From positions 3,588,001-3,652,000 of the forward strand of contig NZ_CP146101.1 in the NCBI RefSeq assembly GCF_037023745.1: 64,000 bases of DNA, given 5' to 3'. The translations under genes and the position numbers were made by a program. The notes below the pieces were generated by a model that did no database searches, was not told where the DNA came from, and saw only the letters and a list, made by a program, of their open reading frames with translations. This document shows positions 1 through 64,000 of the stretch, in pieces (within the stretch, counting starts at the first letter, position 1; each line of letters begins with the position of its first letter). Source of the DNA: Streptomyces sp. SCSIO 30461. Its GTDB lineage: Bacteria > Actinomycetota > Actinomycetes > Streptomycetales > Streptomycetaceae.

Positions 1-1
1 G

Positions 2-2023
2 ATCGCGGTCAACTCCTATGCTTCCGCCGGTGAAGGCGGTGGGCCCTGGCCCAGCGGTTGGAACGGGGAGAACCAGACGCAGAGTGCCGGTGCCTCCGCA
101 TCGACCATCAAGTGCCCCGAGGTGGCCAACGGGCTGCCCGAGGTGCCGGACGGCGCGAGGCGGCAGGTAGACCGTGAACTGGCCGCGATGGACAGCCAGA
201 TCACGGAGGCGTACCAGCGTTTCGCCAACGAGAAGGATCAGATGGCGCGCGATCCGCAGTGGGCCCAGAACGCCGTACTCGATCCGCTGAAGGCCAAGCG
301 TGCCGCCGGTATCGAACGGATCTCGATCGCCATCGGCCGGGTGGCCGGGGATCGTCCGAAGGACCTGGAAGCCCTGGCCCCGTGTGCCCTCCAGGTCGAT
401 GACGCCGACGTCGGCGAACAGGACCAGGGGCAGAACGGCGGCCAGGAACAGGGCGGTGGCCAGGAGCAGGGCGGCGACAGCGGTGGTCAGGCAGGCAACG
501 GCCCCGAGGCTTCCGACTTCGTGGACATCCAGTCCATCCAGCCGAACGTGCAGAACCCGCAGCCGCAGCAGGGCGCCTCACAGGGCACCTTCGCGACCAG
601 TTGCGGAACGAACCAGAACGGCAAGTTCAACCCGGACAACGTCATCGTGGCGCCGGGTGTGAGCAACGGCGCCCACCATATGCACGACTATGTGGGCAAC
701 CAGGCCAACGACGCCTTCGCCAGCGACGACGACCTCGCCAACGGCCAGACGACCTGTCAGGACCAGGGTGACAAGTCGACCTACTACTGGCCGGTGCTGC
801 GTGTGCAGAACGGCCAGGACGAGAACGACGCGCAGGCCGACGGCGGCGGCAAGGACAAGAACGTCGGCGAGATCCAGACGCCGTCCGAGGTGACGCTGAA
901 CTTCGTCGGCAGCCCGGTGGGCAAGGTCACCGCGATGCCCCGGTTCCTGCGCATCATCACCGGTGACGCCAAGGCGTTCGTGAACGGCAACGCCAACGCG
1001 AACGCGTCTTGGAGCTGCACGGGCTTCGAGGACCGCCAGCTCAAGGACAAGTACCCGATCTGCCCGCAGGGCAGCAAGGTGGTGCGTTCGTTCAAGTTCC
1101 AGAGCTGCTGGGACGGCCAGAACACGGACAGCGCCAACCACCGCACGCATGTCGCCTTCGCCGACCAGAACGGTGCCTGCCAGAACGGCTTCAAGGCCAT
1201 TCCGCAGCTCGTGCAGCGGATCGTGTACAACGTGCCGCCGCCGGTCTTCGACGGGGACAATCCGAGCGTCTTCGCGGTCGACTCGTTCCCCGAGCAGCTG
1301 CACAAGCCGGTCACGGACCACGGCGACTTCATCAACGTGTTCGACGACAATCTGATGAACGAGGTCGTGAGCTGCATCAACGAAGGTCGCCAGTGCGGCG
1401 TCGGCGGCGACGCGGGAGCCCCTCCGGCAGGTGGCGACGACCAGCAGAACCCCCCGGCCCCTGGCGACCCGGGTGCCGGCGAAGGTGACGGTGGTGCCCA
1501 GGAGGACGGTGGCAACCAGGACAACGGTGGTGCCCAGGACAACGGTGGTGCCCAGGAGGACGGTGGCAACCAGGACAACGGTGGTGCCCAGGAGGACGGT
1601 GGCAACCAGGACAACGGTGGTGCCCAGGAGGACGGTGGCAACCAGTCGCAGGCTCCGGGCGGCGACGCCGAGCAGCCCGACGCTCAGCCGGGCTCCGCTG
1701 CGGGGCAGCCCGTGGTGAAGAGCAAGCCGAGCGCCGCGGCGGCCGGTTCGGACAGCACAGATGCCCCCAAGGGCTCAGCCGCCGAACAGCCCGCCGGGAC
1801 CGCCACCACTCCGGACAACGGCGGTGACGACCAGAACAAGACCGCCGAACAGGGCGGGTCGGCCGACCAGGTGGTCGACACGGGCAGCCAGTCCCAGGCG
1901 GGTGGCAGCCTCGCTTCGACCGGTGCCCAGCTGTGGCCGTCCGCGGCCGGAGCCCTGCTGCTGATCGCGGGCGTCGTGCTGCTGCGCGCGCGTGGTCGAG
2001 GCGAGGGCACGCGTCGGCGATAG
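2..2023 (+). CDS. DUF1996 secreted wall-anchored protein (5' end outside window)
   Basis: The frame is open from the first bases of the window, so the true start and any signal peptide lie upstream; 673 residues are visible. The middle (about nt 580-1370) carries the His-rich signature of DUF1996 ([17 protein letters not shown] at about nt 650-700), a domain of secreted fungal and actinobacterial proteins of unknown function. After it comes a Gln/Asn/Gly/Asp-rich linker with 12-residue repeats, then a LASTG sortase-like motif (about nt 1910-1924), a hydrophobic segment and an Arg-rich tail. This is the layout of a sortase-anchored wall protein. An earlier Gln/Gly-rich linker precedes the domain. 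A perfect hairpin terminator follows the stop codon. The cell-surface location is inferred and the function is unknown. Confidence 0.85.
1490..1651 (+). repeat. In-frame 36-bp repeats in wall linker
   Basis: A 36-bp unit encoding [12 protein letters not shown] occurs three times exactly. A half unit (GGAQDN) sits between the first and second copies, and a fourth copy ends in SQ. The repeats keep the reading frame and make a flexible acidic/amide linker between the DUF1996 domain and the sorting signal. Such arrays often vary in copy number between strains. Confidence 0.85.
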
Positions 2024-2042
2024 CGGCGTACCTTTCCGCCAG

Positions 2043-2084
2043 TCAGCCCCTGTCCCGACCGAGTACGGTCGGGACAGGGGCTGA
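2043..2084. terminator. Bidirectional hairpin terminator
   Basis: A perfect inverted repeat with arms 2043-2060 and 2067-2084 (18 bp) and a 6-base loop lies between the converging DUF1996 and MscS genes. It can end transcription from both sides. Confidence 0.85.
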
Positions 2085-2126
2085 TGTGCTATCGCCGTGT
2101 GTATCACCCCGCGACGGCCGGGGCGC

Positions 2127-3242
2127 TCACACCGGGGGAGTGGCGGGGGCGCCGTGGACGGGAGCGTGCACGCTCACCGCGTGCTCGGTGGAGCGCTGGT
2201 GGGGGACCAACAGGTCCCCATGCTCCACCGAGATGGTCCGCATCGGCGCGGGAACGCTGATGCCTTCGGCGCGGTAGCGCCGGTGCAGCCGCTTGATGAA
2301 CTCGTGCTTGATCCGGTACTGGTCGCTGAACTCGCCGACGCCCAGGATCACCGTGAAGCCGATGCGCGAGTCGCCGAAGGTGTGGAAGCGGATGGCCGCT
2401 TCATGCTCCGGCACACCGCCGTCGACATCGGCCATCACACTGTCGATGACCTCCGTCGTGACTTTCTCCACATGGTCCAGGTCGCTGTCGTAGCCGACCC
2501 CAGCCTGAACGGTGAGCGTCATCTGCTGTTCGGGACGGTGGTAGTTGGTCATATTGGTCCCGGACAGCTTGGTGTTCGGGATGATCACCAGGTTGTTGGA
2601 GATGTGGCGCACCACGGTGTTGCGCCAGTTGATGTCGACGACATACCCCTCCTCGCCGCTGCTGAGCCGGATGTAGTCGCCGGGCTGCACCGTCCTGGAG
2701 GCGAGGATGTGCACACCCGCGAACAGGTTGGCCAGAGTGTCCTGAAGTGCCAGTGCCACCGCGAGACCGCCCACGCCGAGAGCCGTGAGCAGCGGGGCGA
2801 TGGAGACGCCCAGGGTCTCCAGGACCACGAGGAAGCCCATGGCGATGACCACGACACGGGAGATGTTCACGAAGATCGTGGCCGACCCGGCGACACCGGA
2901 CCTGGACTGCGCGAGGGCCTGCACGAGACCGGCCACGATCCTGGTGGCCGTGAGGGTCGCGGCCATGATGAGCACCGCGGTGAGCACCATGTTGACGTTG
3001 CGTCCGACGGGCGCCGTCAGGGGCAGCGCCGACGCCGCCACCGCCGCGCCTCCGGTGACCGCTGCCCATGGGATCAGAGCCCGCAGGGCGTCCACGATGA
3101 TGTCGTCGCCGCCCCAGCGGGTCCGGCTCGCACGCACGCCGAGCCATTTCAGGAGCAGGCGCAGCAGCAGGGCCGCGGCCACGCCCGCGGCCAGCGCTAT
3201 TCCGGCGACGATCAGATCATGCGGGGTGAGGTCCCGGTTCAA
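2127..3242 (-). CDS. MscS-family mechanosensitive ion channel
   Basis: Predicted 371-residue small-conductance mechanosensitive channel protein that would release solutes under membrane tension. Hydrophobic segments lie near residues 9-31, 52-75 and 83-107. The pore-lining helix region follows (IAPLLTALGVGGLAVALALQ), rich in the small Gly/Ala residues typical of MscS TM3. After it come the conserved LANLFAGVHIL and QPGDYI elements of the beta domain and a cytoplasmic alpha/beta domain. I chose the TTG start at 3242 because GGGAGGGA lies just upstream; upstream codons in the same frame look non-coding. The gene stands alone and converges on the DUF1996 gene. Confidence 0.88.
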   Translation of the reverse strand: MNRDLTPHDLIVAGIALAAGVAAALLLRLLLKWLGVRASRTRWGGDDIIVDALRALIPWAAVTGGAAVAASALPLTAPVGRNVNMVLTAVLIMAATLTATRIVAGLVQALAQSRSGVAGSATIFVNISRVVVIAMGFLVVLETLGVSIAPLLTALGVGGLAVALALQDTLANLFAGVHILASRTVQPGDYIRLSSGEEGYVVDINWRNTVVRHISNNLVIIPNTKLSGTNMTNYHRPEQQMTLTVQAGVGYDSDLDHVEKVTTEVIDSVMADVDGGVPEHEAAIRFHTFGDSRIGFTVILGVGEFSDQYRIKHEFIKRLHRRYRAEGISVPAPMRTISVEHGDLLVPHQRSTEHAVSVHAPVHGAPATPPV

Positions 3243-3469
3243 CGCTTCCCTCCCGTGGCACGGGGGAGCACGCCCGCGGTGTTGGACGCCGCTCTGAGCC
3301 GGATGTGATGTCTCGTCACCTTGCCACCTGTGGATTCTGGGGGAGTGCGGTCGTACGGTCACGCCGGGGCGAACGGAAGCAGAGGCTCCGACCGGCGGGA
3401 TCTGACATCCTGCCGTACGTGGTGTGGAACCGTCAGAAGGCCCCCGGACCGACGGACTTCGGCCGGGAG

Positions 3470-4303
3470 TCAGGCGGGCAGGACGTCACGCAGGATGCCG
3501 CGCGGCAGACCGCGTCGCCGCCACTCGTGCGGGTAGCCCACGGACACCTCTTCGAAGCGCACGCCGTCGTGGACGGTGGTGCGCGGGATGTGCAGATGGC
3601 CGTAGACGACGGCCAAGGCCCTGAACCGCCGGTGCCAGTCGGCGGTGCGCTCCGTGCCGCACCACAGGGAGAATTCCGGATACCACAGCATCCGGGTGGG
3701 ATCCCTCAGCAGGGGCCAGTGGTTGACGAGGACGGTGCTCAGCCCCGGGTCGAGCGCCGCGAGCCGCCGCTCGGTCTCCGCCACCCGGGCATGGCACCAT
3801 GACTCGCGGTCCGGGTGGGGGTCGGGGTGGAGCCTGAATTCGTCGGTACAGACCACGCCCGCCTCGTACGCCCGTTCAAGTGCCTGCTCCTTGGTGAACG
3901 TGCCATCGGGGCGGAAGGTGTAGTCGTAGAGCAGGAACAGCGGCGCCACGGCCACCGGCCCGTCGGCGCCACGCCAGACCGGGTACGGATCCTCGGGGGT
4001 GAGCACACCCAGCGAGCGGCACATGTCCACGAGATGCCGGTAGCGGGCCTCTCCGCGTTGCCGGTCCTGCTCCTGCGCCGTCGTCCACAGTTCGTGATTG
4101 CCCGGCACCCAGATCACCTTGGCGAACCGCTCGCTGAAGCGGCGCAGCGCCCACTCGACGTCGGCTGTCCTCTCGGCCACGTCACCGGCGATGATCAGCC
4201 AGTCCTCATCGGTGGTGGGACGGGCCTGCTCCACGAAGGAGCGGTTCTCCTCGTAGGAGATGTGCAGGTCGCTGGTCGCCAGAAGTCGTGGCCTTGTGTC
4301 CAT
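3470..4303 (-). CDS. Metallophosphoesterase
   Basis: A 277-residue calcineurin-like phosphoesterase. The metal-binding motifs appear in the usual order: SDLH at residues 11-14, GD at 40-41, GNHE at 68-71, a later NHWP and the C-terminal GHLH. These give a two-metal centre that hydrolyses a phosphomono- or diester; the substrate cannot be told from sequence. In many streptomycetes, as I recall, a related gene sits beside a 4'-phosphopantetheinyl transferase gene. No such transferase is present here, so that link cannot be used. The gene is apparently monocistronic and diverges from the DUF2267 gene. Confidence 0.9.
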   Translation of the reverse strand: MDTRPRLLATSDLHISYEENRSFVEQARPTTDEDWLIIAGDVAERTADVEWALRRFSERFAKVIWVPGNHELWTTAQEQDRQRGEARYRHLVDMCRSLGVLTPEDPYPVWRGADGPVAVAPLFLLYDYTFRPDGTFTKEQALERAYEAGVVCTDEFRLHPDPHPDRESWCHARVAETERRLAALDPGLSTVLVNHWPLLRDPTRMLWYPEFSLWCGTERTADWHRRFRALAVVYGHLHIPRTTVHDGVRFEEVSVGYPHEWRRRGLPRGILRDVLPA

Positions 4304-4508
4304 GCAGATCGCCCGCCCCCGAGGTCGCAGGGAGCGGACCCCCCGTGGTGCCGCCCCTGCCAGCGATCATACGGAACGGGCCGCGGCGATACGTCGGATC
4401 CGCGCTGCACGGCTCCTGGGGCATGTGGGTGACGGGTCGTGTAGCGCACCCCGCCGGGGGTACCGAAACGGGCACGCCGCCGCAGGGCGGCGAGGACAAG
4501 GAGCGGAC

Positions 4509-4901
4509 ATGAACATCCCCCTGGAAACGCTGCTTGATCAGGTTCAGGAACGAGGCCGCTACGCACGGCGGCAGGAGGCAGCACACGCTACCGAGACCGT
4601 CCTGGACGTCCTGGGAGCTCATCTGGTGGGTGACGACCGCAGTGATCTCGCCAGGCTGCTGCCGCGGCAGTGCGGCCCGCTGCTGACCGAAGGAGAGCCC
4701 TCCAGTGAGCCGCTGACCCCGCGGGGGTTCATCGCGGCGGTGGCGGCACGTGACCGCGGGGACTTCGGCGAAGCCCGGCGTGCGGTGACCGCCGTGCTGG
4801 GCGTCGTCGCCGAGACCGCCGACGACGCCCTGCTGCGGCGTATCCTCACCCAGCTTCCGCCCGGTCACGCCGGGTTGTTCGGCCGGATGGAACCGGTCTG
4901 A
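4509..4901 (+). CDS. DUF2267 domain protein
   Basis: A 130-residue soluble, mostly helical protein that matches DUF2267 in length and pattern: an N-terminal TLLDQVQERG-like start, a central LGAHLVGDD segment and a C-terminal ILTQLPPGHAGLF block. Function is unknown; members are often found near stress genes. The ATG start is supported by AAGGAG six bases upstream. The gene ends 17 bp from the stop of the PAP2-kinase gene on the other strand. Confidence 0.85.
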   Translation: MNIPLETLLDQVQERGRYARRQEAAHATETVLDVLGAHLVGDDRSDLARLLPRQCGPLLTEGEPSSEPLTPRGFIAAVAARDRGDFGEARRAVTAVLGVVAETADDALLRRILTQLPPGHAGLFGRMEPV

Positions 4902-4918
4902 CCAACCGGCGGCAACGC

Positions 4919-6469
4919 TCAGTCCACCACAGGGCGGTACACCGTCAAGGCCTCGTCCAGCTTGTCGAGCAGCAGCGAGGACGGGGCGGGCACGACCTCG
5001 CCGTCAAACGCCATGCTCGTGCCATCGGGCAGACCGGAAATCACCAGCCGGCGCGGCCGCGCCGAGGCGTACAGCCGGGTGCGGGCGAGCCCGCCGGCGA
5101 CGGCGGTGGCCAGCAGCCGGGTGCGGGCGCACCGCCCGCCGTGCGCGATACGGACATCGAACAGGCCGTCGGACAGGTCATGTCGCCGAGTCGGGGCCAT
5201 ACCGAAACTCTGGTAGGCCCCGTTTCCGGCGAACAGCAGCCAGACGGACCTGGCCCTCCCGTTGACCTTGGCGCGCAGCGGGCGGGCCGTACGCAGCACC
5301 TGGAGTACGGCGATCAGGGCTGCCGCCGGTCCGCCGACGCGTGGCGACCAGTGCTCCCGGACGCGCACCAGCTCCGGGTAGACCCCGATGCTGAAGGTGT
5401 TGAGGAAGTAGCGCGGCTCGTTCGCATCCGGCCGGTTCGGGCGCCGCTCTTCGGCACCTCGCCCTGCCTCCGCACCGGCGAGCACTCTGATCCGGCCCAC
5501 ATCGGCCCGCACCGCGCTGCCCGCTTCCACGGCGGCACAGGCGACCGCGATCGTGTCGGCCCCCAGATCGGCGGCGAAGTGGTTGAAGGTACCGCCGGGC
5601 AGTACGGCGAGGGGGACGTCGAAGCGGAGCGCACATGCGGCCGCCGCGTTCACCGTGCCGTCTCCGCCGCACACGCCGAGGGCGCCGCCGGACTCGGCCG
5701 CGGCCTTCGCCGCCTCGGCGAGCACATCGGGCAACGCGCCGGCCTCGGGGTCGTAGACCACCACACGCGCCTGCGGCAGCGCCGTCTGGAGCTGGCGCAC
5801 CGGGTCGATCAGCTGCGGCTGTGCCCCGGAGGACGGATTGACGACCACGGTGAGGCCCTTGCCTTCGGGAAGGGCCGGGGCGTCGGCCCGGGGCCTGGCT
5901 GGAGCCGGGAGCTGCGAACGGGACGGCACGATCCCCCGCACCGCGTACGCCGCTCCCACCCCCAGTGCGGTGCCCACCAGTACATCGCTGGGGAAGTGGA
6001 CACCAGTGTAGACGCGCGAGAAGGCCACCGAAGCGGCGACCGGGGCGATCGCCGCGCCCCAGCCGCGCGACTCCATGGCGACACCGGTCGCGAACGCGGC
6101 GGCGGAGGCGGCGTGCCCGGAGGGGAAGGAGCTGGTCACCGGCTGGTTCGGCAGATGCCGGATGATCGGGACGTCGTCCAGCAGCGGTCTGGCTCGCCGC
6201 ACCGCCCCCTTGGCCAGGGTGTTTACGGTGCCCGATGCCAGCGCGAGGGAGGCGACCCCGCGTACGGCGGCCCGGCGCCCCCGCACTCCGCCGAGGGCCC
6301 AGATGCCGGCGCCGATCCCGAACCACAGCAGCCCGTGGTTGGCGCTGGTGCTCAGCCGCGGCAGCACCGGCTCAGCGCCCGGCCAGCGTCGGGAGGCGAC
6401 CCTGCCGAACAGGGCCGCATCCCTGGCGTGCAGGCGCTGTCGAATTCTTCCCACCCGGAGTGTGTTCAT
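4919..6469 (-). CDS. PAP2 phosphatase fused to diacylglycerol/sphingosine-type lipid kinase
   Basis: A 516-residue two-domain membrane lipid enzyme. The N-terminal half is a PAP2 phosphatase: K87 with RP at 94-95, PSGH at 116-119, and SR at 151-152 with His158 and Asp162. It sits among hydrophobic helices. From about residue 204 it becomes a DAGK-type catalytic domain, with VVVNPSSG, GGDGTVN (268-274) and PGGTFNHF (291-298). The fusion puts a lipid-phosphate phosphatase and a lipid kinase in one chain, perhaps in phosphatidate/undecaprenyl-phosphate recycling; substrates are inferred. The ATG at 6469 follows GGGGAG with a short spacer; a start at 6514 is possible but has no ribosome-binding site. 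A separate kinase of this family lies at 11992-13302. Confidence 0.87.
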   Translation of the reverse strand: MNTLRVGRIRQRLHARDAALFGRVASRRWPGAEPVLPRLSTSANHGLLWFGIGAGIWALGGVRGRRAAVRGVASLALASGTVNTLAKGAVRRARPLLDDVPIIRHLPNQPVTSSFPSGHAASAAAFATGVAMESRGWGAAIAPVAASVAFSRVYTGVHFPSDVLVGTALGVGAAYAVRGIVPSRSQLPAPARPRADAPALPEGKGLTVVVNPSSGAQPQLIDPVRQLQTALPQARVVVYDPEAGALPDVLAEAAKAAAESGGALGVCGGDGTVNAAAACALRFDVPLAVLPGGTFNHFAADLGADTIAVACAAVEAGSAVRADVGRIRVLAGAEAGRGAEERRPNRPDANEPRYFLNTFSIGVYPELVRVREHWSPRVGGPAAALIAVLQVLRTARPLRAKVNGRARSVWLLFAGNGAYQSFGMAPTRRHDLSDGLFDVRIAHGGRCARTRLLATAVAGGLARTRLYASARPRRLVISGLPDGTSMAFDGEVVPAPSSLLLDKLDEALTVYRPVVD

Positions 6470-6638
6470 GGGCTCCCCATACCCAGCCGCCGCGTTTCCA
6501 CTACGCCTCTTCACCCGTCACGCCTGCTCACGGGCGTTCATGCCCGCACGCGCACATCCCGAAGGAATGGGAAGGGGCCGGGGAGGCACGGAAGGACGGC
6601 AGGGACCGCGAGCAGCGCGAGGAAGGACGGAGACAGCG

Positions 6639-8234
6639 ATGAACAGCCGCGAGGAACACCTGGATGAGCGGAGCCCGCGCTGCCTGGTGACAGGCGCCAC
6701 GGGCTATATCGGAGGCCGGTTGGTGCCCGAGCTGCTGGCGGCCGGTTACCGGGTGCGCTGTATGGCGAGGTCCCCGGACAAACTGCGCGACCACCGTTGG
6801 GCGGGCAGCGTGGAAGTCGTCCGCGGGGACGTGACCGACGCGGACGCGGTCGGCAGGGCACTCGACAGTGTGGACGTGGCCTACTACCTTGTGCACGCCC
6901 TGCGTACCGGACGCGGTTTCGAGGAGACGGACCGGGAGGCGGCCACGCTCTTCGCGGAGCGCGCCGCCGCCGCCGGTGTACGGCGCATCGTCTACCTGGG
7001 CGGGCTGACCCCGGTGGACGTACCCGCGGCGGGGCTCTCACCCCATCTGCGGTCCCGCGCCGAAGTCGGGGAGATCTTCCTCAGGGCCCGGGTACCCGCG
7101 ACCGTGCTGCGCGCAGCGGTCATCATCGGCTCGGGCTCCGCCTCGTTCGAAATGCTGCGCTACCTCACCGAACGACTGCCGGTCATGGTCACCCCGAGCT
7201 GGGTGAGCACCCGGATCCAGCCGATCGCCGTCCGGGACGTGCTGCGCTATCTCGTGGGCAGCGCGCGGATGCCGGACGAGACCAACCGCGCGTTCGACAT
7301 CGGCGGTCCGGACGTCGTCACGTACGAGGAGATGATGCGGAGGTACGCGGCGGTGGCCGCGCTGCCCCGGCGGCTGATCCTGCGGGTGCCGATGCTCACC
7401 CCGCGGCTCTCCAGCCACTGGATCGGCCTGGTCACCCCGGTACCGCCGTCACTCGCTCGTCCGCTGGCCGAGTCACTGCGCCATGAGGTCGTCTGCGGTG
7501 AGCACGACATCGCTCGATACGTCCCCGATCCGCCCGGCAGCCCGATCGGTTTCGACCGGGCCCTCGCCCTGGCCCTGCGGCGGGTGCGGGAGGCGCAGGT
7601 CGCCACCCGCTGGTCGTCCGCCGCGCTGCCGGGCGCCCCGAGCGACCCCCTGCCCACCGACCCCGACTGGGCAGGCGGGAGCCTCTACAGCGACCGCCGC
7701 GCGCTCGCCGTCGACGCATCCCCGCAGGCACTGTGGCGGGTCATCGAGGGTATCGGCGGCGACAACGGTTGGTACTCCTTCCCGCTCGCCTGGGCCGTAC
7801 GCGGCTGGCTGGACCGGCTGGCCGGTGGGGACGGTCTGCGCCGCGGCCGAAGGGACGCGGCGCACCTGCGGGTCGGCGATTCCCTGGACTTCTGGCGGGT
7901 CGAGGCGATCGAGCCGGGCCGGCTGCTGCGGCTGCGGGCCGAGATGCGGTTGCCGGGTCTCGCATGGCTCGAAATGTACGCCGAGCCAGAAGACCCGGCG
8001 GAGGGGGACGGGGTGGGTGGAACGGACGGGGCCGGCAGGGCCGGGCGGTCACGCTACCGGCAGCGGGCGCTGTTCCACCCGCGCGGTCTGCTCGGGCATA
8101 TGTACTGGTGGAGCGTTTCCCCGTTCCACGCCGTTGTGTTCGGTGGAATGGCCCGAAACATCGCCAGGGCCGCCGTACGTGCCGACGAATCCGGTACCCG
8201 CTTCACGGGCACCGACCAGGAGGTGACTCCATGA
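6639..8234 (+). CDS. SDR NAD(P)-binding protein with DUF2867 domain
   Basis: A 531-residue protein. Residues about 15-300 form an atypical short-chain dehydrogenase fold with the dinucleotide motif VTGATGYIGGRL. Acidic and hydrophobic Rossmann strands follow (VVRGDVTDAD, RIVYLGGLTP). The C-terminal 200 residues (from about SDRRALAVDASP) are a DUF2867-type SRPBCC-like domain, rich in Trp and Arg. The family is usually annotated as NAD(P)H-binding, with no established substrate. Its stop overlaps the photolyase start by four bases (ATGA), so the two are translationally coupled and may act in one light- or stress-linked process. GGAAGGA lies upstream of the chosen ATG. Confidence 0.85.
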   Translation: MNSREEHLDERSPRCLVTGATGYIGGRLVPELLAAGYRVRCMARSPDKLRDHRWAGSVEVVRGDVTDADAVGRALDSVDVAYYLVHALRTGRGFEETDREAATLFAERAAAAGVRRIVYLGGLTPVDVPAAGLSPHLRSRAEVGEIFLRARVPATVLRAAVIIGSGSASFEMLRYLTERLPVMVTPSWVSTRIQPIAVRDVLRYLVGSARMPDETNRAFDIGGPDVVTYEEMMRRYAAVAALPRRLILRVPMLTPRLSSHWIGLVTPVPPSLARPLAESLRHEVVCGEHDIARYVPDPPGSPIGFDRALALALRRVREAQVATRWSSAALPGAPSDPLPTDPDWAGGSLYSDRRALAVDASPQALWRVIEGIGGDNGWYSFPLAWAVRGWLDRLAGGDGLRRGRRDAAHLRVGDSLDFWRVEAIEPGRLLRLRAEMRLPGLAWLEMYAEPEDPAEGDGVGGTDGAGRAGRSRYRQRALFHPRGLLGHMYWWSVSPFHAVVFGGMARNIARAAVRADESGTRFTGTDQEVTP

Positions 8235-9604
8235 CCACAGCGGTCGTCCTCTACACCGCCGATCTGCGCCTGCACGACCACCCGCCGATGCGCTCCGCGC
8301 TCTCGTCGTGCGACGAGGTGGTGCCGCTGTTCGTGCGTGACCGCGACATCGGGAACCTGCCCTTCAGCGCCCCCAACCGGAGGGCGTTTCTCGCCGACTG
8401 CCTCACCGACCTCGATCGCGGGCTGCGCGAGCGCGGCGGACGGCTCGTGGTGCGCTCGGGGGACGTGGCCGAAGAAGTGTGCGCGGTGGCGCGCGAAGCC
8501 GGGGCCGATGAGGTGCACATGGCGTCCGGACCCAGTGGATACGCCCACGCCCGCGAGTCCCGGTTGCGCCAGGCCCTGGAGCGGCAGGGGCGGCGGCTGC
8601 GCGTCCATGACGCGGTCGTCAGCGCGCTGGGCGCGGGTGCCGTCGCACCGGCGGGATCCGACCACTTCGCCGTCTTCACGCCGTACTTCCGCCGTTGGTC
8701 GCAGCAGGACATCCGGGGCACCATCGGCGCGCCCCGGTCGGTGCGGGTGCCCGAAGCCGTGGGCTCGGAGAGCGTTCCCTCGCGTGCGGACGTCACGGGT
8801 GTCTCGCCGGGCTTGGCCCGCGGCGGGGAGACGGAGGGGCGCGCACTCCTGAACGCATGGCTGCGGAGTGGGATCTCGCGGTACGCAGCGATCCATGACG
8901 ACCTCGCCGACGACGCGACCTCGCACCTCTCGCCGCACCTGCACTTCGGCACGCTCTCACCGGCCGAGGTCGTACACCGGGCGCGCTCTGGGGCGGGCGA
9001 AGGGGCGGAAGCCTTCGTGCGTCAGGTGTGCTGGCGGGACTTCCACCAACAGGTGCTCGACGCGCGACCACGCACCGCGGCCCATGACTACCGACCCCGG
9101 CACGACCGCTGGCGCACCGACGGTCGTGCCGAGGAGGACACGCAGGCCTGGAAGGAGGGGCGTACCGGCTACCCGGTTGTCGACGCGGCCATGCGCCAGC
9201 TGTGCCACGAAGGCTGGATGCACAACCGCGGCAGGCTGCTCACCGCGAGCTTTCTCACCAAGACCCTGTACGTGGACTGGCGCGTCGGCGCGGCGCACTT
9301 CCTCGACCTGCTCGTCGACGGTGATCTGGCGAACAACCAGCTCAACTGGCAGTGGGTGGCGGGTACCGGCACCGACACTCGCCCCAACAGGGTGCTCAAC
9401 CCGGTGCGTCAGGCCAGGCGCCATGATCCCGACGGTGCCTATGTGCGTCGCTGGGTGCCCGAACTCGACGGAATCGAAGGGCCTGCCGTGCACGAGCCTT
9501 GGAAGCTGCCGGAACGTGAGCGGGCCCGCTATGCGTATCCCGAGCGGATGGTCACCCTGGAGGAGGGACTGGAGCGCTTCCGCCACGGCCGCGGTATCGA
9601 ATGA
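8231..9604 (+). CDS. Deoxyribodipyrimidine photo-lyase / cryptochrome
   Basis: A 457-residue photolyase-family flavoprotein that would repair UV cyclobutane dimers using blue light. It has an N-terminal Rossmann antenna domain (VVLYTADLRLHDHPP). The C-terminal FAD domain carries SPHLHFGTLSP, the conserved TGYPVVDAAMRQL and GWMHNRGR blocks, DGDLANNQLNWQWVAGTG, and the NPVRQARRHDPDG tail. Length and motifs fit bacterial class I CPD photolyases rather than the iron-sulfur (6-4) type. The ATG overlaps the upstream SDR stop (ATGA) and has GGAGG in front. Confidence 0.92.
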   Translation: MTTAVVLYTADLRLHDHPPMRSALSSCDEVVPLFVRDRDIGNLPFSAPNRRAFLADCLTDLDRGLRERGGRLVVRSGDVAEEVCAVAREAGADEVHMASGPSGYAHARESRLRQALERQGRRLRVHDAVVSALGAGAVAPAGSDHFAVFTPYFRRWSQQDIRGTIGAPRSVRVPEAVGSESVPSRADVTGVSPGLARGGETEGRALLNAWLRSGISRYAAIHDDLADDATSHLSPHLHFGTLSPAEVVHRARSGAGEGAEAFVRQVCWRDFHQQVLDARPRTAAHDYRPRHDRWRTDGRAEEDTQAWKEGRTGYPVVDAAMRQLCHEGWMHNRGRLLTASFLTKTLYVDWRVGAAHFLDLLVDGDLANNQLNWQWVAGTGTDTRPNRVLNPVRQARRHDPDGAYVRRWVPELDGIEGPAVHEPWKLPERERARYAYPERMVTLEEGLERFRHGRGIE

Positions 9605-9686
9605 GCCCTGAGCCGGGCGTGCGACGCAGTGAACCCACATCAGGCGAATTTGCGTTCGAGGGTGGTGCGCATGATGGGATGAGCTG

Positions 9687-10943
9687 ATGCGACCCCCCAC
9701 ACGCATCACCGCACAGCACCGCAACCCATACGAAGAGCTCGCTCAACTCGCTGATCCGGAGCCCGAGTCGGGTGGGCCCGGCGACTACTCGCCGCGTCGT
9801 GGCCCTGCTCTCTCCGCCACACCGGGTATCCGCCCGCACGAGGGCGACGAGGAGGAGTGGACGCCCCCGAACCACCGGGGCCGCAGTCGGCTCGCCGGCC
9901 TGCCCGTGGTGTTCAGGCTCGCCGTCGCCGTTGTGGTGGCGAGTACGCTCCTCCTCGCCGGAGACCGGCTGTCGGTGGCGTACGCCGAGGACAAGGCGGC
10001 TGAGAAGATCCGGCAGTCGCTCGGCGGGGGTGCCCGGCCCGAGGTCGACATCCAGGGTTTTCCCTTTCTGACCCAGGTTCTGCGTCAGCGGATCGACAGG
10101 GCCGACGTGACCGTCCCGGACGTGGCGGCCGACAAGATCTCGATCGCCGAGGTGCACGCCACCGCGGAGGACATCCGTATCGTCGGGGACCTGCCGACCG
10201 CGGTCGAAGGCGCGGTGGTCAACCGGATGGACGGCGACGTGCTGCTCTCGTTCGACGATCTGAACCGCGAACTCGGCGCATCACAGGTGAAGTTCACCGA
10301 GACCGGATCCGGCGGTATCCGGATCGCCGGATCACTTCCGGTTGCCGGGCGGGAGGTGAGTCTGCGGGCGCGGGCGTACGTCCGGCAGGACGGGGACCGG
10401 GCCGTGTCCACCACGGTGAAGGACATGAGCCTCGATGTGCCCGGTCTCTTCACCTACCGCCCGGGCAAGGATCCGGAGCGTTCAGGACTGAGGCTGCACG
10501 CCGAGGCGGCGCAGCGCGTCAGCCGGGAGGCCGCCCGAGCCAAGTCCCTGCTGGCACTGCCCGATGTGGTCCGGCGTCTCGGAATCCCGCGGGAGCGGAT
10601 CGACCGGGCCCTGCGCAGCGAAGCGAAGTTGAGCGAGCTCACCGGCTCGCCCCGGTTCCTGAAGCAGCTGATGAAGGTCAACCTGGTCGATGTGGTCGTC
10701 GACCACCCCTGGCTGCTGGAGAAGGTCGGCATCGATCCCGAGCTGATCGGCGGCCTGCTGAAGCTGAAGCCCCCGCAGCTGTCCGAGAGCCTTTCGCTCT
10801 CCTTCGAGCTGCCGAAGGTCGCCACCGGCGACATACGCCTTCGCGGCATCGCCGTCGAGCGCAAGGGAATACGAGCCGATCTGACGGGAACCGGGCTGAC
10901 ATTCGGCGGGGAGAAGCAGCCGCGGAAGGCCGAGTCCCGCTGA
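9687..10943 (+). CDS. DUF2993 (LmeA-like) lipid-binding/periplasmic protein
   Basis: A 418-residue protein with a cytoplasmic Pro/Glu-rich N-terminus of about 70 residues and a single membrane anchor near residues 74-92 (VVFRLAVAVVVASTLLLAG). The rest is an extracytoplasmic DUF2993 domain, with the GFPFLTQVLRQRIDRADV block that is typical of the family. A characterised relative is mycobacterial LmeA, which acts in lipomannan elongation; the role in Streptomyces is unknown. The family usually has about 240-260 residues, so the C-terminal half, with repeated Lys/Leu-rich stretches, is longer than usual. It follows the photolyase gene by 82 bp and may share its transcript. Confidence 0.8.
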   Translation: MRPPTRITAQHRNPYEELAQLADPEPESGGPGDYSPRRGPALSATPGIRPHEGDEEEWTPPNHRGRSRLAGLPVVFRLAVAVVVASTLLLAGDRLSVAYAEDKAAEKIRQSLGGGARPEVDIQGFPFLTQVLRQRIDRADVTVPDVAADKISIAEVHATAEDIRIVGDLPTAVEGAVVNRMDGDVLLSFDDLNRELGASQVKFTETGSGGIRIAGSLPVAGREVSLRARAYVRQDGDRAVSTTVKDMSLDVPGLFTYRPGKDPERSGLRLHAEAAQRVSREAARAKSLLALPDVVRRLGIPRERIDRALRSEAKLSELTGSPRFLKQLMKVNLVDVVVDHPWLLEKVGIDPELIGGLLKLKPPQLSESLSLSFELPKVATGDIRLRGIAVERKGIRADLTGTGLTFGGEKQPRKAESR

Positions 10944-11292
10944 AGCGCTGCGCGGTGTTCGCCCCGAGGGAGGGCCATCCCACCCGCCGGTGGTGTCCAC
11001 GTCGGGGCACGGCGGCGGACACCACCCCTCCCGGCCGGGCAAGCCGTCGCGGCCGGGCAAGCCCTCCCACCCGGCGCGCCCGTCGAAGCCGGGCCATGGC
11101 CACGGGCAGCCGTGGGCCGTCGTCTGAACAGCCGCGGCCGGGTGGGAGACAGATTCACTCCCATCCGGCCGGAACCGGACGCTCCGTACCACGCTCGGGT
11201 CAAGTGACCCGGAGTGGGGTGCGGATGCTTCTCCTGTGCGAGTACTGTGCGCCGCATCTGGCCACGAAGTACAGAAAGTGCGTGGAGAATTG
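10944..11292. other. 349-bp intergenic region
   Basis: A GC-rich gap before the LAETG protein gene. It holds short direct repeats of the form CGGCCGGGCAAGCC at about 11030-11065. I see no convincing gene. One frame encodes a Pro/Gly/His-rich run ending at 11127, but it has no start with a ribosome-binding site. The promoter of the next gene is probably in the less GC-rich last 80 bp. Confidence 0.5.
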
Positions 11293-11919
11293 ATGAAGGT
11301 ACCAACCCGTGCTCGGAGGCGCTCGGGCGCTCTCATAGCGGGCACGGCCGCCGGGCTCGTGGGCATGGGTCTGTTCGCGACCCCCGCCACGGCTCACACT
11401 CCCGTGTGGACGGTGACCTGCTCCGAGGTCACCGTCGATCTGAAGGCGTACGGGGGCGATGTCACCAACACGGTGACCGTCACGGTGGACGGCAAGGACC
11501 TGCTGCCGGCCAAGGAATTCGGCTCGTCCTTCCAGGAGACGCTCGAGCTGCCCGACCACAAGGCCGCGGTCCAGGTGCGCCTCGTCGTCAAGGCGGGCGA
11601 CGGCGAACGGTTCTCGCATGATGAGACCAAGACCGCACCGGTCTGCGAGTCCGGAACGCCGGAGCCCTCGGACACCCCGGAGGCATCGAAGACGCCCGAG
11701 CCGTCCGACGCGCCCGAGCCATCGGGCACCCCGACGAACGAGCCGCCCAGCTCCGCGGCGCCCGTTCCGAAGCCCGGCGAGACGACCCCGGGTGGCCTCG
11801 CGGAGACCGGCGGCTCCAGCGCCACCCCCGTGATCGCCGGTGCCGCGACCCTCGCGGTACTCGCCGGTGGCGGCATCCTGGTGGCCACCCGCAAGCGCCG
11901 GGCCGGCGCTCGCGACTGA
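11293..11919 (+). CDS. LAETG sortase-anchored surface protein
   Basis: A 208-residue cell-surface protein. It has an Arg-rich N-terminus followed by a hydrophobic core ending at ATPATAHTP (cleavage near residue 34), and a globular part of about 90 residues with two Cys. A Pro/Ser/Thr/Glu wall-spanning linker of PEPSD/EPSGTP type follows. The C-terminal signal is LAETG, a hydrophobic helix and an RKRR tail. LAxTG is the class E sortase signal common in Streptomyces. The ATG start at 11293 is preceded by GGAGA. No sortase gene lies nearby and the binding partner is unknown. Confidence 0.88.
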   Translation: MKVPTRARRRSGALIAGTAAGLVGMGLFATPATAHTPVWTVTCSEVTVDLKAYGGDVTNTVTVTVDGKDLLPAKEFGSSFQETLELPDHKAAVQVRLVVKAGDGERFSHDETKTAPVCESGTPEPSDTPEASKTPEPSDAPEPSGTPTNEPPSSAAPVPKPGETTPGGLAETGGSSATPVIAGAATLAVLAGGGILVATRKRRAGARD

Positions 11920-11947
11920 TTGACGTTCAAGCCGGTTGAAGCCGCAT

Positions 11948-11983
11948 GTGCCCCGCGCCCCGATCCCAGGGGGCGCGGGGCAC
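11948..11983. terminator. Bidirectional hairpin terminator
   Basis: Perfect 14-bp arms at 11948-11961 and 11970-11983 with an 8-base loop, between the converging LAETG-protein and lipid-kinase genes. Confidence 0.8.
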
Positions 11984-11991
11984 TGACGCGT

Positions 11992-13302
11992 TCACCGTGC
12001 CAGTGCCAGCAGTCCGATGCGCTGCCAGTTCAGACGCGGCCGAGCCCGCGGCACACCCGGCCGGGTGCGCGGAACGCGCACCCGCAGGGCGCCCGGCCGG
12101 ATCGTGCAGCGCACTGGTGACGGCAGGCTGAGCGCCTCACCGTCGACACCCACGTCGATCCGCGGTGTGTCGGCTTCCACGACGACTTCCGGAGCGGTGA
12201 GTACCGTCAGGCCGGGGGCCCTCCCACCGCGCAGCAGAACCGCGGCATCGGCTGCGCTGTCCACCTTGACGCACATCAGCCCGAGCGATCCGCCGTCCAG
12301 CCGGTCCCGCCTCCCCAGCGCCGCCAGATCGCCCACCCGGTAAGGGTTGTTGCTCACCAGCGCTGCCTGAGGTGCTTCGACCGCGGTCCCCGAGGCCCGG
12401 ACCGTCAGCCGCGGGCCTGCGCGGTGCGTGAGCACGTCCGGGAACATCTCGAGCGTGGTGCGCACCTTCTCGTTGCGGTAGGCGTCGCTCTGCACCACGG
12501 CGGCATACGCGCCGAACGACGCGTTGTTCACGAACACCCGGTCGCCGATGAGGCCCAGGTCCACCCGGAGCTCCACCCCGTCCGTCAAGGCGCTCAGCGC
12601 GGCCTCGGGATCGTCACGGTCGAGCCCGAGGTCGAGTGCGAAGTGGTTGCGAGTCCCCGCGGGGACCACCAGGAAGGGAATCCCGTGCTCGGCTGCGATG
12701 CCCGCCACCAGAGCCTGGGTGCCGTCACCCCCCGCCACTCCGAGCAGATCCGCCCCATCGGCCACGGCCTGGCGGGCGAGCTCCGCCACGTCGACCTGCC
12801 GGCCCGGGTCCAGCAGGGCGATACGGGCACCGGCGGCCTCGGCCTTCTCCTTCAGCCCGAACCGCCCCACCTTGCCACCCCCCGAGCGCGGGTTCATGAT
12901 CAGGAACGGCCGCCCCGGGCGAGGCGTCGCGGCGACGGGCTGCGCCTTGTGCGCGGTGTCCATGGCGAGAGCCTCCCATCCGGCCGTCGCCGCCAGGGCC
13001 CCGAGCGCCAGGCAGATCACCAGCAGCCAGAGCAGCCCTGATGTGACCCCCAGCCAGACGACCGCCACCGGTGCCGCAACGGCCAGCGCCATGGCGCACA
13101 CACGTACCAGCCCGCGCCGGGTCAGCACCCACCACAGGGCAGCCGCCGTCATCGCCGTGCCCACCACCACGAGGGCCACCAGCGCGATTCCCCGCAGCCC
13201 GGCCACCAGGACGAAGAGCACCACCGCCGTGAACGCGGCGATGACCGCGAATCGCGCGGTCCGGCGCTGCAGGCGGACCCAGTCGCTCCCACTCCGGCTC
13301 AT
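11992..13302 (-). CDS. Diacylglycerol kinase family lipid kinase, membrane-anchored
   Basis: A 436-residue protein. The first 115 residues contain four hydrophobic segments. They are followed by a DAGK catalytic domain with LIMNPRSGGGK (about 134-144), GGDGTQ (191-196) and VVPAGTRNHFALDLG (about 213-227). It probably phosphorylates diacylglycerol or a related lipid at the membrane. The ATG at 13302 has GGAGG upstream. The gene ends near a hairpin terminator shared with the LAETG protein gene and diverges from the LuxR regulator. It resembles the kinase half of the fusion at 4919-6469 but lacks the PAP2 domain. Confidence 0.88.
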   Translation of the reverse strand: MSRSGSDWVRLQRRTARFAVIAAFTAVVLFVLVAGLRGIALVALVVVGTAMTAAALWWVLTRRGLVRVCAMALAVAAPVAVVWLGVTSGLLWLLVICLALGALAATAGWEALAMDTAHKAQPVAATPRPGRPFLIMNPRSGGGKVGRFGLKEKAEAAGARIALLDPGRQVDVAELARQAVADGADLLGVAGGDGTQALVAGIAAEHGIPFLVVPAGTRNHFALDLGLDRDDPEAALSALTDGVELRVDLGLIGDRVFVNNASFGAYAAVVQSDAYRNEKVRTTLEMFPDVLTHRAGPRLTVRASGTAVEAPQAALVSNNPYRVGDLAALGRRDRLDGGSLGLMCVKVDSAADAAVLLRGGRAPGLTVLTAPEVVVEADTPRIDVGVDGEALSLPSPVRCTIRPGALRVRVPRTRPGVPRARPRLNWQRIGLLALAR

Positions 13303-13541
13303 CGCACCTCCGGTGATCCGTCCGAGCCCCGCGCCCCCGGAACCACTCCAGGCCACCCCGAGCACCTCAAGGACACCCCGAGCGCCTCAAGGACATTGGA
13401 CTACGGCCCGACCGGCACCGCCTCCCCTGGCGCTCCGCCCCGTCGGCCGGAGAGGCGGTGATCAATGGCGATCATGTGGGGGCACTGGGATCATGGTCGC
13501 GTCAGGACACCGGAAGACGGGACCGTACGACGGTGGATGCC

Positions 13542-16238
13542 ATGGCCGAGGACTCCCAGCCGGATCCGGGCGGCGATCCATTGCTGGCCTCGAAGTTCGC
13601 GGTACCCGCCGTACCGCCGGGCTTCGTGGCCAGGAAACGCCTCACCGACCGGCTCACTGAAGGGGCCAGGGGCCCGCTGACCGTGATCAGCGGACCGGCC
13701 GGGGCGGGAAAGACGACGCTCGCCGCCTCCTGGCAGGGGGCCCAGGGCCCTCCTGGTCCCGTCGTCTGGCTGACGGTCGAGAGCGAGGAGAACGCTCCGG
13801 GCGTGTTCTGGGCGTACGTACTCGGGGCGTTCCGCTACCACAAGGTGCCGCTGCCCGACATCGGCACCCCCTCCAGCGCCGACACAGTGGACCGTTCACT
13901 GATCGTCCGGCTCGCCTCCGCGCTGACCGAGCTGCCCAGGCCCGTCGTGCTTGTGCTCGACGGCGTCGAACGTGTCGGCGACCGGCAGCTGGCCGCGGAC
14001 CTCGAATTCGTCCTGGCCCACGCCGGATCCGCACTCAGGCTGGTCCTGGTCGGCCGCGTGGATCCGGCACTGCCGCTGCACCGCTACCGCGCCGAGGGCA
14101 GGATCTGCGAGATCCGCCGCTCCGAGCTGGCGTTCACCGCGCGTGAGACGGCGCAGTTGCTGCGGCAGCACGGGCTGACGCCCTCGCCGGAGAGCGTGGG
14201 CGTGCTCACCGAGCGCACCGAAGGCTGGGCCGCCGGACTTCGGCTGTGCGCGCTGGCGATGCAGCGAACGGACGACGTCGAGCACTTCGCCCAGTCCTTC
14301 GCCGCCTCGCACAACGCAGTCGCCGACTACCTGATGGCCGAGGTCCTGGAAGCCCAGCCCGTCCCCGTGCAAGACCTGCTGACGCGGACCAGCATCCTCG
14401 CCCACATCCATCCGGCTCTCGCCGACGCGCTCACGGGACGTGCGGACGGGGCGTCCGTACTCGACGGTCTCGCCCGCGCGAACGCCTTCATGGAACCCAT
14501 CGGTGACACCTCCTGGTACCGCGGCCATCCGCTGTTCGCCGAGGTGCTCCGCGCGCATCTGCTCAGCCGTGCCCCCGAGCTGGCTCCGGAACTGCACCTG
14601 CGTGCGGCGCAGTGGTTCGCCGCCGCCGACCGGTTGCACGACGCGCTCGAACACGCCGCCGCGGCGGGGGAGTGGGGGTACGCCGCAGCCCTCGTGGTGG
14701 ACGGGCTGGAGATCGGGCGGCTCCTCAGCGGACCGGACAGCCACTGCCTTGAGCGCCTGTTCGAGGCCATGCCGGCCGAGGTGCCCGGAGCCGCACCGGC
14801 GCTGGTCGCGTCCGCCACCGCGCTCCTTCGCCATGACGTCGAAGAGAGCCTGAGGCAGCTCGTCCGCGCCGAGGACGCTCTCACGACCGGTGCCGGGCCC
14901 GAGGAGCGGGAGACTTCACCCGAACGGCGGCTGACGCAGGCTCTGCTGCGGCTGCTCAGCGGCGGTGGCGGTAGTGCGGGCGGGAGCGGATGCGCGGCCC
15001 CGGATGCCGACGGTGACGGTGAGGTGCGCGCCCTGATGGCATTGGTGCCCGAGATCCGGCTGTCGCAGCACCCCGAAGTCGAGGCCCTGTGCCGGTACGG
15101 CCGCGCGCAGGCGCTGCTCGCCGCGGGCGACCGTACCGGGGCGCGCGAGGCCTTCACCGCGGCCCTGAAGGGTGCGGACGACGAGCGCACCCGCACGGTG
15201 CGCTACCACTGCCTGGGCGCACTCGCCCTGACCGAGGGTGTCGACGGCATGCTGCGCGAGGCCGAGGCGCATGCCCGTGAGGGGCTCCGTACGGCCGATG
15301 AAAGCGGGGTCCCCGACGGCCACCGCACCGGCCTCTGCCATCTCGCGCTCGCCGCCGTCGCGTCGGAGCGCGGCGACCTCCTCGCGGCCCAGCACCATAT
15401 CGACGCGGCGGCGCACTTCCGCAGCCCCGCGCATGACCCGCTGGGTGCCGCCGAAGCCGCCGTGTTGCGCGCCCGCCTCGCACTCGCACAGGGCCGTACC
15501 GCGCAGGCACTCGATGCCCTGGACGTACCGAGTCTGTCCACGGCCCGCGACGGCGCCGGTCGCGACGGCGCATCCCGTACCGAGCTCCCGCCCCTCTGCC
15601 CCGAGGCCGCGCGCAGGGTGACCATGGCCCGTTGCACCGTGCACCTCGCCCGCGGTGACCCCTCGTCGGCTCTCGCGGCACTGGACGGCGCCGCCGACGG
15701 CGACCGCGCCCTGGCATCTGCCGCCGCCCATCTGGCCACCGGCGACACCGCGCACGCCCGGCGACTGCTCGCCCCGCTCGGCAACGGAGCGTCCCCCGGG
15801 CCCTCCGACCGGGTACGCGCCCGCCTGCTCCAAGCACATGCCGCGCTGCGCGACGACGCGACCGCGCACGCCTTGGTCTTCCTGGGGCAGGCACTCGACG
15901 CCGCCCGCCCCCAGCTGCTTCGTGCCCCGTTCACCGAGAGCGGTCCCTGGCTGAGGCATCTGCTCGCGCGGACCCCGGAACTCCTGGTGGACCACCCCTG
16001 GCTGAACGAGCGACCCGACGACGCGGGCGACCGCCCACTGCTGGTCGAACAGCTCAGCGCACGGGAGCGCGAGGTGCTGCGGCATGTGGCGCAGATGATG
16101 TCGACTCAGGAGATCGCGGCGGAGCTGTATCTGTCGGTCAACACGGTCAAGACCCATCTGAAGAGCATCTACCGCAAGCTGTCCGTCTCCCGCAGGAGCG
16201 ACGCCGTACGGCGCGCGCGGGAGGCCGACCTGCTGTGA
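13542..16238 (+). CDS. Large ATP-binding LuxR-family (MalT/LAL-type) transcriptional regulator
   Basis: An 898-residue regulator of the LAL/MalT architecture. It has an N-terminal STAND NTPase domain with Walker A GPAGAGKTT (51-59) and a Walker B-like VVLVLDGVE. A long Ala/Leu-rich helical repeat region for ligand or partner sensing comes next. A C-terminal LuxR helix-turn-helix (LSAREREVLRHVAQ, EIAAELYLSVNTVKTHL) covers roughly the last 60 residues. ATP binding is expected to switch oligomerisation and promoter activation. The ATG at 13542 fits family starts shortly before LLASKFAVP; a GTG at 13458 with GGAGAGG is an alternative adding 28 residues. No obvious metabolic partner genes adjoin it, so its regulon is unknown. 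Confidence 0.88.
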   Translation: MAEDSQPDPGGDPLLASKFAVPAVPPGFVARKRLTDRLTEGARGPLTVISGPAGAGKTTLAASWQGAQGPPGPVVWLTVESEENAPGVFWAYVLGAFRYHKVPLPDIGTPSSADTVDRSLIVRLASALTELPRPVVLVLDGVERVGDRQLAADLEFVLAHAGSALRLVLVGRVDPALPLHRYRAEGRICEIRRSELAFTARETAQLLRQHGLTPSPESVGVLTERTEGWAAGLRLCALAMQRTDDVEHFAQSFAASHNAVADYLMAEVLEAQPVPVQDLLTRTSILAHIHPALADALTGRADGASVLDGLARANAFMEPIGDTSWYRGHPLFAEVLRAHLLSRAPELAPELHLRAAQWFAAADRLHDALEHAAAAGEWGYAAALVVDGLEIGRLLSGPDSHCLERLFEAMPAEVPGAAPALVASATALLRHDVEESLRQLVRAEDALTTGAGPEERETSPERRLTQALLRLLSGGGGSAGGSGCAAPDADGDGEVRALMALVPEIRLSQHPEVEALCRYGRAQALLAAGDRTGAREAFTAALKGADDERTRTVRYHCLGALALTEGVDGMLREAEAHAREGLRTADESGVPDGHRTGLCHLALAAVASERGDLLAAQHHIDAAAHFRSPAHDPLGAAEAAVLRARLALAQGRTAQALDALDVPSLSTARDGAGRDGASRTELPPLCPEAARRVTMARCTVHLARGDPSSALAALDGAADGDRALASAAAHLATGDTAHARRLLAPLGNGASPGPSDRVRARLLQAHAALRDDATAHALVFLGQALDAARPQLLRAPFTESGPWLRHLLARTPELLVDHPWLNERPDDAGDRPLLVEQLSAREREVLRHVAQMMSTQEIAAELYLSVNTVKTHLKSIYRKLSVSRRSDAVRRAREADLL

Positions 16239-16413
16239 CACGGGGGTGGGGTTCACCTCGCGCGGGTGATGCGATGTCCTCCCGTTGCGAGGCAACATGC
16301 CGGCAGAGGTTCCGTGAGGCGCCGTCCGTGAGGTGCCGCGAGTTCCCGAGAGTTCCCGAGAGGTTCGTGAAGCGTCCGTACGAAGAGGCCATGGCCCACG
16401 GGGAAGTGTCCCT

Positions 16414-16611
16414 ATGCGATACGAGTTCCGCGTCTCCGGTCATCTGTCCACGGCCGTCGCCGGTGCCTTCCCCGAGCTGGAGGAGACGACGGTGGCCGAT
16501 GAGACGGTCCTGTACGGACCGGTCACGGACGAGGCACACCTGTACGGGCTGCTCGCCCGTTTCCAGGACCTCGGTCTGCACGTGGTGGAGATGCGCCGGC
16601 TGCCGCAGTAA
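16414..16611 (+). CDS. Small conserved hypothetical protein (65 aa)
   Basis: A 65-residue soluble protein starting MRYEFRVSGHLS and ending VEMRRLPQ. Its beta-strand/helix pattern (AHLYGLLARFQDLGLHVVEM) resembles a small ACT-like or ferredoxin-like fold, though I recognise no family. GGGAAG lies before the ATG. It follows the LuxR gene by 175 bp on the same strand. The last base of its TAA stop is the first base of a 14-bp inverted repeat bounding the repeat-rich element downstream, so an insertion could have set or trimmed its C-terminus. Confidence 0.6.
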   Translation: MRYEFRVSGHLSTAVAGAFPELEETTVADETVLYGPVTDEAHLYGLLARFQDLGLHVVEMRRLPQ

Positions 16612-17035
16612 GGGCTGTCCCGTAATCCCCGGCGGGCGCGCGACGACAGCTACGGCACTCCCCCCGGCTTCGCCGGGAGATGCCCCACGCTGCGTTGCCG
16701 AATCGCCCGAATACACCCAGTACGAGGGCGACCCTCCGCCTTGCGTTGCGTCCCCTCGGCCTCAAGGGCCGGGGGAGACCCCATACCCCTCGGCCTCAAG
16801 GGCCGGGGGAGACCCCATACCCCTCGGCCTCAAGGGCCGGGGGAGACCCCATACCCCTCGGCCTCAAGGGCCGGGGGAGACGCCATACACCTCGGCCCCA
16901 AGGGCCGGGGGAGACGCCATACACCTCGGCCCCAAGGGCCGGGGGAGACGCCATACACCTCGGCCCCAAGGGCCGGGGGAGACCCCGTACACCTGACGCC
17001 GCGCTCTGATCCACCGCGGACTACGGGACAGCCCT
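16611..17035. mobile_element. Candidate MITE-like element with 14-bp terminal inverted repeats
   Basis: AGGGCTGTCCCGTA at 16611-16624 is matched exactly in inverted orientation at 17022-17035, bounding 425 bp. Inside there is no transposase gene, only a short hairpin at 16663-16677 (CCCGGC-TTC-GCCGGG) and seven 34-bp tandem repeats. Ends of the GGGCTGTCCC type are, as I recall, common in actinomycete IS elements of the IS5 group, so a non-autonomous derivative is plausible. I see no target-site duplication, which weakens the call. The element sits between converging genes. Confidence 0.4.
16754..16991. repeat. Seven tandem 34-bp repeats (minisatellite)
   Basis: Copies begin at 16754, 16788, 16822, 16856, 16890, 16924 and 16958. 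The unit starts CCTCGGCC and contains AAGGGCCGGGGGAGA. The first copies read CCTCAAGG and CCCATAC; later ones read CCCCAAGG and GCCATAC, so the array has two sub-families. The period is not a multiple of three, and every reading frame stays open by composition only. Each unit holds a GGCC-loop-GGCC hairpin. Confidence 0.9.
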
Positions 17036-17056
17036 GAGCCGGAACCGCCGGCCCCC

Positions 17057-18421
17057 TCAGTCCGGGTGGGCTTCCGGTCCCGTCTCCCGCAACCGGAGTC
17101 CGCGTCCCCGCGCCGCCTCGAACCAGCGTCCGTAGCGGTCGCTGAGCCATACCGCCGACACCCCGTGGAGCAGCACGCTGAGGGCCACCGTCAGCGCCAC
17201 CACCTCCAGCAGGGTGCGTGCGGCGGGCACATGCTCCTTCGCGCAGATCAGGCCGAAGACCAGCGAGGGCAGTCCACGGGGCCCGAACCACGCCGCGTAC
17301 GCCACCGTCGGCAGCCGCAGTCCGCTGCCCACCAGTGCGATGGCCGCCGCCACCGGTCGCACCAGGACGATGCACAGCGCCGCGTACAGAGCGACCCGCC
17401 AGGTGAGGTGCTGGAGGGCGGGGCCCAGCATGACCGCGCCGAACACCAGGAAACTCATGGCGGCCAGCAGTGATGCCAGTCCCTCGGTGAAGCGGCCCAC
17501 CGGATCGGTGCTGTGCGCGCCGGAGCCGGTGCCCTCCCTGGCGCCGGCGCGGCGCAGCAGCGCCGCGAAGGCGAATCCGGCGACCCAGGCCGCGACGAAG
17601 CCGCTTCCACCTGTCGCCGCGGCGAGTGTGTAGGAGGCGAGGGCGACCGCCAGTACGACGGCCTGGCTCCACTCCCGGTTCACCCAGTCGGCCACCCAGG
17701 CCCGGTGCAGCAGCAGGCCGATCGCGGCGCCGACGGCGAGCCCGAGCGCGCTGCTGAGCACCAGCGACCGCCAGAAGACCCCCACGAGTCCGTGCTCCGA
17801 AGAAGCCGTACCTGAGATGGCGGCCAGTACCAGCAGGAAGAGCGGCAGCACCACGCCGTCGTTCAGTCCGGTCTCGACCGTCAGCCCGTGCCGCACCACC
17901 GGCGGCACCCGGCGGTCGGCGACCGCGGCCTTGCACACCGGGATGTCGGTGGGTGCGAGGATCACCGCGATCAGCGCGGGCTCCCAGCCTTTCAGCCCTG
18001 GCAGCAGCAGTACGGCGAGCAGCCATCCCGCCCCGATGGTCAGGAGCAGCCCGACGGTCACCAGCCGGGCGGACAGCAGTCGCCCGAGATGCAGGTCACG
18101 GCCGCGCAATTCGTAGGAGTCCGTGAACAGCACGAGCGTCAGCGCGATCTCGACCAGGAGGAGGATCGCGCCCGCGTCACGCTTCGGATCGAGGATTCCG
18201 AGACCGACCGGACCGATGAACACCCCGCAGGCGGTGAACACGATCGGCGCGGTCACGGAAGCGCGGGCGAGGCGCTTGGAGGCCAGGGCGTAGCCCGCGG
18301 TGACCGCGGCCAGGGCGACCCCGGTCCAGGCACCCCCGCCGCTCACCGGAAGCCCATCCCGGCCGGGCTCCCCTGGCACGCTCCCAGGGACCGGCACACC
18401 GTCGCGTCCGCCATACGTCAC
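17057..18421 (-). CDS. Cation:proton antiporter (CPA1/NhaP-Kef type)
   Basis: A 454-residue polytopic membrane protein with about 12-13 hydrophobic segments and the monovalent cation/proton antiporter fold. Conserved elements include FTACGVFIGPVGLGIL, the unwound-helix region IAVILAPTDIPVCKA with the functional Asp, VETGLNDGVVLPLF with the ND pair, and FGPRGLPSLVFGL near the C-terminus. The order matches CPA1 sodium/proton antiporters such as NhaP. It would expel Na+ or K+ in exchange for protons. The GTG start at 18421 has GGGGAG six bases upstream. The stop lies 22 bp from the right terminal repeat of the candidate mobile element. Confidence 0.87.
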   Translation of the reverse strand: MTYGGRDGVPVPGSVPGEPGRDGLPVSGGGAWTGVALAAVTAGYALASKRLARASVTAPIVFTACGVFIGPVGLGILDPKRDAGAILLLVEIALTLVLFTDSYELRGRDLHLGRLLSARLVTVGLLLTIGAGWLLAVLLLPGLKGWEPALIAVILAPTDIPVCKAAVADRRVPPVVRHGLTVETGLNDGVVLPLFLLVLAAISGTASSEHGLVGVFWRSLVLSSALGLAVGAAIGLLLHRAWVADWVNREWSQAVVLAVALASYTLAAATGGSGFVAAWVAGFAFAALLRRAGAREGTGSGAHSTDPVGRFTEGLASLLAAMSFLVFGAVMLGPALQHLTWRVALYAALCIVLVRPVAAAIALVGSGLRLPTVAYAAWFGPRGLPSLVFGLICAKEHVPAARTLLEVVALTVALSVLLHGVSAVWLSDRYGRWFEAARGRGLRLRETGPEAHPD

Positions 18422-18620
18422 CCACCACTCCCCGAGGCATCACGGCCCGCTCATCGTGGTCGACTCCGGTGTACGCGCACGGCATCGACACGGTCGGCAC
18501 ACGCCCCGCTCACCCACCGGCCGTCAGGACCGGCCCGGCCCGGGCGCCCTGCCCAGGACCGCTTCGGAGCCGATTCACCCCTGCCGGGTGAGGGCCGTGC
18601 GGCCGGACCGGCACAGACTG

Positions 18621-18670
18621 GCCACGAGCGGACGCCCGGCGTCCGGCCACGAGCGGACGCCCGGCGTCCG
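18621..18670. repeat. 25-bp perfect direct duplication with internal hairpins
   Basis: A 25-bp unit (18621-18645) is exactly repeated at 18646-18670. Each copy contains CGGACGC-CCG-GCGTCCG, a 7-bp hairpin (18629-18645 and 18654-18670). The pair ends 23 bp before the ATG of the SHOCT membrane protein gene, so it could form tandem regulator sites or mRNA hairpins in the leader. Confidence 0.75.
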
Positions 18671-18693
18671 ACGAGAACGGCAGGAGGACGGCG

Positions 18694-19107
18694 ATGGACG
18701 GCACTGTCTACCTCGCGTACGACTACCCGGTGCTGGGCGCTTTCTGGACCGTGATGTGGATCTTCCTCTGGGTCCTGTGGTTGGTGATCCTCTTCCGGGT
18801 CATCCTGGACATATTCCGCTCGCACGACATGAACGGCTGGATCAAGGCCCTCTGGCTGCTTTTCGTACTGATCATCCCGTTCCTGGGCGTGCTGATCTAC
18901 GTGATCGTGCGCGGCGACAGCATGGGCAGGCGTGAGATCCAGCACGCGCAGGAGCAGCAGGAGGCCTTCGCCGCATACGTCCGGCAAGCGGCGAAAGGCG
19001 AAGGCGGCGGTACCACGGACGAGCTGGCCAGGCTCTCCGAGCTGAAGGCCAAGGGCGACCTCTCCGACGAGGAGTTCCAGAAGGCCAAGCAGAAACTGCT
19101 GGGCTGA
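18694..19107 (+). CDS. Membrane protein with PLDc_N and SHOCT domains
   Basis: A 137-residue protein. Two transmembrane helices at about residues 15-40 and 48-72 match the PLD nuclease N-terminal (PLDc_N) family, with an acidic [12 protein letters not shown] loop and an [15 protein letters not shown] second helix. A charged Gln-rich linker leads to a C-terminal SHOCT motif ([28 protein letters not shown] region). Such proteins are common in Streptomyces; function is unknown, probably assembly or scaffolding at the membrane. GGAGGA precedes the ATG. Regulation may involve the duplicated hairpins upstream. Confidence 0.88.
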
Positions 19108-19123
19108 CGGCCACCTCGGTGCC

Positions 19124-19163
19124 GGGGTCCGGGGCAGCCGCCGTGCCGGCCGTCCCGGACCCC
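19124..19163 (+). terminator. Candidate hairpin terminator
   Basis: Arms GGGGTCCGGG (19124-19133) and CCCGGACCCC (19154-19163) with a 20-base loop, just after the SHOCT gene. The long loop makes it less certain than the other terminators. Confidence 0.45.
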
Positions 19164-19341
19164 AGGCCTCCGAAGCGGCCTCCTGGAACGGGCCGGCACG
19201 AACCCGCACGACCCGGCACGACATCCGTCTGCGTGAACGGGCCGGACCTGACCCGGCCACCCGCCCACGCCGGGCGCGCCGCGGCTGTCACGCACATGAT
19301 GGACGTGACCGTCGATCAGCGGACAGACAGCGGGAGCAGCA

Positions 19342-20640
19342 TTGACCAGCTACCGGCAGCCCGGCCTCGTCCTCACGGACCGCCACTTCACCGTCCCGCT
19401 CGACCACGACGCCCCGTCCGGCGAGCAGATCCGGCTCTACGGGCGCGAGGTCGTGTCGAGCGCCAGATCCGGTGCCGATCTGCCCTGGCTGCTGTATCTG
19501 GAGGGCGGGCCCGGATTCGGGGCGCGGCGCTTCCACGGCAAGCAGGCATGGCTCGGTCGTGCCGTGCAGGAGTTCCGGGTGCTGCTGCTCGACCAGCGCG
19601 GCACGGGCCTGTCCACTCCCGCCAACCGCCAGACGCTGCCGTCCCGCGGTGGTCCCGATGCCCAGGCGGACCATCTCGCCCACTTCCGCGCCGACAGCAT
19701 CGTCCGCGACTGCGAGGCGGTCCGGCGCCAGCTCACCGGCGGTGCCAGATGGACGGTGCTCGGGCAGAGCTTCGGCGGCTTCTGCGCCACCCACTACCTG
19801 TCGACCGCGCCCGAAGGACTGCGGACCGTCCTGATCACCGGGGGACTGCCCTCGCTGGACGCCCGCCCCGACGACGTCTACCGCGCCGCCTATCCGCGTA
19901 TCCAGCGCAAGGTCGAAGCCCACTACGCCCGGTATCCGCAGGACATCGAACGCGCGCGCCGGGTCGCCGCGCATCTCGCCGAGCACCGGCCCGTGCTGCC
20001 CGGCGGATATGTGCTGACCCCCGAGGCGTTCCAGTCCCTCGGCATCCAGCTCGGCACATCCGACGGCAGCCACCGGCTGCACTTCCTGCTGGAGAACGCG
20101 TTCATCGACGGCGCGCGGGGCGAGGAGCTCTCGGACGCCTTCCAGGAGGACGTGTCAGCGGCGCTGTCCTTCGCAGCCCATCCGCTGTACGCGGTGCTCC
20201 ACGAGGCGATCTACGCACAGGGCGAGGTGCCGACGGCGTGGGCGGCCGAGCGGGTCCGCGCCGAGTTCCCGCAGTTCGACGCAGCCAAGACCCTGACCGG
20301 GGACGACCCGCTGCTCTTCACGGGCGAGTCCGTGCATCCCTGGCACTTCGAGGTCGACCCGGCCCTGCGCCCGCTGCGCGAGGCCGCCGAACTGCTCGCC
20401 ACGCGCGGAGACTGGCCCGCGCTGTACGACGCCGAGCGGCTCGCCGCGAACGAGGTGCCGGTCGCCGCCGCCGTCTTCCACGACGACATGTATGTCGACA
20501 CGGCCGGTTCGCTGGCCACCGCGCGGACCATCCGCGGGCTGCGCACCTGGGTCACCGACGAGTACGAGCACGACGGCGTCCGCACCTCGGGCGGCCGGGT
20601 CCTCGACCGGCTGCTTGCGCTCGTCCGGGACGAGGCGTAG
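19342..20640 (+). CDS. Alpha/beta hydrolase, peptidase S33 (prolyl aminopeptidase-like)
   Basis: A 432-residue alpha/beta hydrolase. GGPG at 55-58 is the S33 oxyanion-loop motif. [11 protein letters not shown] (81-91) is the second S33 signature and GQSFGG (141-146) carries nucleophile Ser143. Asp and His of the triad are expected near the end, with His in the DEYEHDGVR region. The family removes N-terminal proline or other residues from peptides in the cytosol; there is no signal peptide. The start is TTG at 19342 with GGGAG six bases upstream. The PIG-L gene follows after 29 bp, so the two probably form one transcript. Confidence 0.9.
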
Positions 20641-20669
20641 ACCGGCGGCCAGGCCGCTACTCTCGCGAT

Positions 20670-21416
20670 ATGAGCCAACCCCAGCTCGAAGCGATGCCGG
20701 ACGACTGGACCCGGGCCCTGGCGGTCGTCGCCCATCCCGACGACCTCGAATACGGCTGCGCCGCGGCCGTCGCCTGCTGGACCGATGACGGCAAGGAGGT
20801 GGCTTACCTGCTGGCCAGCCGTGGCGAGGCGGGGATCGACACCATGGCGCCCGCCGAGTGCGCACCGCTGCGCGAGCGCGAGCAGCGGGCGAGTGCCGCG
20901 GTCGTGGGGGTGTCGGCGGTGGACTTCCTCGAACACCGCGACGGGGTGATCGAGTACGGCACGGCTCTGAGGCGCGACATCGCGGCGGCGGTCCGGCGCC
21001 ACCGCCCCGAGCTCGTGATCACACTCAACCACCGGGACACCTGGGGCCCGGCGACCGGCGGCGCCTGGAACACTCCGGACCACCGTGCCGTGGGACGGGC
21101 CACTCTGGACGCGGCGGGTGACGCGGGCAACCGCTGGATCTTCCCCGAACTCCTCACCGAACAGGGCCTGGAGCCCTGGAGCGGCGTGCGCTGGGTCGCG
21201 ATCGCCGGCTCCGCCACGCCCACCCACGCCGTGGCGGCGGACGCGGGGCTCGAACGTGCGGTCCGGTCGCTGCTGGAGCACCGCAGCTATATCGAGGCGC
21301 TCACGGACGAAGATCCCGAGGGCTACTGCCGCTCCTTCCAGAACGGCGCCGTCCAGGCGCTGGCGGACCGGTTCGGTGGCAGGGCGGCCGTGGGATTCGA
21401 GCTCTTCGGCCGCTGA
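20670..21416 (+). CDS. PIG-L family deacetylase
   Basis: A 248-residue zinc-dependent deacetylase of the PIG-L/LmbE family. The metal and catalytic motif AHPDD is at residues 21-25, and the later zinc ligand lies in the NTPDHRAVG segment. Characterised actinobacterial members include MshB (mycothiol synthesis) and Mca (mycothiol conjugate amidase). This copy is shorter than those and its substrate cannot be assigned. It lies 29 bp after the S33 hydrolase gene. Confidence 0.88.
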
Positions 21417-21472
21417 GGTCCGCTCTGCCGTGTCCGTGCGCACCGGCCTGGGACGGGTGGTTCACAGAAGGC

Positions 21473-21517
21473 AAGCGACCGCTTAGTATGCGCCGGAGCG
21501 GTTGTCCGACCGCTCCG
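21473..21517 (+). promoter_or_regulatory. Two palindromes upstream of the oxidoreductase/acyl-CoA dehydrogenase operon
   Basis: AAGCG-AC-CGCTT at 21473-21484 is a compact palindrome of the kind bound by TetR-family regulators of acyl-CoA genes; the exact regulator is unknown. A second inverted repeat, CGGAGCGGT (21494-21502) and ACCGCTCCG (21509-21517), lies between it and the ATG at 21546. No regulator gene is adjacent. Confidence 0.5.
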
Positions 21518-21545
21518 TACGCCCGACCACCAGCGGAGGCCCCGA

Positions 21546-22514
21546 ATGCAGTCATGGCGCGTGCACCGGAACGGCGAACCGAGCGAGGTGATGCGGCTGG
21601 AGGAGACCGCCAGGCCGGAGCCGGAGGACGGGCAGATCCTGCTGAAGGTACGAGCCGCGAACATCAACTTCCCGGACGCGCTGCTCTGCCGGGGCCGGTA
21701 CCAGGTCACCCCGCCGCTGCCGTTCACCGCAGGCGTCGAGTTCTGCGGCGAGACCGAGGACGGCCGAAGGGTCATAGCGACCGCCGCGCTGCCCTACGGG
21801 AGCTTCGCCGAGTACGCCGTCGCCCAGGCCGCAGGAGTGCTCCCCGCGCCCGACGCCCTGGACGACGCCGAAGCCGCCGCCCTGCACATCGGGTACCAGA
21901 CCGGCTGGTTCGGCCTGCACCGCCGAGCCCACCTCAAGAAGGGTGAGACCCTGCTGGTGCACGCCGCGGCGGGCGGTGTCGGCAGTGCCGCCGTACAGCT
22001 CGGCAAGGCCGCCGGTGCCACGGTCATCGGTGTCGTCGGCGGTGCGGACAAGGTGGCCGTCGCGCGTGAACTGGGCTGCGACACCGTCATCGACCGACAC
22101 AGCGACGACCTGGTGGCCGCGGTCAAGGACGCCACGGGCGGTCGTGGCGCCGATGTCGTCTACGACCCCGTCGGTGGTGACGCCTACGCCAAGTCCGCCA
22201 AGTGCGTGGCCTTCGAGGGGCGCATCCTGGTCGTCGGCTTCGCGAGCGGCTCCGTCCCCAGCCCCGCCCTGAACCACGCGCTGATCAAGAACTACTCCAT
22301 CGTCGGTCTGCACTGGGGCCTCTACAACCACCTGGACCCGGACGCCGTCATCCACTGCCACCAGATCCTCACCGAGTACGCCGGGAAAGGGCTGATCAAG
22401 CCTTTCGTCAGCGAACGCGTCCCCTTCTCCGCCGCCGCGGCAGCGGTGCAGCGGGTCGCCGACGGGACCACCACCGGTCGGCTCGTCATCGTCCCCGAAG
22501 GAGCCGCATCATGA
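21546..22514 (+). CDS. NADPH:quinone oxidoreductase-family (zinc-independent MDR) protein
   Basis: A 322-residue medium-chain dehydrogenase/reductase. It has an N-terminal GroES-like domain (about 1-125). The cofactor domain carries LLVHAAAGGVGSAAVQLGKAAGA at about 135-157, the QOR signature with the AxxGGVG dinucleotide turn. The Cys/His zinc ligands of alcohol dehydrogenases are absent. The likely reaction is NADPH-dependent reduction of a quinone or an alpha,beta-unsaturated carbonyl, possibly an enoyl-CoA given its neighbours. The stop overlaps the next ATG by four bases, making this the first gene of a coupled three-gene operon. Confidence 0.9.
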   Translation: MQSWRVHRNGEPSEVMRLEETARPEPEDGQILLKVRAANINFPDALLCRGRYQVTPPLPFTAGVEFCGETEDGRRVIATAALPYGSFAEYAVAQAAGVLPAPDALDDAEAAALHIGYQTGWFGLHRRAHLKKGETLLVHAAAGGVGSAAVQLGKAAGATVIGVVGGADKVAVARELGCDTVIDRHSDDLVAAVKDATGGRGADVVYDPVGGDAYAKSAKCVAFEGRILVVGFASGSVPSPALNHALIKNYSIVGLHWGLYNHLDPDAVIHCHQILTEYAGKGLIKPFVSERVPFSAAAAAVQRVADGTTTGRLVIVPEGAAS

Positions 22515-23692
22515 CCGACGCCCACGAACTGCGGTCTCGCACACGCGAGTTCCTCGCCGCTCGGCCGCCTGCCGGCACCGATCGCGCTGACTTCCTCAAG
22601 GCGCGCTTCGACGCTGGTCTCGCCTGGGTGCACTACCCGCCGGGACTCGGGGGGCTCGGCGCGCCACGTACCCTCCAGGCCGTCGTGGACGCGGAACTTG
22701 CCGCCGCCGGGGCACCCGACAACGACCCCCGCCGGATCATGATCGGCCTGGGGATGGCCGCCCCCACCATCCTGGCCTACGGTACCGAAGAGCAGAAGCG
22801 CCGCTTCCTGCGTCCGCTGTGGACCGGTGAAGAGGTGTGGTGCCAGCTCTTCAGCGAGCCCGGTGCCGGATCCGACCTGGCGGCACTGGGCACCCGTGCC
22901 GTACGCGACGGTGACGACTGGGTGGTGACCGGGCAGAAGGTGTGGACGTCCAGCGCGCATATCGCCCGCTGGGCCATCCTGATCGCCCGCACCGATCCCG
23001 ACGCTCCCAAGCACCGCGGCATCACCTACTTCGTCTGTGACATGACGGACCCGGGCGTCGAGGTCAGGCCGCTGCGCCAGATCACCGGCGAGGCGGAGTT
23101 CAACGAGGTGTTCCTCACCGGCGTGCGCATCCCCGACGCCTACCGCATCGGAGCCGTGGGGGAGGGCTGGAAGGTCGCGCAGACGACCCTCATGAACGAA
23201 CGCGTCACCATCGGCGGGATGCGGCTGCCGCGTGAGGGCGGGATGATCGGACTCGCCGCCGCGACCTGGCGTGAGCGCCCCGAACTGCGCACCCATGAGC
23301 TGCACCGGCGCCTGCTCGACCTGTGGGTGGACGCCGAGGTCGCCCGCCTCACCGCCGAGCGGCTGCGCCAGCAGCTCGCCGCGGGCCAGCCGGGGCCCGA
23401 AGGCTCGGGTACCAAGCTCGTGTTCGCCCGCCTCAACCAGGAGATCAGCAGCCTCGAACTGGAACTCCGCGGCGAGGAGGGGCTGCTGTACGACGACTGG
23501 ACCATGCGCCGCCCTGAACAAGTGGACTTCACCGGCCGCGACATCGGCTACCGCTATCTGCGCACCAAGGGCAACTCGATTGAGGGCGGCACCAGCGAAG
23601 TGCTGCTGAACATCGTGGCCGAACGCGTACTCGGACTGCCCGCAGAACCGCGCACCGACAAGGACGTCGCCTGGAAGGATCTCGCCCGATGA
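22511..23692 (+). CDS. Acyl-CoA dehydrogenase (first of pair)
   Basis: A 393-residue flavoprotein of the acyl-CoA dehydrogenase family. The flavin-contact signature LFSEPGAGSDLAALGT and the VWTSSAH segment lie mid-protein. The C-terminal RTKGNSIEGGTSEVLLNIVAERVLGLP block is the usual FAD/dimer motif. It would oxidise an acyl-CoA to the 2-enoyl-CoA. The paired arrangement with a divergent second copy resembles heteromeric dehydrogenases of actinobacterial steroid and branched-chain catabolism. Both ends overlap neighbours by ATGA. Confidence 0.92.
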   Translation: MTDAHELRSRTREFLAARPPAGTDRADFLKARFDAGLAWVHYPPGLGGLGAPRTLQAVVDAELAAAGAPDNDPRRIMIGLGMAAPTILAYGTEEQKRRFLRPLWTGEEVWCQLFSEPGAGSDLAALGTRAVRDGDDWVVTGQKVWTSSAHIARWAILIARTDPDAPKHRGITYFVCDMTDPGVEVRPLRQITGEAEFNEVFLTGVRIPDAYRIGAVGEGWKVAQTTLMNERVTIGGMRLPREGGMIGLAAATWRERPELRTHELHRRLLDLWVDAEVARLTAERLRQQLAAGQPGPEGSGTKLVFARLNQEISSLELELRGEEGLLYDDWTMRRPEQVDFTGRDIGYRYLRTKGNSIEGGTSEVLLNIVAERVLGLPAEPRTDKDVAWKDLAR

Positions 23693-24816
23693 GCACGAGC
23701 CCAGCGAAGGAAGTCGGCACCACCGAGCCGGATCTGCTCTACTCCGAGGCCGAGGCCGATCTGCGGGCCGCCGTACGGGACCTGCTCGGCGACCGCGCCG
23801 ACCTCCAGGCCACCCTCGCCGGCATGGAGGCCGGGGATCCCTACGACCCGGCGCTCTGGCAGGCCCTCGCGGCCGGTATGGGAGCCGCGGGGCTCCTGGT
23901 ACCGGAGAAGCTCGGCGGACAGGGGGCGAGCCACCGCGAGGCGGCGGTGGTGCTGGAGGAACTGGGCCGGGCCATGGCCCCGGCGCCGTACCTCACCAGC
24001 TCGGTCATCGCCACCGAGACGCTGCTCGCCCTCGCCGGGCAGGCCGGGCCGGAGGGCGCGGCGACGGCGGAACTGCTCGCGGAGACAGCCGCCGGGCGGA
24101 CCGTCACCGTACTCGCTCTGCCGCTGTCCGCCTCACCCGGCGCGGAACCGCCCACCGGCCCGGCCGTGACCGCTGTCGCGGACGCGCGGTTGGCCGATGT
24201 GCTGCTGGTGTACAGGCCCGACGGCCTGTACGCGGTACGGCGTGCGGACGCCCAGCTCACCCCGCAGCTCGCCCTCGACCTCACTCGCCCGCTCGCCACC
24301 GTCGCCATCGCCGGCGGTACGTCCGGCACCCGGCTCGCCGGTACAGGCACCGCACGGGCCGCCGTGCAACGGGGCCTGCTCACCGGCGCCGGTCTGCTGG
24401 CATCCGAGCAACTGGGCATCGCCGAGTGGTGCCTTGAGGAAACCGTGCGGTACACACGCGAGCGCCACCAGTTCAACCGCCCCGTCGGCTCCTTCCAGGC
24501 GCTGAAGCACCGTATGGCCCGGCTGTGGCTGGAGGTGGTGAACGCCAGAGCCGCGGCGCGAAACGCCGCCGACGCGCTCGCCACCGGGAGCGATGACGTG
24601 GCGCTCGCCGTGTCCGTCGCACAGGCCTTCTGCTCCCGGGCCGCCGTCCACGCCGCCGAGGAGTGCGTGCAGTTGCACGCGGGCATCGGCATGACCTGGG
24701 AGCATCCCGCGCATCTGTACCTGAAGCGCGCCAAGTCCGACGAGCTCGCGCTCGGCACACCCGGCCGCCACAAGGAGCTGCTCGCGGCACTCGCCGACCT
24801 GCCCGCCCCCCGATAA
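23689..24816 (+). CDS. Acyl-CoA dehydrogenase (second of pair)
   Basis: A 375-residue member of the same family but more diverged. The central flavin motif seen in its partner is replaced by a loose Ala/Thr-rich stretch. The C-terminal half keeps RYTRERHQFNRPVGSFQALKHRMARL and the LHAGIGMTWEHPAHLYLKRAK block. Such a pattern fits a heterotetrameric alpha2beta2 dehydrogenase in which the subunits share FAD and active sites (as in FadE pairs of mycobacterial sterol catabolism); that is an inference. It starts at an ATGA overlap with the first dehydrogenase. Confidence 0.9.
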   Translation: MSTSPAKEVGTTEPDLLYSEAEADLRAAVRDLLGDRADLQATLAGMEAGDPYDPALWQALAAGMGAAGLLVPEKLGGQGASHREAAVVLEELGRAMAPAPYLTSSVIATETLLALAGQAGPEGAATAELLAETAAGRTVTVLALPLSASPGAEPPTGPAVTAVADARLADVLLVYRPDGLYAVRRADAQLTPQLALDLTRPLATVAIAGGTSGTRLAGTGTARAAVQRGLLTGAGLLASEQLGIAEWCLEETVRYTRERHQFNRPVGSFQALKHRMARLWLEVVNARAAARNAADALATGSDDVALAVSVAQAFCSRAAVHAAEECVQLHAGIGMTWEHPAHLYLKRAKSDELALGTPGRHKELLAALADLPAPR

Positions 24817-24987
24817 CAGCCGGGCGCCCGGACCGCTTTCGCGGGACGGTGCGGTGCGGGTGGGTCGAACCTCTGGTCAACGACCACCCGATCGGCGGGC
24901 GTGCCACCGGTCCGTCCGGCGCCTCGACTCCGACACACTGGCGCCCGAATGCCGCAACTCCCGTGCGGCGGCGAAGGAGGTTCGGGG

Positions 24988-25182
24988 ATGGTCGTGTCCG
25001 TCTCGGTCGTGCTGCTGCTGCTCGTTCTCGCGGTGATCTATCTGCGGAACGGCGGTCTGAAGATCTCGCACGCACTGGTCTGCGCCCTGCTCGGTTTCTT
25101 CCTGGCGGGCACGAGCATGGCGCCGACGATCCACAACGGGGTGACCGCCACAGCCGACGTGGTGAGCAAGCTGGGGCCCTGA
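24988..25182 (+). CDS. Small single-pass membrane protein (64 aa)
   Basis: A 64-residue protein starting MVVSVSVVLLLLVLAVIYLRNGG, an N-terminal membrane helix. It continues through KISHALVCALLGFFLAGTSMAP, a second, weaker hydrophobic stretch, and ends VSKLGP. I recall similar small proteins from Streptomyces integrative elements, but no transfer genes are present here, so function is unassigned. GAAGGAGG lies upstream of the ATG, well placed. A perfect terminator follows. Confidence 0.7.
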   Translation: MVVSVSVVLLLLVLAVIYLRNGGLKISHALVCALLGFFLAGTSMAPTIHNGVTATADVVSKLGP

Positions 25183-25236
25183 CCCCAACGGGCCGACGGC
25201 GTAAGATCAGTCGGCACACCGAACACGAAGCCCATG

Positions 25237-25279
25237 ACGGATACCCGGGACAGGCGAACCGCCGGTCCCGGGTATCCGT
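25237..25279. terminator. Bidirectional hairpin terminator
   Basis: Perfect 15-bp arms at 25237-25251 and 25265-25279 with a 13-base loop, between the small membrane protein gene and the converging VOC gene. Confidence 0.8.
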
Positions 25280-25285
25280 ACGCGG

Positions 25286-26083
25286 TCAGACCAGCGTGGG
25301 CATCTCCCCCTCCGTGGTCGTGACGTCGATCACCGCGACCGCGGCGCCCTGCGGGTCGACGAGGGCGGCGAACCGGCCGAACGGCATGCTCGTCGGGCCG
25401 AACACCAGCCTGCCGCCGAGCTTCTGGGCCTTCGCCACCGCGGCATCGCAGTCCGGGACGGTGAAGTACACCTGGATGTACGCCGGCACCTCCGGCGGGA
25501 ACTCCTCATCGGTCATCTTCATCCGCCCGAGCTCGGGCGTGTCCCCGCCGAGCCCGTAGATCCGGTAGTCGATCCGGTCGTCCTGCATGGTCTTCACCCC
25601 GTAGCCGAAGACCGTGGGGAAGAACGCATCGGCCTTCTCCGGTTCGCGCGTGAGGATCTCGGCCCAGCAGAAGGAGCCGGGCTGCTCGGCGGTCGCCTCG
25701 AATCCGGTGTGGGTACCCGACTGCCAGACTCCGAAGGTCACCCCGCCGGGGTCCTGGGCGAGGCACATGGTGCCGAAGTCCCCGATCCGCATCGGCTCCA
25801 TGAGGACCGTGCCGCCGTTGCGGCGGATCTTCTCCGCAGTCGCGGCGGCGTCCGGTGACGCCAGATACAGGCACCACTGCGACTGTCCTTCCTGCCCCGG
25901 CATGGGAGGTACGACGGCGGCGACCGCCTTGCCGTTCGCGTACGCCTGCGTGTAGTTGCCGTACTCCGACGACGACTCACCGAACGTCCAGCCCAGGACT
26001 TCGGCGTAGAAGGCCTTCGCTCCCTCCACATCGGAGAACATCGCGTCGGCCCAGATCGGCTTGCCTTCGGGTGCTGCGGCCAT
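25286..26083 (-). CDS. Two-domain VOC (glyoxalase-fold) protein
   Basis: A 265-residue protein made of two tandem VOC modules. The first runs about 8-125 (IWADAMFSDVEGAKAFYAEV, GVWQSGTHTG) and the second about 135-258 (SFCWAEILTREPEKADAFFP, FAALVDPQGAAVAVI). Members include glyoxalase-like, dioxygenase-like and antibiotic-binding proteins. Streptomyces homologues of this length are usually annotated as putative hydroxylases or glyoxalases without proof. The ATG at 26083 has AAGAGAG upstream. The next gene on this strand is 134 bp upstream. Confidence 0.85.
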   Translation of the reverse strand: MAAAPEGKPIWADAMFSDVEGAKAFYAEVLGWTFGESSSEYGNYTQAYANGKAVAAVVPPMPGQEGQSQWCLYLASPDAAATAEKIRRNGGTVLMEPMRIGDFGTMCLAQDPGGVTFGVWQSGTHTGFEATAEQPGSFCWAEILTREPEKADAFFPTVFGYGVKTMQDDRIDYRIYGLGGDTPELGRMKMTDEEFPPEVPAYIQVYFTVPDCDAAVAKAQKLGGRLVFGPTSMPFGRFAALVDPQGAAVAVIDVTTTEGEMPTLV

Positions 26084-26217
26084 GGCTGACTCTCTTTGCT
26101 GTCTGCGCTGTGAAGTCCCCCGGTCCGCAGGACCGGCCCCGGATCGGCGGACCGTGACCGGTACCACGCTAGTGAGGCTGGGGCCGTCCCGCGCGAAGAC
26201 ACCGCGAATCGGTCCCG

Positions 26218-27498
26218 TCATGAACGCGACGCGCCGGAAAACACTCCGATGCCGTTCGCCACCGGACGTTCGCCGCCATCGCCGGGATGGTTCCGCACCG
26301 TCACGGTCTTTGCGCCGGGGCGGCGAGTGACCAGGGTCGATGAGCCGCCACCGTCCAGATTGAACGCGTCCACGGCACCGGCATCCCGCATCGCCGCCGC
26401 CAGCCCGGCCACGGTGAGCCCGGTGCGGAACTCGGGCCCGCCGTCCAGGGCGAGCAGCAGCAGCCGGTATCCGTCGTCCGCGATCCCGGCGGCCGTGCGG
26501 AGCGCTCCGGCGCCGTCGTCCAGACCCGGCAGCGGCTCACCGTCGCGTAGGACCGGATAGCCGCCGATCGCGAAGCGGTACGCGACGTGGGAGCGGGGGT
26601 CGACAAGACGGTGCCGTACGGTCACCCGGTCGCCCACGGACAACCCGCGGAGCTCGGCGGCGCCCGCGTCCCGGCCGACCAGCACTTCGGTGCCCGGTCT
26701 GATGCGACCCCGTCCCGGCGCGTCGGCCACCGCGATCACGCGTCCTTCGCGCACCGTCACCTCGTGGACCGAGTCGCTGCACGGGGCAGCCCGTTCGGAG
26801 TCGGTGCCGCAGGTGGCCCGTGTTCGCGAGGCGGCCCCCCAGTCGGAGGTGAACACCCCGACGGAGCCGACCGGCAGCGCGTACTGGTTGAACCCGCGCA
26901 GCGGAACGGTGCCGGACTCCGTGGACACCGAGCCGTCGAGTGTGAGTCGACCCAACCGGGCCCTGCCGTCTTCGCCGATGCCCAGCACCTCACGCGTCGA
27001 TGTACCCGGTGGCAGCACCGGGCCGAAGCGCTGGCCGTCGGGGACGGCGGCCTTCAAGTGACGCCCGCCGGTGATCGCCGGCCCCACCGGGGCGCCCGTC
27101 GCCTCGCCCCCGGGGTGCTGGCTCTCGACGATGTTGAAGAAGTCCCCGTTGACTCCGCCGACCGCCTTACGGGCGTCGGCGAGTGACGACAACCGTGCCC
27201 GGGCGCCCACGTCACCCGGGTACAGCAGGCCCACGGAGACCCGCGGGTCTCGCAGGTCCACCGTCAGCAGATGGGCCCGTGCGGGGCCGCTTCGTGTGGC
27301 GATGTCGAACCGCCGGTACACGACTCCCGGCGCGAGCCGCACCCCTGCGGACGTCTTCGCGGTGGGCGCGGGAGTCGCCGGGGCGGCTGCGGCGGGTCCG
27401 GGGGCGACCAGCGCGCCCCCGGCGAGTACGGCGCTGAGCACCACACGGATGCGAGTGATACGGGCGATGCGGGTGATACGAACCTGATGTTTCGTCAC
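26218..27498 (-). CDS. Secreted phosphodiester glycosidase (NAGPA domain)
   Basis: A 426-residue exported protein. A signal peptide at residues 1-40 has an odd basic, repeated N-region (VRITRIARITRIR) before the hydrophobic core and APGPAAAAPA. The C-terminal half contains the NAGPA/DUF2233 core: GGVNGDFF early, then LLLALDGGPEFRTGLT, FNLDGGGSSTLV and ERPVANGIGVF near the end. The family cleaves N-acetylglucosamine or related sugars from phosphodiester-linked glycans, for example in wall teichoic acid. GTG at 27498 has GGAGG 11 bases upstream. It diverges from the NRPS operon across a 450-bp region. Confidence 0.85.
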   Translation of the reverse strand: MTKHQVRITRIARITRIRVVLSAVLAGGALVAPGPAAAAPATPAPTAKTSAGVRLAPGVVYRRFDIATRSGPARAHLLTVDLRDPRVSVGLLYPGDVGARARLSSLADARKAVGGVNGDFFNIVESQHPGGEATGAPVGPAITGGRHLKAAVPDGQRFGPVLPPGTSTREVLGIGEDGRARLGRLTLDGSVSTESGTVPLRGFNQYALPVGSVGVFTSDWGAASRTRATCGTDSERAAPCSDSVHEVTVREGRVIAVADAPGRGRIRPGTEVLVGRDAGAAELRGLSVGDRVTVRHRLVDPRSHVAYRFAIGGYPVLRDGEPLPGLDDGAGALRTAAGIADDGYRLLLLALDGGPEFRTGLTVAGLAAAMRDAGAVDAFNLDGGGSSTLVTRRPGAKTVTVRNHPGDGGERPVANGIGVFSGASRS

Positions 27499-27948
27499 TG
27501 AGCCACAGACCTCCGGCCAACTCTGCGAGTGCGCCCAAGGGTCGCCCCGCTCGTGGGGGCGTGCGTGCCGTCGTTCCCCCTCTTGGCCCGTCGACCTGGG
27601 CAAACATCCTGACTCGGCCACTCTTTCGGAGGACGGGTGCGGCCGGTGGTCCACCCGCTGGGTTGCCCATAGCGGCCGGAATGTGCCATTCCGACAACCG
27701 ACGACCGTCGAATGACTGTTTTCAGTCATCCTTCGATCGACCGTGTTCAATGCGTGATTGAGCTGTGTCCATGTGTGATCGGACGCATCGCCCTTGTCCG
27801 TAGATGGCGCATGTGGGCGTCATTCATCCGGACGTAGCCCCCACCTGGCGAAAAATTTGCTGAGTAGATGTCAAAACGACAACGGAATCGACCGAAATTG
27901 AACAGTGGCTTTTGACGGTAGATCGGGCGTTCCCTGAGGGTCGTTCAT
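27499..27948. promoter_or_regulatory. AT-richer divergent control region of the NRPS locus
   Basis: A 450-bp gap between the phosphodiester glycosidase gene and the MFS/NRPS genes, with clearly lower GC from about 27700 to 27905. It contains two perfect small palindromes: CGGAATG-TGC-CATTCCG (27677-27693) and ATGACTG-TTTT-CAGTCAT (27712-27729). A TTGACG box is at 27912-27917. These are candidate operators and promoter elements for the biosynthetic operon. There is no regulator gene inside the locus, so control would come from elsewhere. No gene is supported here. Confidence 0.55.
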
Positions 27949-29265
27949 ATGCCCGTAACACCCCGAGCCGCCCCTGGCGGTCCGTTGCGCATGCCCGATT
28001 TCCGTCTTCTGCTCGCCGGTGCCGCCACCGGACAGCTCGGTGCCCAGGTCACCCTGGTGGCTCTGCCACTGGTGGCTGTGCTCGAACTCCAGGCGACCGC
28101 CTTCGAAGTGGGTCTGCTGACAGCCGCCGAGACCGCCGCGTTCCTGCTCATCGGACTGCCCGCGGGAGCCTGGACCGACCGGATGCGCAAGCGGCCTTTG
28201 ATGATCCGCGCCGACGTCGTGCGCGCCGCTGCCATGACCAGCATCCCTCTCGCCGCGGTCGCCGGTGCGCTGACGATGGTCCAGCTGTACGCGGTGGCGC
28301 TGATCACCGGCGTGGCGACGGTCTTCTTCGATGTGGCCCACCAGAGCTACCTGCCCCACCTGCTGCCCAAGGAGCAGCTCGTCGCCGGCAACGGAGCCCT
28401 GGAGACGATCCGCTCATCGGCACAGGTGACGGGGCCCGGACTCGGGGGCGGGCTCGTGCAACTGGTCGGAGCCCACCTCGCCATCGTCGCCGACGCCGTC
28501 GGCTATGCGCTGTCCGCCCTGTTCCTGCTGGGCATCAAGCGGCACGAGGACCCGCCGCAACCGGTGCCGGACGCATCCCTGCGCGAGGACATCGCCGAAG
28601 GAGTGCGCTTCGTCGTACGCCAACCCCTGCTCCGCGTCATCGCACTCACCACCGGCCTCGGCAACCTCTTCGCCGCGGTACTGATGGCCACGCAGACCGT
28701 CTACCTGGTACGGGTACTGGGCCTTGAACCCGGGGCGATCGGACTGGTGCTGTCCGCGTCGGCCGTCGGCGGACTCGCCGGAGCGCTCTGCGCCGGTGCC
28801 ATCGCCGCGCGGGTCGGTCAGGCACGGACGATCCGGCTCTCTCTGCTCGTCACCTCGCCGTTCTCACTGCTGTGGCCGCTTTCCGGCACCGGAGCGGCCG
28901 GAGCCGTCCTGTTCGCCACGGGTTCAGGTGTCGTCTTCTTCGGGGCCGTCGTCTACAACGTCGCACAGGTCAGCTTCCGCCAGACGCTCTGCCCGCCCCG
29001 GCTGCTCGGCCGGATGAACGCCACTCTGCGTTTCCTCATGTGGGGCACCCTTCCGCTCGGTGGACTCCTCGGCGGCATCCTGGCCGACGCCTTCGGCCCG
29101 CGCGCGGCACTCGCCTGCTGCGCCGCGGGAATGCTCGTCGCCCCGCTCCCGCTGCTGCTGTCACCACTGCGTCGGACGCGCGACCTGCCAACGGCCGCGC
29201 ACACCGACGACGACGCGGCGCACGGCGCCGACGCGAAGGAGCACGATCCGGCTCCCACGGGCTGA
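27949..29265 (+). CDS. MFS transporter, probable exporter of the NRPS product
   Basis: A 438-residue protein with about 12 transmembrane helices of the major facilitator superfamily (MFS_3/EntS-like branch). It has the loop 2-3 signature GLPAGAWTDRMRKRPLM and a proline/glycine-rich C-half (GVVFFGAVVYNVAQVSFRQ). Relatives include exporters of catecholate siderophores and macrolides. The position as first gene of the NRPS operon suggests product export or self-protection. The stop is 96 bp before the stand-alone C protein. The ATG at 27949 has GAGGG upstream. Confidence 0.88.
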   Translation: MPVTPRAAPGGPLRMPDFRLLLAGAATGQLGAQVTLVALPLVAVLELQATAFEVGLLTAAETAAFLLIGLPAGAWTDRMRKRPLMIRADVVRAAAMTSIPLAAVAGALTMVQLYAVALITGVATVFFDVAHQSYLPHLLPKEQLVAGNGALETIRSSAQVTGPGLGGGLVQLVGAHLAIVADAVGYALSALFLLGIKRHEDPPQPVPDASLREDIAEGVRFVVRQPLLRVIALTTGLGNLFAAVLMATQTVYLVRVLGLEPGAIGLVLSASAVGGLAGALCAGAIAARVGQARTIRLSLLVTSPFSLLWPLSGTGAAGAVLFATGSGVVFFGAVVYNVAQVSFRQTLCPPRLLGRMNATLRFLMWGTLPLGGLLGGILADAFGPRAALACCAAGMLVAPLPLLLSPLRRTRDLPTAAHTDDDAAHGADAKEHDPAPTG

Positions 29266-29361
29266 ACTCCCGCACCATCGCGATCGGAAGCCCACCCGCC
29301 CGAAGGCCGACGACCGGATCCACCGGCAGACCACGAGCAGAATCACCCCAGAAGGGATCAC

Positions 29362-30660
29362 GTGTCCAGCATCACAAGCCAGTATCTGGCCCGCTTCCGG
29401 CGACTCGCAGCCGGGGAGGGGGCGGACGCCCCGCTCCCCGTCACCGGAGCCCAGCGCCGCTTCGTACTGGTGCGCTCCCTGGACAGCGCAGGCCGACCCG
29501 ACCTGGTGCCGATGTTCTTCGCCTTCCCACGCGGCACCGTCGACACGGTGCGCCTCGCCGTGGCGGCCCGCCGCCTGGCCGCACTCCACCCCGCCCTGCG
29601 CGCCCGGCCCGCCGTGCTGCGCGGTACGCCCGTACTGCTCCCGGAACCACCGGACGTCCCCGTGGCCATGGTGACCGTCGCCCCCGGCGAGGACACCGCT
29701 TCGGCGCTGCGCCGGGCACTCGCCGACTGGACCCCGCAAGGTCCCCCGATGCGCTTGTTCCTTGCGCAGGACGAGGCACCCGGCGGCGAGGAAGTCCTCG
29801 CCATCGTCCTCGACCACGCCGCCTGCGACGGCCAGTCGCTGGCGCGCATCGTCGGGGAACTGGAATCCGCGTACGCAGGGGCACCGCACTCCGACGAGAC
29901 GAGCCCCGCTGACATCGCCGCCGAGGTGGCGGCGTACCGGGACGCCGTCCTGCTCCAACTGGAGGCCGAGGACCGTGCCTCCTCAGCGGATGCGATGGCC
30001 TACTGGGGCGAGCGGCTGCGCGGCGTACGCGAACAAGCCCCGCCTGCGCGCCCGTGGCCCCCGGCAGCAGGTGCGCTGCCGAGCGGCGCTGCCGAACGGC
30101 GTGTCCCGGCCCCGGCGGCCGGTGTGCCGTTCCCCGATCTGCTCGACGCCTGCCGGGCCGCCGCCGCAGTGTTGTACGGACCGGGCCGCGAGGTGCCGCT
30201 CGGCTACCCCTGGGGCGGGCGCCCACCCGGCGCGGCTCCGGTCATGGGCTGCTTCCTCAACACCGTGGTCTTCCCGGCCACGACCGGCGAGCGCCGCGCG
30301 GACGACTCGACGGCATTCGGCTGGTGGGAGGACCTGGACCGGGCCGACGCGCCCTTCGACGCCGTGGTGCACGCCGCCAGGGCGGCGGGCTCCGGCTGGA
30401 CCGGCCGGCTCGACGGACTGCTGACGGTGGACGACACCCAGCGGCGCCCGCTGCTCAGCCTCGGCGGTGTGACCGGCCGGGAGACACATGTGGACGGCAG
30501 ACCCGTGCGCGGCCCGTTCGCGGTCTCCGTCACCCACGGGCCCGTGCTGCACCTGCGCATGGTGTGGGACCGCGCCGTCCTGGACGACGACCGTGCCGAC
30601 CGCGCCTTCGCGGCACTGGCCGAGGCGGTCGCTCCGACGCCCGCGGGCACCGCCGGCTGA
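29362..30660 (+). CDS. Stand-alone NRPS condensation-domain protein
   Basis: A 432-residue single condensation-like domain. The active-site motif reads DHAACDG instead of HHxxxDG: the second, catalytic His and the Asp-Gly are kept, while the first His is Asp. Family landmarks are present: an N-terminal PVTGAQRRFVLV box, AYWGERLRG before the mid-domain, and MGCFLNTVVFPA in place of the usual VGxFVNTLPLR. It may supply in trans the condensation step that the two A-T proteins downstream lack, or it may acylate or terminate the peptide. GTG start with GAAGGGA upstream. Confidence 0.85.
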   Translation: MSSITSQYLARFRRLAAGEGADAPLPVTGAQRRFVLVRSLDSAGRPDLVPMFFAFPRGTVDTVRLAVAARRLAALHPALRARPAVLRGTPVLLPEPPDVPVAMVTVAPGEDTASALRRALADWTPQGPPMRLFLAQDEAPGGEEVLAIVLDHAACDGQSLARIVGELESAYAGAPHSDETSPADIAAEVAAYRDAVLLQLEAEDRASSADAMAYWGERLRGVREQAPPARPWPPAAGALPSGAAERRVPAPAAGVPFPDLLDACRAAAAVLYGPGREVPLGYPWGGRPPGAAPVMGCFLNTVVFPATTGERRADDSTAFGWWEDLDRADAPFDAVVHAARAAGSGWTGRLDGLLTVDDTQRRPLLSLGGVTGRETHVDGRPVRGPFAVSVTHGPVLHLRMVWDRAVLDDDRADRAFAALAEAVAPTPAGTAG

Positions 30661-30906
30661 GCGCCGCCGACCGGGTCGAGCCGCTGAGTTCCGCAGGTTG
30701 ACCGCCACAAGGCCGTCGCACCGGCCTTCCGCGGCCGACTGTCCGTCGACCCACCGACCACCGTCCGGTCCGGGCCGAAGACCACCAGAAGACCACCACC
30801 CGACAGCCGGGCCATGCCGCGCGACCCGCGGACCGCCCGCTGGACCACGCCGGGCACAACCGTGCCCCGGCGAACAGAACCGACCCGACAACCTCAGGGA
30901 TCGCCC

Positions 30907-33900
30907 ATGCTTCCCCTCTCCTCCTCGCAGGAGATCGTCTGGCTGCACGAACAGGTGCACACCGGCAGCCGCGCGTACAACTTCACCGGCGCACTGGACC
31001 TGTACGGCAGCCTCGACGCCGAAGCCCTGCGCAAGGGGCTGGCCGCCACTCTCGACCGGCACCCGGGACTGCGCCTCGAACTCGTGCCCGTCGAGGGCGC
31101 GATGCCCGGACAGCGGGTGGCCGAGAGCTGCGCACCGCGTCTGCGCACCGTCGACCTGAGCGGCGAGAAGGAGCCCGAGGCGGCGTTCGAGCGGCTGCTG
31201 CGCACCGAAGCCGAGACACCGCTCGACACCTTCGAGGCACCGCTGCTGCGCTGGACCCTGGTCCGGCTCGCGCCGGAGCACCACCGACTCATCCATGTCG
31301 AGCACCACCTCATCCACGACGGCCACTCGCTCGCGATCCTGCTGGACGACGTGTTCCGTACCTACCGGGGCCATGTGCTGGGCGAGCCGGTCACCCTGCC
31401 GCCCGCGTCCTCGTACGCCGACCACGTCCAGGCCAAGGCCCGCGCACCCTTCCCCGCCGAGAGCCTCGACTTCTGGACCGGAGAACTGCGCGATCTCGCC
31501 CACGACATGCCGCTGCCCGGGGTGACCCGCCCCGGCGCCCGGCGCAGGCACCACGGCGGGCAGCTGCGCCAGTCCATCGGCGCCGACCTGGCCGGGCGGC
31601 TCAGGGAACACGCGCGGTCGAGGGGACTTACCCCGTTCGCCACCCTGCTCGGGCTCTTCGCCGAACTGCTGCGCCGCCACAGCGGACGTTCGCAGATGGT
31701 GATCGGCACCGCGGTCGGCAACCGCCCGCAGGGCTTCGAGGACGCCGTGGGGATGTTCGTCAACACCATCCCGCTGCCGCTCAGGCTCGACCCCGAGAGC
31801 CCCGCCGAAGACACCATGGACGAGGTGACCGACACTCTCTTCCGGGCACTCCCGCACCAGGAGGTGCCGGTCCAGGAGCTCACCCGCGCCCTCGGAATGC
31901 ACACGTCGGGCGCCGACAACCCGCTCTTCAGCGTCATGTTCAGCGCCCATGACGCCCCGCTGCCCGAGATCGACGTCCCGGGCCTGGAGATCACTCTCTT
32001 CGAGGGCTTCAACACCGGCACCACCCGGTTCGACCTGGACGTGGTGCTGCTGCCGGACGACCGGCGCGGCGTCACCCCCCGTCAGGGCGCCCCGGGAATG
32101 ACGCTGGTATGGGACTACGACGCCGACCTGCTCGGCGAGGACGTGGCCAGGCTGCTCTCCGGACGGTTCCTCGACCTGCTGCGGTCCTATCTCGACGAGC
32201 CGTCCGCGGCCCTGGCCGACCTCGCGCCTGCGCACCCGCAGGACGCCGGCTCCGCACCTCTGCAGCGGCAGATGACAGCCGGATCGCCCGAGCCGCTCGA
32301 TCCGACAGCCGCTCACGACCCGAGCCTACCCGCGCTGCTGATCGGCGCCCGCCGCCTCACCTACGGGGATCTGAACGCCCGGGTCGAGAGCCTCGCGAGT
32401 CGACTGCGCGAAGCGGGAGTGACGCCCGGTCAGCCGGTGGCCGCCGTACTGCCCCGAGGCCTGGACTCGGTCACCACCCTGCTGGCCTGTCTGCGAACGG
32501 GAGCGGTGTACTGCCCGCTGTCGCCATCCGATCCGACGGAACGTATCGAACTGCTGCTGAAGCGGCTCGCCCCGGCCCTCGTCCTGACCTCGGCCGGAAG
32601 TCAGGTCACTGTGCCCGACGGGCTGCCCACGGCCACGCCCGACGCTCCCGAACTGCCCCGTGCGCACCGCGCCGATGTCGTTCCGGGAGCCTCGTACATC
32701 ATCCACACCTCGGGCTCCACGGGGATTCCCAAGCCGGTCGCCGTCGGGCGAGCCGCGCTGGAGCATCACATGGTCGCCGCCGCCGAGCGCTTCGGCCTGG
32801 CCGCCGGAGACCGGGTGCTGCTGTTCGCCCAGCCGTCCTTCGACGTGGCCCTTGAAGAGGTGCTGCCGTCGCTGCACGCCGGAGCCTGCCTCGTCGTGCC
32901 CGGGCACGAGGTGCCCACCGGCGCGGAGCTGACCGAACTCCTGGGCGCCGCCCGGGTCACCGTCGCCAACCTGCCGACCAGTTACTTCCTCGCCACCCGC
33001 GAGGACATGCGGCCCGCGCTGCGCGCTGGTGAGTGGGAGCCGCGGCTCCTGGTGCTCGGCGGGGAACGGCTGCCCGCCGATGTGCTGCGCGACTTCCTGA
33101 ACGACACCGAGGCCACCGTGCTCAACGTGTACGGCGTCACCGAGGCCGCCATCAGCTCGACCGCCCACGAGATCGACCGCGACCGGCTCGCCCAGGGCGC
33201 CGAAGTCCCCCTCGGTGTCGAACTGCCCGGCGAGCGGGTGTACGTCCTTGATGCCCACCGCCGTCCGCTGCCACCCGGCGCTGTCGGAGAGCTGGCCATC
33301 GCGGGTCCGGGCCTCGCCGAAGGGTATGTGGGCAACCCCGAGGCCACGGAAGCCCGTTTCGTGACCACCGACGCGCTGGGCGGTGAGCGGGTCTACCTCA
33401 CCGGCGACCTCGGCTACCGCGGGCTCGACGGACTGCTGCACTTCCTGGGCCGCCGGGACAACCAGGTCAAGCTGCGCGGCCACCGCATCGAACTGGAGGA
33501 GGTGGAGGCGGCCGCCTCAGCGGCGCTCGGCGGCCGCTCCTGCGCGGTCGTGCTCGACCGGGAGACCCCCGGCGGCCCCCGGCTCGTCGGTTTCCTGGAG
33601 AGCGTCCCCGACACGGGCGGGCACGGGGAATGGGACGAGCAGGCCCTGCACACCGAGCTGAGCCAGCGACTGCCCGCCGCCCTCGTACCGGCCCGCTGGG
33701 CCAGGCTCGGCACCATGCCGACACTGGCCGGCGGAAAACCGGACCGGGCGGCGCTGGGCCGCATGGCCGCCGCGCTCCGGCCCGCGGAACCCGCGCAGCC
33801 GTCGGCGTCCGCCGCGTCCGCCGACCCGGTCGAAGACGCATCGGACCTGCCCGCCGATCCGATGACGGCCCTGCTCGCCGAGGGCTGGCGCGAAGTGCTC

Positions 33901-34095
33901 GGGCACAGCACCTTCGACCGGAACTCGCACTTCTTCAGGACCGGCGGCCACTCGCTGCTCGCGGCGCAGCTCGCCGCATGGCTGGAGCCGCGGCTCGGAC
34001 AGCGCCCGCCGCTGCGGCTGCTCTTCCAGAACCCGGTGTTCGCCGACCAGGCCGTCGCCCTCGCGGCCACCGCCACCACCTCGACGGAGTCGTGA
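30907..34095 (+). CDS. NRPS module C-A-T
   Basis: A 1062-residue single-module nonribosomal peptide synthetase. The C domain (about 1-430) has an intact HHLIHDG at 133-139 and GMFVNTIPLPL. The A domain (about 455-975) has HTSGSTG (600-606), NVYGVTEA, YLTGDLG, NQVKLRGHRIE and GGKPDR with the A10 lysine. The carrier domain has FFRTGGHSLL with phosphopantetheine Ser1016. Eight-odd specificity-pocket positions read by eye are D-V-E-N-V-G-V-I-S, which I cannot match to a common amino acid. The FDVALEEVLPSLHAG A4 region also differs from typical NRPS A domains. There is no epimerisation or thioesterase domain. It overlaps the next gene by one base. Confidence 0.93.
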   Translation: MLPLSSSQEIVWLHEQVHTGSRAYNFTGALDLYGSLDAEALRKGLAATLDRHPGLRLELVPVEGAMPGQRVAESCAPRLRTVDLSGEKEPEAAFERLLRTEAETPLDTFEAPLLRWTLVRLAPEHHRLIHVEHHLIHDGHSLAILLDDVFRTYRGHVLGEPVTLPPASSYADHVQAKARAPFPAESLDFWTGELRDLAHDMPLPGVTRPGARRRHHGGQLRQSIGADLAGRLREHARSRGLTPFATLLGLFAELLRRHSGRSQMVIGTAVGNRPQGFEDAVGMFVNTIPLPLRLDPESPAEDTMDEVTDTLFRALPHQEVPVQELTRALGMHTSGADNPLFSVMFSAHDAPLPEIDVPGLEITLFEGFNTGTTRFDLDVVLLPDDRRGVTPRQGAPGMTLVWDYDADLLGEDVARLLSGRFLDLLRSYLDEPSAALADLAPAHPQDAGSAPLQRQMTAGSPEPLDPTAAHDPSLPALLIGARRLTYGDLNARVESLASRLREAGVTPGQPVAAVLPRGLDSVTTLLACLRTGAVYCPLSPSDPTERIELLLKRLAPALVLTSAGSQVTVPDGLPTATPDAPELPRAHRADVVPGASYIIHTSGSTGIPKPVAVGRAALEHHMVAAAERFGLAAGDRVLLFAQPSFDVALEEVLPSLHAGACLVVPGHEVPTGAELTELLGAARVTVANLPTSYFLATREDMRPALRAGEWEPRLLVLGGERLPADVLRDFLNDTEATVLNVYGVTEAAISSTAHEIDRDRLAQGAEVPLGVELPGERVYVLDAHRRPLPPGAVGELAIAGPGLAEGYVGNPEATEARFVTTDALGGERVYLTGDLGYRGLDGLLHFLGRRDNQVKLRGHRIELEEVEAAASAALGGRSCAVVLDRETPGGPRLVGFLESVPDTGGHGEWDEQALHTELSQRLPAALVPARWARLGTMPTLAGGKPDRAALGRMAAALRPAEPAQPSASAASADPVEDASDLPADPMTALLAEGWREVLGHSTFDRNSHFFRTGGHSLLAAQLAAWLEPRLGQRPPLRLLFQNPVFADQAVALAATATTSTES

Positions 34096-36119
34096 TGACC
34101 GAGAGCCTTGACCTCCCGAACACCCCGACGCACCGGACCACCGCAGACTGCGCCACCTCAACCTCCATCTCCACCCCCGCCGCGACCGCTGGCGACGGCG
34201 CGGCGCTCAGCATCGCCCATGGGGCCGCCCCCGGTGGCGCCGGAGTGCTGGCACTCTTCGAGGAGTGGGTCCGCCGCAGCCCGGAGGATCCCGCCGTGAT
34301 CGACGGCGCCCACACCTGGACCTACGGGGACATCGACGCCGCCGCCACCAAGGCCGCCGCCGCACTCGGCGACCGGGTGCGCCCCGGGGACCTGGTCGGT
34401 GTCTGCCTCGACCGCTCGGCCGCCCTCGTCGTCACCGCGATCGCCTTGGCCCGGATCGGCGCCGTCTATCTGCCGCTCGGACCCCGCCCGGGACAGCGCC
34501 GCACCGACGCCGTCACCGAGGATCTGAACGTCGTCTGCCTCATCGGCGACCCGCAGGTGCTCCCGGCGCGCCACCAGTCGGCCGACACCGCCGACCATGT
34601 CGTCCTGCCGCTGCCCGCCGAAGGCGCCAACACGGGTGGCTCCGGCACCGCGGTCATCGCCGCCTTCGCCGCTCCGGGCGCCGGGGCCCGGAAGGCACCC
34701 GATGAGGCGTTCTACGCCGTACTGACCTCAGGCTCCACCGGTCGGCCCAAGGCCGTCGCCGTCGCCGAATCCGCGCTCGGCACCCTGCTCGACTGGTACC
34801 GCCGAGAGATGGGGCTGGGCCCCGGCGACCGGCAGTCGCTGCTCATCGGAGTCGCCTTCGACCCCCATCTGATGGAGCTGTGGGCCGGGCTCACCTCCGG
34901 CGCCGCGCTCGTCCCCGCTCCGGACGATGTCCGCTGGGACTCCGCCGTACTGACCGACTGGTGGCGGGATGCCCGGGTGACGGTCAGTGTCGGTGCCACC
35001 CCGATGATCGAGCCCGTGCTGGACCGCCCCTGGCCCCAGGACCTCGCACTGCGCCATCTGATCGTGGGCGGCGACCGGATGCGCCGCCGCCCCGGCGGCG
35101 ATGTCACCGCCACCGTCCACAACGCCTATGGTCCGGCCGAGGCCACCGTCGTCACGACCACTCACGCCATGACGCGTTCGGACGCCCGCGCGGGCGAGCA
35201 GACTCCGCCGCCGATCGGCACCCCTGTGCCGGGCGCGACCGTGGTCGTCACCGACGGCGAAGGCAACGCCGTCCCGCGTGGTACGGACGGCGAACTCCTG
35301 ATCGGCGGCAGTTGCCTGGCACTCGGCTATCTGGACCCCGAGCTGACCGCCCGCCGCTTCACCGTCCCGCACCCCGCTCTCGACCTGCCCGGAGCCGGTC
35401 GGCTCTACCGCACCGGTGACCGGGTGCGGATGACCGCGGACGGCAGCATCGAGTTCCTCGGCCGCCTGGACGACCAGGTGAAGATCAGCGGTGTCCGTAT
35501 CGAACCGGCCGAGGTGGAAGCCGCGTTCGAGCAGGATCCCTCGGTGCGCAGCGCGGTGGTCGTTGCTCCCCGCACGCCGGACGGCCGGACCCGCCTCGTC
35601 GCGTATGTGCGGCCGACAGTGGGCGCGGCTCCCGGCTCAGGCGCACTGCTGGCGGCGGTACGGGCCTGGCTTCCCGAACAGGCAGTGCCGTCCGACGTCC
35701 GGATCGTGGCGAACCACCCCCTGGACGCCAACGGCAAGGTGGACCGCGCCGAGCTGACCCGGCTGGCAGCGGCCGAAGTCTCGGGCACCGGCGCCACGAC
35801 CGGCGCCACGACCGGCGCCACGACCGACGCCGCCCCGACCGCGCGGTCCGAGGCGGGGCCGCCCGCCGACGCCACCCCCGACGAGTCGCTGGTGCTTCAC
35901 GCGGTGCGGGACCTGCTGAGCCGTCCGTCGGTCGAGCTCGCCGACAACTTCACCGACCTGGGGGGCACGTCGGTCCAGGCCGCACGGCTGCTGACGGCCA
36001 TCGAGCGGGAGTCCGGAGTACGCCTGCGGGCGCCGCAGCTGCTGCGCCAGCCCGACCTGGCGGCCGTGGCCGCCCTGATCGGCCGGCTCCGTACCGGCGT
36101 GCGGCAGCCGGGGGCCTGA
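34095..36119 (+). CDS. NRPS A-T didomain protein (no condensation domain)
   Basis: A 674-residue stand-alone adenylation and carrier protein. The A domain (about 50-560) shows LTSGSTG (210-216), NAYGPAEA, YRTGDRV, DDQVKISGVRIE and NGKVDRAEL with the A10 lysine. The carrier has the variant LGGTSVQA with Ser626. The specificity positions appear to be D-P-M-V-I-G-A-V-V, not a code I can assign. A linker of GATT repeats joins A and T. Lacking C, it must hand its aminoacyl group to a C domain on another protein. It starts inside the stop of the C-A-T gene and abuts the next gene with no gap. Confidence 0.92.
   Translation: MTESLDLPNTPTHRTTADCATSTSISTPAATAGDGAALSIAHGAAPGGAGVLALFEEWVRRSPEDPAVIDGAHTWTYGDIDAAATKAAAALGDRVRPGDLVGVCLDRSAALVVTAIALARIGAVYLPLGPRPGQRRTDAVTEDLNVVCLIGDPQVLPARHQSADTADHVVLPLPAEGANTGGSGTAVIAAFAAPGAGARKAPDEAFYAVLTSGSTGRPKAVAVAESALGTLLDWYRREMGLGPGDRQSLLIGVAFDPHLMELWAGLTSGAALVPAPDDVRWDSAVLTDWWRDARVTVSVGATPMIEPVLDRPWPQDLALRHLIVGGDRMRRRPGGDVTATVHNAYGPAEATVVTTTHAMTRSDARAGEQTPPPIGTPVPGATVVVTDGEGNAVPRGTDGELLIGGSCLALGYLDPELTARRFTVPHPALDLPGAGRLYRTGDRVRMTADGSIEFLGRLDDQVKISGVRIEPAEVEAAFEQDPSVRSAVVVAPRTPDGRTRLVAYVRPTVGAAPGSGALLAAVRAWLPEQAVPSDVRIVANHPLDANGKVDRAELTRLAAAEVSGTGATTGATTGATTDAAPTARSEAGPPADATPDESLVLHAVRDLLSRPSVELADNFTDLGGTSVQAARLLTAIERESGVRLRAPQLLRQPDLAAVAALIGRLRTGVRQPGA
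35787..35831 (+). repeat. 12-bp in-frame repeats in the A-T linker
   Basis: Three perfect copies of ACCGGCGCCACG (35787-35798, 35799-35810, 35811-35822) and a partial fourth encode TGAT units between the adenylation and carrier domains. They make a flexible, possibly length-variable linker. Confidence 0.85.
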
Positions 36120-38024
36120 ATGTCCGTCATCGACCCGTACACCCACACCTCCCCGAAGGACGGCCCCGTGCCCACTTCCCGTACCGACGCGGCCACGGCC
36201 GTGGCCACCGCCGACGTCGACCCGTCAGGGGAACAGGTACGCGGCGGACTTCCCGCCCTGGTGGCCCGGCACGCCGGGGCCACCCCGGACGCGCTGGCCG
36301 TCGCCGACGGCGACACCACACTCACGTACGCCCAGTTGGACACCCAGGCCCGCGTCCTCGCCGCCCACCTCCGCGAGCGCGGGGTGCGCCGCGGTGACCG
36401 GGTGGCGCTGCTGATGCCTCGGTCGGCGCAGACCATCGTGGCGCAGCTCGCCCTGTGGTGGGCCGGCGCCGTGTGCGTACCGCTCGACCCGGCACACCCC
36501 CGGCCGCGTACCGAAGCCATGGCCGCCGACGCCCGGGTGACCCTCACCATCGGCGACCACAAGCTCCTGGAGTCGGCCGCGCCCACCGGCCCCATCCTGC
36601 CGCTGCCCGGAGAGCCGCAGCTCACCGTCGGCGCCATGACCGCAGCCGAGGCCGATCCGGACCCGGCGGCGTTCATCATGTTCACCTCGGGCTCCACCGG
36701 CCGCCCCAAGGGGGTGACCGTCCCGCAGCAGGCCGTCGTGGAACTGGTGACCAGCACCTCCTATGTCACCATCACCCCCCGCGACCGTGTGCTGTTCCAC
36801 TCGCCCATGACCTTCGACGCGTCCACCTTCGAGGTGTGGGGCGCGCTCGCGGCCGGTGCCGCCGTGGTCGTGTGCACCGTGGAGCGGCCCTCGTTCGAGG
36901 ACCTGGCCCAGCACATGGAACGGCACGGCGTCACCGTCGCGTTCCTGACGACCGCGCTGTTCCACCAGCTCGCCGCGCGCCGCTCACGGGTGTTCTCGGT
37001 GCTGCGCGGCGTCGTCGTCGGAGGCGAGGCCCTCGCCGCGCAGCACGCCCGCGAAGTGCTGCGCGCCTTCCCCTGGCTGGAGCTGGTCAACGGCTACGGG
37101 CCGACGGAGACGACCACCTTCGCCACCGCGCACCGGGTCACCACGGCCGACTGCGACGGGCAGATACCCATCGGCCGCCCCATCGCGGGCGCCACCGTCC
37201 ACGTCCTGGACGCGGAGGGTGCCCCGGTCGCCGACGGACAGCGCGGCGAACTGTGGATCGGTGGCAGCCGGCTCGCCCACGGCTACGCGGGACAGCCCGA
37301 GCTCACCGAGGAGCGCTTCGTCGAGCACACCGTGCACGGACGGCTCTACCGCACCGGCGACCTCGTCTCCGCGCGGCCTGACGGTGTACTCGACTTCCAC
37401 GGACGCACCGACGACCAGGTCAAGGTGCGCGGCTTCCGCATCGAACCGGGGGAGGTCGAACACGCCCTGCGTGAGCAGTCCGACGTCGACGACGCGGCGG
37501 TCACCGTCCACCGGCCCGGTGACGGCGACGCACGCCTGGTCGCCTTCGTGGTGGCCGCACCCGGTCCGGTGCCGCGGGCGGACGTGCTGCGGGACCGGCT
37601 CGCCGCGGTGCTGCCCGCCCATCTCGTACCGGACGGCGTGACCGTCGTGGACCGGTTGCCGCTCACCACCAGTGGAAAGGTGGACCGGCGTGCGCTGACC
37701 GCATGCGCGGGCGCGGCAGGGGCCGAGGCACCGGCCGCACCGATGAGCCCGCTGGAGCATGCCGTCGCAGAGATCTGGAGCCGGGCCATCGGCACCGATG
37801 TGACCCGGCCCGACGCCGACTTCATCGCACTCGGCGGCCACTCGCTGCTCGCCCTCGTCGTCACCGACGACCTCCGTGAGGAACTGGGCGTGGAGCTGGC
37901 ACTCGCCGACTTCTTCGGCGCCCCGACCGTGGCCGGGCAGGCCGCCCTGGTCGAGCGCGCGCTGCTTGCCGCACACAGCGATCTTCACCCGGACGACGCA
38001 GCGGAGCACACCGATGAGCACTGA
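36120..38024 (+). CDS. NRPS A-T didomain protein, Val/Ile-like pocket
   Basis: A 634-residue adenylation and carrier protein. FTSGSTG is at 188-194, then FDASTFEVWG, NGYGPTETT, YRTGDLV, DDQVKVRGFRIEP and TSGKVDRRAL. The carrier LGGHSLLA has Ser575. The specificity positions read D-A-F-F-V-G-G-T-F, close to published valine and isoleucine codes, so a branched aliphatic residue is the best guess. It has no C domain. Its ATG directly follows the previous stop and its 3' end overlaps the next gene by 11 bases, so the synthetase genes are translationally coupled. Confidence 0.92.
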   Translation: MSVIDPYTHTSPKDGPVPTSRTDAATAVATADVDPSGEQVRGGLPALVARHAGATPDALAVADGDTTLTYAQLDTQARVLAAHLRERGVRRGDRVALLMPRSAQTIVAQLALWWAGAVCVPLDPAHPRPRTEAMAADARVTLTIGDHKLLESAAPTGPILPLPGEPQLTVGAMTAAEADPDPAAFIMFTSGSTGRPKGVTVPQQAVVELVTSTSYVTITPRDRVLFHSPMTFDASTFEVWGALAAGAAVVVCTVERPSFEDLAQHMERHGVTVAFLTTALFHQLAARRSRVFSVLRGVVVGGEALAAQHAREVLRAFPWLELVNGYGPTETTTFATAHRVTTADCDGQIPIGRPIAGATVHVLDAEGAPVADGQRGELWIGGSRLAHGYAGQPELTEERFVEHTVHGRLYRTGDLVSARPDGVLDFHGRTDDQVKVRGFRIEPGEVEHALREQSDVDDAAVTVHRPGDGDARLVAFVVAAPGPVPRADVLRDRLAAVLPAHLVPDGVTVVDRLPLTTSGKVDRRALTACAGAAGAEAPAAPMSPLEHAVAEIWSRAIGTDVTRPDADFIALGGHSLLALVVTDDLREELGVELALADFFGAPTVAGQAALVERALLAAHSDLHPDDAAEHTDEH

Positions 38025-41000
38025 CACACCCGATGCCGCGGGGCAGATCGCCCGCCAGGAGGAACTGCTGCGCCGGGCGCGTGCCCGGGCCTCGGGCCGC
38101 GGCACCACCACCCCCGCCACAGGTGCGGCCGGTACGGGCGGGGAAGCGGCGGCAACGGCCCAGCAGGGCCCGGTCCCGCTGTCGCACGCCCAGCGCCGCA
38201 TGTGGCTGATGGACCGGCTCGGCCACGCCGGAGCCTCCTACAGCGTGCCGTTCGCCACCCGGCTGCGCGGCCCGCTCGACGCGGGTGCACTCGCCGGCGC
38301 ACTCACTTCGCTCGTACGCCGCCACGAGATCCTGCGTACCCGCTACGGGCAGCGGGACGGCGAGCCGCACCAGGAAGTGCTGGACGCGCCCACGGCGATC
38401 GCCGTACCGGTCAGGGACTGCGCCGAGACGGACGCCCCGGCCCTTCTCGCCGACGAGGCGCGCCGCGTCTTCGACCTGTCCACCGGAACGGTGCTGCGCG
38501 CCCTGGTGCTGCGGCACGGTGAGCAGGACCACACCGTGCTGCTGACCTTTCATCACATCGCCATCGACGGCGGCTCACTGGACACGGTGGCACGAGAGCT
38601 CGCCGACCTCTACGCGGCGGCCGTCGGGGGCGGCGAACCGGCCGTGGGGCCGCAGCCGCCGCAGTACGCCGACTTCGCACGCGGGGAGCACGCCGCCGCG
38701 GCCCGGACGGAGCAAGGCCTGGCCCACTGGACCGAGCGGCTCAGCGGGGCCAAGGCCCCGCGCCTGCCGCGGCCTCGGACCTCAGGGGCAGGCCCCCGGC
38801 GCTCCGGCACACACACAGCCCCGATCGACGGCCGGTTGCCCGAGGCGCTGCGCGGTCTCGGCGGTGAACACCGCGCCACCTTGTTCACGGTGGCGCTCAC
38901 GGCCGCCTTCGCCGCCCTGCGTGGGCTCACCGGAGACGACGACCTGGTCATCGGGATCGCCGGCACCCACCGCCGCGGCGCGGCCATGCGTGATCTGGTG
39001 GGCCTGTGCGTCAACACCCTTCCGGTACGGGTGGACACCTCCGGCGACCCGGAGTTCACCGAACTCCTCGCACGGGTGCGGGAAGCGTTGCTGGAGGCCC
39101 AGCAGTACCGTGACGTCCCCTTCGATCTCGTCCTGGAGCGGCTCGGCGCCGCGGCGCGTGACGCCGACGGCACCGCGCTGGTCCGGGTGACCTCCGATGT
39201 CATCGGGGAACCGGCCATTCTCCGGCTGCCCGACACGGTGGGGGAGTATGTGGACGTCGAGACCGGTGAGGCCAAGTTCGACCTCTCCTTCGGCCTGGTC
39301 ACCTACGGTCAGCCGGCCGCCCTTGTGCAGTACGCCGGAACCGCGCTGGACGACACGACCGCGGCGGACCTCTGCGCGCGCTACGCGGCCCTGCTGGCGG
39401 CCGTGACCACGGAGCCGTCGCTGCGGTTGTCGCAGCTTCCCGGCGGTACACCGGCTCGTACGACCGGTACTGCGACCGTTGCGCCTCCCGGCAAACCGGC
39501 CGACGCGGCAGTCGGCAACGGGGCCGACCGCGGCGCCGGCGAGCCGGCCCGTGACACCCACCCGGCCGAGGTTCTGCTTCGCGCGCATCCACGGGTCGCC
39601 GACGCCCATGTGGCCGAAGCGCCCGGCGGCGCGCTGCTGGCGTACGCCGTGCTGTGCGACAGCGTGGGCCCCACCCCCCACGACCTGCGCGCCCGGTTGC
39701 GCACGACCCTCCCGCCCGAGTCCCTGCCCGCCTCGGTCACCCTGCTGGACGCCATGCCCCGCACGTCCGAAGGGGCGGTCGACCAGAGCAGGCTGCCGGG
39801 CATGCCCGCTGCCGCGTCCGGCCCCGCCGCACCGCGGGGGCCGCGCGCCGAAGCCGTCGTCGAGGGCTTCACCGCGCTACTGGGGCGGACTCCCGAGCCG
39901 GACGACGACTTCTTCGCCCTCGGCGGGCACTCCCTCGTTGCGGTGAAACTCGCCGAACGCCTCCGGTCGGCGCTGAAACTGCCGCTGACCGGACTGGACA
40001 TCCTCCAGGCCCGTACGCCTCGGGCGCTCACCGCACTGTTGGACTCCCGCGAGGGCGAACGGACCGCGGCGGCGAAGGCCCAGGCGGTACCCGGCGCGGT
40101 GTTCGGGCAGCCGCGGCCGAGCCGCCCCGGCACGGTCCTGGTCACCGGGGGCACCGGCGGGGTCGGCGCGTACGTACTCCGTGAACTGGCCGCTCAGGGA
40201 AGGCCGGTGCTCGCCTTGGCCCGACCCGAGTCCGCACACCTCGTCGCCGGGGACGGCGTGGAGGTCATCGAGGGGGATCTCGCCGACCCTTCGGCACTGC
40301 GCGCGGCGGTCGCCGCGGCCGACGCGGTCATCCACGCGGCCTGCACCTTCACCCGTCCCGAAGTCGACCTGGCCGCCATGGAGGCCATGGTCGACGGGTG
40401 GCGGCGCGGTCCCTTCGTCTTCGTCAGCAGCGTCGATGCCTATGGGCACCCGGCCGGCGACCGGGTCGCGGAGGAGTCCGCACCGGGAGAGCCGCTCAGC
40501 CCCTATGGGCGCGGCAAGCTCGACTGCGAGGCACTGCTGCTGCGTGCGGCAGGGACCGAAGGCCGCGGCGGGGCCAGCGCCGTACGCTCGCCGATCGTCT
40601 GGGGCGCGCACGACCGGTTGCGCGACCAGTTGCGTTGGGGAGCGACCGGCCTGCTCTACCAGGCGGCCGCGGAAGGACGTCCGATCGCGCTGCCGAAGCC
40701 CGGCACCGGCGGACACGACTGGTACGGCGTCGCCTGGGTGCATGCCGCGGCCCTCGCCAGGGCGGTGACAGCCTGCCTGGACGCGCCCGTGCACGGCGTC
40801 GCCAACGCCGTCAGCGGACATGTCTCCTGGCATGAACTGGCCACCGATCTGACCGGACTGCTGGGCAGCGCGAGTGTCGTCACCGAGACCGTCGAGGTCC
40901 ACCAGGACCTCGACCACCGCTGGCACTACGACAGCCGCCGCCTGGCCCGCCCGCTGCGGGCGGAGCCGGGAGAGGACCGGCGAGCGGTCCTGGCCGCCAT

Positions 41001-41031
41001 GATCGACGGCGGCACGGCGAGCGCCCGTTGA
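38014..41031 (+). CDS. NRPS C-(A-tail)-T-SDR/reductase protein with degenerate adenylation remnant
   Basis: A 1005-residue synthetase. The C domain (about 50-470) has an intact HHIAIDG (180-186) and GLCVNTLPVRV. Residues about 517-595 align with only the C-terminal subdomain of an A domain (HPRVADAHVAE, LRARLRTTLPPESLPASVTL); the whole N-terminal subdomain is missing and the A10 GKVD is GAVD, with Ala588 for Lys. The carrier has LGGHSLVA with Ser640. The end (about 706-1000) is an extended SDR domain with TGGTGGVG (711-718), FVSSVDAYG and YGRGK (831-835). It resembles thioester reductases but also NDP-sugar epimerases. The carrier must be charged in trans, and release may be reductive. Confidence 0.9.
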   Translation: MSTDTPDAAGQIARQEELLRRARARASGRGTTTPATGAAGTGGEAAATAQQGPVPLSHAQRRMWLMDRLGHAGASYSVPFATRLRGPLDAGALAGALTSLVRRHEILRTRYGQRDGEPHQEVLDAPTAIAVPVRDCAETDAPALLADEARRVFDLSTGTVLRALVLRHGEQDHTVLLTFHHIAIDGGSLDTVARELADLYAAAVGGGEPAVGPQPPQYADFARGEHAAAARTEQGLAHWTERLSGAKAPRLPRPRTSGAGPRRSGTHTAPIDGRLPEALRGLGGEHRATLFTVALTAAFAALRGLTGDDDLVIGIAGTHRRGAAMRDLVGLCVNTLPVRVDTSGDPEFTELLARVREALLEAQQYRDVPFDLVLERLGAAARDADGTALVRVTSDVIGEPAILRLPDTVGEYVDVETGEAKFDLSFGLVTYGQPAALVQYAGTALDDTTAADLCARYAALLAAVTTEPSLRLSQLPGGTPARTTGTATVAPPGKPADAAVGNGADRGAGEPARDTHPAEVLLRAHPRVADAHVAEAPGGALLAYAVLCDSVGPTPHDLRARLRTTLPPESLPASVTLLDAMPRTSEGAVDQSRLPGMPAAASGPAAPRGPRAEAVVEGFTALLGRTPEPDDDFFALGGHSLVAVKLAERLRSALKLPLTGLDILQARTPRALTALLDSREGERTAAAKAQAVPGAVFGQPRPSRPGTVLVTGGTGGVGAYVLRELAAQGRPVLALARPESAHLVAGDGVEVIEGDLADPSALRAAVAAADAVIHAACTFTRPEVDLAAMEAMVDGWRRGPFVFVSSVDAYGHPAGDRVAEESAPGEPLSPYGRGKLDCEALLLRAAGTEGRGGASAVRSPIVWGAHDRLRDQLRWGATGLLYQAAAEGRPIALPKPGTGGHDWYGVAWVHAAALARAVTACLDAPVHGVANAVSGHVSWHELATDLTGLLGSASVVTETVEVHQDLDHRWHYDSRRLARPLRAEPGEDRRAVLAAMIDGGTASAR

Positions 41032-41069
41032 GCCGACGGGCGGCACCGTCGGATGGGGCGGAGTCGTCC

Positions 41070-41110
41070 GCGCGGCGCCCGGTGACGTCTGTCGCCACCG
41101 GGCGCCGCGC
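41070..41110. terminator. Bidirectional hairpin terminator
   Basis: Perfect 15-bp arms at 41070-41084 and 41096-41110 with an 11-base loop, between the last NRPS gene and the converging thioesterase gene. It marks the 3' boundary of the synthetase operon. Confidence 0.8.
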
Positions 41111-41135
41111 GCTCAGGGCACATTCGCCGCGCGGT

Positions 41136-41894
41136 TCACGACAACGCGCCCCTGAGGCGTTCGCTGAACTCGTCCGGCACGTCGTTGAAGTAGAAGTGAC
41201 CGCCCTGGAAGACATGCACGTCGGCCGCGGCGGTGGTGTGCTCCGTCCAGGCCGCGGAGTCGGCGAGCGGCACCCGGGGGTCGCTGTCGGGAGCGAAGAC
41301 CGAAACGGGGCAGTCCAGCTTCACATCCGTACCGGCCCGATACGGCTCGATCATCTCCAGATCGGCACGGATGGCGGGCAGGATGAGCTCGGCCAGCTCC
41401 GGATGGTCGTTCAGTACGTCCTGGGTGCCACCGAGCCCCATGATCCCGGCGAGCACACCTGCGTCGTCCTGGTGGCGCAGCCCCATGTCGACGCGCCGGG
41501 ACGGCGCCACGCACGCGGAGGCGATCAGTCGCTCCGGGCCACGGCCCATGGCCCGCTCCGCGCGCAACGCCACCTCGAAGGCGGTGACAGCCCCCATGCT
41601 GTGGCCGAAGAAGTACGAGCGCCTCCCCAGCAGCGGCTGCAACGCCTCGTGGATCCCGTCCGCCAAGGCGTCCATGGATGTCAGCGGCGCATCGGCGAGC
41701 CTGTCGGCCCGGCCGGGGTACTGCACCACCGAGACCTGGACATCCGGCCCAGCCGCCCTCAGGGCCGCCGAAAGGGCGTAGTAGTAGCTCGCCGAACCGC
41801 CTGCGTGCGGGAAGCACACCAAGTGCCGCTCCGCCGCCGGCACCGGGTGGAATACACGGACCCACTCACTGCTGTCCCGCCCTGCCTGCCCCAT
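41136..41894 (-). CDS. Type II (editing) thioesterase of the NRPS locus
   Basis: A 252-residue alpha/beta hydrolase of the TEII family. It has FPHAGG at 28-33, GHSMG with nucleophile Ser99, a mid-domain lid rich in hydrophobic residues, Asp in VFAPDSDPRVP and a C-terminal GGHFYF His. TEIIs remove wrong or stalled acyl groups from carrier proteins, here probably from the four T domains next door. It lies on the opposite strand, converging on the NRPS genes, so it is transcribed separately. The ATG at 41894 has GGGAGGGA upstream. Confidence 0.92.
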   Translation of the reverse strand: MGQAGRDSSEWVRVFHPVPAAERHLVCFPHAGGSASYYYALSAALRAAGPDVQVSVVQYPGRADRLADAPLTSMDALADGIHEALQPLLGRRSYFFGHSMGAVTAFEVALRAERAMGRGPERLIASACVAPSRRVDMGLRHQDDAGVLAGIMGLGGTQDVLNDHPELAELILPAIRADLEMIEPYRAGTDVKLDCPVSVFAPDSDPRVPLADSAAWTEHTTAAADVHVFQGGHFYFNDVPDEFSERLRGALS

Positions 41895-42084
41895 GTCGCT
41901 CCCTCCCGTTCCCATCTGGCTCGAGCTTTTCACAGCATGATCGGAAGTGCCTCGTGATCGGAGACCATGTTCCCCGGACGACGTCCGGTCGGCCGGGGTG
42001 CACGGTCGCCTCCCTCCTGCTTGGTTGCGCAGGGTCGGTATCAGGCGGACTCTGGACCTGATGATGCAGGCCGGTGAGGGCACC

Positions 42085-44475
42085 ATGAGCTACGTGAGGA
42101 AGGCGACTGGGGACATCGACTTCCGTGGTCCGCTGGACGTCACGAAGGCCGCCACGTGCGTACTCGATGCCCATGACACGGTGATCGGCTGGAGTTCCGC
42201 GGCCAGGGAACTCCTCGGCTACCCGACCGAGGAGATCATCGGCCGCCCCGTCACCACCTTCCTGGAACCGGCTGCTCTCGGGGACGCCTCAGCGGGCCGA
42301 CACCGACGCGACGCATGCGTCGGCGTGCACCGCGACGGCCACCGGGTGCGCCTCGTCGCCACGTTCTGCCCACTGTCCGGCGCCGGGCCGGCGCAGCGGA
42401 TTCTCGTGGCGGCGGAGTACGCACCGCTCCGGGATTGGGAAACCCAGCTCGCGATGCTCCAGGGCCTTGCCACGCAGTCACCCGTCGGCCTCGCCACGTA
42501 TGACACCGACCTCCGCCTCCTGTGGTGCAACGCCGTCTCCGAGGTCGAACTCGGGCAGCCGCTCGAAGAGGTACGGGGCGAGTTGGCCGGCGACCTCTAT
42601 CCTCTCGGTGGCTTTGTGACGCCGGGCTATCCGGAGACCCTCGAGGCGGTGATGCGGCAGGTGCTGGAGACGGGTGAACCCATCCTGGACCTGCACTTCC
42701 GGGGCGAGCAGCCCAGCGAGCCGGGCCGTGAGCACATCTGGTCCTGCTCCTACTACCGGATCCAGGGCACTGACGGTCAGGTGTTCGGGCTCTGCGAGGA
42801 CGCGTTCGACATCACGGACCGCTACCGGGCGCAGCAGCAGCTGAACCTGCTGGTGGAAGCCGGCCGAAGGGTCGGTACGACCCTGGATGTGATCGTCACG
42901 GCCGATGAGCTGACGGCGGTGGCGGTGTCCGGCTTCGCCGACCTGGTCGAGGTCGATCTCGCTCCCGCGGTGCTGGACGGCGAGATGCCCGACGCCACGG
43001 GCCCGGCGGGCACCGAACTGATGCGCACGGCCGCACGCTCGGCCACGTCCGGCGGCACCACCGGCACCGCGGTCGCCCGCAGCCGCCCGCCCTCGCCGGT
43101 GGACCATCCGCCGGGCTCGCCCCAGTACCGCAGTCTCTCCTCGGGCGGACTCGTCCTCGTGGACGACACACTCGTCGTGCCGCTGCGGGTCGGCGGCAGG
43201 GCGATCGGGCTGGTCACCTTCGTACGCCGCGACGGATCCGACCTCTTCGACAGCGGTGCCGTCGCGCTCGCGGACGAGCTGGTCACCCGGGCAGCCGTGT
43301 CGATCGACAACGCCCGCCGCTACACCCGGGAACGCTCGGCGGCGCTGGCCCTCCAGCGGCAGCTGCTGCCGCGGCACCTCCCGGCGAACTCCGCGGTGGA
43401 CGTGGCGCATCGCTATCTGCCCACCGACGACCTGAGCGGGGTGGGCGGCGACTGGTTCGACGTCATCCCCCTGTCCGGTACCAGAGTCGGGCTGGTCGTC
43501 GGGGACGTCGTCGGTCATGGGCTGCACGCCGCGGCCACCATGGGACGCCTGCGTACGACGGTCCGTGCCCTCGCCCCCACCGACCTGCCGCCCGAAGAAC
43601 TGCTGAAGCGGCTGGACGACCTCGTGGGGCAGTCGGCGGTCGACGTCGGCGCCGACGCGGGCGCCTTCACCGGTGATGACGACGTGGCCACCGGTGCCAC
43701 CTGCCTCTACGCCGTGTACGACCCCGTCTCACGGCGCTGCACCATGGCCCGTGCCGGGCACCTGCCACCCGCGATCGTGCACCCGGACGGGCAGGTCGGC
43801 TTCCCTGATCTGCCGGCCGGGCCCCCGCTCGGCCTCGGCGGGTTGCCCTTCGAATCCCATGAGCTCGAACTGCCGGTCGGAAGCCTGATCGCTCTCTTCA
43901 CGGACGGGCTGGTCGAGGCGCGGGACCGTGACATCGACAAGGGTCTGGAGACCCTGGGCAGAGTCCTCAGCGAGGGTGCCGACTCCCTGGAGGAGCTCTG
44001 CGACCGCGCCATCTGCGAGCTCCTTCCGGGCAGCATGACCACGGACGACACCGCTCTCCTGCTGGTCCGCACCCGCGAACTCGACAGCGCAAGGATCGCC
44101 ACCTGGAACCTTCCGGCGGAGCCGCTCGCCGCAGGGCAGGCCCGGGAACTGATCGCGGAACGACTGCGTGACTGGGAACTGGAGGAGCTGGTGTTCCCCA
44201 CCGAGCTCATCGCCAGCGAACTGGTCACCAACGCGGTCAGACACGCCGTGGGGCCGCTCCATCTGCGGCTCATCCTGGACCGCACCCTGGTCTGCGAGGT
44301 CGCGGACGGCGGCCACACCGCACCCCATCTGCGGCACAGCGCGGACGACGACGAGGGAGGGCGCGGGCTGTTCATCGTCGCCCAGCTCGTACTGCGCTGG
44401 GGGACGCGCTACAGCGACTGGGGCAAGGCGATCTGGACCGAACAGTCGCTGCCTCGGGTGCAGCGGCGAGGCTGA
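42085..44475 (+). CDS. PAS-GAF-SpoIIE phosphatase-HATPase signalling protein
   Basis: A 796-residue soluble signalling protein, common in Streptomyces. The N-terminal 260 residues hold two PAS modules (DTVIGWSSAARELLGYP; YDTDLRLLWCNAVSEV). A GAF-like region follows (about 265-430). The PP2C/SpoIIE phosphatase domain has VGGDWFDVIPL, GDVVGHGLHAAATM and MTTDDTALLLVRT. A C-terminal HATPase_c anti-sigma type kinase domain has ELVTNAVRHA and GGRGLFIVAQL. It would dephosphorylate or phosphorylate anti-sigma-factor antagonists in response to a sensed signal. Starts at 42061 or 42064 are possible; 42085 has GTGAGGG nearby. No sigma factor gene adjoins. Confidence 0.9.
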   Translation: MSYVRKATGDIDFRGPLDVTKAATCVLDAHDTVIGWSSAARELLGYPTEEIIGRPVTTFLEPAALGDASAGRHRRDACVGVHRDGHRVRLVATFCPLSGAGPAQRILVAAEYAPLRDWETQLAMLQGLATQSPVGLATYDTDLRLLWCNAVSEVELGQPLEEVRGELAGDLYPLGGFVTPGYPETLEAVMRQVLETGEPILDLHFRGEQPSEPGREHIWSCSYYRIQGTDGQVFGLCEDAFDITDRYRAQQQLNLLVEAGRRVGTTLDVIVTADELTAVAVSGFADLVEVDLAPAVLDGEMPDATGPAGTELMRTAARSATSGGTTGTAVARSRPPSPVDHPPGSPQYRSLSSGGLVLVDDTLVVPLRVGGRAIGLVTFVRRDGSDLFDSGAVALADELVTRAAVSIDNARRYTRERSAALALQRQLLPRHLPANSAVDVAHRYLPTDDLSGVGGDWFDVIPLSGTRVGLVVGDVVGHGLHAAATMGRLRTTVRALAPTDLPPEELLKRLDDLVGQSAVDVGADAGAFTGDDDVATGATCLYAVYDPVSRRCTMARAGHLPPAIVHPDGQVGFPDLPAGPPLGLGGLPFESHELELPVGSLIALFTDGLVEARDRDIDKGLETLGRVLSEGADSLEELCDRAICELLPGSMTTDDTALLLVRTRELDSARIATWNLPAEPLAAGQARELIAERLRDWELEELVFPTELIASELVTNAVRHAVGPLHLRLILDRTLVCEVADGGHTAPHLRHSADDDEGGRGLFIVAQLVLRWGTRYSDWGKAIWTEQSLPRVQRRG

Positions 44476-44547
44476 CCGGCGGGCGCTGGGTGCGCCTGCC
44501 TGCGCGCGAGCTGTCGCTCTCAGGACGATACCGGCACACAAGAAGAC

Positions 44548-44574
44548 CGGGAGGCGCCGGGCGAGCGCCTCCCG
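44548..44574 (+). terminator. Hairpin terminator
   Basis: CGGGAGGCGC (44548-44557) and GCGCCTCCCG (44565-44574) with a 7-base loop, after the PAS-SpoIIE gene and before the frameshifted gene on the other strand. Confidence 0.7.
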
Positions 44575-44669
44575 ATCGAGGTCGGCGGCGAGGAAAGCGA
44601 AAGGACTCGTTCAGTGGAAGAATTGAGAAGGAAGCCCCTTCATGGCCTCGCCGTCGGCAACGCTAGCAC

Positions 44670-45321
44670 TCAGCTCGGGACCAAGTCGCGCAGATTTTCG
44701 AGGGTGATGGTCCGGGAGTCCGGATGCAGTCCGTCAGGACGTTCGAGGCCGATGTAGGTCACAGGCTCGTCCGGGAGCTGCTCGCCGTCCCACAGGTCCA
44801 CGCTCGTGGTGTCTCCGGACATCAGGTCCACCAGGTACCCCACCGTCAACTGCTCGCGCTGGACGACGGCGCGCACCACTTTCGACCGCCGCGAGCATGT
44901 CCTCGTAGGTGTGCTGGTACCGGCCGTACGAGGGCAGGCTGAGCAGGTCGAGCACCCCTTTCCCCAGCCGCGTCAGCACGCTCCCGCGCGGCTTCTCGTC
45001 GCCGAGTGCCTTGGCCATGCACCGCATCCAGAACTCCTCGGTGTCGGGCACGTTCGCCGGGAAGCCGATGAAGTACGCGTTGTGCCGGACGTGATCGCCC
45101 ACCCTCTCGCTCACGGTGCGCGGCGTCCGCTCGGCGGTGTGCACGACCGCGGCCTCGGACAGCCCCGACAGCCGCTCCAGCAGCTCCGCCGAGAGCTTGA
45201 AGCCCACGGAAGCCGGCGCCGCGTCGAACTGCCGTGCGGCGGCTCCTGCCCCGGTGGAACCCTTGGGGGAGGGAAGCCGGTGAGTGTGCCGGATGACCAG
45301 CGATTCGAGACTGTTCGCCAT
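44670..45321 (-). pseudogene. Frameshifted conserved gene of unknown family
   Basis: Two adjoining frames on the minus strand make one apparent protein. The 5' part (ATG at 45321, MANSLESLVIRHTHRLPSPK) runs through LSGLSEAAVVHTAERTPRTV and FIGFPANVPDTEEFWMRCMAK to YEDMLAAVES, then loses sense. The 3' part continues in the next frame from about VVRAVVQREQLTVGYLVDL to LENLRDLVPS with stop at 44670. The shift lies in the CACTTTCGAC stretch at about 44877-44886 and would be healed by removing one base. Real decay and sequencing error cannot be told apart. I do not recognise the family. Confidence 0.65.
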
Positions 45322-45452
45322 TCGAGGATGATCGCAGAGGTGCGCGAGCCGACGCACAGGAGTTTCCGCACGTACGCCCGGCGATGTGATCACACTTTCT
45401 GCATCAGGAGCTCCCGCCCGTGAGCGACTGCCAACACCTGGCAAGCTGTGAC

Positions 45453-45494
45453 TGACTGCTGACTGCTGACTGCTGACTGCTGACTGCTGACTGC
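45453..45494. repeat. Heptamer microsatellite (TGACTGC, six perfect copies)
   Basis: Six perfect TGACTGC units fill 45453-45494, with partial units on both sides. The array lies between the divergent frameshifted gene and the GNAT gene, about 75 bp upstream of the GNAT start, and could alter promoter spacing by slipped-strand mispairing. Confidence 0.9.
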
Positions 45495-45567
45495 TGACCG
45501 CGGCTGCCCGCCCCCTCCGGCGCGGACCTGCCGCCGCCCCGCCTCCATCACCGATCTGCGAGGAACC

Positions 45568-46026
45568 GTGCCCCCGAACACCGGCCTGGACATCCGCCCC
45601 CTGAGCCTGGCCGACCGGGCCGCCTGGGAGCCGTTGTGGCAGGCGTACCTGGACTTCTACGACCATGTGCTCACGCCCGAGGTCACGGATCTGACCTGGT
45701 CTCGCTTCAGCGACCCGGCGGAACCGATGGGCGCGCTGGGGGCGTGGTCCGACGGCGCCCTGATCGGCATCTGCCACCACGTCCTGCACCGCTCCACCTG
45801 GGCCGCGGGCACGTACTGCTACCTGGAGGACCTGTTCACGGCACCTGAGTCCCGGGGGTGCGGGGTGGGCAGGGCGCTCATCGAGGCGACCGCCACCGCG
45901 GCCAGGGAGGCAGGGGCCGAGAAGCTCTACTGGCAGACGAGCGGCGGCAACGCCTCCGCGCGTGCCCTCTACGACCGGGTGGCCCGGCACGAAGGTTTCC
46001 TCGTCTACGAGCGGCCGCTCACGTGA
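45568..46026 (+). CDS. GNAT-family N-acetyltransferase
   Basis: A 152-residue acetyltransferase. The acetyl-CoA site is in the LEDLFTAPESRGCGVGRALIEA segment, with the RGxGVG loop typical of motif A. A later YWQTSGGNASARALYDRV motif B contains the AxxLYxxxG-like helix. The substrate is unknown. GTG start with GAGGAA upstream. Its stop and the GTG of the polyprenyl synthase overlap by four bases (GTGA), so the two are co-translated. Confidence 0.88.
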   Translation: MPPNTGLDIRPLSLADRAAWEPLWQAYLDFYDHVLTPEVTDLTWSRFSDPAEPMGALGAWSDGALIGICHHVLHRSTWAAGTYCYLEDLFTAPESRGCGVGRALIEATATAAREAGAEKLYWQTSGGNASARALYDRVARHEGFLVYERPLT

Positions 46027-47138
46027 CCGCGAACCGCACGGCGGGGACGGGCACCGGGACGGATACCGACGCCGGGGCGGCGATACGGCGCGTCGACGGG
46101 CACCGCCGCCGCTTCGACGCGCACTTCGAGGCGTACTTCGACTCTCTCGCCCGGCACATCGACACCCCGCCGATGAGCCGGTTCACGCCCCGTTGCCTGG
46201 AACTGCTCAGGGACCTCTCCCTACGCGGCGGCAACCGGCTGCGGGTCGCCCTCCTGTACGAGGCCGCCCGGCTGGTCACCGGCGGCGATGTGCCCGGCCT
46301 GGAGCCCGCGGCACTGAGCGTCGAACTGCTGCAGACACACGGCCTCATCCACGACGACATCATCGACGACTCACCCGTCCGCCGCGGCGGTCCTTCCACC
46401 TACTACGCCTACCGCGACGAGCATCCGGACCGGCCCAGGACCGCTCTGGGACTCGCCGTGCTCGCCGGTGACCTGGCCGCCTTCCTGTCCGTGCGCGTGC
46501 TGCTGGACGCCGACCTTCCCGTCGAGCTGCGCCAGTCCCTCATGGACGCTCACCTGCGCGCCGCCACCGAGACCGTCACCGGACAGGTCGTGGACCTGGA
46601 GCGCGATCTGCACGCCGTACCCGGCGAGGACCTGCTGCACACGGTGACCGACTTCAAGAGCGCCCGCTACTCGATCCTGGCGCCGCTGCGGATGGGCCTG
46701 CTGGTCGTCGGCGAGGACCCGGCGCCGTACGACCGGACCCTCAGCCGCTATGCGCGCCTCGCCGGTATCGGCGGACAGTTGCGAGACGACTACCTCGATC
46801 TCTTCGGCACCGAGGAGACGCAGGCCAAGTCGACCGGGTCCGACATCAGGTCCGGACGCCGCAGCTACGCCGTCAGCGCCGTACTGGCCGCTGCGACCCA
46901 GGACGAGTCGGACCTCGTGGAATCGGCGCTGGGTGATCCCCGGTGCCCGGACGAGACCATCGAGTGCGTCCGAGCCATCGCCCGGCGCCACGGTGTGGAC
47001 GATCGCCTTCGGGCCGACATGCGCCGCCACGCCGAGGCCGCCGCTGCCGAGACCGACCGCTGGCCGTGCCACTGGCGTCCGGAAGCCGTCGGCTTCTTCC
47101 GGCAGCTGCCGCTGTGGGCGGTGAGCCGGCTGGCGTGA
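46023..47138 (+). CDS. Polyprenyl (geranylgeranyl-type) diphosphate synthase
   Basis: A 371-residue trans-isoprenyl diphosphate synthase that condenses isopentenyl diphosphate with an allylic primer. The first Asp-rich motif DDIIDDSPVRRGG starts at residue 111 and the second is in QLRDDYLDLFG. LRGGNRLRVALLYEA supplies the Lys/Arg region, though the usual GKxxR Lys is Asn. The chain length cannot be judged by eye. No terpene cyclase, phytoene synthase or UbiA gene lies nearby; the GNAT gene is coupled to it. The N-terminal 20 residues are Thr/Gly/Asp-rich and low-complexity. Confidence 0.88.
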   Translation: MTANRTAGTGTGTDTDAGAAIRRVDGHRRRFDAHFEAYFDSLARHIDTPPMSRFTPRCLELLRDLSLRGGNRLRVALLYEAARLVTGGDVPGLEPAALSVELLQTHGLIHDDIIDDSPVRRGGPSTYYAYRDEHPDRPRTALGLAVLAGDLAAFLSVRVLLDADLPVELRQSLMDAHLRAATETVTGQVVDLERDLHAVPGEDLLHTVTDFKSARYSILAPLRMGLLVVGEDPAPYDRTLSRYARLAGIGGQLRDDYLDLFGTEETQAKSTGSDIRSGRRSYAVSAVLAAATQDESDLVESALGDPRCPDETIECVRAIARRHGVDDRLRADMRRHAEAAAAETDRWPCHWRPEAVGFFRQLPLWAVSRLA

Positions 47139-47240
47139 CAGCACGCTTCGCGGTGCCCTTTATGTCTGCTGTATCGGGAATGTGGGCATCCTGATAAGAG
47201 AGGTCATCGCGACGGAAGCTCCGCCTGGAGGGGTGATCGA

Positions 47241-48152
47241 ATGTCAGCCACCCGGCCGCGGTCGCGCTACGTGCTGGATCGGGGACTCACCACCCGCATG
47301 GTGACCACGATGTTCCTGATCGGGTTGCTGTACGTCGTCTTCGTGGGCGTACTGCTCGCCCTGCTGCGCGATTCCTGGGCGATCGTCCTGCTGATCGCGG
47401 GCGGCCTCTTCGTCGCGCAGTTCTGGTTCAGCGATCGGATCGCGGCGCAGGCCATGGGCGCCCGCGAGGTCACACCCGAGCAGGCGCCGGAGTTGCACGG
47501 GGTGGTCGACCGCGTCTGCGCGCTCGCCGACATGCCCAAGCCCCGGGTGGCGATCGCCGACAGCGACGTCCCGAACGCGTTCGCCACCGGCCGGAGCGAG
47601 AAGACCGCCCTCATCTGCGCCAGCACCGGGCTGCTGCGGCGGCTGGAGCCGGAGGAACTGGAAGGCGTCCTCGCGCACGAGCTGTCACATGTCGCCCACC
47701 GCGATGTGGTCGTGATGACCATCGCCTCCTTCCTGGGGGTCCTCTCCGGTGTGATGATCCGTGTCTGGCTCTACAGCGGTCTCGGGCGCAACAGCCGCGA
47801 CGCCAGCACCGCTGTCGCGGCACTGGTGATCCCTCTGGTCAGCGCGGCCGTCTACGTGGTCAGCTTCCTTCTGACCCGGCTGCTCTCCCGCTATCGCGAA
47901 CTGTCCGCCGACCGCGCCGCCGCGCTGCTGACAGGACGCCCGTCGGCGCTGGCCTCCGCGCTGGTCAAGGTGTCCGGTGAGATGGCCCGGATACCGACCC
48001 GGGACCTGCGGAAGGCGGAGCCGTTCAACGCCTTCTGGTTCGCGCCCGCGTTCCCGACCGGCGCGAGCCTGGGCCGGCTGCTCTCCTCGCATCCGACCCT
48101 GGAGCAGCGCCTGGACCAGCTGGGCCGGATCTCCAGGGAGCTCGGCCGCTGA
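47241..48152 (+). CDS. htpX: M48 zinc metalloprotease HtpX
   Basis: A 303-residue membrane peptidase for quality control of membrane proteins. Two N-terminal helices (about 22-43 and 46-66) precede the catalytic domain. The zinc motif HELSH is at 146-150, and the third ligand Glu is expected in SRYRELSADRAAAL. Two more hydrophobic segments flank it. Order and length match actinobacterial HtpX. GGAGGGG precedes the ATG. The pspAB gene starts 18 bp after the stop, the usual Streptomyces pairing. Confidence 0.92.
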   Translation: MSATRPRSRYVLDRGLTTRMVTTMFLIGLLYVVFVGVLLALLRDSWAIVLLIAGGLFVAQFWFSDRIAAQAMGAREVTPEQAPELHGVVDRVCALADMPKPRVAIADSDVPNAFATGRSEKTALICASTGLLRRLEPEELEGVLAHELSHVAHRDVVVMTIASFLGVLSGVMIRVWLYSGLGRNSRDASTAVAALVIPLVSAAVYVVSFLLTRLLSRYRELSADRAAALLTGRPSALASALVKVSGEMARIPTRDLRKAEPFNAFWFAPAFPTGASLGRLLSSHPTLEQRLDQLGRISRELGR

Positions 48153-48169
48153 CGCCGCCGACCGTCGCC

Positions 48170-48775
48170 ATGGGCTTCCTCGACGCCATACTCGGCCGCA
48201 GCAAGCCGGTGGGTCCCGACCTCGACCGGCTGTTCGGGCTGCCGGCGGCCGCGATCACGCTCCAGGCGGGTGCCGGGTTCCTGCCCACCGGGGGCGGATC
48301 GGTCTGCTTCGCCGGTGTCGAAGGCGGTGCCTTCGCCAGGATCCAGGACGATGTACGGAAGCTGCTCGATGCCGACGCGGGGCGCAACGGGCCGCCCGTC
48401 GCCTACGAACGGGACGCGTACGGGTACACCTGGCTGGTGACCCGCCGCCCTGCCGACGACATGGTCTCGCTCGTCAACGACCTGCATGCGGTCAACACGC
48501 TTCTCGAAGAGGCGGGCTTCGGTCCTCAGCTGCTCTGCACGGTCGTCGGCTTCCACGACGCCCCCGTCGACAGCGACCACGGCCGCGTACTGGCGCTGGT
48601 GTATCTCTACAAGAGAGGTGCCTTCTACCCCTTCGCCCCACTCCCCGGAGCCCGCGAGAGACGCGACGACGCGCTCGAACTCCAGGTCAGGGCGCTGCTC
48701 GCGGATGATCTGCGGATCGAGCCCGACCTGGACCGCTGGTTCCCCGTATGGGGGGCGCCCGGGCTCGGGGGGTAA
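48170..48775 (+). CDS. pspAB: PspA-associated protein PspAB
   Basis: A 201-residue soluble protein that I recognise as the PspAB family by its start (MGFLDAILGRSKPVGPDLDRLFGLP), length, the WLVTRRPADDMVSLVNDLHAVN middle and the RRDDALELQVRALLADDLRIEPDLDRWFPVWG end. It is linked by conserved neighbourhood to HtpX and PspA in the envelope-stress response; its biochemistry is not known. It lies 18 bp after htpX. The ATG at 48170 lacks a strong ribosome-binding site, which suggests coupling to htpX. Confidence 0.88.
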   Translation: MGFLDAILGRSKPVGPDLDRLFGLPAAAITLQAGAGFLPTGGGSVCFAGVEGGAFARIQDDVRKLLDADAGRNGPPVAYERDAYGYTWLVTRRPADDMVSLVNDLHAVNTLLEEAGFGPQLLCTVVGFHDAPVDSDHGRVLALVYLYKRGAFYPFAPLPGARERRDDALELQVRALLADDLRIEPDLDRWFPVWGAPGLGG

Positions 48776-48840
48776 GCGCGCTCGAGGGTGCGCCGGTGTG
48801 CGCCGGGTGAGCCCCGTCTCATCCCGGATGCCCCTCTTGC

Positions 48841-48862
48841 CTTATGCAACGAGTTGCATAAG
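48841..48862 (+). promoter_or_regulatory. Probable PadR operator, perfect palindrome
   Basis: CTTATGCAAC (48841-48850) and GTTGCATAAG (48853-48862) form a perfect 10-bp inverted repeat with a 2-base spacer. It ends nine bases before the PadR ATG and leaves little room for a ribosome-binding site, so bound PadR would block its own promoter or start. The ATGCAA/TTGCAT core fits PadR-family sites. Confidence 0.75.
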
Positions 48863-48871
48863 ATCGGCGCC

Positions 48872-49438
48872 ATGGCCCTCGACCACGCGATCCTCGTCTC
48901 CCTGCTGGAGAGCCCCGGTTCCGGCTATGAGCTCGCCCGCAGGTTCGAGCGGTCCATCGGCTACTTCTGGACCGCCACCCACCAGCAGATCTATCGCGTC
49001 CTCAAGCGCATGGAAGGCGACGGACTGCTCGTGGTCCGCGACGTACCGCAGCAGGGGCGGCCGGACAAGAAGGAGTACGCGGTCGCGGAGCTCGGCCGTG
49101 CTGAGCTCTCCCGGTGGCTGCACCGGCCGATCGAGCCCGAGAGCGTACGGCACGAGCTCGCCGTCAAGATCCGCGGCGCGGCCTTCGACGACCCCGCCGC
49201 GCTGATCCGCGAGGTCGAGCGGCACCGTCAGGCGCATCGCGACCGCCTCGCACGCTATCTCGCGGGCGAAGCCCGCGACTTCACCGGACCCGAGGCTCCC
49301 ACCCCGCTGGACACGGGCAGGGATCTCCAGCACGTCGTACTGCGCGGTGGTATCGCCTACGAGCGGATGACCATCGACTGGCTCGACGACGTGCTCGCCA
49401 CCCTGCACAGACTCGGCGCCACCCACGAGTCCCCCTGA
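48872..49438 (+). CDS. PadR-family transcriptional regulator
   Basis: A 188-residue regulator. The N-terminal winged helix-turn-helix has LDHAILVSLLESPGSGYELARRF and QIYRVLKRMEGDGLL, with the basic wing QQGRPDKKEYAVAELG. The C-terminal half is a VIR-like helical domain (RHELAVKIRGAAF to the end) for dimerisation. PadR proteins are repressors relieved by small molecules. It starts at the palindrome and precedes an acyl-CoA dehydrogenase gene 82 bp downstream on the same strand, its likely target. Confidence 0.92.
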   Translation: MALDHAILVSLLESPGSGYELARRFERSIGYFWTATHQQIYRVLKRMEGDGLLVVRDVPQQGRPDKKEYAVAELGRAELSRWLHRPIEPESVRHELAVKIRGAAFDDPAALIREVERHRQAHRDRLARYLAGEARDFTGPEAPTPLDTGRDLQHVVLRGGIAYERMTIDWLDDVLATLHRLGATHESP

Positions 49439-49520
49439 GGCGCCGCCGCACCACCTCAGCCGCAGTACGCACCACACGCACCGTCATCGTCCGACCTCGA
49501 CACACGGAAGGCGACCATCC

Positions 49521-51239
49521 ATGGCCGACCCGCTGCTGTTCAACCCGCGCACTTACGACCCGGCGCACTTCGACCCCGAGACCCGCCGTCTGCTGCGCGC
49601 CACGGTCGACTGGTTCGAGGGGCGGGGCAAGCGCAAGCTGATAGAGGACTACCGAACCCGCGCCTGGCTCGCGGACTTCCTCGACTTCTCCGCCAAGGAA
49701 GGCCTCTTCGCGACCTTCCTCACCCCGGCCGCCGCCGCGGGCAACGAGAACCAGCGCTGGGACACGGCCCGGATCGCCGCGCTCAACGAGATCTTCGGCT
49801 TCTACGGGCTCGACTACTGGTACGCCTGGCAGGTGACCATCCTCGGTCTCGGCCCGGTCTGGCAGAGCGGCAACGAGGCGGCCCGCGCCCGTGCGGCCGA
49901 ACTCCTCGACCAGGGCGAGGTGTTCGCCTTCGGTCTTTCGGAGAAGGCGCACGGCGCCGACATCTACTCCACCGACATGCTGCTCGAGCCCGACGGTGAC
50001 GGCGGCTTCCGAGCCACCGGCTCCAAGTACTACATCGGCAACGGCAACGCGGCCGGACTCGTGTCGGTCTTCGGCCGCCGCACCGACGTCGAAGGGCCCG
50101 AAGGCTACGTCTTCTTCGCCGCCGACAGCCGCCACTCGGCCTACCGCCTGGTGAAGAACGTCGTCGACTCGTCGAAGTACGTGAGCGAGTTCCGCCTGGA
50201 GAACTACCCGGTGGCGCCTGAGGACGTCCTGCACACCGGTCGCGCTGCCTTCGACGCGGCGCTGAACACCGTCAACGTCGGCAAGTTCAACCTGTGCACC
50301 GCCTCGATCGGCATCTGCGAGCACGCGATGTACGAGGCCGTGTCCCACGCGCACAACCGCATCCTCTATGGCCGCCCCGTGACCGCGTTCCCCCATGTGC
50401 GCCGCGAACTCGCCGACGCATACGTCCGGCTGGTCGGCATGAAGCTGTTCAGCGACCGCGCCGTCGACTACTTCCGCTCCGCGGGCCCCGACGACCGCCG
50501 CTACCTGCTGTTCAACCCGATGACCAAGATGAAGGTCACCACCGAGGGCGAGAAGGTCATCGACCTCATGTGGGACGTGATCGCGGCCAAGGGCTTCGAG
50601 AAGGACACCTACTTCGCGCAGGCGTCCGCGGAGATCCGAGGACTCCCCAAGCTGGAAGGGACCGTCCACGTCAACCTCGCGCTGATCCTCAAGTTCATGC
50701 GCAACCACCTGCTGGCGCCGGTGGAGTACCCCGAGGTTCCGACCCGCGTCGATGCCGCCGACGACGACTTCCTCTTCCGGCAGGGACCGGCTCGCGGATT
50801 GGGTTCCGTGCGCTTCCACGACTGGCGCCCGGCCTACGACGGCTACGCCCACATCCCCAATGTCGAGCGTTTCCGCGAGCAGGCCGACGCCCTGTGCGAG
50901 TTCGTCACCACCGCGGCGCCCGACGAGCAGCAGAGTCGCGACCTCGATCTGCTGCTCGCGGTGGGCCAGCTGTTCGCCCTGGTGGTGCACGGTCAGCTGA
51001 TCCTGGAGCAGGCCCGGCTCACGGAGCTGGACGAGGATGTGCTCGACGAGCTCTTCGCGGTACTCGTCCGCGACTTCTCGGCGCACGCGGTCGAGTTGCA
51101 CGGCAAGCACTCCGCCACCGAGCAGCAGCAGCGCTGGGCGCTCGGCGCGGTGCGCCGCCCGGTGGTGGACGAGGCTCGTTCGGCGCGTGTCTGGGCGCGG
51201 GTCGAGGCGCTGTCGGGTGCGTATGAGATGGCCCCGTAG
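49521..51239 (+). CDS. Acyl-CoA dehydrogenase/oxidase-like flavoprotein (572 aa)
   Basis: A 572-residue protein, longer than the usual 380-400 residues of acyl-CoA dehydrogenases and closer to acyl-CoA oxidase-like members. Flavin contacts lie in FGLSEKAHGADIYSTDM and ATGSKYYIGNGNAAGL. A C-terminal helical extension of about 170 residues is Gln/Leu-rich (LLAVGQLFALVVHGQLILEQ). The regular C-terminal nucleotide motif is replaced by KMKVTTEGEKVIDLMWDVIAAKG. It probably oxidises an acyl-CoA, perhaps transferring electrons to oxygen. It is likely regulated by the PadR protein just upstream. Confidence 0.87.
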   Translation: MADPLLFNPRTYDPAHFDPETRRLLRATVDWFEGRGKRKLIEDYRTRAWLADFLDFSAKEGLFATFLTPAAAAGNENQRWDTARIAALNEIFGFYGLDYWYAWQVTILGLGPVWQSGNEAARARAAELLDQGEVFAFGLSEKAHGADIYSTDMLLEPDGDGGFRATGSKYYIGNGNAAGLVSVFGRRTDVEGPEGYVFFAADSRHSAYRLVKNVVDSSKYVSEFRLENYPVAPEDVLHTGRAAFDAALNTVNVGKFNLCTASIGICEHAMYEAVSHAHNRILYGRPVTAFPHVRRELADAYVRLVGMKLFSDRAVDYFRSAGPDDRRYLLFNPMTKMKVTTEGEKVIDLMWDVIAAKGFEKDTYFAQASAEIRGLPKLEGTVHVNLALILKFMRNHLLAPVEYPEVPTRVDAADDDFLFRQGPARGLGSVRFHDWRPAYDGYAHIPNVERFREQADALCEFVTTAAPDEQQSRDLDLLLAVGQLFALVVHGQLILEQARLTELDEDVLDELFAVLVRDFSAHAVELHGKHSATEQQQRWALGAVRRPVVDEARSARVWARVEALSGAYEMAP

Positions 51240-51275
51240 GCGCTGACCCCGACACCCGGGATCCCGGCACAAGCG

Positions 51276-51315
51276 GGCCCCTGGTCCGCCGGCACCGTCC
51301 GGCGGACCAGGGGCC
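51276..51315 (+). terminator. Strong hairpin terminator
   Basis: Perfect 17-bp arms at 51276-51292 and 51299-51315 with a 6-base loop, followed by TTCTG, after the acyl-CoA dehydrogenase gene. Confidence 0.85.
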
Positions 51316-51448
51316 TTCTGCATGCCAAGGCGCCGCCCGAGTGGCCCGAGGTGTCCACGGGGTCCAGGCGATGTGACAAGGGGCACCTACAAGATCCAAA
51401 GGTGGGCGGGTTAGCATATGAGCACCGCCTAGCTCGAAAGATAATCCT

Positions 51449-52894
51449 GTGACTGTCAATGAGGACTCGTTCACAAACTGGAAGAACCGCGAGGAGATCG
51501 CGGAGTCGATGATCCCGATCATCGGGAAGCTGCATCGGGAGCGGGACGTCACCGTCCTCCTCCACAGCCGCTCCCTGGTGAACAAGTCGGTGGTCAGCAT
51601 CCTGAAGACGCACCGGTTCGCACGGCAGATCGCGGGCGAGGAGCTCTCGGTCACCGACACGCTGCCGTTCCTCCAGGCGCTCACCACGCTCGATCTCGGC
51701 CCTTCCCAGATCGACATCGGCATGCTCGCCGCCACCCACAAGGCCGACGACCGCGGCCTGTCGGCCGCGCAGTTCACCGCGGAGGCCGTCGCCGGTGCCA
51801 CCGGCGCCAACAAGATCGAGCGCCGCGAGGGACGCGATGTCGTGCTGTACGGCTTCGGCCGCATCGGCCGGCTCGTCGCCCGCCTGCTGATCGAGAAGGC
51901 CGGCTCCGGCAACGGACTGCGGCTGCGCGCCATCGTCGTCCGTCGGGGCGGTGACCAGGACATCGTCAAGCGAGCCTCGCTGCTGCGCCGGGACTCCATC
52001 CACGGCCAGTTCCAGGGCACGATCACCGTCGACGAGGCGAACAGCACGATTGTCGCCAACGGCAACGAGATCAAGGTCATCTACGCCGGTGACCCGTCGG
52101 AGGTCGACTACACGACCTACGGCATCAAGGACGCCATCCTCATCGACAACACGGGCAAGTGGCGGGACCGCGAGGGCCTGTCCAAGCACCTGCGCCCCGG
52201 TATCGACAAGGTCGTCCTGACCGCTCCGGGCAAGGGCGACGTCCCCAACATCGTGCATGGCGTCAACCACGACACGATCAAGCCGGACGAGCAGATCCTG
52301 TCCTGTGCCTCCTGCACCACCAACGCGATCGTCCCGCCGCTCAAGGCGATGGCGGACGAGTACGGGGTGCTGCGCGGTCATGTGGAGACCGTTCACTCGT
52401 TCACCAACGACCAGAACCTGCTGGACAATTACCACAAGGCCGATCGCCGTGGCCGTTCGGCGCCGCTCAACATGGTCATCACCGAGACCGGCGCCGCTTC
52501 CGCGGTCGCCAAGGCGCTCCCCGAGCTCAAGGCCCCGATCACCGGCAGCTCCATCCGCGTGCCGGTGCCGGACGTCTCGATCGCGATCCTCAGCCTGCGG
52601 CTCGGCCGCGAGGCCACCCGCGAGGAGGTGCTCGACTACCTCCGCAAGGTCTCGCTGACCTCGCCGCTGAAGCGCCAGATCGACTTCACCAGCGCCCCCG
52701 ACGCGGTCTCCAACGACTTCATCGGCTCGCGCCACGCCTCGATCGTCGACGCGGGCGCCACCAAGGTCGACGGCGACAGCGCGATCCTCTACCTCTGGTA
52801 CGACAACGAGTTCGGCTACTCGTGCCAGGTCATCCGAGTCGTGCAGCACGTCTCCGGCGTGGAGTACCCGACCTACCCGGCTCCCGTGGTCTGA
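51449..52894 (+). CDS. gap: Glyceraldehyde-3-phosphate dehydrogenase, long form with N-terminal extension
   Basis: A 481-residue NAD(P)-dependent GAPDH for glycolysis/gluconeogenesis. The NAD turn GFGRIGR is at 135-141, whereas normal enzymes have it near residue 10, so an extra N-terminal region of about 125 residues is present. SCASCTTNAIVPP carries the catalytic Cys289, and the sugar-phosphate site is complete through RHASIVDAGATKV and WYDNEFGYSCQVI. The extension starts with a Trp/Lys-rich helix (FTNWKNREEIAESMIPIIGK). Long GAPDHs of this kind occur as second copies in actinobacteria. GTG start with GAAAG upstream. Confidence 0.9.
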   Translation: MTVNEDSFTNWKNREEIAESMIPIIGKLHRERDVTVLLHSRSLVNKSVVSILKTHRFARQIAGEELSVTDTLPFLQALTTLDLGPSQIDIGMLAATHKADDRGLSAAQFTAEAVAGATGANKIERREGRDVVLYGFGRIGRLVARLLIEKAGSGNGLRLRAIVVRRGGDQDIVKRASLLRRDSIHGQFQGTITVDEANSTIVANGNEIKVIYAGDPSEVDYTTYGIKDAILIDNTGKWRDREGLSKHLRPGIDKVVLTAPGKGDVPNIVHGVNHDTIKPDEQILSCASCTTNAIVPPLKAMADEYGVLRGHVETVHSFTNDQNLLDNYHKADRRGRSAPLNMVITETGAASAVAKALPELKAPITGSSIRVPVPDVSIAILSLRLGREATREEVLDYLRKVSLTSPLKRQIDFTSAPDAVSNDFIGSRHASIVDAGATKVDGDSAILYLWYDNEFGYSCQVIRVVQHVSGVEYPTYPAPVV

Positions 52895-52905
52895 CCCGGA
52901 GCCTC

Positions 52906-52924
52906 ACACCGCCCTCGGTGTTTT
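52906..52924. terminator. Intrinsic terminator
   Basis: ACACCG (52906-52911), loop CCCT, CGGTGT (52916-52921), followed by TTT on the plus strand. It ends the gap transcript and lies before the converging SGNH gene. Confidence 0.7.
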
Positions 52925-52938
52925 CAGGCCGCTGCGTC

Positions 52939-54228
52939 TCAGAGCCGTGCGGAGGAGCCGTCGCCTGTCAGCACGGAGAGGTCCACGCTCTGCGCCATGC
53001 GCGCGTACCCTGCGTCGTTGGGGTGGAGATGGTCGCCCGAGTCGTAGGCCGGGTCGAGCCGTTCCGGGGCGTACGGGTCGCGCAGTGCCCGGTCGAAGTC
53101 GAGCACGGCGTCGAAGACCGTGCCCCCGCGGATCGCATCGTTCACCTGCTGCCGCACGGCTTCCAGGGCGGAGCTGTAGCGGCGGTGGCCCTCGAACGGC
53201 ATCAGTGTGGCGCCCACGACCCGCAGCCCGCGTGCCCGTGCCCGCTCGGCGAGCATCCGCAGCGCCGCCGTCAGCTCCCGGGCATCGGCGGGTCGGGGCG
53301 GCCTGATGATGTCGTTGATACCCAGGTCGATCACCACGATCCGCACACCGGGCCGGTCGAGCACATCGCGTTCGAAGCGGGCAAGACCGCTCGGCCCTGT
53401 GCCGTCGCTGAGGATGCGGTTGCCGCTGATGCCCTGGTTGACGACGCCGTACCCCCAGCGTCCGGCACGCAGTCGGGCGGCCAGCCGGTCAGGCCAGCGG
53501 CGGTCGGTGTCCGGCGTCGAACCGGCGCCGTCGGTGAGCGAGTCGCCGATGGCGACCACCGTGCCCCGAAGGGACTGACCGAGGACATCGACGGCCGTCA
53601 GATACTGCCAGGACGAGATGCGACGGGTGTACGCGGCGCCGTCGGCGTCACGTGTCCGGTCCCCGAAGGCGAGGTACGAGGTCTGGTGGGCCCGCCAGTG
53701 AAGGGTGACCATTCCGGGCCCCGGCGCGGTGACATACAGAGTGACCAGCAGATGTCCGCCCTCGGGAACGGGAAGCCGGGCGGCGTCACTGACGACCTGG
53801 CCACCCGCTGGTATCTCGACCGACCGCTCCCCGTCGAACCGCGTCTCCCGCAGCGTGCCGGGCACCGCCAGGGCGCCGCCCGCCGCGACGGCGACACTCG
53901 CGCGCCCGATGCGCAGCGGAGCGGTGCCGAAGAGGTTGGAGAGAGTGATGCGAGCCTGACCGCCACCGACGCTGGTGCGCACGACATTGCGCACGGAGTA
54001 CGCACCGGAGGGAGCCGCAACCGCCTTCCCCGGCGCGGCCGACCAAGTACCGACCCACCCGCCCGTCCCGATGGCCCGAGCCGTGGTGCCACCGCCGCTT
54101 CGGGACGCGGACAGGCCGTCGTGTTCCCTGTTGACGAAAGTGACCGCGGAGATGATGGTGCCGCAGATCAGCAGTGCCAAGGCGACGAGCGCGGCGAACA
54201 GGCCGTATCCGGCCCGCTGGATTTTCAT
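52939..54228 (-). CDS. Exported SGNH/GDSL hydrolase
   Basis: A 429-residue protein with an N-terminal signal-anchor (GLFAALVALALLICGTIISAVTFV) and a jelly-roll-like region (about 60-215) before the SGNH domain. The SGNH blocks are AIGDSLTDGAGS (nucleophile Ser), the NQGISGNRIL Gly block, LGINDII (Asn) and DHLHPNDAGYARM (Asp, His). It would deacylate a surface polysaccharide or lipid outside the membrane. The chosen ATG at 54228 lies right before the signal; its ribosome-binding site is weak. It diverges from the P450 gene. Confidence 0.9.
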   Translation of the reverse strand: MKIQRAGYGLFAALVALALLICGTIISAVTFVNREHDGLSASRSGGGTTARAIGTGGWVGTWSAAPGKAVAAPSGAYSVRNVVRTSVGGGQARITLSNLFGTAPLRIGRASVAVAAGGALAVPGTLRETRFDGERSVEIPAGGQVVSDAARLPVPEGGHLLVTLYVTAPGPGMVTLHWRAHQTSYLAFGDRTRDADGAAYTRRISSWQYLTAVDVLGQSLRGTVVAIGDSLTDGAGSTPDTDRRWPDRLAARLRAGRWGYGVVNQGISGNRILSDGTGPSGLARFERDVLDRPGVRIVVIDLGINDIIRPPRPADARELTAALRMLAERARARGLRVVGATLMPFEGHRRYSSALEAVRQQVNDAIRGGTVFDAVLDFDRALRDPYAPERLDPAYDSGDHLHPNDAGYARMAQSVDLSVLTGDGSSARL

Positions 54229-54434
54229 GTGCACATCATCCGATACGACTGTCAGGAGCCGAGGGGCACCCCCCGGATCAGACTTCGCACGAACGTGCCG
54301 ACCGCCGGTGTGTGAGCCGGTCAGGCGACTCACACGCGGGTCAAGGCCCGGGTCAGCCCGTTCCGGGCCGTGGGCGTGCTCAGAATGCGGGCGGGACCGG
54401 TGACTTCCCGAAGCCGGCGTGTGGAAGGAGCAGC

Positions 54435-55646
54435 GTGGTGGGCAACGAGACCCTGATGCGGAAGATCCTCGACTACGGCAGCCGAGCCGATCCGTATCCG
54501 CTCTACACCGAGCTCCGCAAGACGCCGGTGTGCAGGCAGGAGGACGGAAGCTACACCGTCAGCACCTACCCGGAGCTGCTCGCGCTGCTGCACGATCCCC
54601 GCCTGACCTCCACTCACGCGGAAGAGGAGGCGGCTGCGGGAGGCCAGTTCCCACCCGCGTTCATCGGTATGGACCCGCCCGAGCACGATCGGGTCCGCAG
54701 TCTCGCCATGCGCCAGTTCGGGCCGCCGCACTCGCCCCGTCTCATCGAGGAGCTGCGGCCCAGCCTCGAGACCACCGTGAATGGGTTGATCGACGCCTTC
54801 CCCGACGGGGGCGAGCTCGACCTGGTCGACTCCTTCGCCTATCCCTTCCCCGTGACGGCCATCTGCCGACTCCTCGGGGTTCCTCATGAGGACGAACCCC
54901 GCTTCCGGGAATGGGCTGACGCACTGGTCGCCTCGATCGATCCGAGGCCCGGCGAGGACCCGTCCATCAGGATGCAGGAGGGCATCGAGACCAGGAAGGA
55001 ACTGGCCTTCTACATCAATGAGCTGATCGACAGCGGCCGGAGCGACACCAATGGCATGCTGACCCGGCTGGCCCGGGACCATGAGGCGGAGGGCGGGCCA
55101 CTCAGCCGTCTGGAGCTGGTGGTCACCTCGGTGCTGCTGCTGATCGCCGGCCATGAGACCACGGTCAACCTGATCAGCAACGGCATGCTGACGCTGCTGC
55201 GCCGTCCGGATCTGTTCGAGCGGCTGCGCCGCGAGCCGGAGATGGCCCCCCGGCTGGTCGAGGAGCTGCTGAGGTTCGAGCCGCCGGTGCAGATCATCCC
55301 CCGACGCGGCGCGCTGACGGACATCGAGATCGGTGGCGTCACGATCCCCGAAGGCTCCGTGGTCGCCTTGATGCTGGCGTCGGGCAACCGCGACCCGCAG
55401 CGCTTCCGCGACCCGGACCACTTCGACCCCGACCGCTCCGACATCGAGCACCTGGGTTTTGGAAGCGGCATCCACAGCTGCTTCGGAGCCCCCCTCGCAC
55501 GCCTGGAGGGGCAGATCGCCCTCGTCGAGCTGGTCCGCAGGCTCGACAACCCCCGCCTGCTCCAGGACCCGCCGCCCTACCGCAGCAGCGCCGTGCTGCG
55601 CGGACCGCGGCACCTTCCCGTCGCCTTCGACGGGCTGCGCCCCTGA
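54435..55646 (+). CDS. Cytochrome P450
   Basis: A 403-residue soluble P450. The I-helix motif is AGHETTVN, the K-helix is EELLRFEPP (ExxR), and the haem loop FGSGIHSCFGAPLAR has the Cys ligand. It oxidises an unknown small molecule with ferredoxin or other redox partners; none are encoded next door. AAGGAG precedes GTG at 54435, with GTG 54438 an equal option. The P450 is not close enough to the NRPS locus (13 kb) to be tied to it. The fumC gene follows after 59 bp on the same strand. Confidence 0.93.
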   Translation: MVGNETLMRKILDYGSRADPYPLYTELRKTPVCRQEDGSYTVSTYPELLALLHDPRLTSTHAEEEAAAGGQFPPAFIGMDPPEHDRVRSLAMRQFGPPHSPRLIEELRPSLETTVNGLIDAFPDGGELDLVDSFAYPFPVTAICRLLGVPHEDEPRFREWADALVASIDPRPGEDPSIRMQEGIETRKELAFYINELIDSGRSDTNGMLTRLARDHEAEGGPLSRLELVVTSVLLLIAGHETTVNLISNGMLTLLRRPDLFERLRREPEMAPRLVEELLRFEPPVQIIPRRGALTDIEIGGVTIPEGSVVALMLASGNRDPQRFRDPDHFDPDRSDIEHLGFGSGIHSCFGAPLARLEGQIALVELVRRLDNPRLLQDPPPYRSSAVLRGPRHLPVAFDGLRP

Positions 55647-55705
55647 GCGACTGCACCCATTAGGTCGGTTATGGGGCCCCGGCCCGCTGGGGAAGGAATG
55701 GCCCC

Positions 55706-57205
55706 ATGACCCACGCGCATCCGAATTCGAACGATGGTACGGCCGTTGGCACGGCGCCGAAGATCCTGGAGCTGCCCATCGGGCTCGACGCCGCCGGGGA
55801 GCGTCAGGAGTTCGACAGCCTCGGCGAGGTGATGGTGCCGGCCGACCGGTACTGGGGTGCGCAGACCCAGCGCAGCCTGAAGCACTTCAACATCGGCCGG
55901 GACCGCATGCCCAAAGAGGTCTACCACGCCTACGGATACGTGAAGAAGGCGGCAGCCGTCGTGAACACCCAGGCCGGCCGGCTGCCGGCCTGGAAGGGCC
56001 GGCTGATCCAGCAGGTCTGCGACGAGGTGATCTCCGGAGCACTGGACGAGCACTTCCCGCTGTACGTGTACCAGACCGGGTCGGGCACCCAGTCGAACAT
56101 GAACGTGAACGAGGTCGTCTCCAACCGCTGCATCCAGCTGGTCGGCGGCAAGCTCGGCTCACAGGAGCCCGTGCACCCCAATGACCACGTGAACATGGGC
56201 CAGTCGAGCAACGACACCTTCCCCACTGCGATGCACATCGCCGCGCACACGATGGCCACCGAGCGGACGATCCCTTCGTTGAAGCGGCTCAGGGACGCGA
56301 TCGAGGCCAAGTCAAGGAAGTGGGCCGATGTAGTCAAGATCGGCCGCACCCACCTGGAGGACGCCTGCCCGCTGACGGTGGGGCAGGAGTGGTCCGGCTA
56401 CGCGGGAGCGCTGGATGACGCGATCGCCGAGGTCGAGCACGCCACCAGGGGGCTGCTGCTGCTCGCCATGGGCGGGACCGCCGTCGGCACCGGGTTGAAC
56501 GCCCCGTCCGGATTCGGCGACCAGGTGGCCGCGCAGATCGCGTCGATGACCGGTGCCCCGTTCAAGACCGCACCCAACAAGTTCACGGCCCAGGGCACCC
56601 TGGACCGCATGGTCCGTGCGCATGCCGCGTTCAAGGCGGTGGCAGTCACCCTTTTCAAGATCGCCAACGATCTGCGCTGGCTGGGCTCGGGGCCGCGGAC
56701 CGGAATCCACGAGCTGGTCCTGCCCGCCAACGAACCCGGCTCCTCGATCATGCCCGGTAAGGTCAACCCGACCCAGGCCGAGGCCATGCTGATGGTGTCC
56801 ATCCAGGTCATCGCATCCGACGTGGCCGTGACCATGGGCGGCGCCGAAGGGAATTTCGAGCTGAACGCCTTCCGCCCTGTGCTGATCGACAACTACCTGC
56901 ACTCAGCGCTGATCCTGGCTGACATGTGCGACCACTTCAGGGAGTTCATGATCGAGGGTGCCGAGGTGAACCGGTCCAGACTGACCGAGAACATCGACCG
57001 GTCGGTGATGATGGTCACCGCGCTGTCCCCGGTCATCGGCTACGACCAGGCCTCGGTGATCTCCCACTACGCCATCGACCACGACACCACCCTCAAGCAG
57101 GCGGCGCTGGCCAATGGAGTGTCCGAGGAACTCTTCGACCGGGTCGTCGATCCGCTCGCCATGACCCGCGGAGGCACTGCGGACGTGCCGTCCGGGAAGC
57201 CGTGA
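55706..57205 (+). CDS. fumC: Class II fumarate hydratase
   Basis: A 499-residue fumarase that converts fumarate to L-malate in the citric acid cycle. Signatures are the substrate loop QTGSGTQSNMNVNEV, GRTHLEDACPLTVGQEW and the superfamily motif GSSIMPGKVNP. The N-terminal 30 residues are an unusual polar extension. The next ORF, an aquaporin, begins one base after its stop codon, so the two are probably translationally coupled. Streptomyces usually has a separate fumarase elsewhere, which would make this an additional copy. Confidence 0.93.
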   Translation: MTHAHPNSNDGTAVGTAPKILELPIGLDAAGERQEFDSLGEVMVPADRYWGAQTQRSLKHFNIGRDRMPKEVYHAYGYVKKAAAVVNTQAGRLPAWKGRLIQQVCDEVISGALDEHFPLYVYQTGSGTQSNMNVNEVVSNRCIQLVGGKLGSQEPVHPNDHVNMGQSSNDTFPTAMHIAAHTMATERTIPSLKRLRDAIEAKSRKWADVVKIGRTHLEDACPLTVGQEWSGYAGALDDAIAEVEHATRGLLLLAMGGTAVGTGLNAPSGFGDQVAAQIASMTGAPFKTAPNKFTAQGTLDRMVRAHAAFKAVAVTLFKIANDLRWLGSGPRTGIHELVLPANEPGSSIMPGKVNPTQAEAMLMVSIQVIASDVAVTMGGAEGNFELNAFRPVLIDNYLHSALILADMCDHFREFMIEGAEVNRSRLTENIDRSVMMVTALSPVIGYDQASVISHYAIDHDTTLKQAALANGVSEELFDRVVDPLAMTRGGTADVPSGKP

Positions 57206-57206
57206 C

Positions 57207-58025
57207 ATGAGCTCCGCGTCGCAGCCGAAGCCGGCCGGCCCGGTCGGCAAGGCCGCCCTGATCGCATCCGTCGGGCCACGCGGCTATGCCGACTGGACCA
57301 ACCCCGACCACCGGCTGCGGCGCCTGCTCGCCGAGTTCATCGGGGTGGTGGGACTGACCTTCGTCCTCTCCGGAGGTGCGGCCGTCCTGGCCCGCTACGG
57401 CGGCGGTGTCCTGCAACCCTGGCAGGTCGTCCTGGTCCTGTCCCTGGTCTCCGCGCTCTGGCTGCTCGTCGCCGTGTACTTCCTCGGCGACATCTCCGCC
57501 CACTTCAACCCGGCCATGACGCTGGCGTTCCTGCTGCGGCGCGATATGAACCTTCGGATGACCTGCGCCTACTGGCTCGTCCAGTTCGTCGCGGCGATCT
57601 GCGGATCGCTGCTGGCCCGGGGATTCTTCGGCCCCGCGGGCCACCTCGCTGCGACCAGACCCCAACCCGGCCTGTCCTGGCAGGCCGCCGCCTTCGAGGC
57701 GATCATCACCTTCGGACTGGTGCTGATGGTGCTGTGCCTAGCCGACGGGCCCAAGCTCAACGGACCCTTCGTGCCCCTGGCTGTGGGCGCCTACATCCTG
57801 GCCTGGGGCACCATGGGAGGCCCCTTCGACGGAGCCTCCATGAATCCGGCCCGCAGCCTGGGACCCGACGTGGCCACGGGGGACCTGTCCACGTGGTGGA
57901 TCTATCTGGTCGGACCGGTGGCCGGGGCCGCCGTCGCCGTCTGCGTCACGCGGTTCCTGCGCGGCCCCGCCACGGCCGCCGAAGCCAACGCCGCCGAAGG
58001 TGCGCCGCTCGACCGTGCGAGCTGA
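57207..58025 (+). CDS. Aquaporin/MIP-family channel
   Basis: A 272-residue membrane channel with six helices and both NPA boxes: HFNPAMTLAF (first) and SMNPARSLGP (second, with the Arg of the selectivity filter). It would conduct water, glycerol or another small neutral solute; selectivity cannot be told. A 30-residue N-terminal cytoplasmic stretch precedes the first helix. It is separated from the fumC stop by a single base, an unexpected pairing with a TCA cycle enzyme. A hairpin follows the gene. Confidence 0.9.
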   Translation: MSSASQPKPAGPVGKAALIASVGPRGYADWTNPDHRLRRLLAEFIGVVGLTFVLSGGAAVLARYGGGVLQPWQVVLVLSLVSALWLLVAVYFLGDISAHFNPAMTLAFLLRRDMNLRMTCAYWLVQFVAAICGSLLARGFFGPAGHLAATRPQPGLSWQAAAFEAIITFGLVLMVLCLADGPKLNGPFVPLAVGAYILAWGTMGGPFDGASMNPARSLGPDVATGDLSTWWIYLVGPVAGAAVAVCVTRFLRGPATAAEANAAEGAPLDRAS

Positions 58026-58061
58026 CCGCGGATCACCATGCGCACTCAGAGGTGCCGCCCG

Positions 58062-58083
58062 GCGCCCGGGACCGGCCGGGCGC
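58062..58083. terminator. Hairpin terminator
   Basis: GCGCCCGG (58062-58069) and CCGGGCGC (58076-58083) with a 6-base loop, between the aquaporin and lipoprotein genes that converge. Confidence 0.6.
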
Positions 58084-58100
58084 TCGCCCGCGCGGCAGGT

Positions 58101-58718
58101 TCACTCTTCCGTCCACCCGCACACATGGGCCTTCTGCACCGCTTCACTGGTCACCTGCCCGTCGAACCCGGTGACCAGCTCGTATTCGATGGACACGGTG
58201 ATCTGCCCGTCGTAGAAGGACGCGTCACCGCTCATCAGGCTGTACTCGCCGCTGTAGCGGCCGTCGTCCGAAGTGGCCTCGACGACCTGCGCCGAGACGT
58301 CGTAGCCGCGACGCAAGCCGATGATTGTGGTGCCGCTGGAGAAGGACTTGGGGGACTGGTCCGAGGCGGGCAGCGTATACGACGCGCAGTTGCCCACCGG
58401 CTCCTCGGCCCGGCCCGCGCTGCCGCCGGAGTCCTCACCGTTCGAGCCGCTGTCCGCGCCCTGGTTCGTGGTCAGGGTGTCGTCTTCGGTGCTCTCCTCG
58501 CCGCCTGCGCCATCCGTCGCCGTGCTGCTGCCCGATCCGGCCGAGCCGTCCGAACCCGACGAAGTGGAGCGTGTCGAACTGCTCCCGGAGCCTCCGGAGT
58601 CTCCGCCGTCGCTGCTCCCGCACCCGGCGGTCAGCAGGCAGAGCGTGGCGACGGCGACCGCCGCGACGGTACGGGACAGCGGATGCCGGCGGTGGACACG
58701 CATGCGGGTGCGCTTCAT
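58101..58718 (-). CDS. Ser/Gly-rich lipoprotein
   Basis: A 205-residue exported lipoprotein. A basic N-terminus with Arg residues leads to a hydrophobic core and the lipobox LTAGC with Cys33. Residues 34-105 are a low-complexity Ser/Gly/Asp/Glu/Thr linker. The C-terminal 95 residues hold a small domain with two Cys (GNCASY, VCGWTEE), probably disulfide-bonded. Function is unknown. GGGGGAA lies upstream of the ATG. Confidence 0.85.
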   Translation of the reverse strand: MKRTRMRVHRRHPLSRTVAAVAVATLCLLTAGCGSSDGGDSGGSGSSSTRSTSSGSDGSAGSGSSTATDGAGGEESTEDDTLTTNQGADSGSNGEDSGGSAGRAEEPVGNCASYTLPASDQSPKSFSSGTTIIGLRRGYDVSAQVVEATSDDGRYSGEYSLMSGDASFYDGQITVSIEYELVTGFDGQVTSEAVQKAHVCGWTEE

Positions 58719-58869
58719 GGCTTGTTCCCCCTATAGGCACTGGAGCAGCGAACTCCCTTCTACAGGCGGGTCGCAGGGCGGCGGGACGCGCCGCGGCGTT
58801 CCGGGCGGAAACCCGTCACACCTAATCGAACGGAGCGATCCGAACTCCGTAGAGCGCTTCATCCGTCGG

Positions 58870-59280
58870 TCAGGCGCAGGAGGGGCAGAGCCCTCGGTAG
58901 GTGACCTCGACCTCCGACAGTGTGAAGCCGAACCGCTCCTGCGCCGGGAGGGCGGCCAAGGGGTCGCCGAGCGGATGGACATCCCGGATCGTGCCGCAGC
59001 CGGAGCACACCAGATGCTGGTGCGGCCGGTGCCCGTTGGGGTCATAGCGCTTGGCTCGGCCCTCGGTCGAGACTTCCGTGACCTCACCGAGCGACACCAG
59101 CTCACCCAGGGTGTTGTAGACGGTCGCCCGGGAGATCTCGGGCAGCCGCCGCGCCGCGCGGGCATGCACCTCGTCGGCCGTCAGGTGCACATGGTCGCCG
59201 TCGAGCACCTCCGCGACGACACGCCGCTGGGAGGTCACGCGCCAGCCGCGTGCTCGCAGTCGCACCAGCAGGTCACTCAT
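58870..59280 (-). CDS. furA: Fur-family regulator (FurA-like), divergent from katG
   Basis: A 136-residue Fur-family metalloregulator. The helix-turn-helix is in PEISRATVYNTLGELVSLG. The metal/redox region has PHQHLVCSGCG (CxxC at 92-95) and a C-terminal CPSC (132-135), giving the structural zinc site of Fur/PerR proteins. Proximity to katG suggests it represses katG and responds to peroxide or iron, as known for mycobacterial and Streptomyces FurA; here the genes are divergent rather than in tandem. AGGTGAG precedes the ATG. Confidence 0.88.
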   Translation of the reverse strand: MSDLLVRLRARGWRVTSQRRVVAEVLDGDHVHLTADEVHARAARRLPEISRATVYNTLGELVSLGEVTEVSTEGRAKRYDPNGHRPHQHLVCSGCGTIRDVHPLGDPLAALPAQERFGFTLSEVEVTYRGLCPSCA

Positions 59281-61881
<2,601 letters not shown>

Positions 61882-61901
61882 CGGCGACGGCCGCTGTGAG
61901 C

Positions 61902-61945
61902 CGACGGGCTGTCCACCGGAACGTGTTCCGGTGGACAGCCCGTCG
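61902..61945. terminator. Long bidirectional hairpin terminator
   Basis: Perfect 21-bp arms at 61902-61922 and 61925-61945 with a 2-base centre, between katG and the converging PI-PLC-like gene. Confidence 0.85.
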
Positions 61946-61970
61946 TGGTGGACCGGTGCCCCGACCCGGC

Positions 61971-63005
61971 TCAAGGCCGGTCGTTGAGCTCCGCGACGAT
62001 CGACGCCGGAGTGTGTCCGCTGCCGTCCGACAGTCGGTGGAAGTCGACGGACACGAAGTTCGGGCTGCGGCCTCCTGCCGCCGGCCGGCACTGCTCGGCG
62101 ACGCGGTTCCTCAGCTTGCTGCCGTTGTCCAGTGCGGCCGTGAGGGCCGTGGGCACATTGCGGTGGTGGCTCATCATGAACAGGCGCCGGAATCCGGGCT
62201 CCTGGCGGTCCAGGGGGATGTCCGGCCAGCGGCTGACGCACGCCACGTCGTTGCCGAGGTCCCCGAGGCTCCAGTAGTTGGACACCGTCCAGGACTTGTC
62301 GTGCATGACACCGAGATGCTCGCGGTCGGACCTGTCCGAGAAGACGAGCAGTCGCTTGCCGGTCGTGACGAGCTCGGACACCTTCGGCCATCCGTGCTGC
62401 CGCACGCCCCATTCATCAGGCCTGAACAGCATCTCGGAGAGCCCCGCGACCCGGTCCAGGGAACGACCCAGCTGCTCCGGGCTGACGTAGTCCTCCAGGA
62501 AGACGGTCACGAACTCCTCGGGGTGGGCTGCGAGGAAGTCCACCACCGTCTGCATCGTGCCGTGGAAGGACTGCCTGGGTAAGGCGTAGGTGATGCCGGC
62601 GAAGGTCTTGCACTCGCCGTGGCAGAGGTACACATCGCTCGGGTAGCAGTCGCTTCCGAAGCTGATGACGCACAGCCAGGTGCTGCGTTCGTACCAGTGC
62701 GTGTCCAGGCTCAGTGCGCGTACCCCGTTGTCCAGCTGGGCGCGCACCGACTCGGACTGGTTCACGGAACTCCAGCGGGAGTCCTCGTAGTTGGTGAAGG
62801 AGTTGTGGGTGGCGAGGAAGGCGACCTCGTCGAGCCTGCGGTCGCCCCATAGCGCGGCGGCGGATGAGGCCGAGCCCGAAGCGCGCGTGGAGTCCGGGGC
62901 GGACGGCGGCGCGGCGGTGGCGGCGGTCGCCGTACCCAGGAGGGCCAGCAGGAGGAGGCACACGAAGACGTGCCCACGCAGTCTCATCATGCTCATGCCA
63001 GTCAT
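61971..63005 (-). CDS. Secreted PI-PLC X-like protein
   Basis: A 344-residue exported protein with a signal peptide (LRGHVFVCLLLLALLGTATAATA) and a TIM-barrel phosphatidylinositol-specific phospholipase C-like domain. Motifs are FLATHNSFTN with the catalytic-type His, DNGVRALSLDTHWY, and the LLVFSDRS and PNFVSVDFHRLSDG strands. Five or six Cys suggest disulfides. Its true activity is untested; many such proteins have altered active sites. Of four clustered ATGs (63005, 62996, 62990, 62987) none has a clear ribosome-binding site, so the start is uncertain by six residues. Confidence 0.82.
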   Translation of the reverse strand: MTGMSMMRLRGHVFVCLLLLALLGTATAATAAPPSAPDSTRASGSASSAAALWGDRRLDEVAFLATHNSFTNYEDSRWSSVNQSESVRAQLDNGVRALSLDTHWYERSTWLCVISFGSDCYPSDVYLCHGECKTFAGITYALPRQSFHGTMQTVVDFLAAHPEEFVTVFLEDYVSPEQLGRSLDRVAGLSEMLFRPDEWGVRQHGWPKVSELVTTGKRLLVFSDRSDREHLGVMHDKSWTVSNYWSLGDLGNDVACVSRWPDIPLDRQEPGFRRLFMMSHHRNVPTALTAALDNGSKLRNRVAEQCRPAAGGRSPNFVSVDFHRLSDGSGHTPASIVAELNDRP

Positions 63006-63232
63006 GCGGCGGAGGGTAGCGCGCCGGCTCCCGAAACGCTGCCCCCGTGGGCGGGGCGTGTATTCGTCCGCCAAGTGGCTCAGACCCTGTCTCCCATCGG
63101 GTGACATGGGTGCGCCGGATGGAAGACTTCTCGTCCTTGTTGGGAGAGAAAGGCACCGTAAGTGTGCGCTGACCCGGTCGACTTGAGCCGAGGCCTGCGC
63201 CGAGGCCGAGTCAGCCAGGAGCCCGCGTCGCC

Positions 63233-64000
63233 ATGCAACCCAAGACCCCGTCCAGCGACCTGGTTGACGACGCGTACGAGAACGAGGTCCCACTCAGGTC
63301 CAGGCAGCCGGGGAATGCGGTGGTGAAGTGGCTGACCACCACCGACCACAAGACCATCGGAACCCTGTACATCACCACCTCCTTCGGCTTCTTCTGCGTC
63401 GGCGGCCTCTTCGCGATGTTCATGCGGGCGGAACTGGCGCGCCCCGGGATGCAGATCATGTCGAGCGAGCAGTTCAACCAGGCGTTCACGATGCACGGCC
63501 TGATCATGCTGCTGATGTTCGCGACGCCGCTGTTCGCCGGCTTCGCGAACTGGATCATGCCGCTTCAGATCGGGGCGCCGGACGTGGCGTTCCCGCGGCT
63601 GAACATGTTCGCCTACTGGCTGTACGTCCTTGGCTCGCTGATCGCGCTCGCCTCGCTCCTCACCCCGAACGGCGCACCGGACTTCGGCTGGTTCATGTAC
63701 TCGCCGCTGTCGGATGCCCAGCACACGCCCAACGTGGGCGCCGACATGGTGATCATGGGCCTGGCCTTCTCCGGCTTCGGTACGATCCTCGGCTCGGTCA
63801 ACTTCATCACCACCATCATCTGCATGCGCGCACCCGGCATGACGATGTTCCGTATGCCGATCTTCTGCTGGACCGTGCTGCTGACCGGTGTGCTGGTCCT
63901 GCTCGCCTTCCCGGTGCTGGCCGCCGCGCTGCTCGCCCTGGAGGCCGACCGCAAGTTCGGTGCCCACATCTTCGACGCGGCCAACGGCGGCGCCCTGCTC
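63233..64000 (+). CDS. ctaD: Cytochrome c oxidase subunit I, 3' end outside window
   Basis: The frame runs from ATG 63233 to the last base, giving the first 256 residues of an aa3-type oxidase subunit I, the catalytic haem-copper subunit of terminal respiration. Helix I region [20 protein letters not shown] and the haem a ligand in [18 protein letters not shown] are present, followed by [21 protein letters not shown]. The remainder with the haem-copper site lies beyond the window. Upstream genes are not other cytochrome oxidase genes, so this looks like a second, stand-alone copy. CCAGGAGC precedes the start. Confidence 0.92.

Follow-up and report, generated by a model that had tools for sequence, protein, structure and literature searches.

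A Streptomyces synthetase cluster predicted to make a ureido tetrapeptide aldehyde of the antipain family

What could be assembled by a non-ribosomal peptide synthetase (NRPS) locus in which three A domains face four carriers, two A-T proteins have no condensation (C) domain, and the gene order does not follow a simple assembly line? Such a locus lies in the window, a 64,000-nucleotide stretch of the genome of Streptomyces sp. SCSIO 30461. The first-pass annotation had listed these domains and recognised no characterised pathway with such an order. A Pfam search (cut-off 1e-3; 13 families found), together with a profile match for the stand-alone C protein, bore out the domain list, the three A domains for four carriers and the two A-T proteins without C (Table 1). 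The claim about the order was wrong, as this order is normal for the antipain/omicsynin family (PMC12783407). From the sequence we predict, with high confidence, a protease inhibitor as the product of the cluster: a ureido tetrapeptide aldehyde of the antipain/MAPI/chymostatin/omicsynin family.

Table 1. Features of the cluster, in window positions.
Feature	Coordinates	Strand	Evidence and remarks
MFS exporter	27949..29265	+	First cluster gene; Pfam MFS_1 5e-36
Stand-alone condensation protein (C)	29362..30660	+	Profile vs solved C domains 4e-13; LDHAACDG active site
C-A-T protein, OmnB-like	30907..34095	+	Condensation 5e-64, AMP-binding 2e-58, PP-binding 1.5e-8 (Pfam)
First A-T protein, OmnD-like by order	34095..36119	+	AMP-binding 6e-58, AMP-binding_C, PP-binding 1e-9 (Pfam); synteny
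Second A-T protein, OmnE-like by order	36120..38024	+	AMP-binding 3e-82, AMP-binding_C, PP-binding 9e-14 (Pfam)
C-(A remnant)-T-reductase, OmnF-like terminal module	38014..41031	+	Condensation 6e-67, AMP-binding_C 4e-6, PP-binding 4e-11, Epimerase/SDR 4e-20 (Pfam, NCBIfam)
A-domain C-terminal subdomain remnant in terminal module	39568..39774	+	AMP-binding_C 4e-6, no AMP-binding N part
Short extended-SDR reductase domain	40135..40800	+	PF01370 4e-20; TGGTGGVG, YGRGK
Type II thioesterase (TE)	41136..41894	-	PF00975 2e-44; convergent with the synthetase genes

The C-A-T gene overlaps the first A-T gene (TGATG), the two A-T genes abut (TGA then ATG) and the second A-T gene overlaps the terminal gene (ATGAGCACTGA); given these overlapping or abutting ends, the four genes are probably translationally coupled. 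As had been stated, the cluster genes include no MbtH, of which there are two copies elsewhere in the genome. The absence of a cluster regulator also stood, since a composition-based gene call added no further gene between 27949 and 41894.

To place the locus among relatives, we scanned a genome collection with the stand-alone C protein and kept 80 of 114 confirmed loci; L083-L100 (23-33% identity; other NRPS C domains) were excluded from the counts, leaving a main set of 62. All five synthetase genes, in the order of Table 1, are present in 59 of these, with some genes cut or split, and the remaining three loci stop at contig ends. The MFS gene adjoins the stand-alone C gene in 61 of 62 loci, the exception (L080) beginning within the C gene. 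A second set of 20 loci, which overlaps the first in species and is hence not independent, has the full five-gene order in 18; the other two (L114 and L117) lack the full synthetase set. Each synthetase protein is 64-76% identical to its counterpart in S. noursei B-3066 (L047). Per-protein identity to S. rimosus NRRL WC-3904 (L078), a member whose species is a published producer, is only 50-67%, which counts against the family assignment. These figures approach the condition that the first-pass annotation had set for its own refutation, a high-identity match to a described cluster across all the synthetase genes. A search of 41 genomes for an empty site, using the two flanking genes, matched 7 and 16 genomes (own included), and in no other genome having both were the two neighbours close together.

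The strongest pointer to chemistry is in the C-A-T protein, whose C domain (about 30907-32223) carries the motif EHHLIHDG. A published study gives EHHxxHDG as the signature of ureido-forming (Curea) domains (PMC11212132). The full signature is present in the C-A-T protein of all 59 readable loci (62 examined), and its E/H/H/H columns are kept in 20/20 loci of the second set. Within the host genome, 20 regions account for 23 of the 24 other Condensation matches; the motif was readable in 19 of these regions and was EHHxxHDG in none. One region (L136) has EHHxxLDG, and the motif of L133 was unreadable. The second-position module thus contains the ureido-type C domain of antipain/omicsynin-type synthetases.

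Pfam gave no match for the stand-alone C protein at 1e-3. A profile built from the window sequence and 12 relatives (13 sequences) nevertheless matches solved C domains (tyrocidine synthetase 3, 4e-13), and of the usual HHxxxDG residues the active site of the protein retains the Asp and the second His. The catalytic His is conserved in 61/61 readable loci (62 examined) and in 20/20 of the second set. This protein is more divergent than any other C domain of the cluster and its DHxxCDG site is unusual, so it might be suspected of forming the urea itself and leaving an ordinary amide to the C domain within the C-A-T protein. We regard this as very unlikely, as in all readable members the ureido signature sits in the C-A-T protein and the stand-alone C is without it. 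We propose instead that it acts in trans on the bond between positions 2 and 3; the earlier view that condensation in trans is required is upheld.

In the terminal module a fourth A domain has been lost: only its C-terminal subdomain is left, with Ala in place of the A10 lysine. This lysine is missing in all 48 readable loci of the 62 examined and in all 16 readable loci of the 20. A truncated A domain without its lysine could be read as a sign that the cluster is decayed and silent, but the identical loss in all readable relatives, including S. rimosus L078, whose species makes chymostatin, makes this highly improbable. Moreover, the window reading frames are open and the other motifs read intact, with all carrier serines, the A10 lysines of the three whole A domains and the Tyr and Lys of the SDR domain present. 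Most of the members read retain the relic subdomain itself; part of one clade seems to have lost it. It is conceivable, though rather improbable, that it is a docking platform for another protein's A domain, which would load the last carrier, the donor (the Phe or the Arg protein) setting a MAPI-type or an antipain-type product.

C-terminal to the last carrier lies a reductase domain of the short extended-SDR type. Classical NRPS thioester reductases are extended SDRs of the NAD_binding_4 type (PF07993). PF07993 is not among the 13 Pfam families found at 1e-3, the best SDR family being PF01370, and we rejected a classical release domain here. In the family the R domains are reported to be distinct from earlier ones, and the reductase of OmnF is a short (~300 aa) extended SDR that a knockout showed to be needed for the aldehyde (PMC12783407).

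Which residues would be joined? The second A-T protein has the code DAFFVGGTFK, which we take to be Val-like and which it shares with 36/59 readable loci; we propose that it loads Val for position 3. The codes of the C-A-T protein (DVENVGVISK, also in 29/59 readable loci) and of the first A-T protein (DPMVIGAVVK, elsewhere in 3/59: L050, L053 and L056) are, to our knowledge, not textbook Arg and Phe codes. By homologous position only, we propose Arg for the C-A-T protein and Phe, at position 1, for the first A-T protein, giving Phe-CO-Arg-Val-(Phe or Arg)-al as the predicted product.

Assembly would begin with Phe loaded by the first A-T protein. In the C-A-T protein, the C domain would link this Phe head to head with the protein's own Arg, the carbonyl coming from bicarbonate. 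The stand-alone C would next hand Phe-CO-Arg over to the Val carried by the second A-T protein. In the final condensation, the terminal protein's C domain would attach the chain to the fourth residue, which sits on the carrier of that same protein. Because the terminal module has lost its A domain, this carrier is probably charged in trans by one of the three whole A domains; Phe there would give a MAPI-type product, and Arg an antipain-type product. What is shared is thus probably an A domain (one A for two carriers) and not, as had been suggested, a carrier. The SDR-type domain would free the chain as an aldehyde able to trap Ser/Cys proteases, and the MFS protein may export it. Ureido formation and reductive release have been reported by others for relatives.

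A variant of this account, in which the same machinery makes a congener not yet described, either because the three A domains differ slightly from their counterparts in studied strains or because the TE changes the outcome, is possible if unlikely. The first A-T and C-A-T codes differ from those of L047 (DPLVVGAVVK and DVENVGAVTK), no TE was seen beside relatives, and the family is promiscuous, with many congeners (PMC12783407; PMC11212599). On the other side, all three window codes occur in other members. A new, uncharacterised NRPS pathway with a non-collinear order is hardly credible, being largely refuted on architecture: in gene order, domain content, ureido signature and SDR release the cluster matches the published family. 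We know of no siderophore, pacidamycin-type uridyl peptide, pepstatin or proteobacterial leupeptin that fits four carriers, three A domains and SDR release.

The type II TE, which the first-pass annotation had counted in the set, is present, but in none of 20 relatives does a counterpart lie directly beside the cluster (reach ~4-5 kb past the terminal gene), so its standing as a conserved cluster gene is not supported. It appears to lie outside the conserved set and may be an optional neighbour. In L117, one TE match (34%) lies farther out, past another NRPS, and the best TE matches in the L047 genome reach at most 44% identity.

A chymostatin subtype, with capreomycidine at position 2, was considered as well. 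L078 has an acyl-CoA-dehydrogenase-like gene, absent from the window cluster, inserted between the C-A-T and A-T genes; from its position this is presumably the arginine cyclase (OmnC/AnpI type). Of the genomes with the insert in their cluster, four were tested and all four have the gene; it had no match at 1e-60 in the host genome and is also absent from the L047 genome. We rejected the subtype, as the presumed cyclase gene is absent, and likewise the acyl-CoA dehydrogenases at 22628-24816 as arginine cyclases (29% and 26% identity to the L078 insert).

The odd gene order is therefore a known solution for protease-inhibitor aldehydes, which removes a false lead and adds a family member with its division of labour mapped (ureido C, trans C, orphan carrier). 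This makes two points testable: the identity of the A domain that serves the fourth carrier, and the function of the stand-alone C.

Among known systems, Maxson 2016 reportedly concerns the deimino-antipain and antipain clusters. The S. noursei B-3066 locus (L047), which we take to be that of the deimino-antipain producer, shares the gene order of the window and differs slightly in two A-domain codes. For S. rimosus ATCC 10970, a deimino-antipain-like cluster has been published and chymostatin production is known (PMC9045324); L078, from another strain than the one whose product is known, has the same order and ureido motif. C domains of the syringolin, pacidamycin, anabaenopeptin and SnaA systems likewise have EHHxxHDG, by description in the signature study (PMC11212132), on scaffolds that differ from the window cluster. 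By its published description, the omn cluster of Streptomyces sp. 1647 resembles the window in its five NRPS genes, three A domains, short SDR in OmnF, and the roles of OmnB (position 2) and OmnE (flexible penultimate position 3, Val/Ile/Leu/Met); it has in addition a TetR regulator (omnR), an arginine cyclase (omnC) and a separate SDR (omnG), whereas no such gene was called in 27949-41894 (PMC12783407).

The window (3588001-3652000 of the 8.05 Mb chromosome) carries, at 27949-41031, six genes on one strand, with domain E-values well removed from chance; neighbours among the last four overlap or abut. These domains bear out the list in the first-pass annotation, to which we add that the type II thioesterase lies on the opposite strand. 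The same annotation took the domain order to be uncharacterised, a view that does not hold: the omicsynin cluster, as set out in PMC12783407, has the same design, and the deimino-antipain and chymostatin clusters are its homologues. The cluster is a previously unrecorded member of this already described antipain/omicsynin-type family.

Genes of the cluster and its flank in gene order, with A-domain codes and per cent identity (aligned parts only) to three relatives: S. olivochromogenes A53 (L021), S. noursei B-3066 (L047) and S. rimosus (L078)
Feature	Window position	Strand	A-domain code	L021	L047	L078
Six-gene block	27949-41031	+				
MFS exporter		+		85	76	69
Stand-alone C		+		76	64	50
C-A-T		+	DVENVGVISK	84	73	67
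First A-T	34095-36119	+	DPMVIGAVVK	77	68	56
Second A-T	36120-38024	+	DAFFVGGTFK	82	76	62
C-(A remnant)-T-SDR (terminal)	38014-41031	+		73	66	51
Type II thioesterase	41136-41894	-				
PAS/GAF-SpoIIE-ATPase regulator, adjoining	42025-44475					

Close homologues of the stand-alone C (E ≤ 6e-49; next best 2e-23) occur in 39 of 392 genus genomes, the present one included. Scanning genomes for this gene, we kept 80 of 114 confirmed loci, and 62 of the 80 (L021-L082) constitute the family, with C genes 49-76% identical to that of the window. The stand-alone C, C-A-T, both A-T and terminal genes are present in order, each at least in part, at 59 of the 62, and the remaining three (L042, L069, L077) end at contig ends; in many loci the flanking sequence kept stops within the last gene, and in L034, L049 and L053 the second A-T gene is matched in two separate pieces. 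In a tree of C-A-T proteins (n = 60), the window groups with L021 as a pair. The full gene set also appears in 18 of 20 further loci, which share species with the 62-locus set. Among these, the terminal gene of L114 (5379-8063, minus strand) matches the C domain only, carrier and reductase parts not being found downstream, and is a broken gene, an assembly error or a variant. L117 (genome G105) has the exporter and the first three synthetase genes (stand-alone C through first A-T), lacks the other two (second A-T, terminal), and is adjoined by another NRPS (C-T; A domain). One family member (L027) lies in Streptomyces nigrescens HEK616 on a 1.07 Mb record titled plasmid SNP1; a reference title names 'nigrescens WT-27' as an alpha-MAPI producer.

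According to PMC11212132, ureido-forming C domains carry the signature EHHxxHDG, and no other C domain in MIBiG has it. The window's C-A-T protein reads EHHLIHDG, and the full motif is kept in all 59 readable C-A-T proteins of the 62 loci (52 EHHLIHDG, 7 EHHLVHDG), as are its E/H/H/H positions in 20/20 further loci. Of the 24 other Condensation matches in this genome, 23 are represented by 20 regions that we fetched: none of the 19 with a readable motif (L133 gave none) had EHHxxHDG, the nearest being EHHAILDG (L136). We propose that the C domain of the C-A-T protein would make the urea and that of the terminal protein the last bond; by elimination, the remaining bond, onto the position-3 A-T protein, would be made in trans by the stand-alone C. 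The active-site His and Asp of the latter are kept in 61/61 readable proteins of the 62 loci and in 20/20 further loci, and its Gly is replaced by Glu in 12 and 4 of these, respectively.

Only a small C-terminal part of the A domain is left in the terminal module, with Ala for the A10 lysine; this lysine is missing from every readable case (48/48 in the 62-locus set, 16/16 in the further loci). The terminal carrier must be loaded by the A domain of another protein. Within the window, the A domain closest to the relic is the one in the second A-T protein (36% across 85 residues). The spacing from C active site to carrier, readable in 66 of 82 loci, is 426-494 residues in 60 of them and 339-374 in L065, L066, L067, L080, L116 and L119, where the short spacing suggests that the relic was lost.

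The code of the second A-T protein is one we take to be Val-like; Arg for C-A-T and Phe for the first A-T are putative assignments made solely by homologous position. A gap of about 1.2 kb separates the C-A-T and A-T genes in 11 of 59 loci (L064-L067, L071-L074, L078-L080), which form one clade in the C-A-T tree. In L078 (S. rimosus NRRL WC-3904) it contains an acyl-CoA-dehydrogenase-like gene, homologues of which (threshold 1e-60) were present in 4/4 tested genomes with the gap and in 0/9 without it, the present genome included. By position, this gene is taken to be the OmnC/AnpI arginine cyclase, a reading that fits chymostatin production by another strain, S. rimosus ATCC 10970 (PMC9045324). 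Because the presumed cyclase gene is missing here, plain Arg should be expected from the window cluster, the predicted product being of antipain or MAPI type. Antipain and MAPI are reported together in extracts (PMC11212599, PMC11865988) and tied to an antipain cluster (PMC11212599); with chymostatin, they are listed among the ureido peptide aldehydes in PMC10548850, which mentions NRPS-mediated synthesis.

The thioesterase gene is convergent with the cluster genes. No match to it (1e-6) lay directly beside the cluster in any of the 20 further loci, whose sequence extends some 4-5 kb beyond the terminal gene; one match (34%), in L117, was more distant, past another NRPS. The best match was at most 48% identical in each of ten other genomes, and in the five of known cluster position (G218, G347, G064, G210, G137) all matches were at least about 90 kb from the cluster. 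The regulator has two relatives within about 135 kb (G000:C1:3546380-3548770 and 3679430-3681106; 53% and, over part, 66% identity).

In PMC12783407 the omicsynin NRPS is described as highly discrete: its five NRPS genes encode only three A domains, and the cluster is a homologue of those for deimino-antipain and chymostatin. The reductase domain of OmnF is a short extended SDR, unlike reductase domains known earlier, and its deletion abolished the aldehydes; OmnB is proposed to account for Arg at position 2 and OmnE for the flexible residue at position 3. Set against that system, the window's stand-alone C can be matched to A, C-A-T to B, the two A-T proteins to D and E, and C-T-R to F, the letters A and D (first A-T) being those we infer from gene order.
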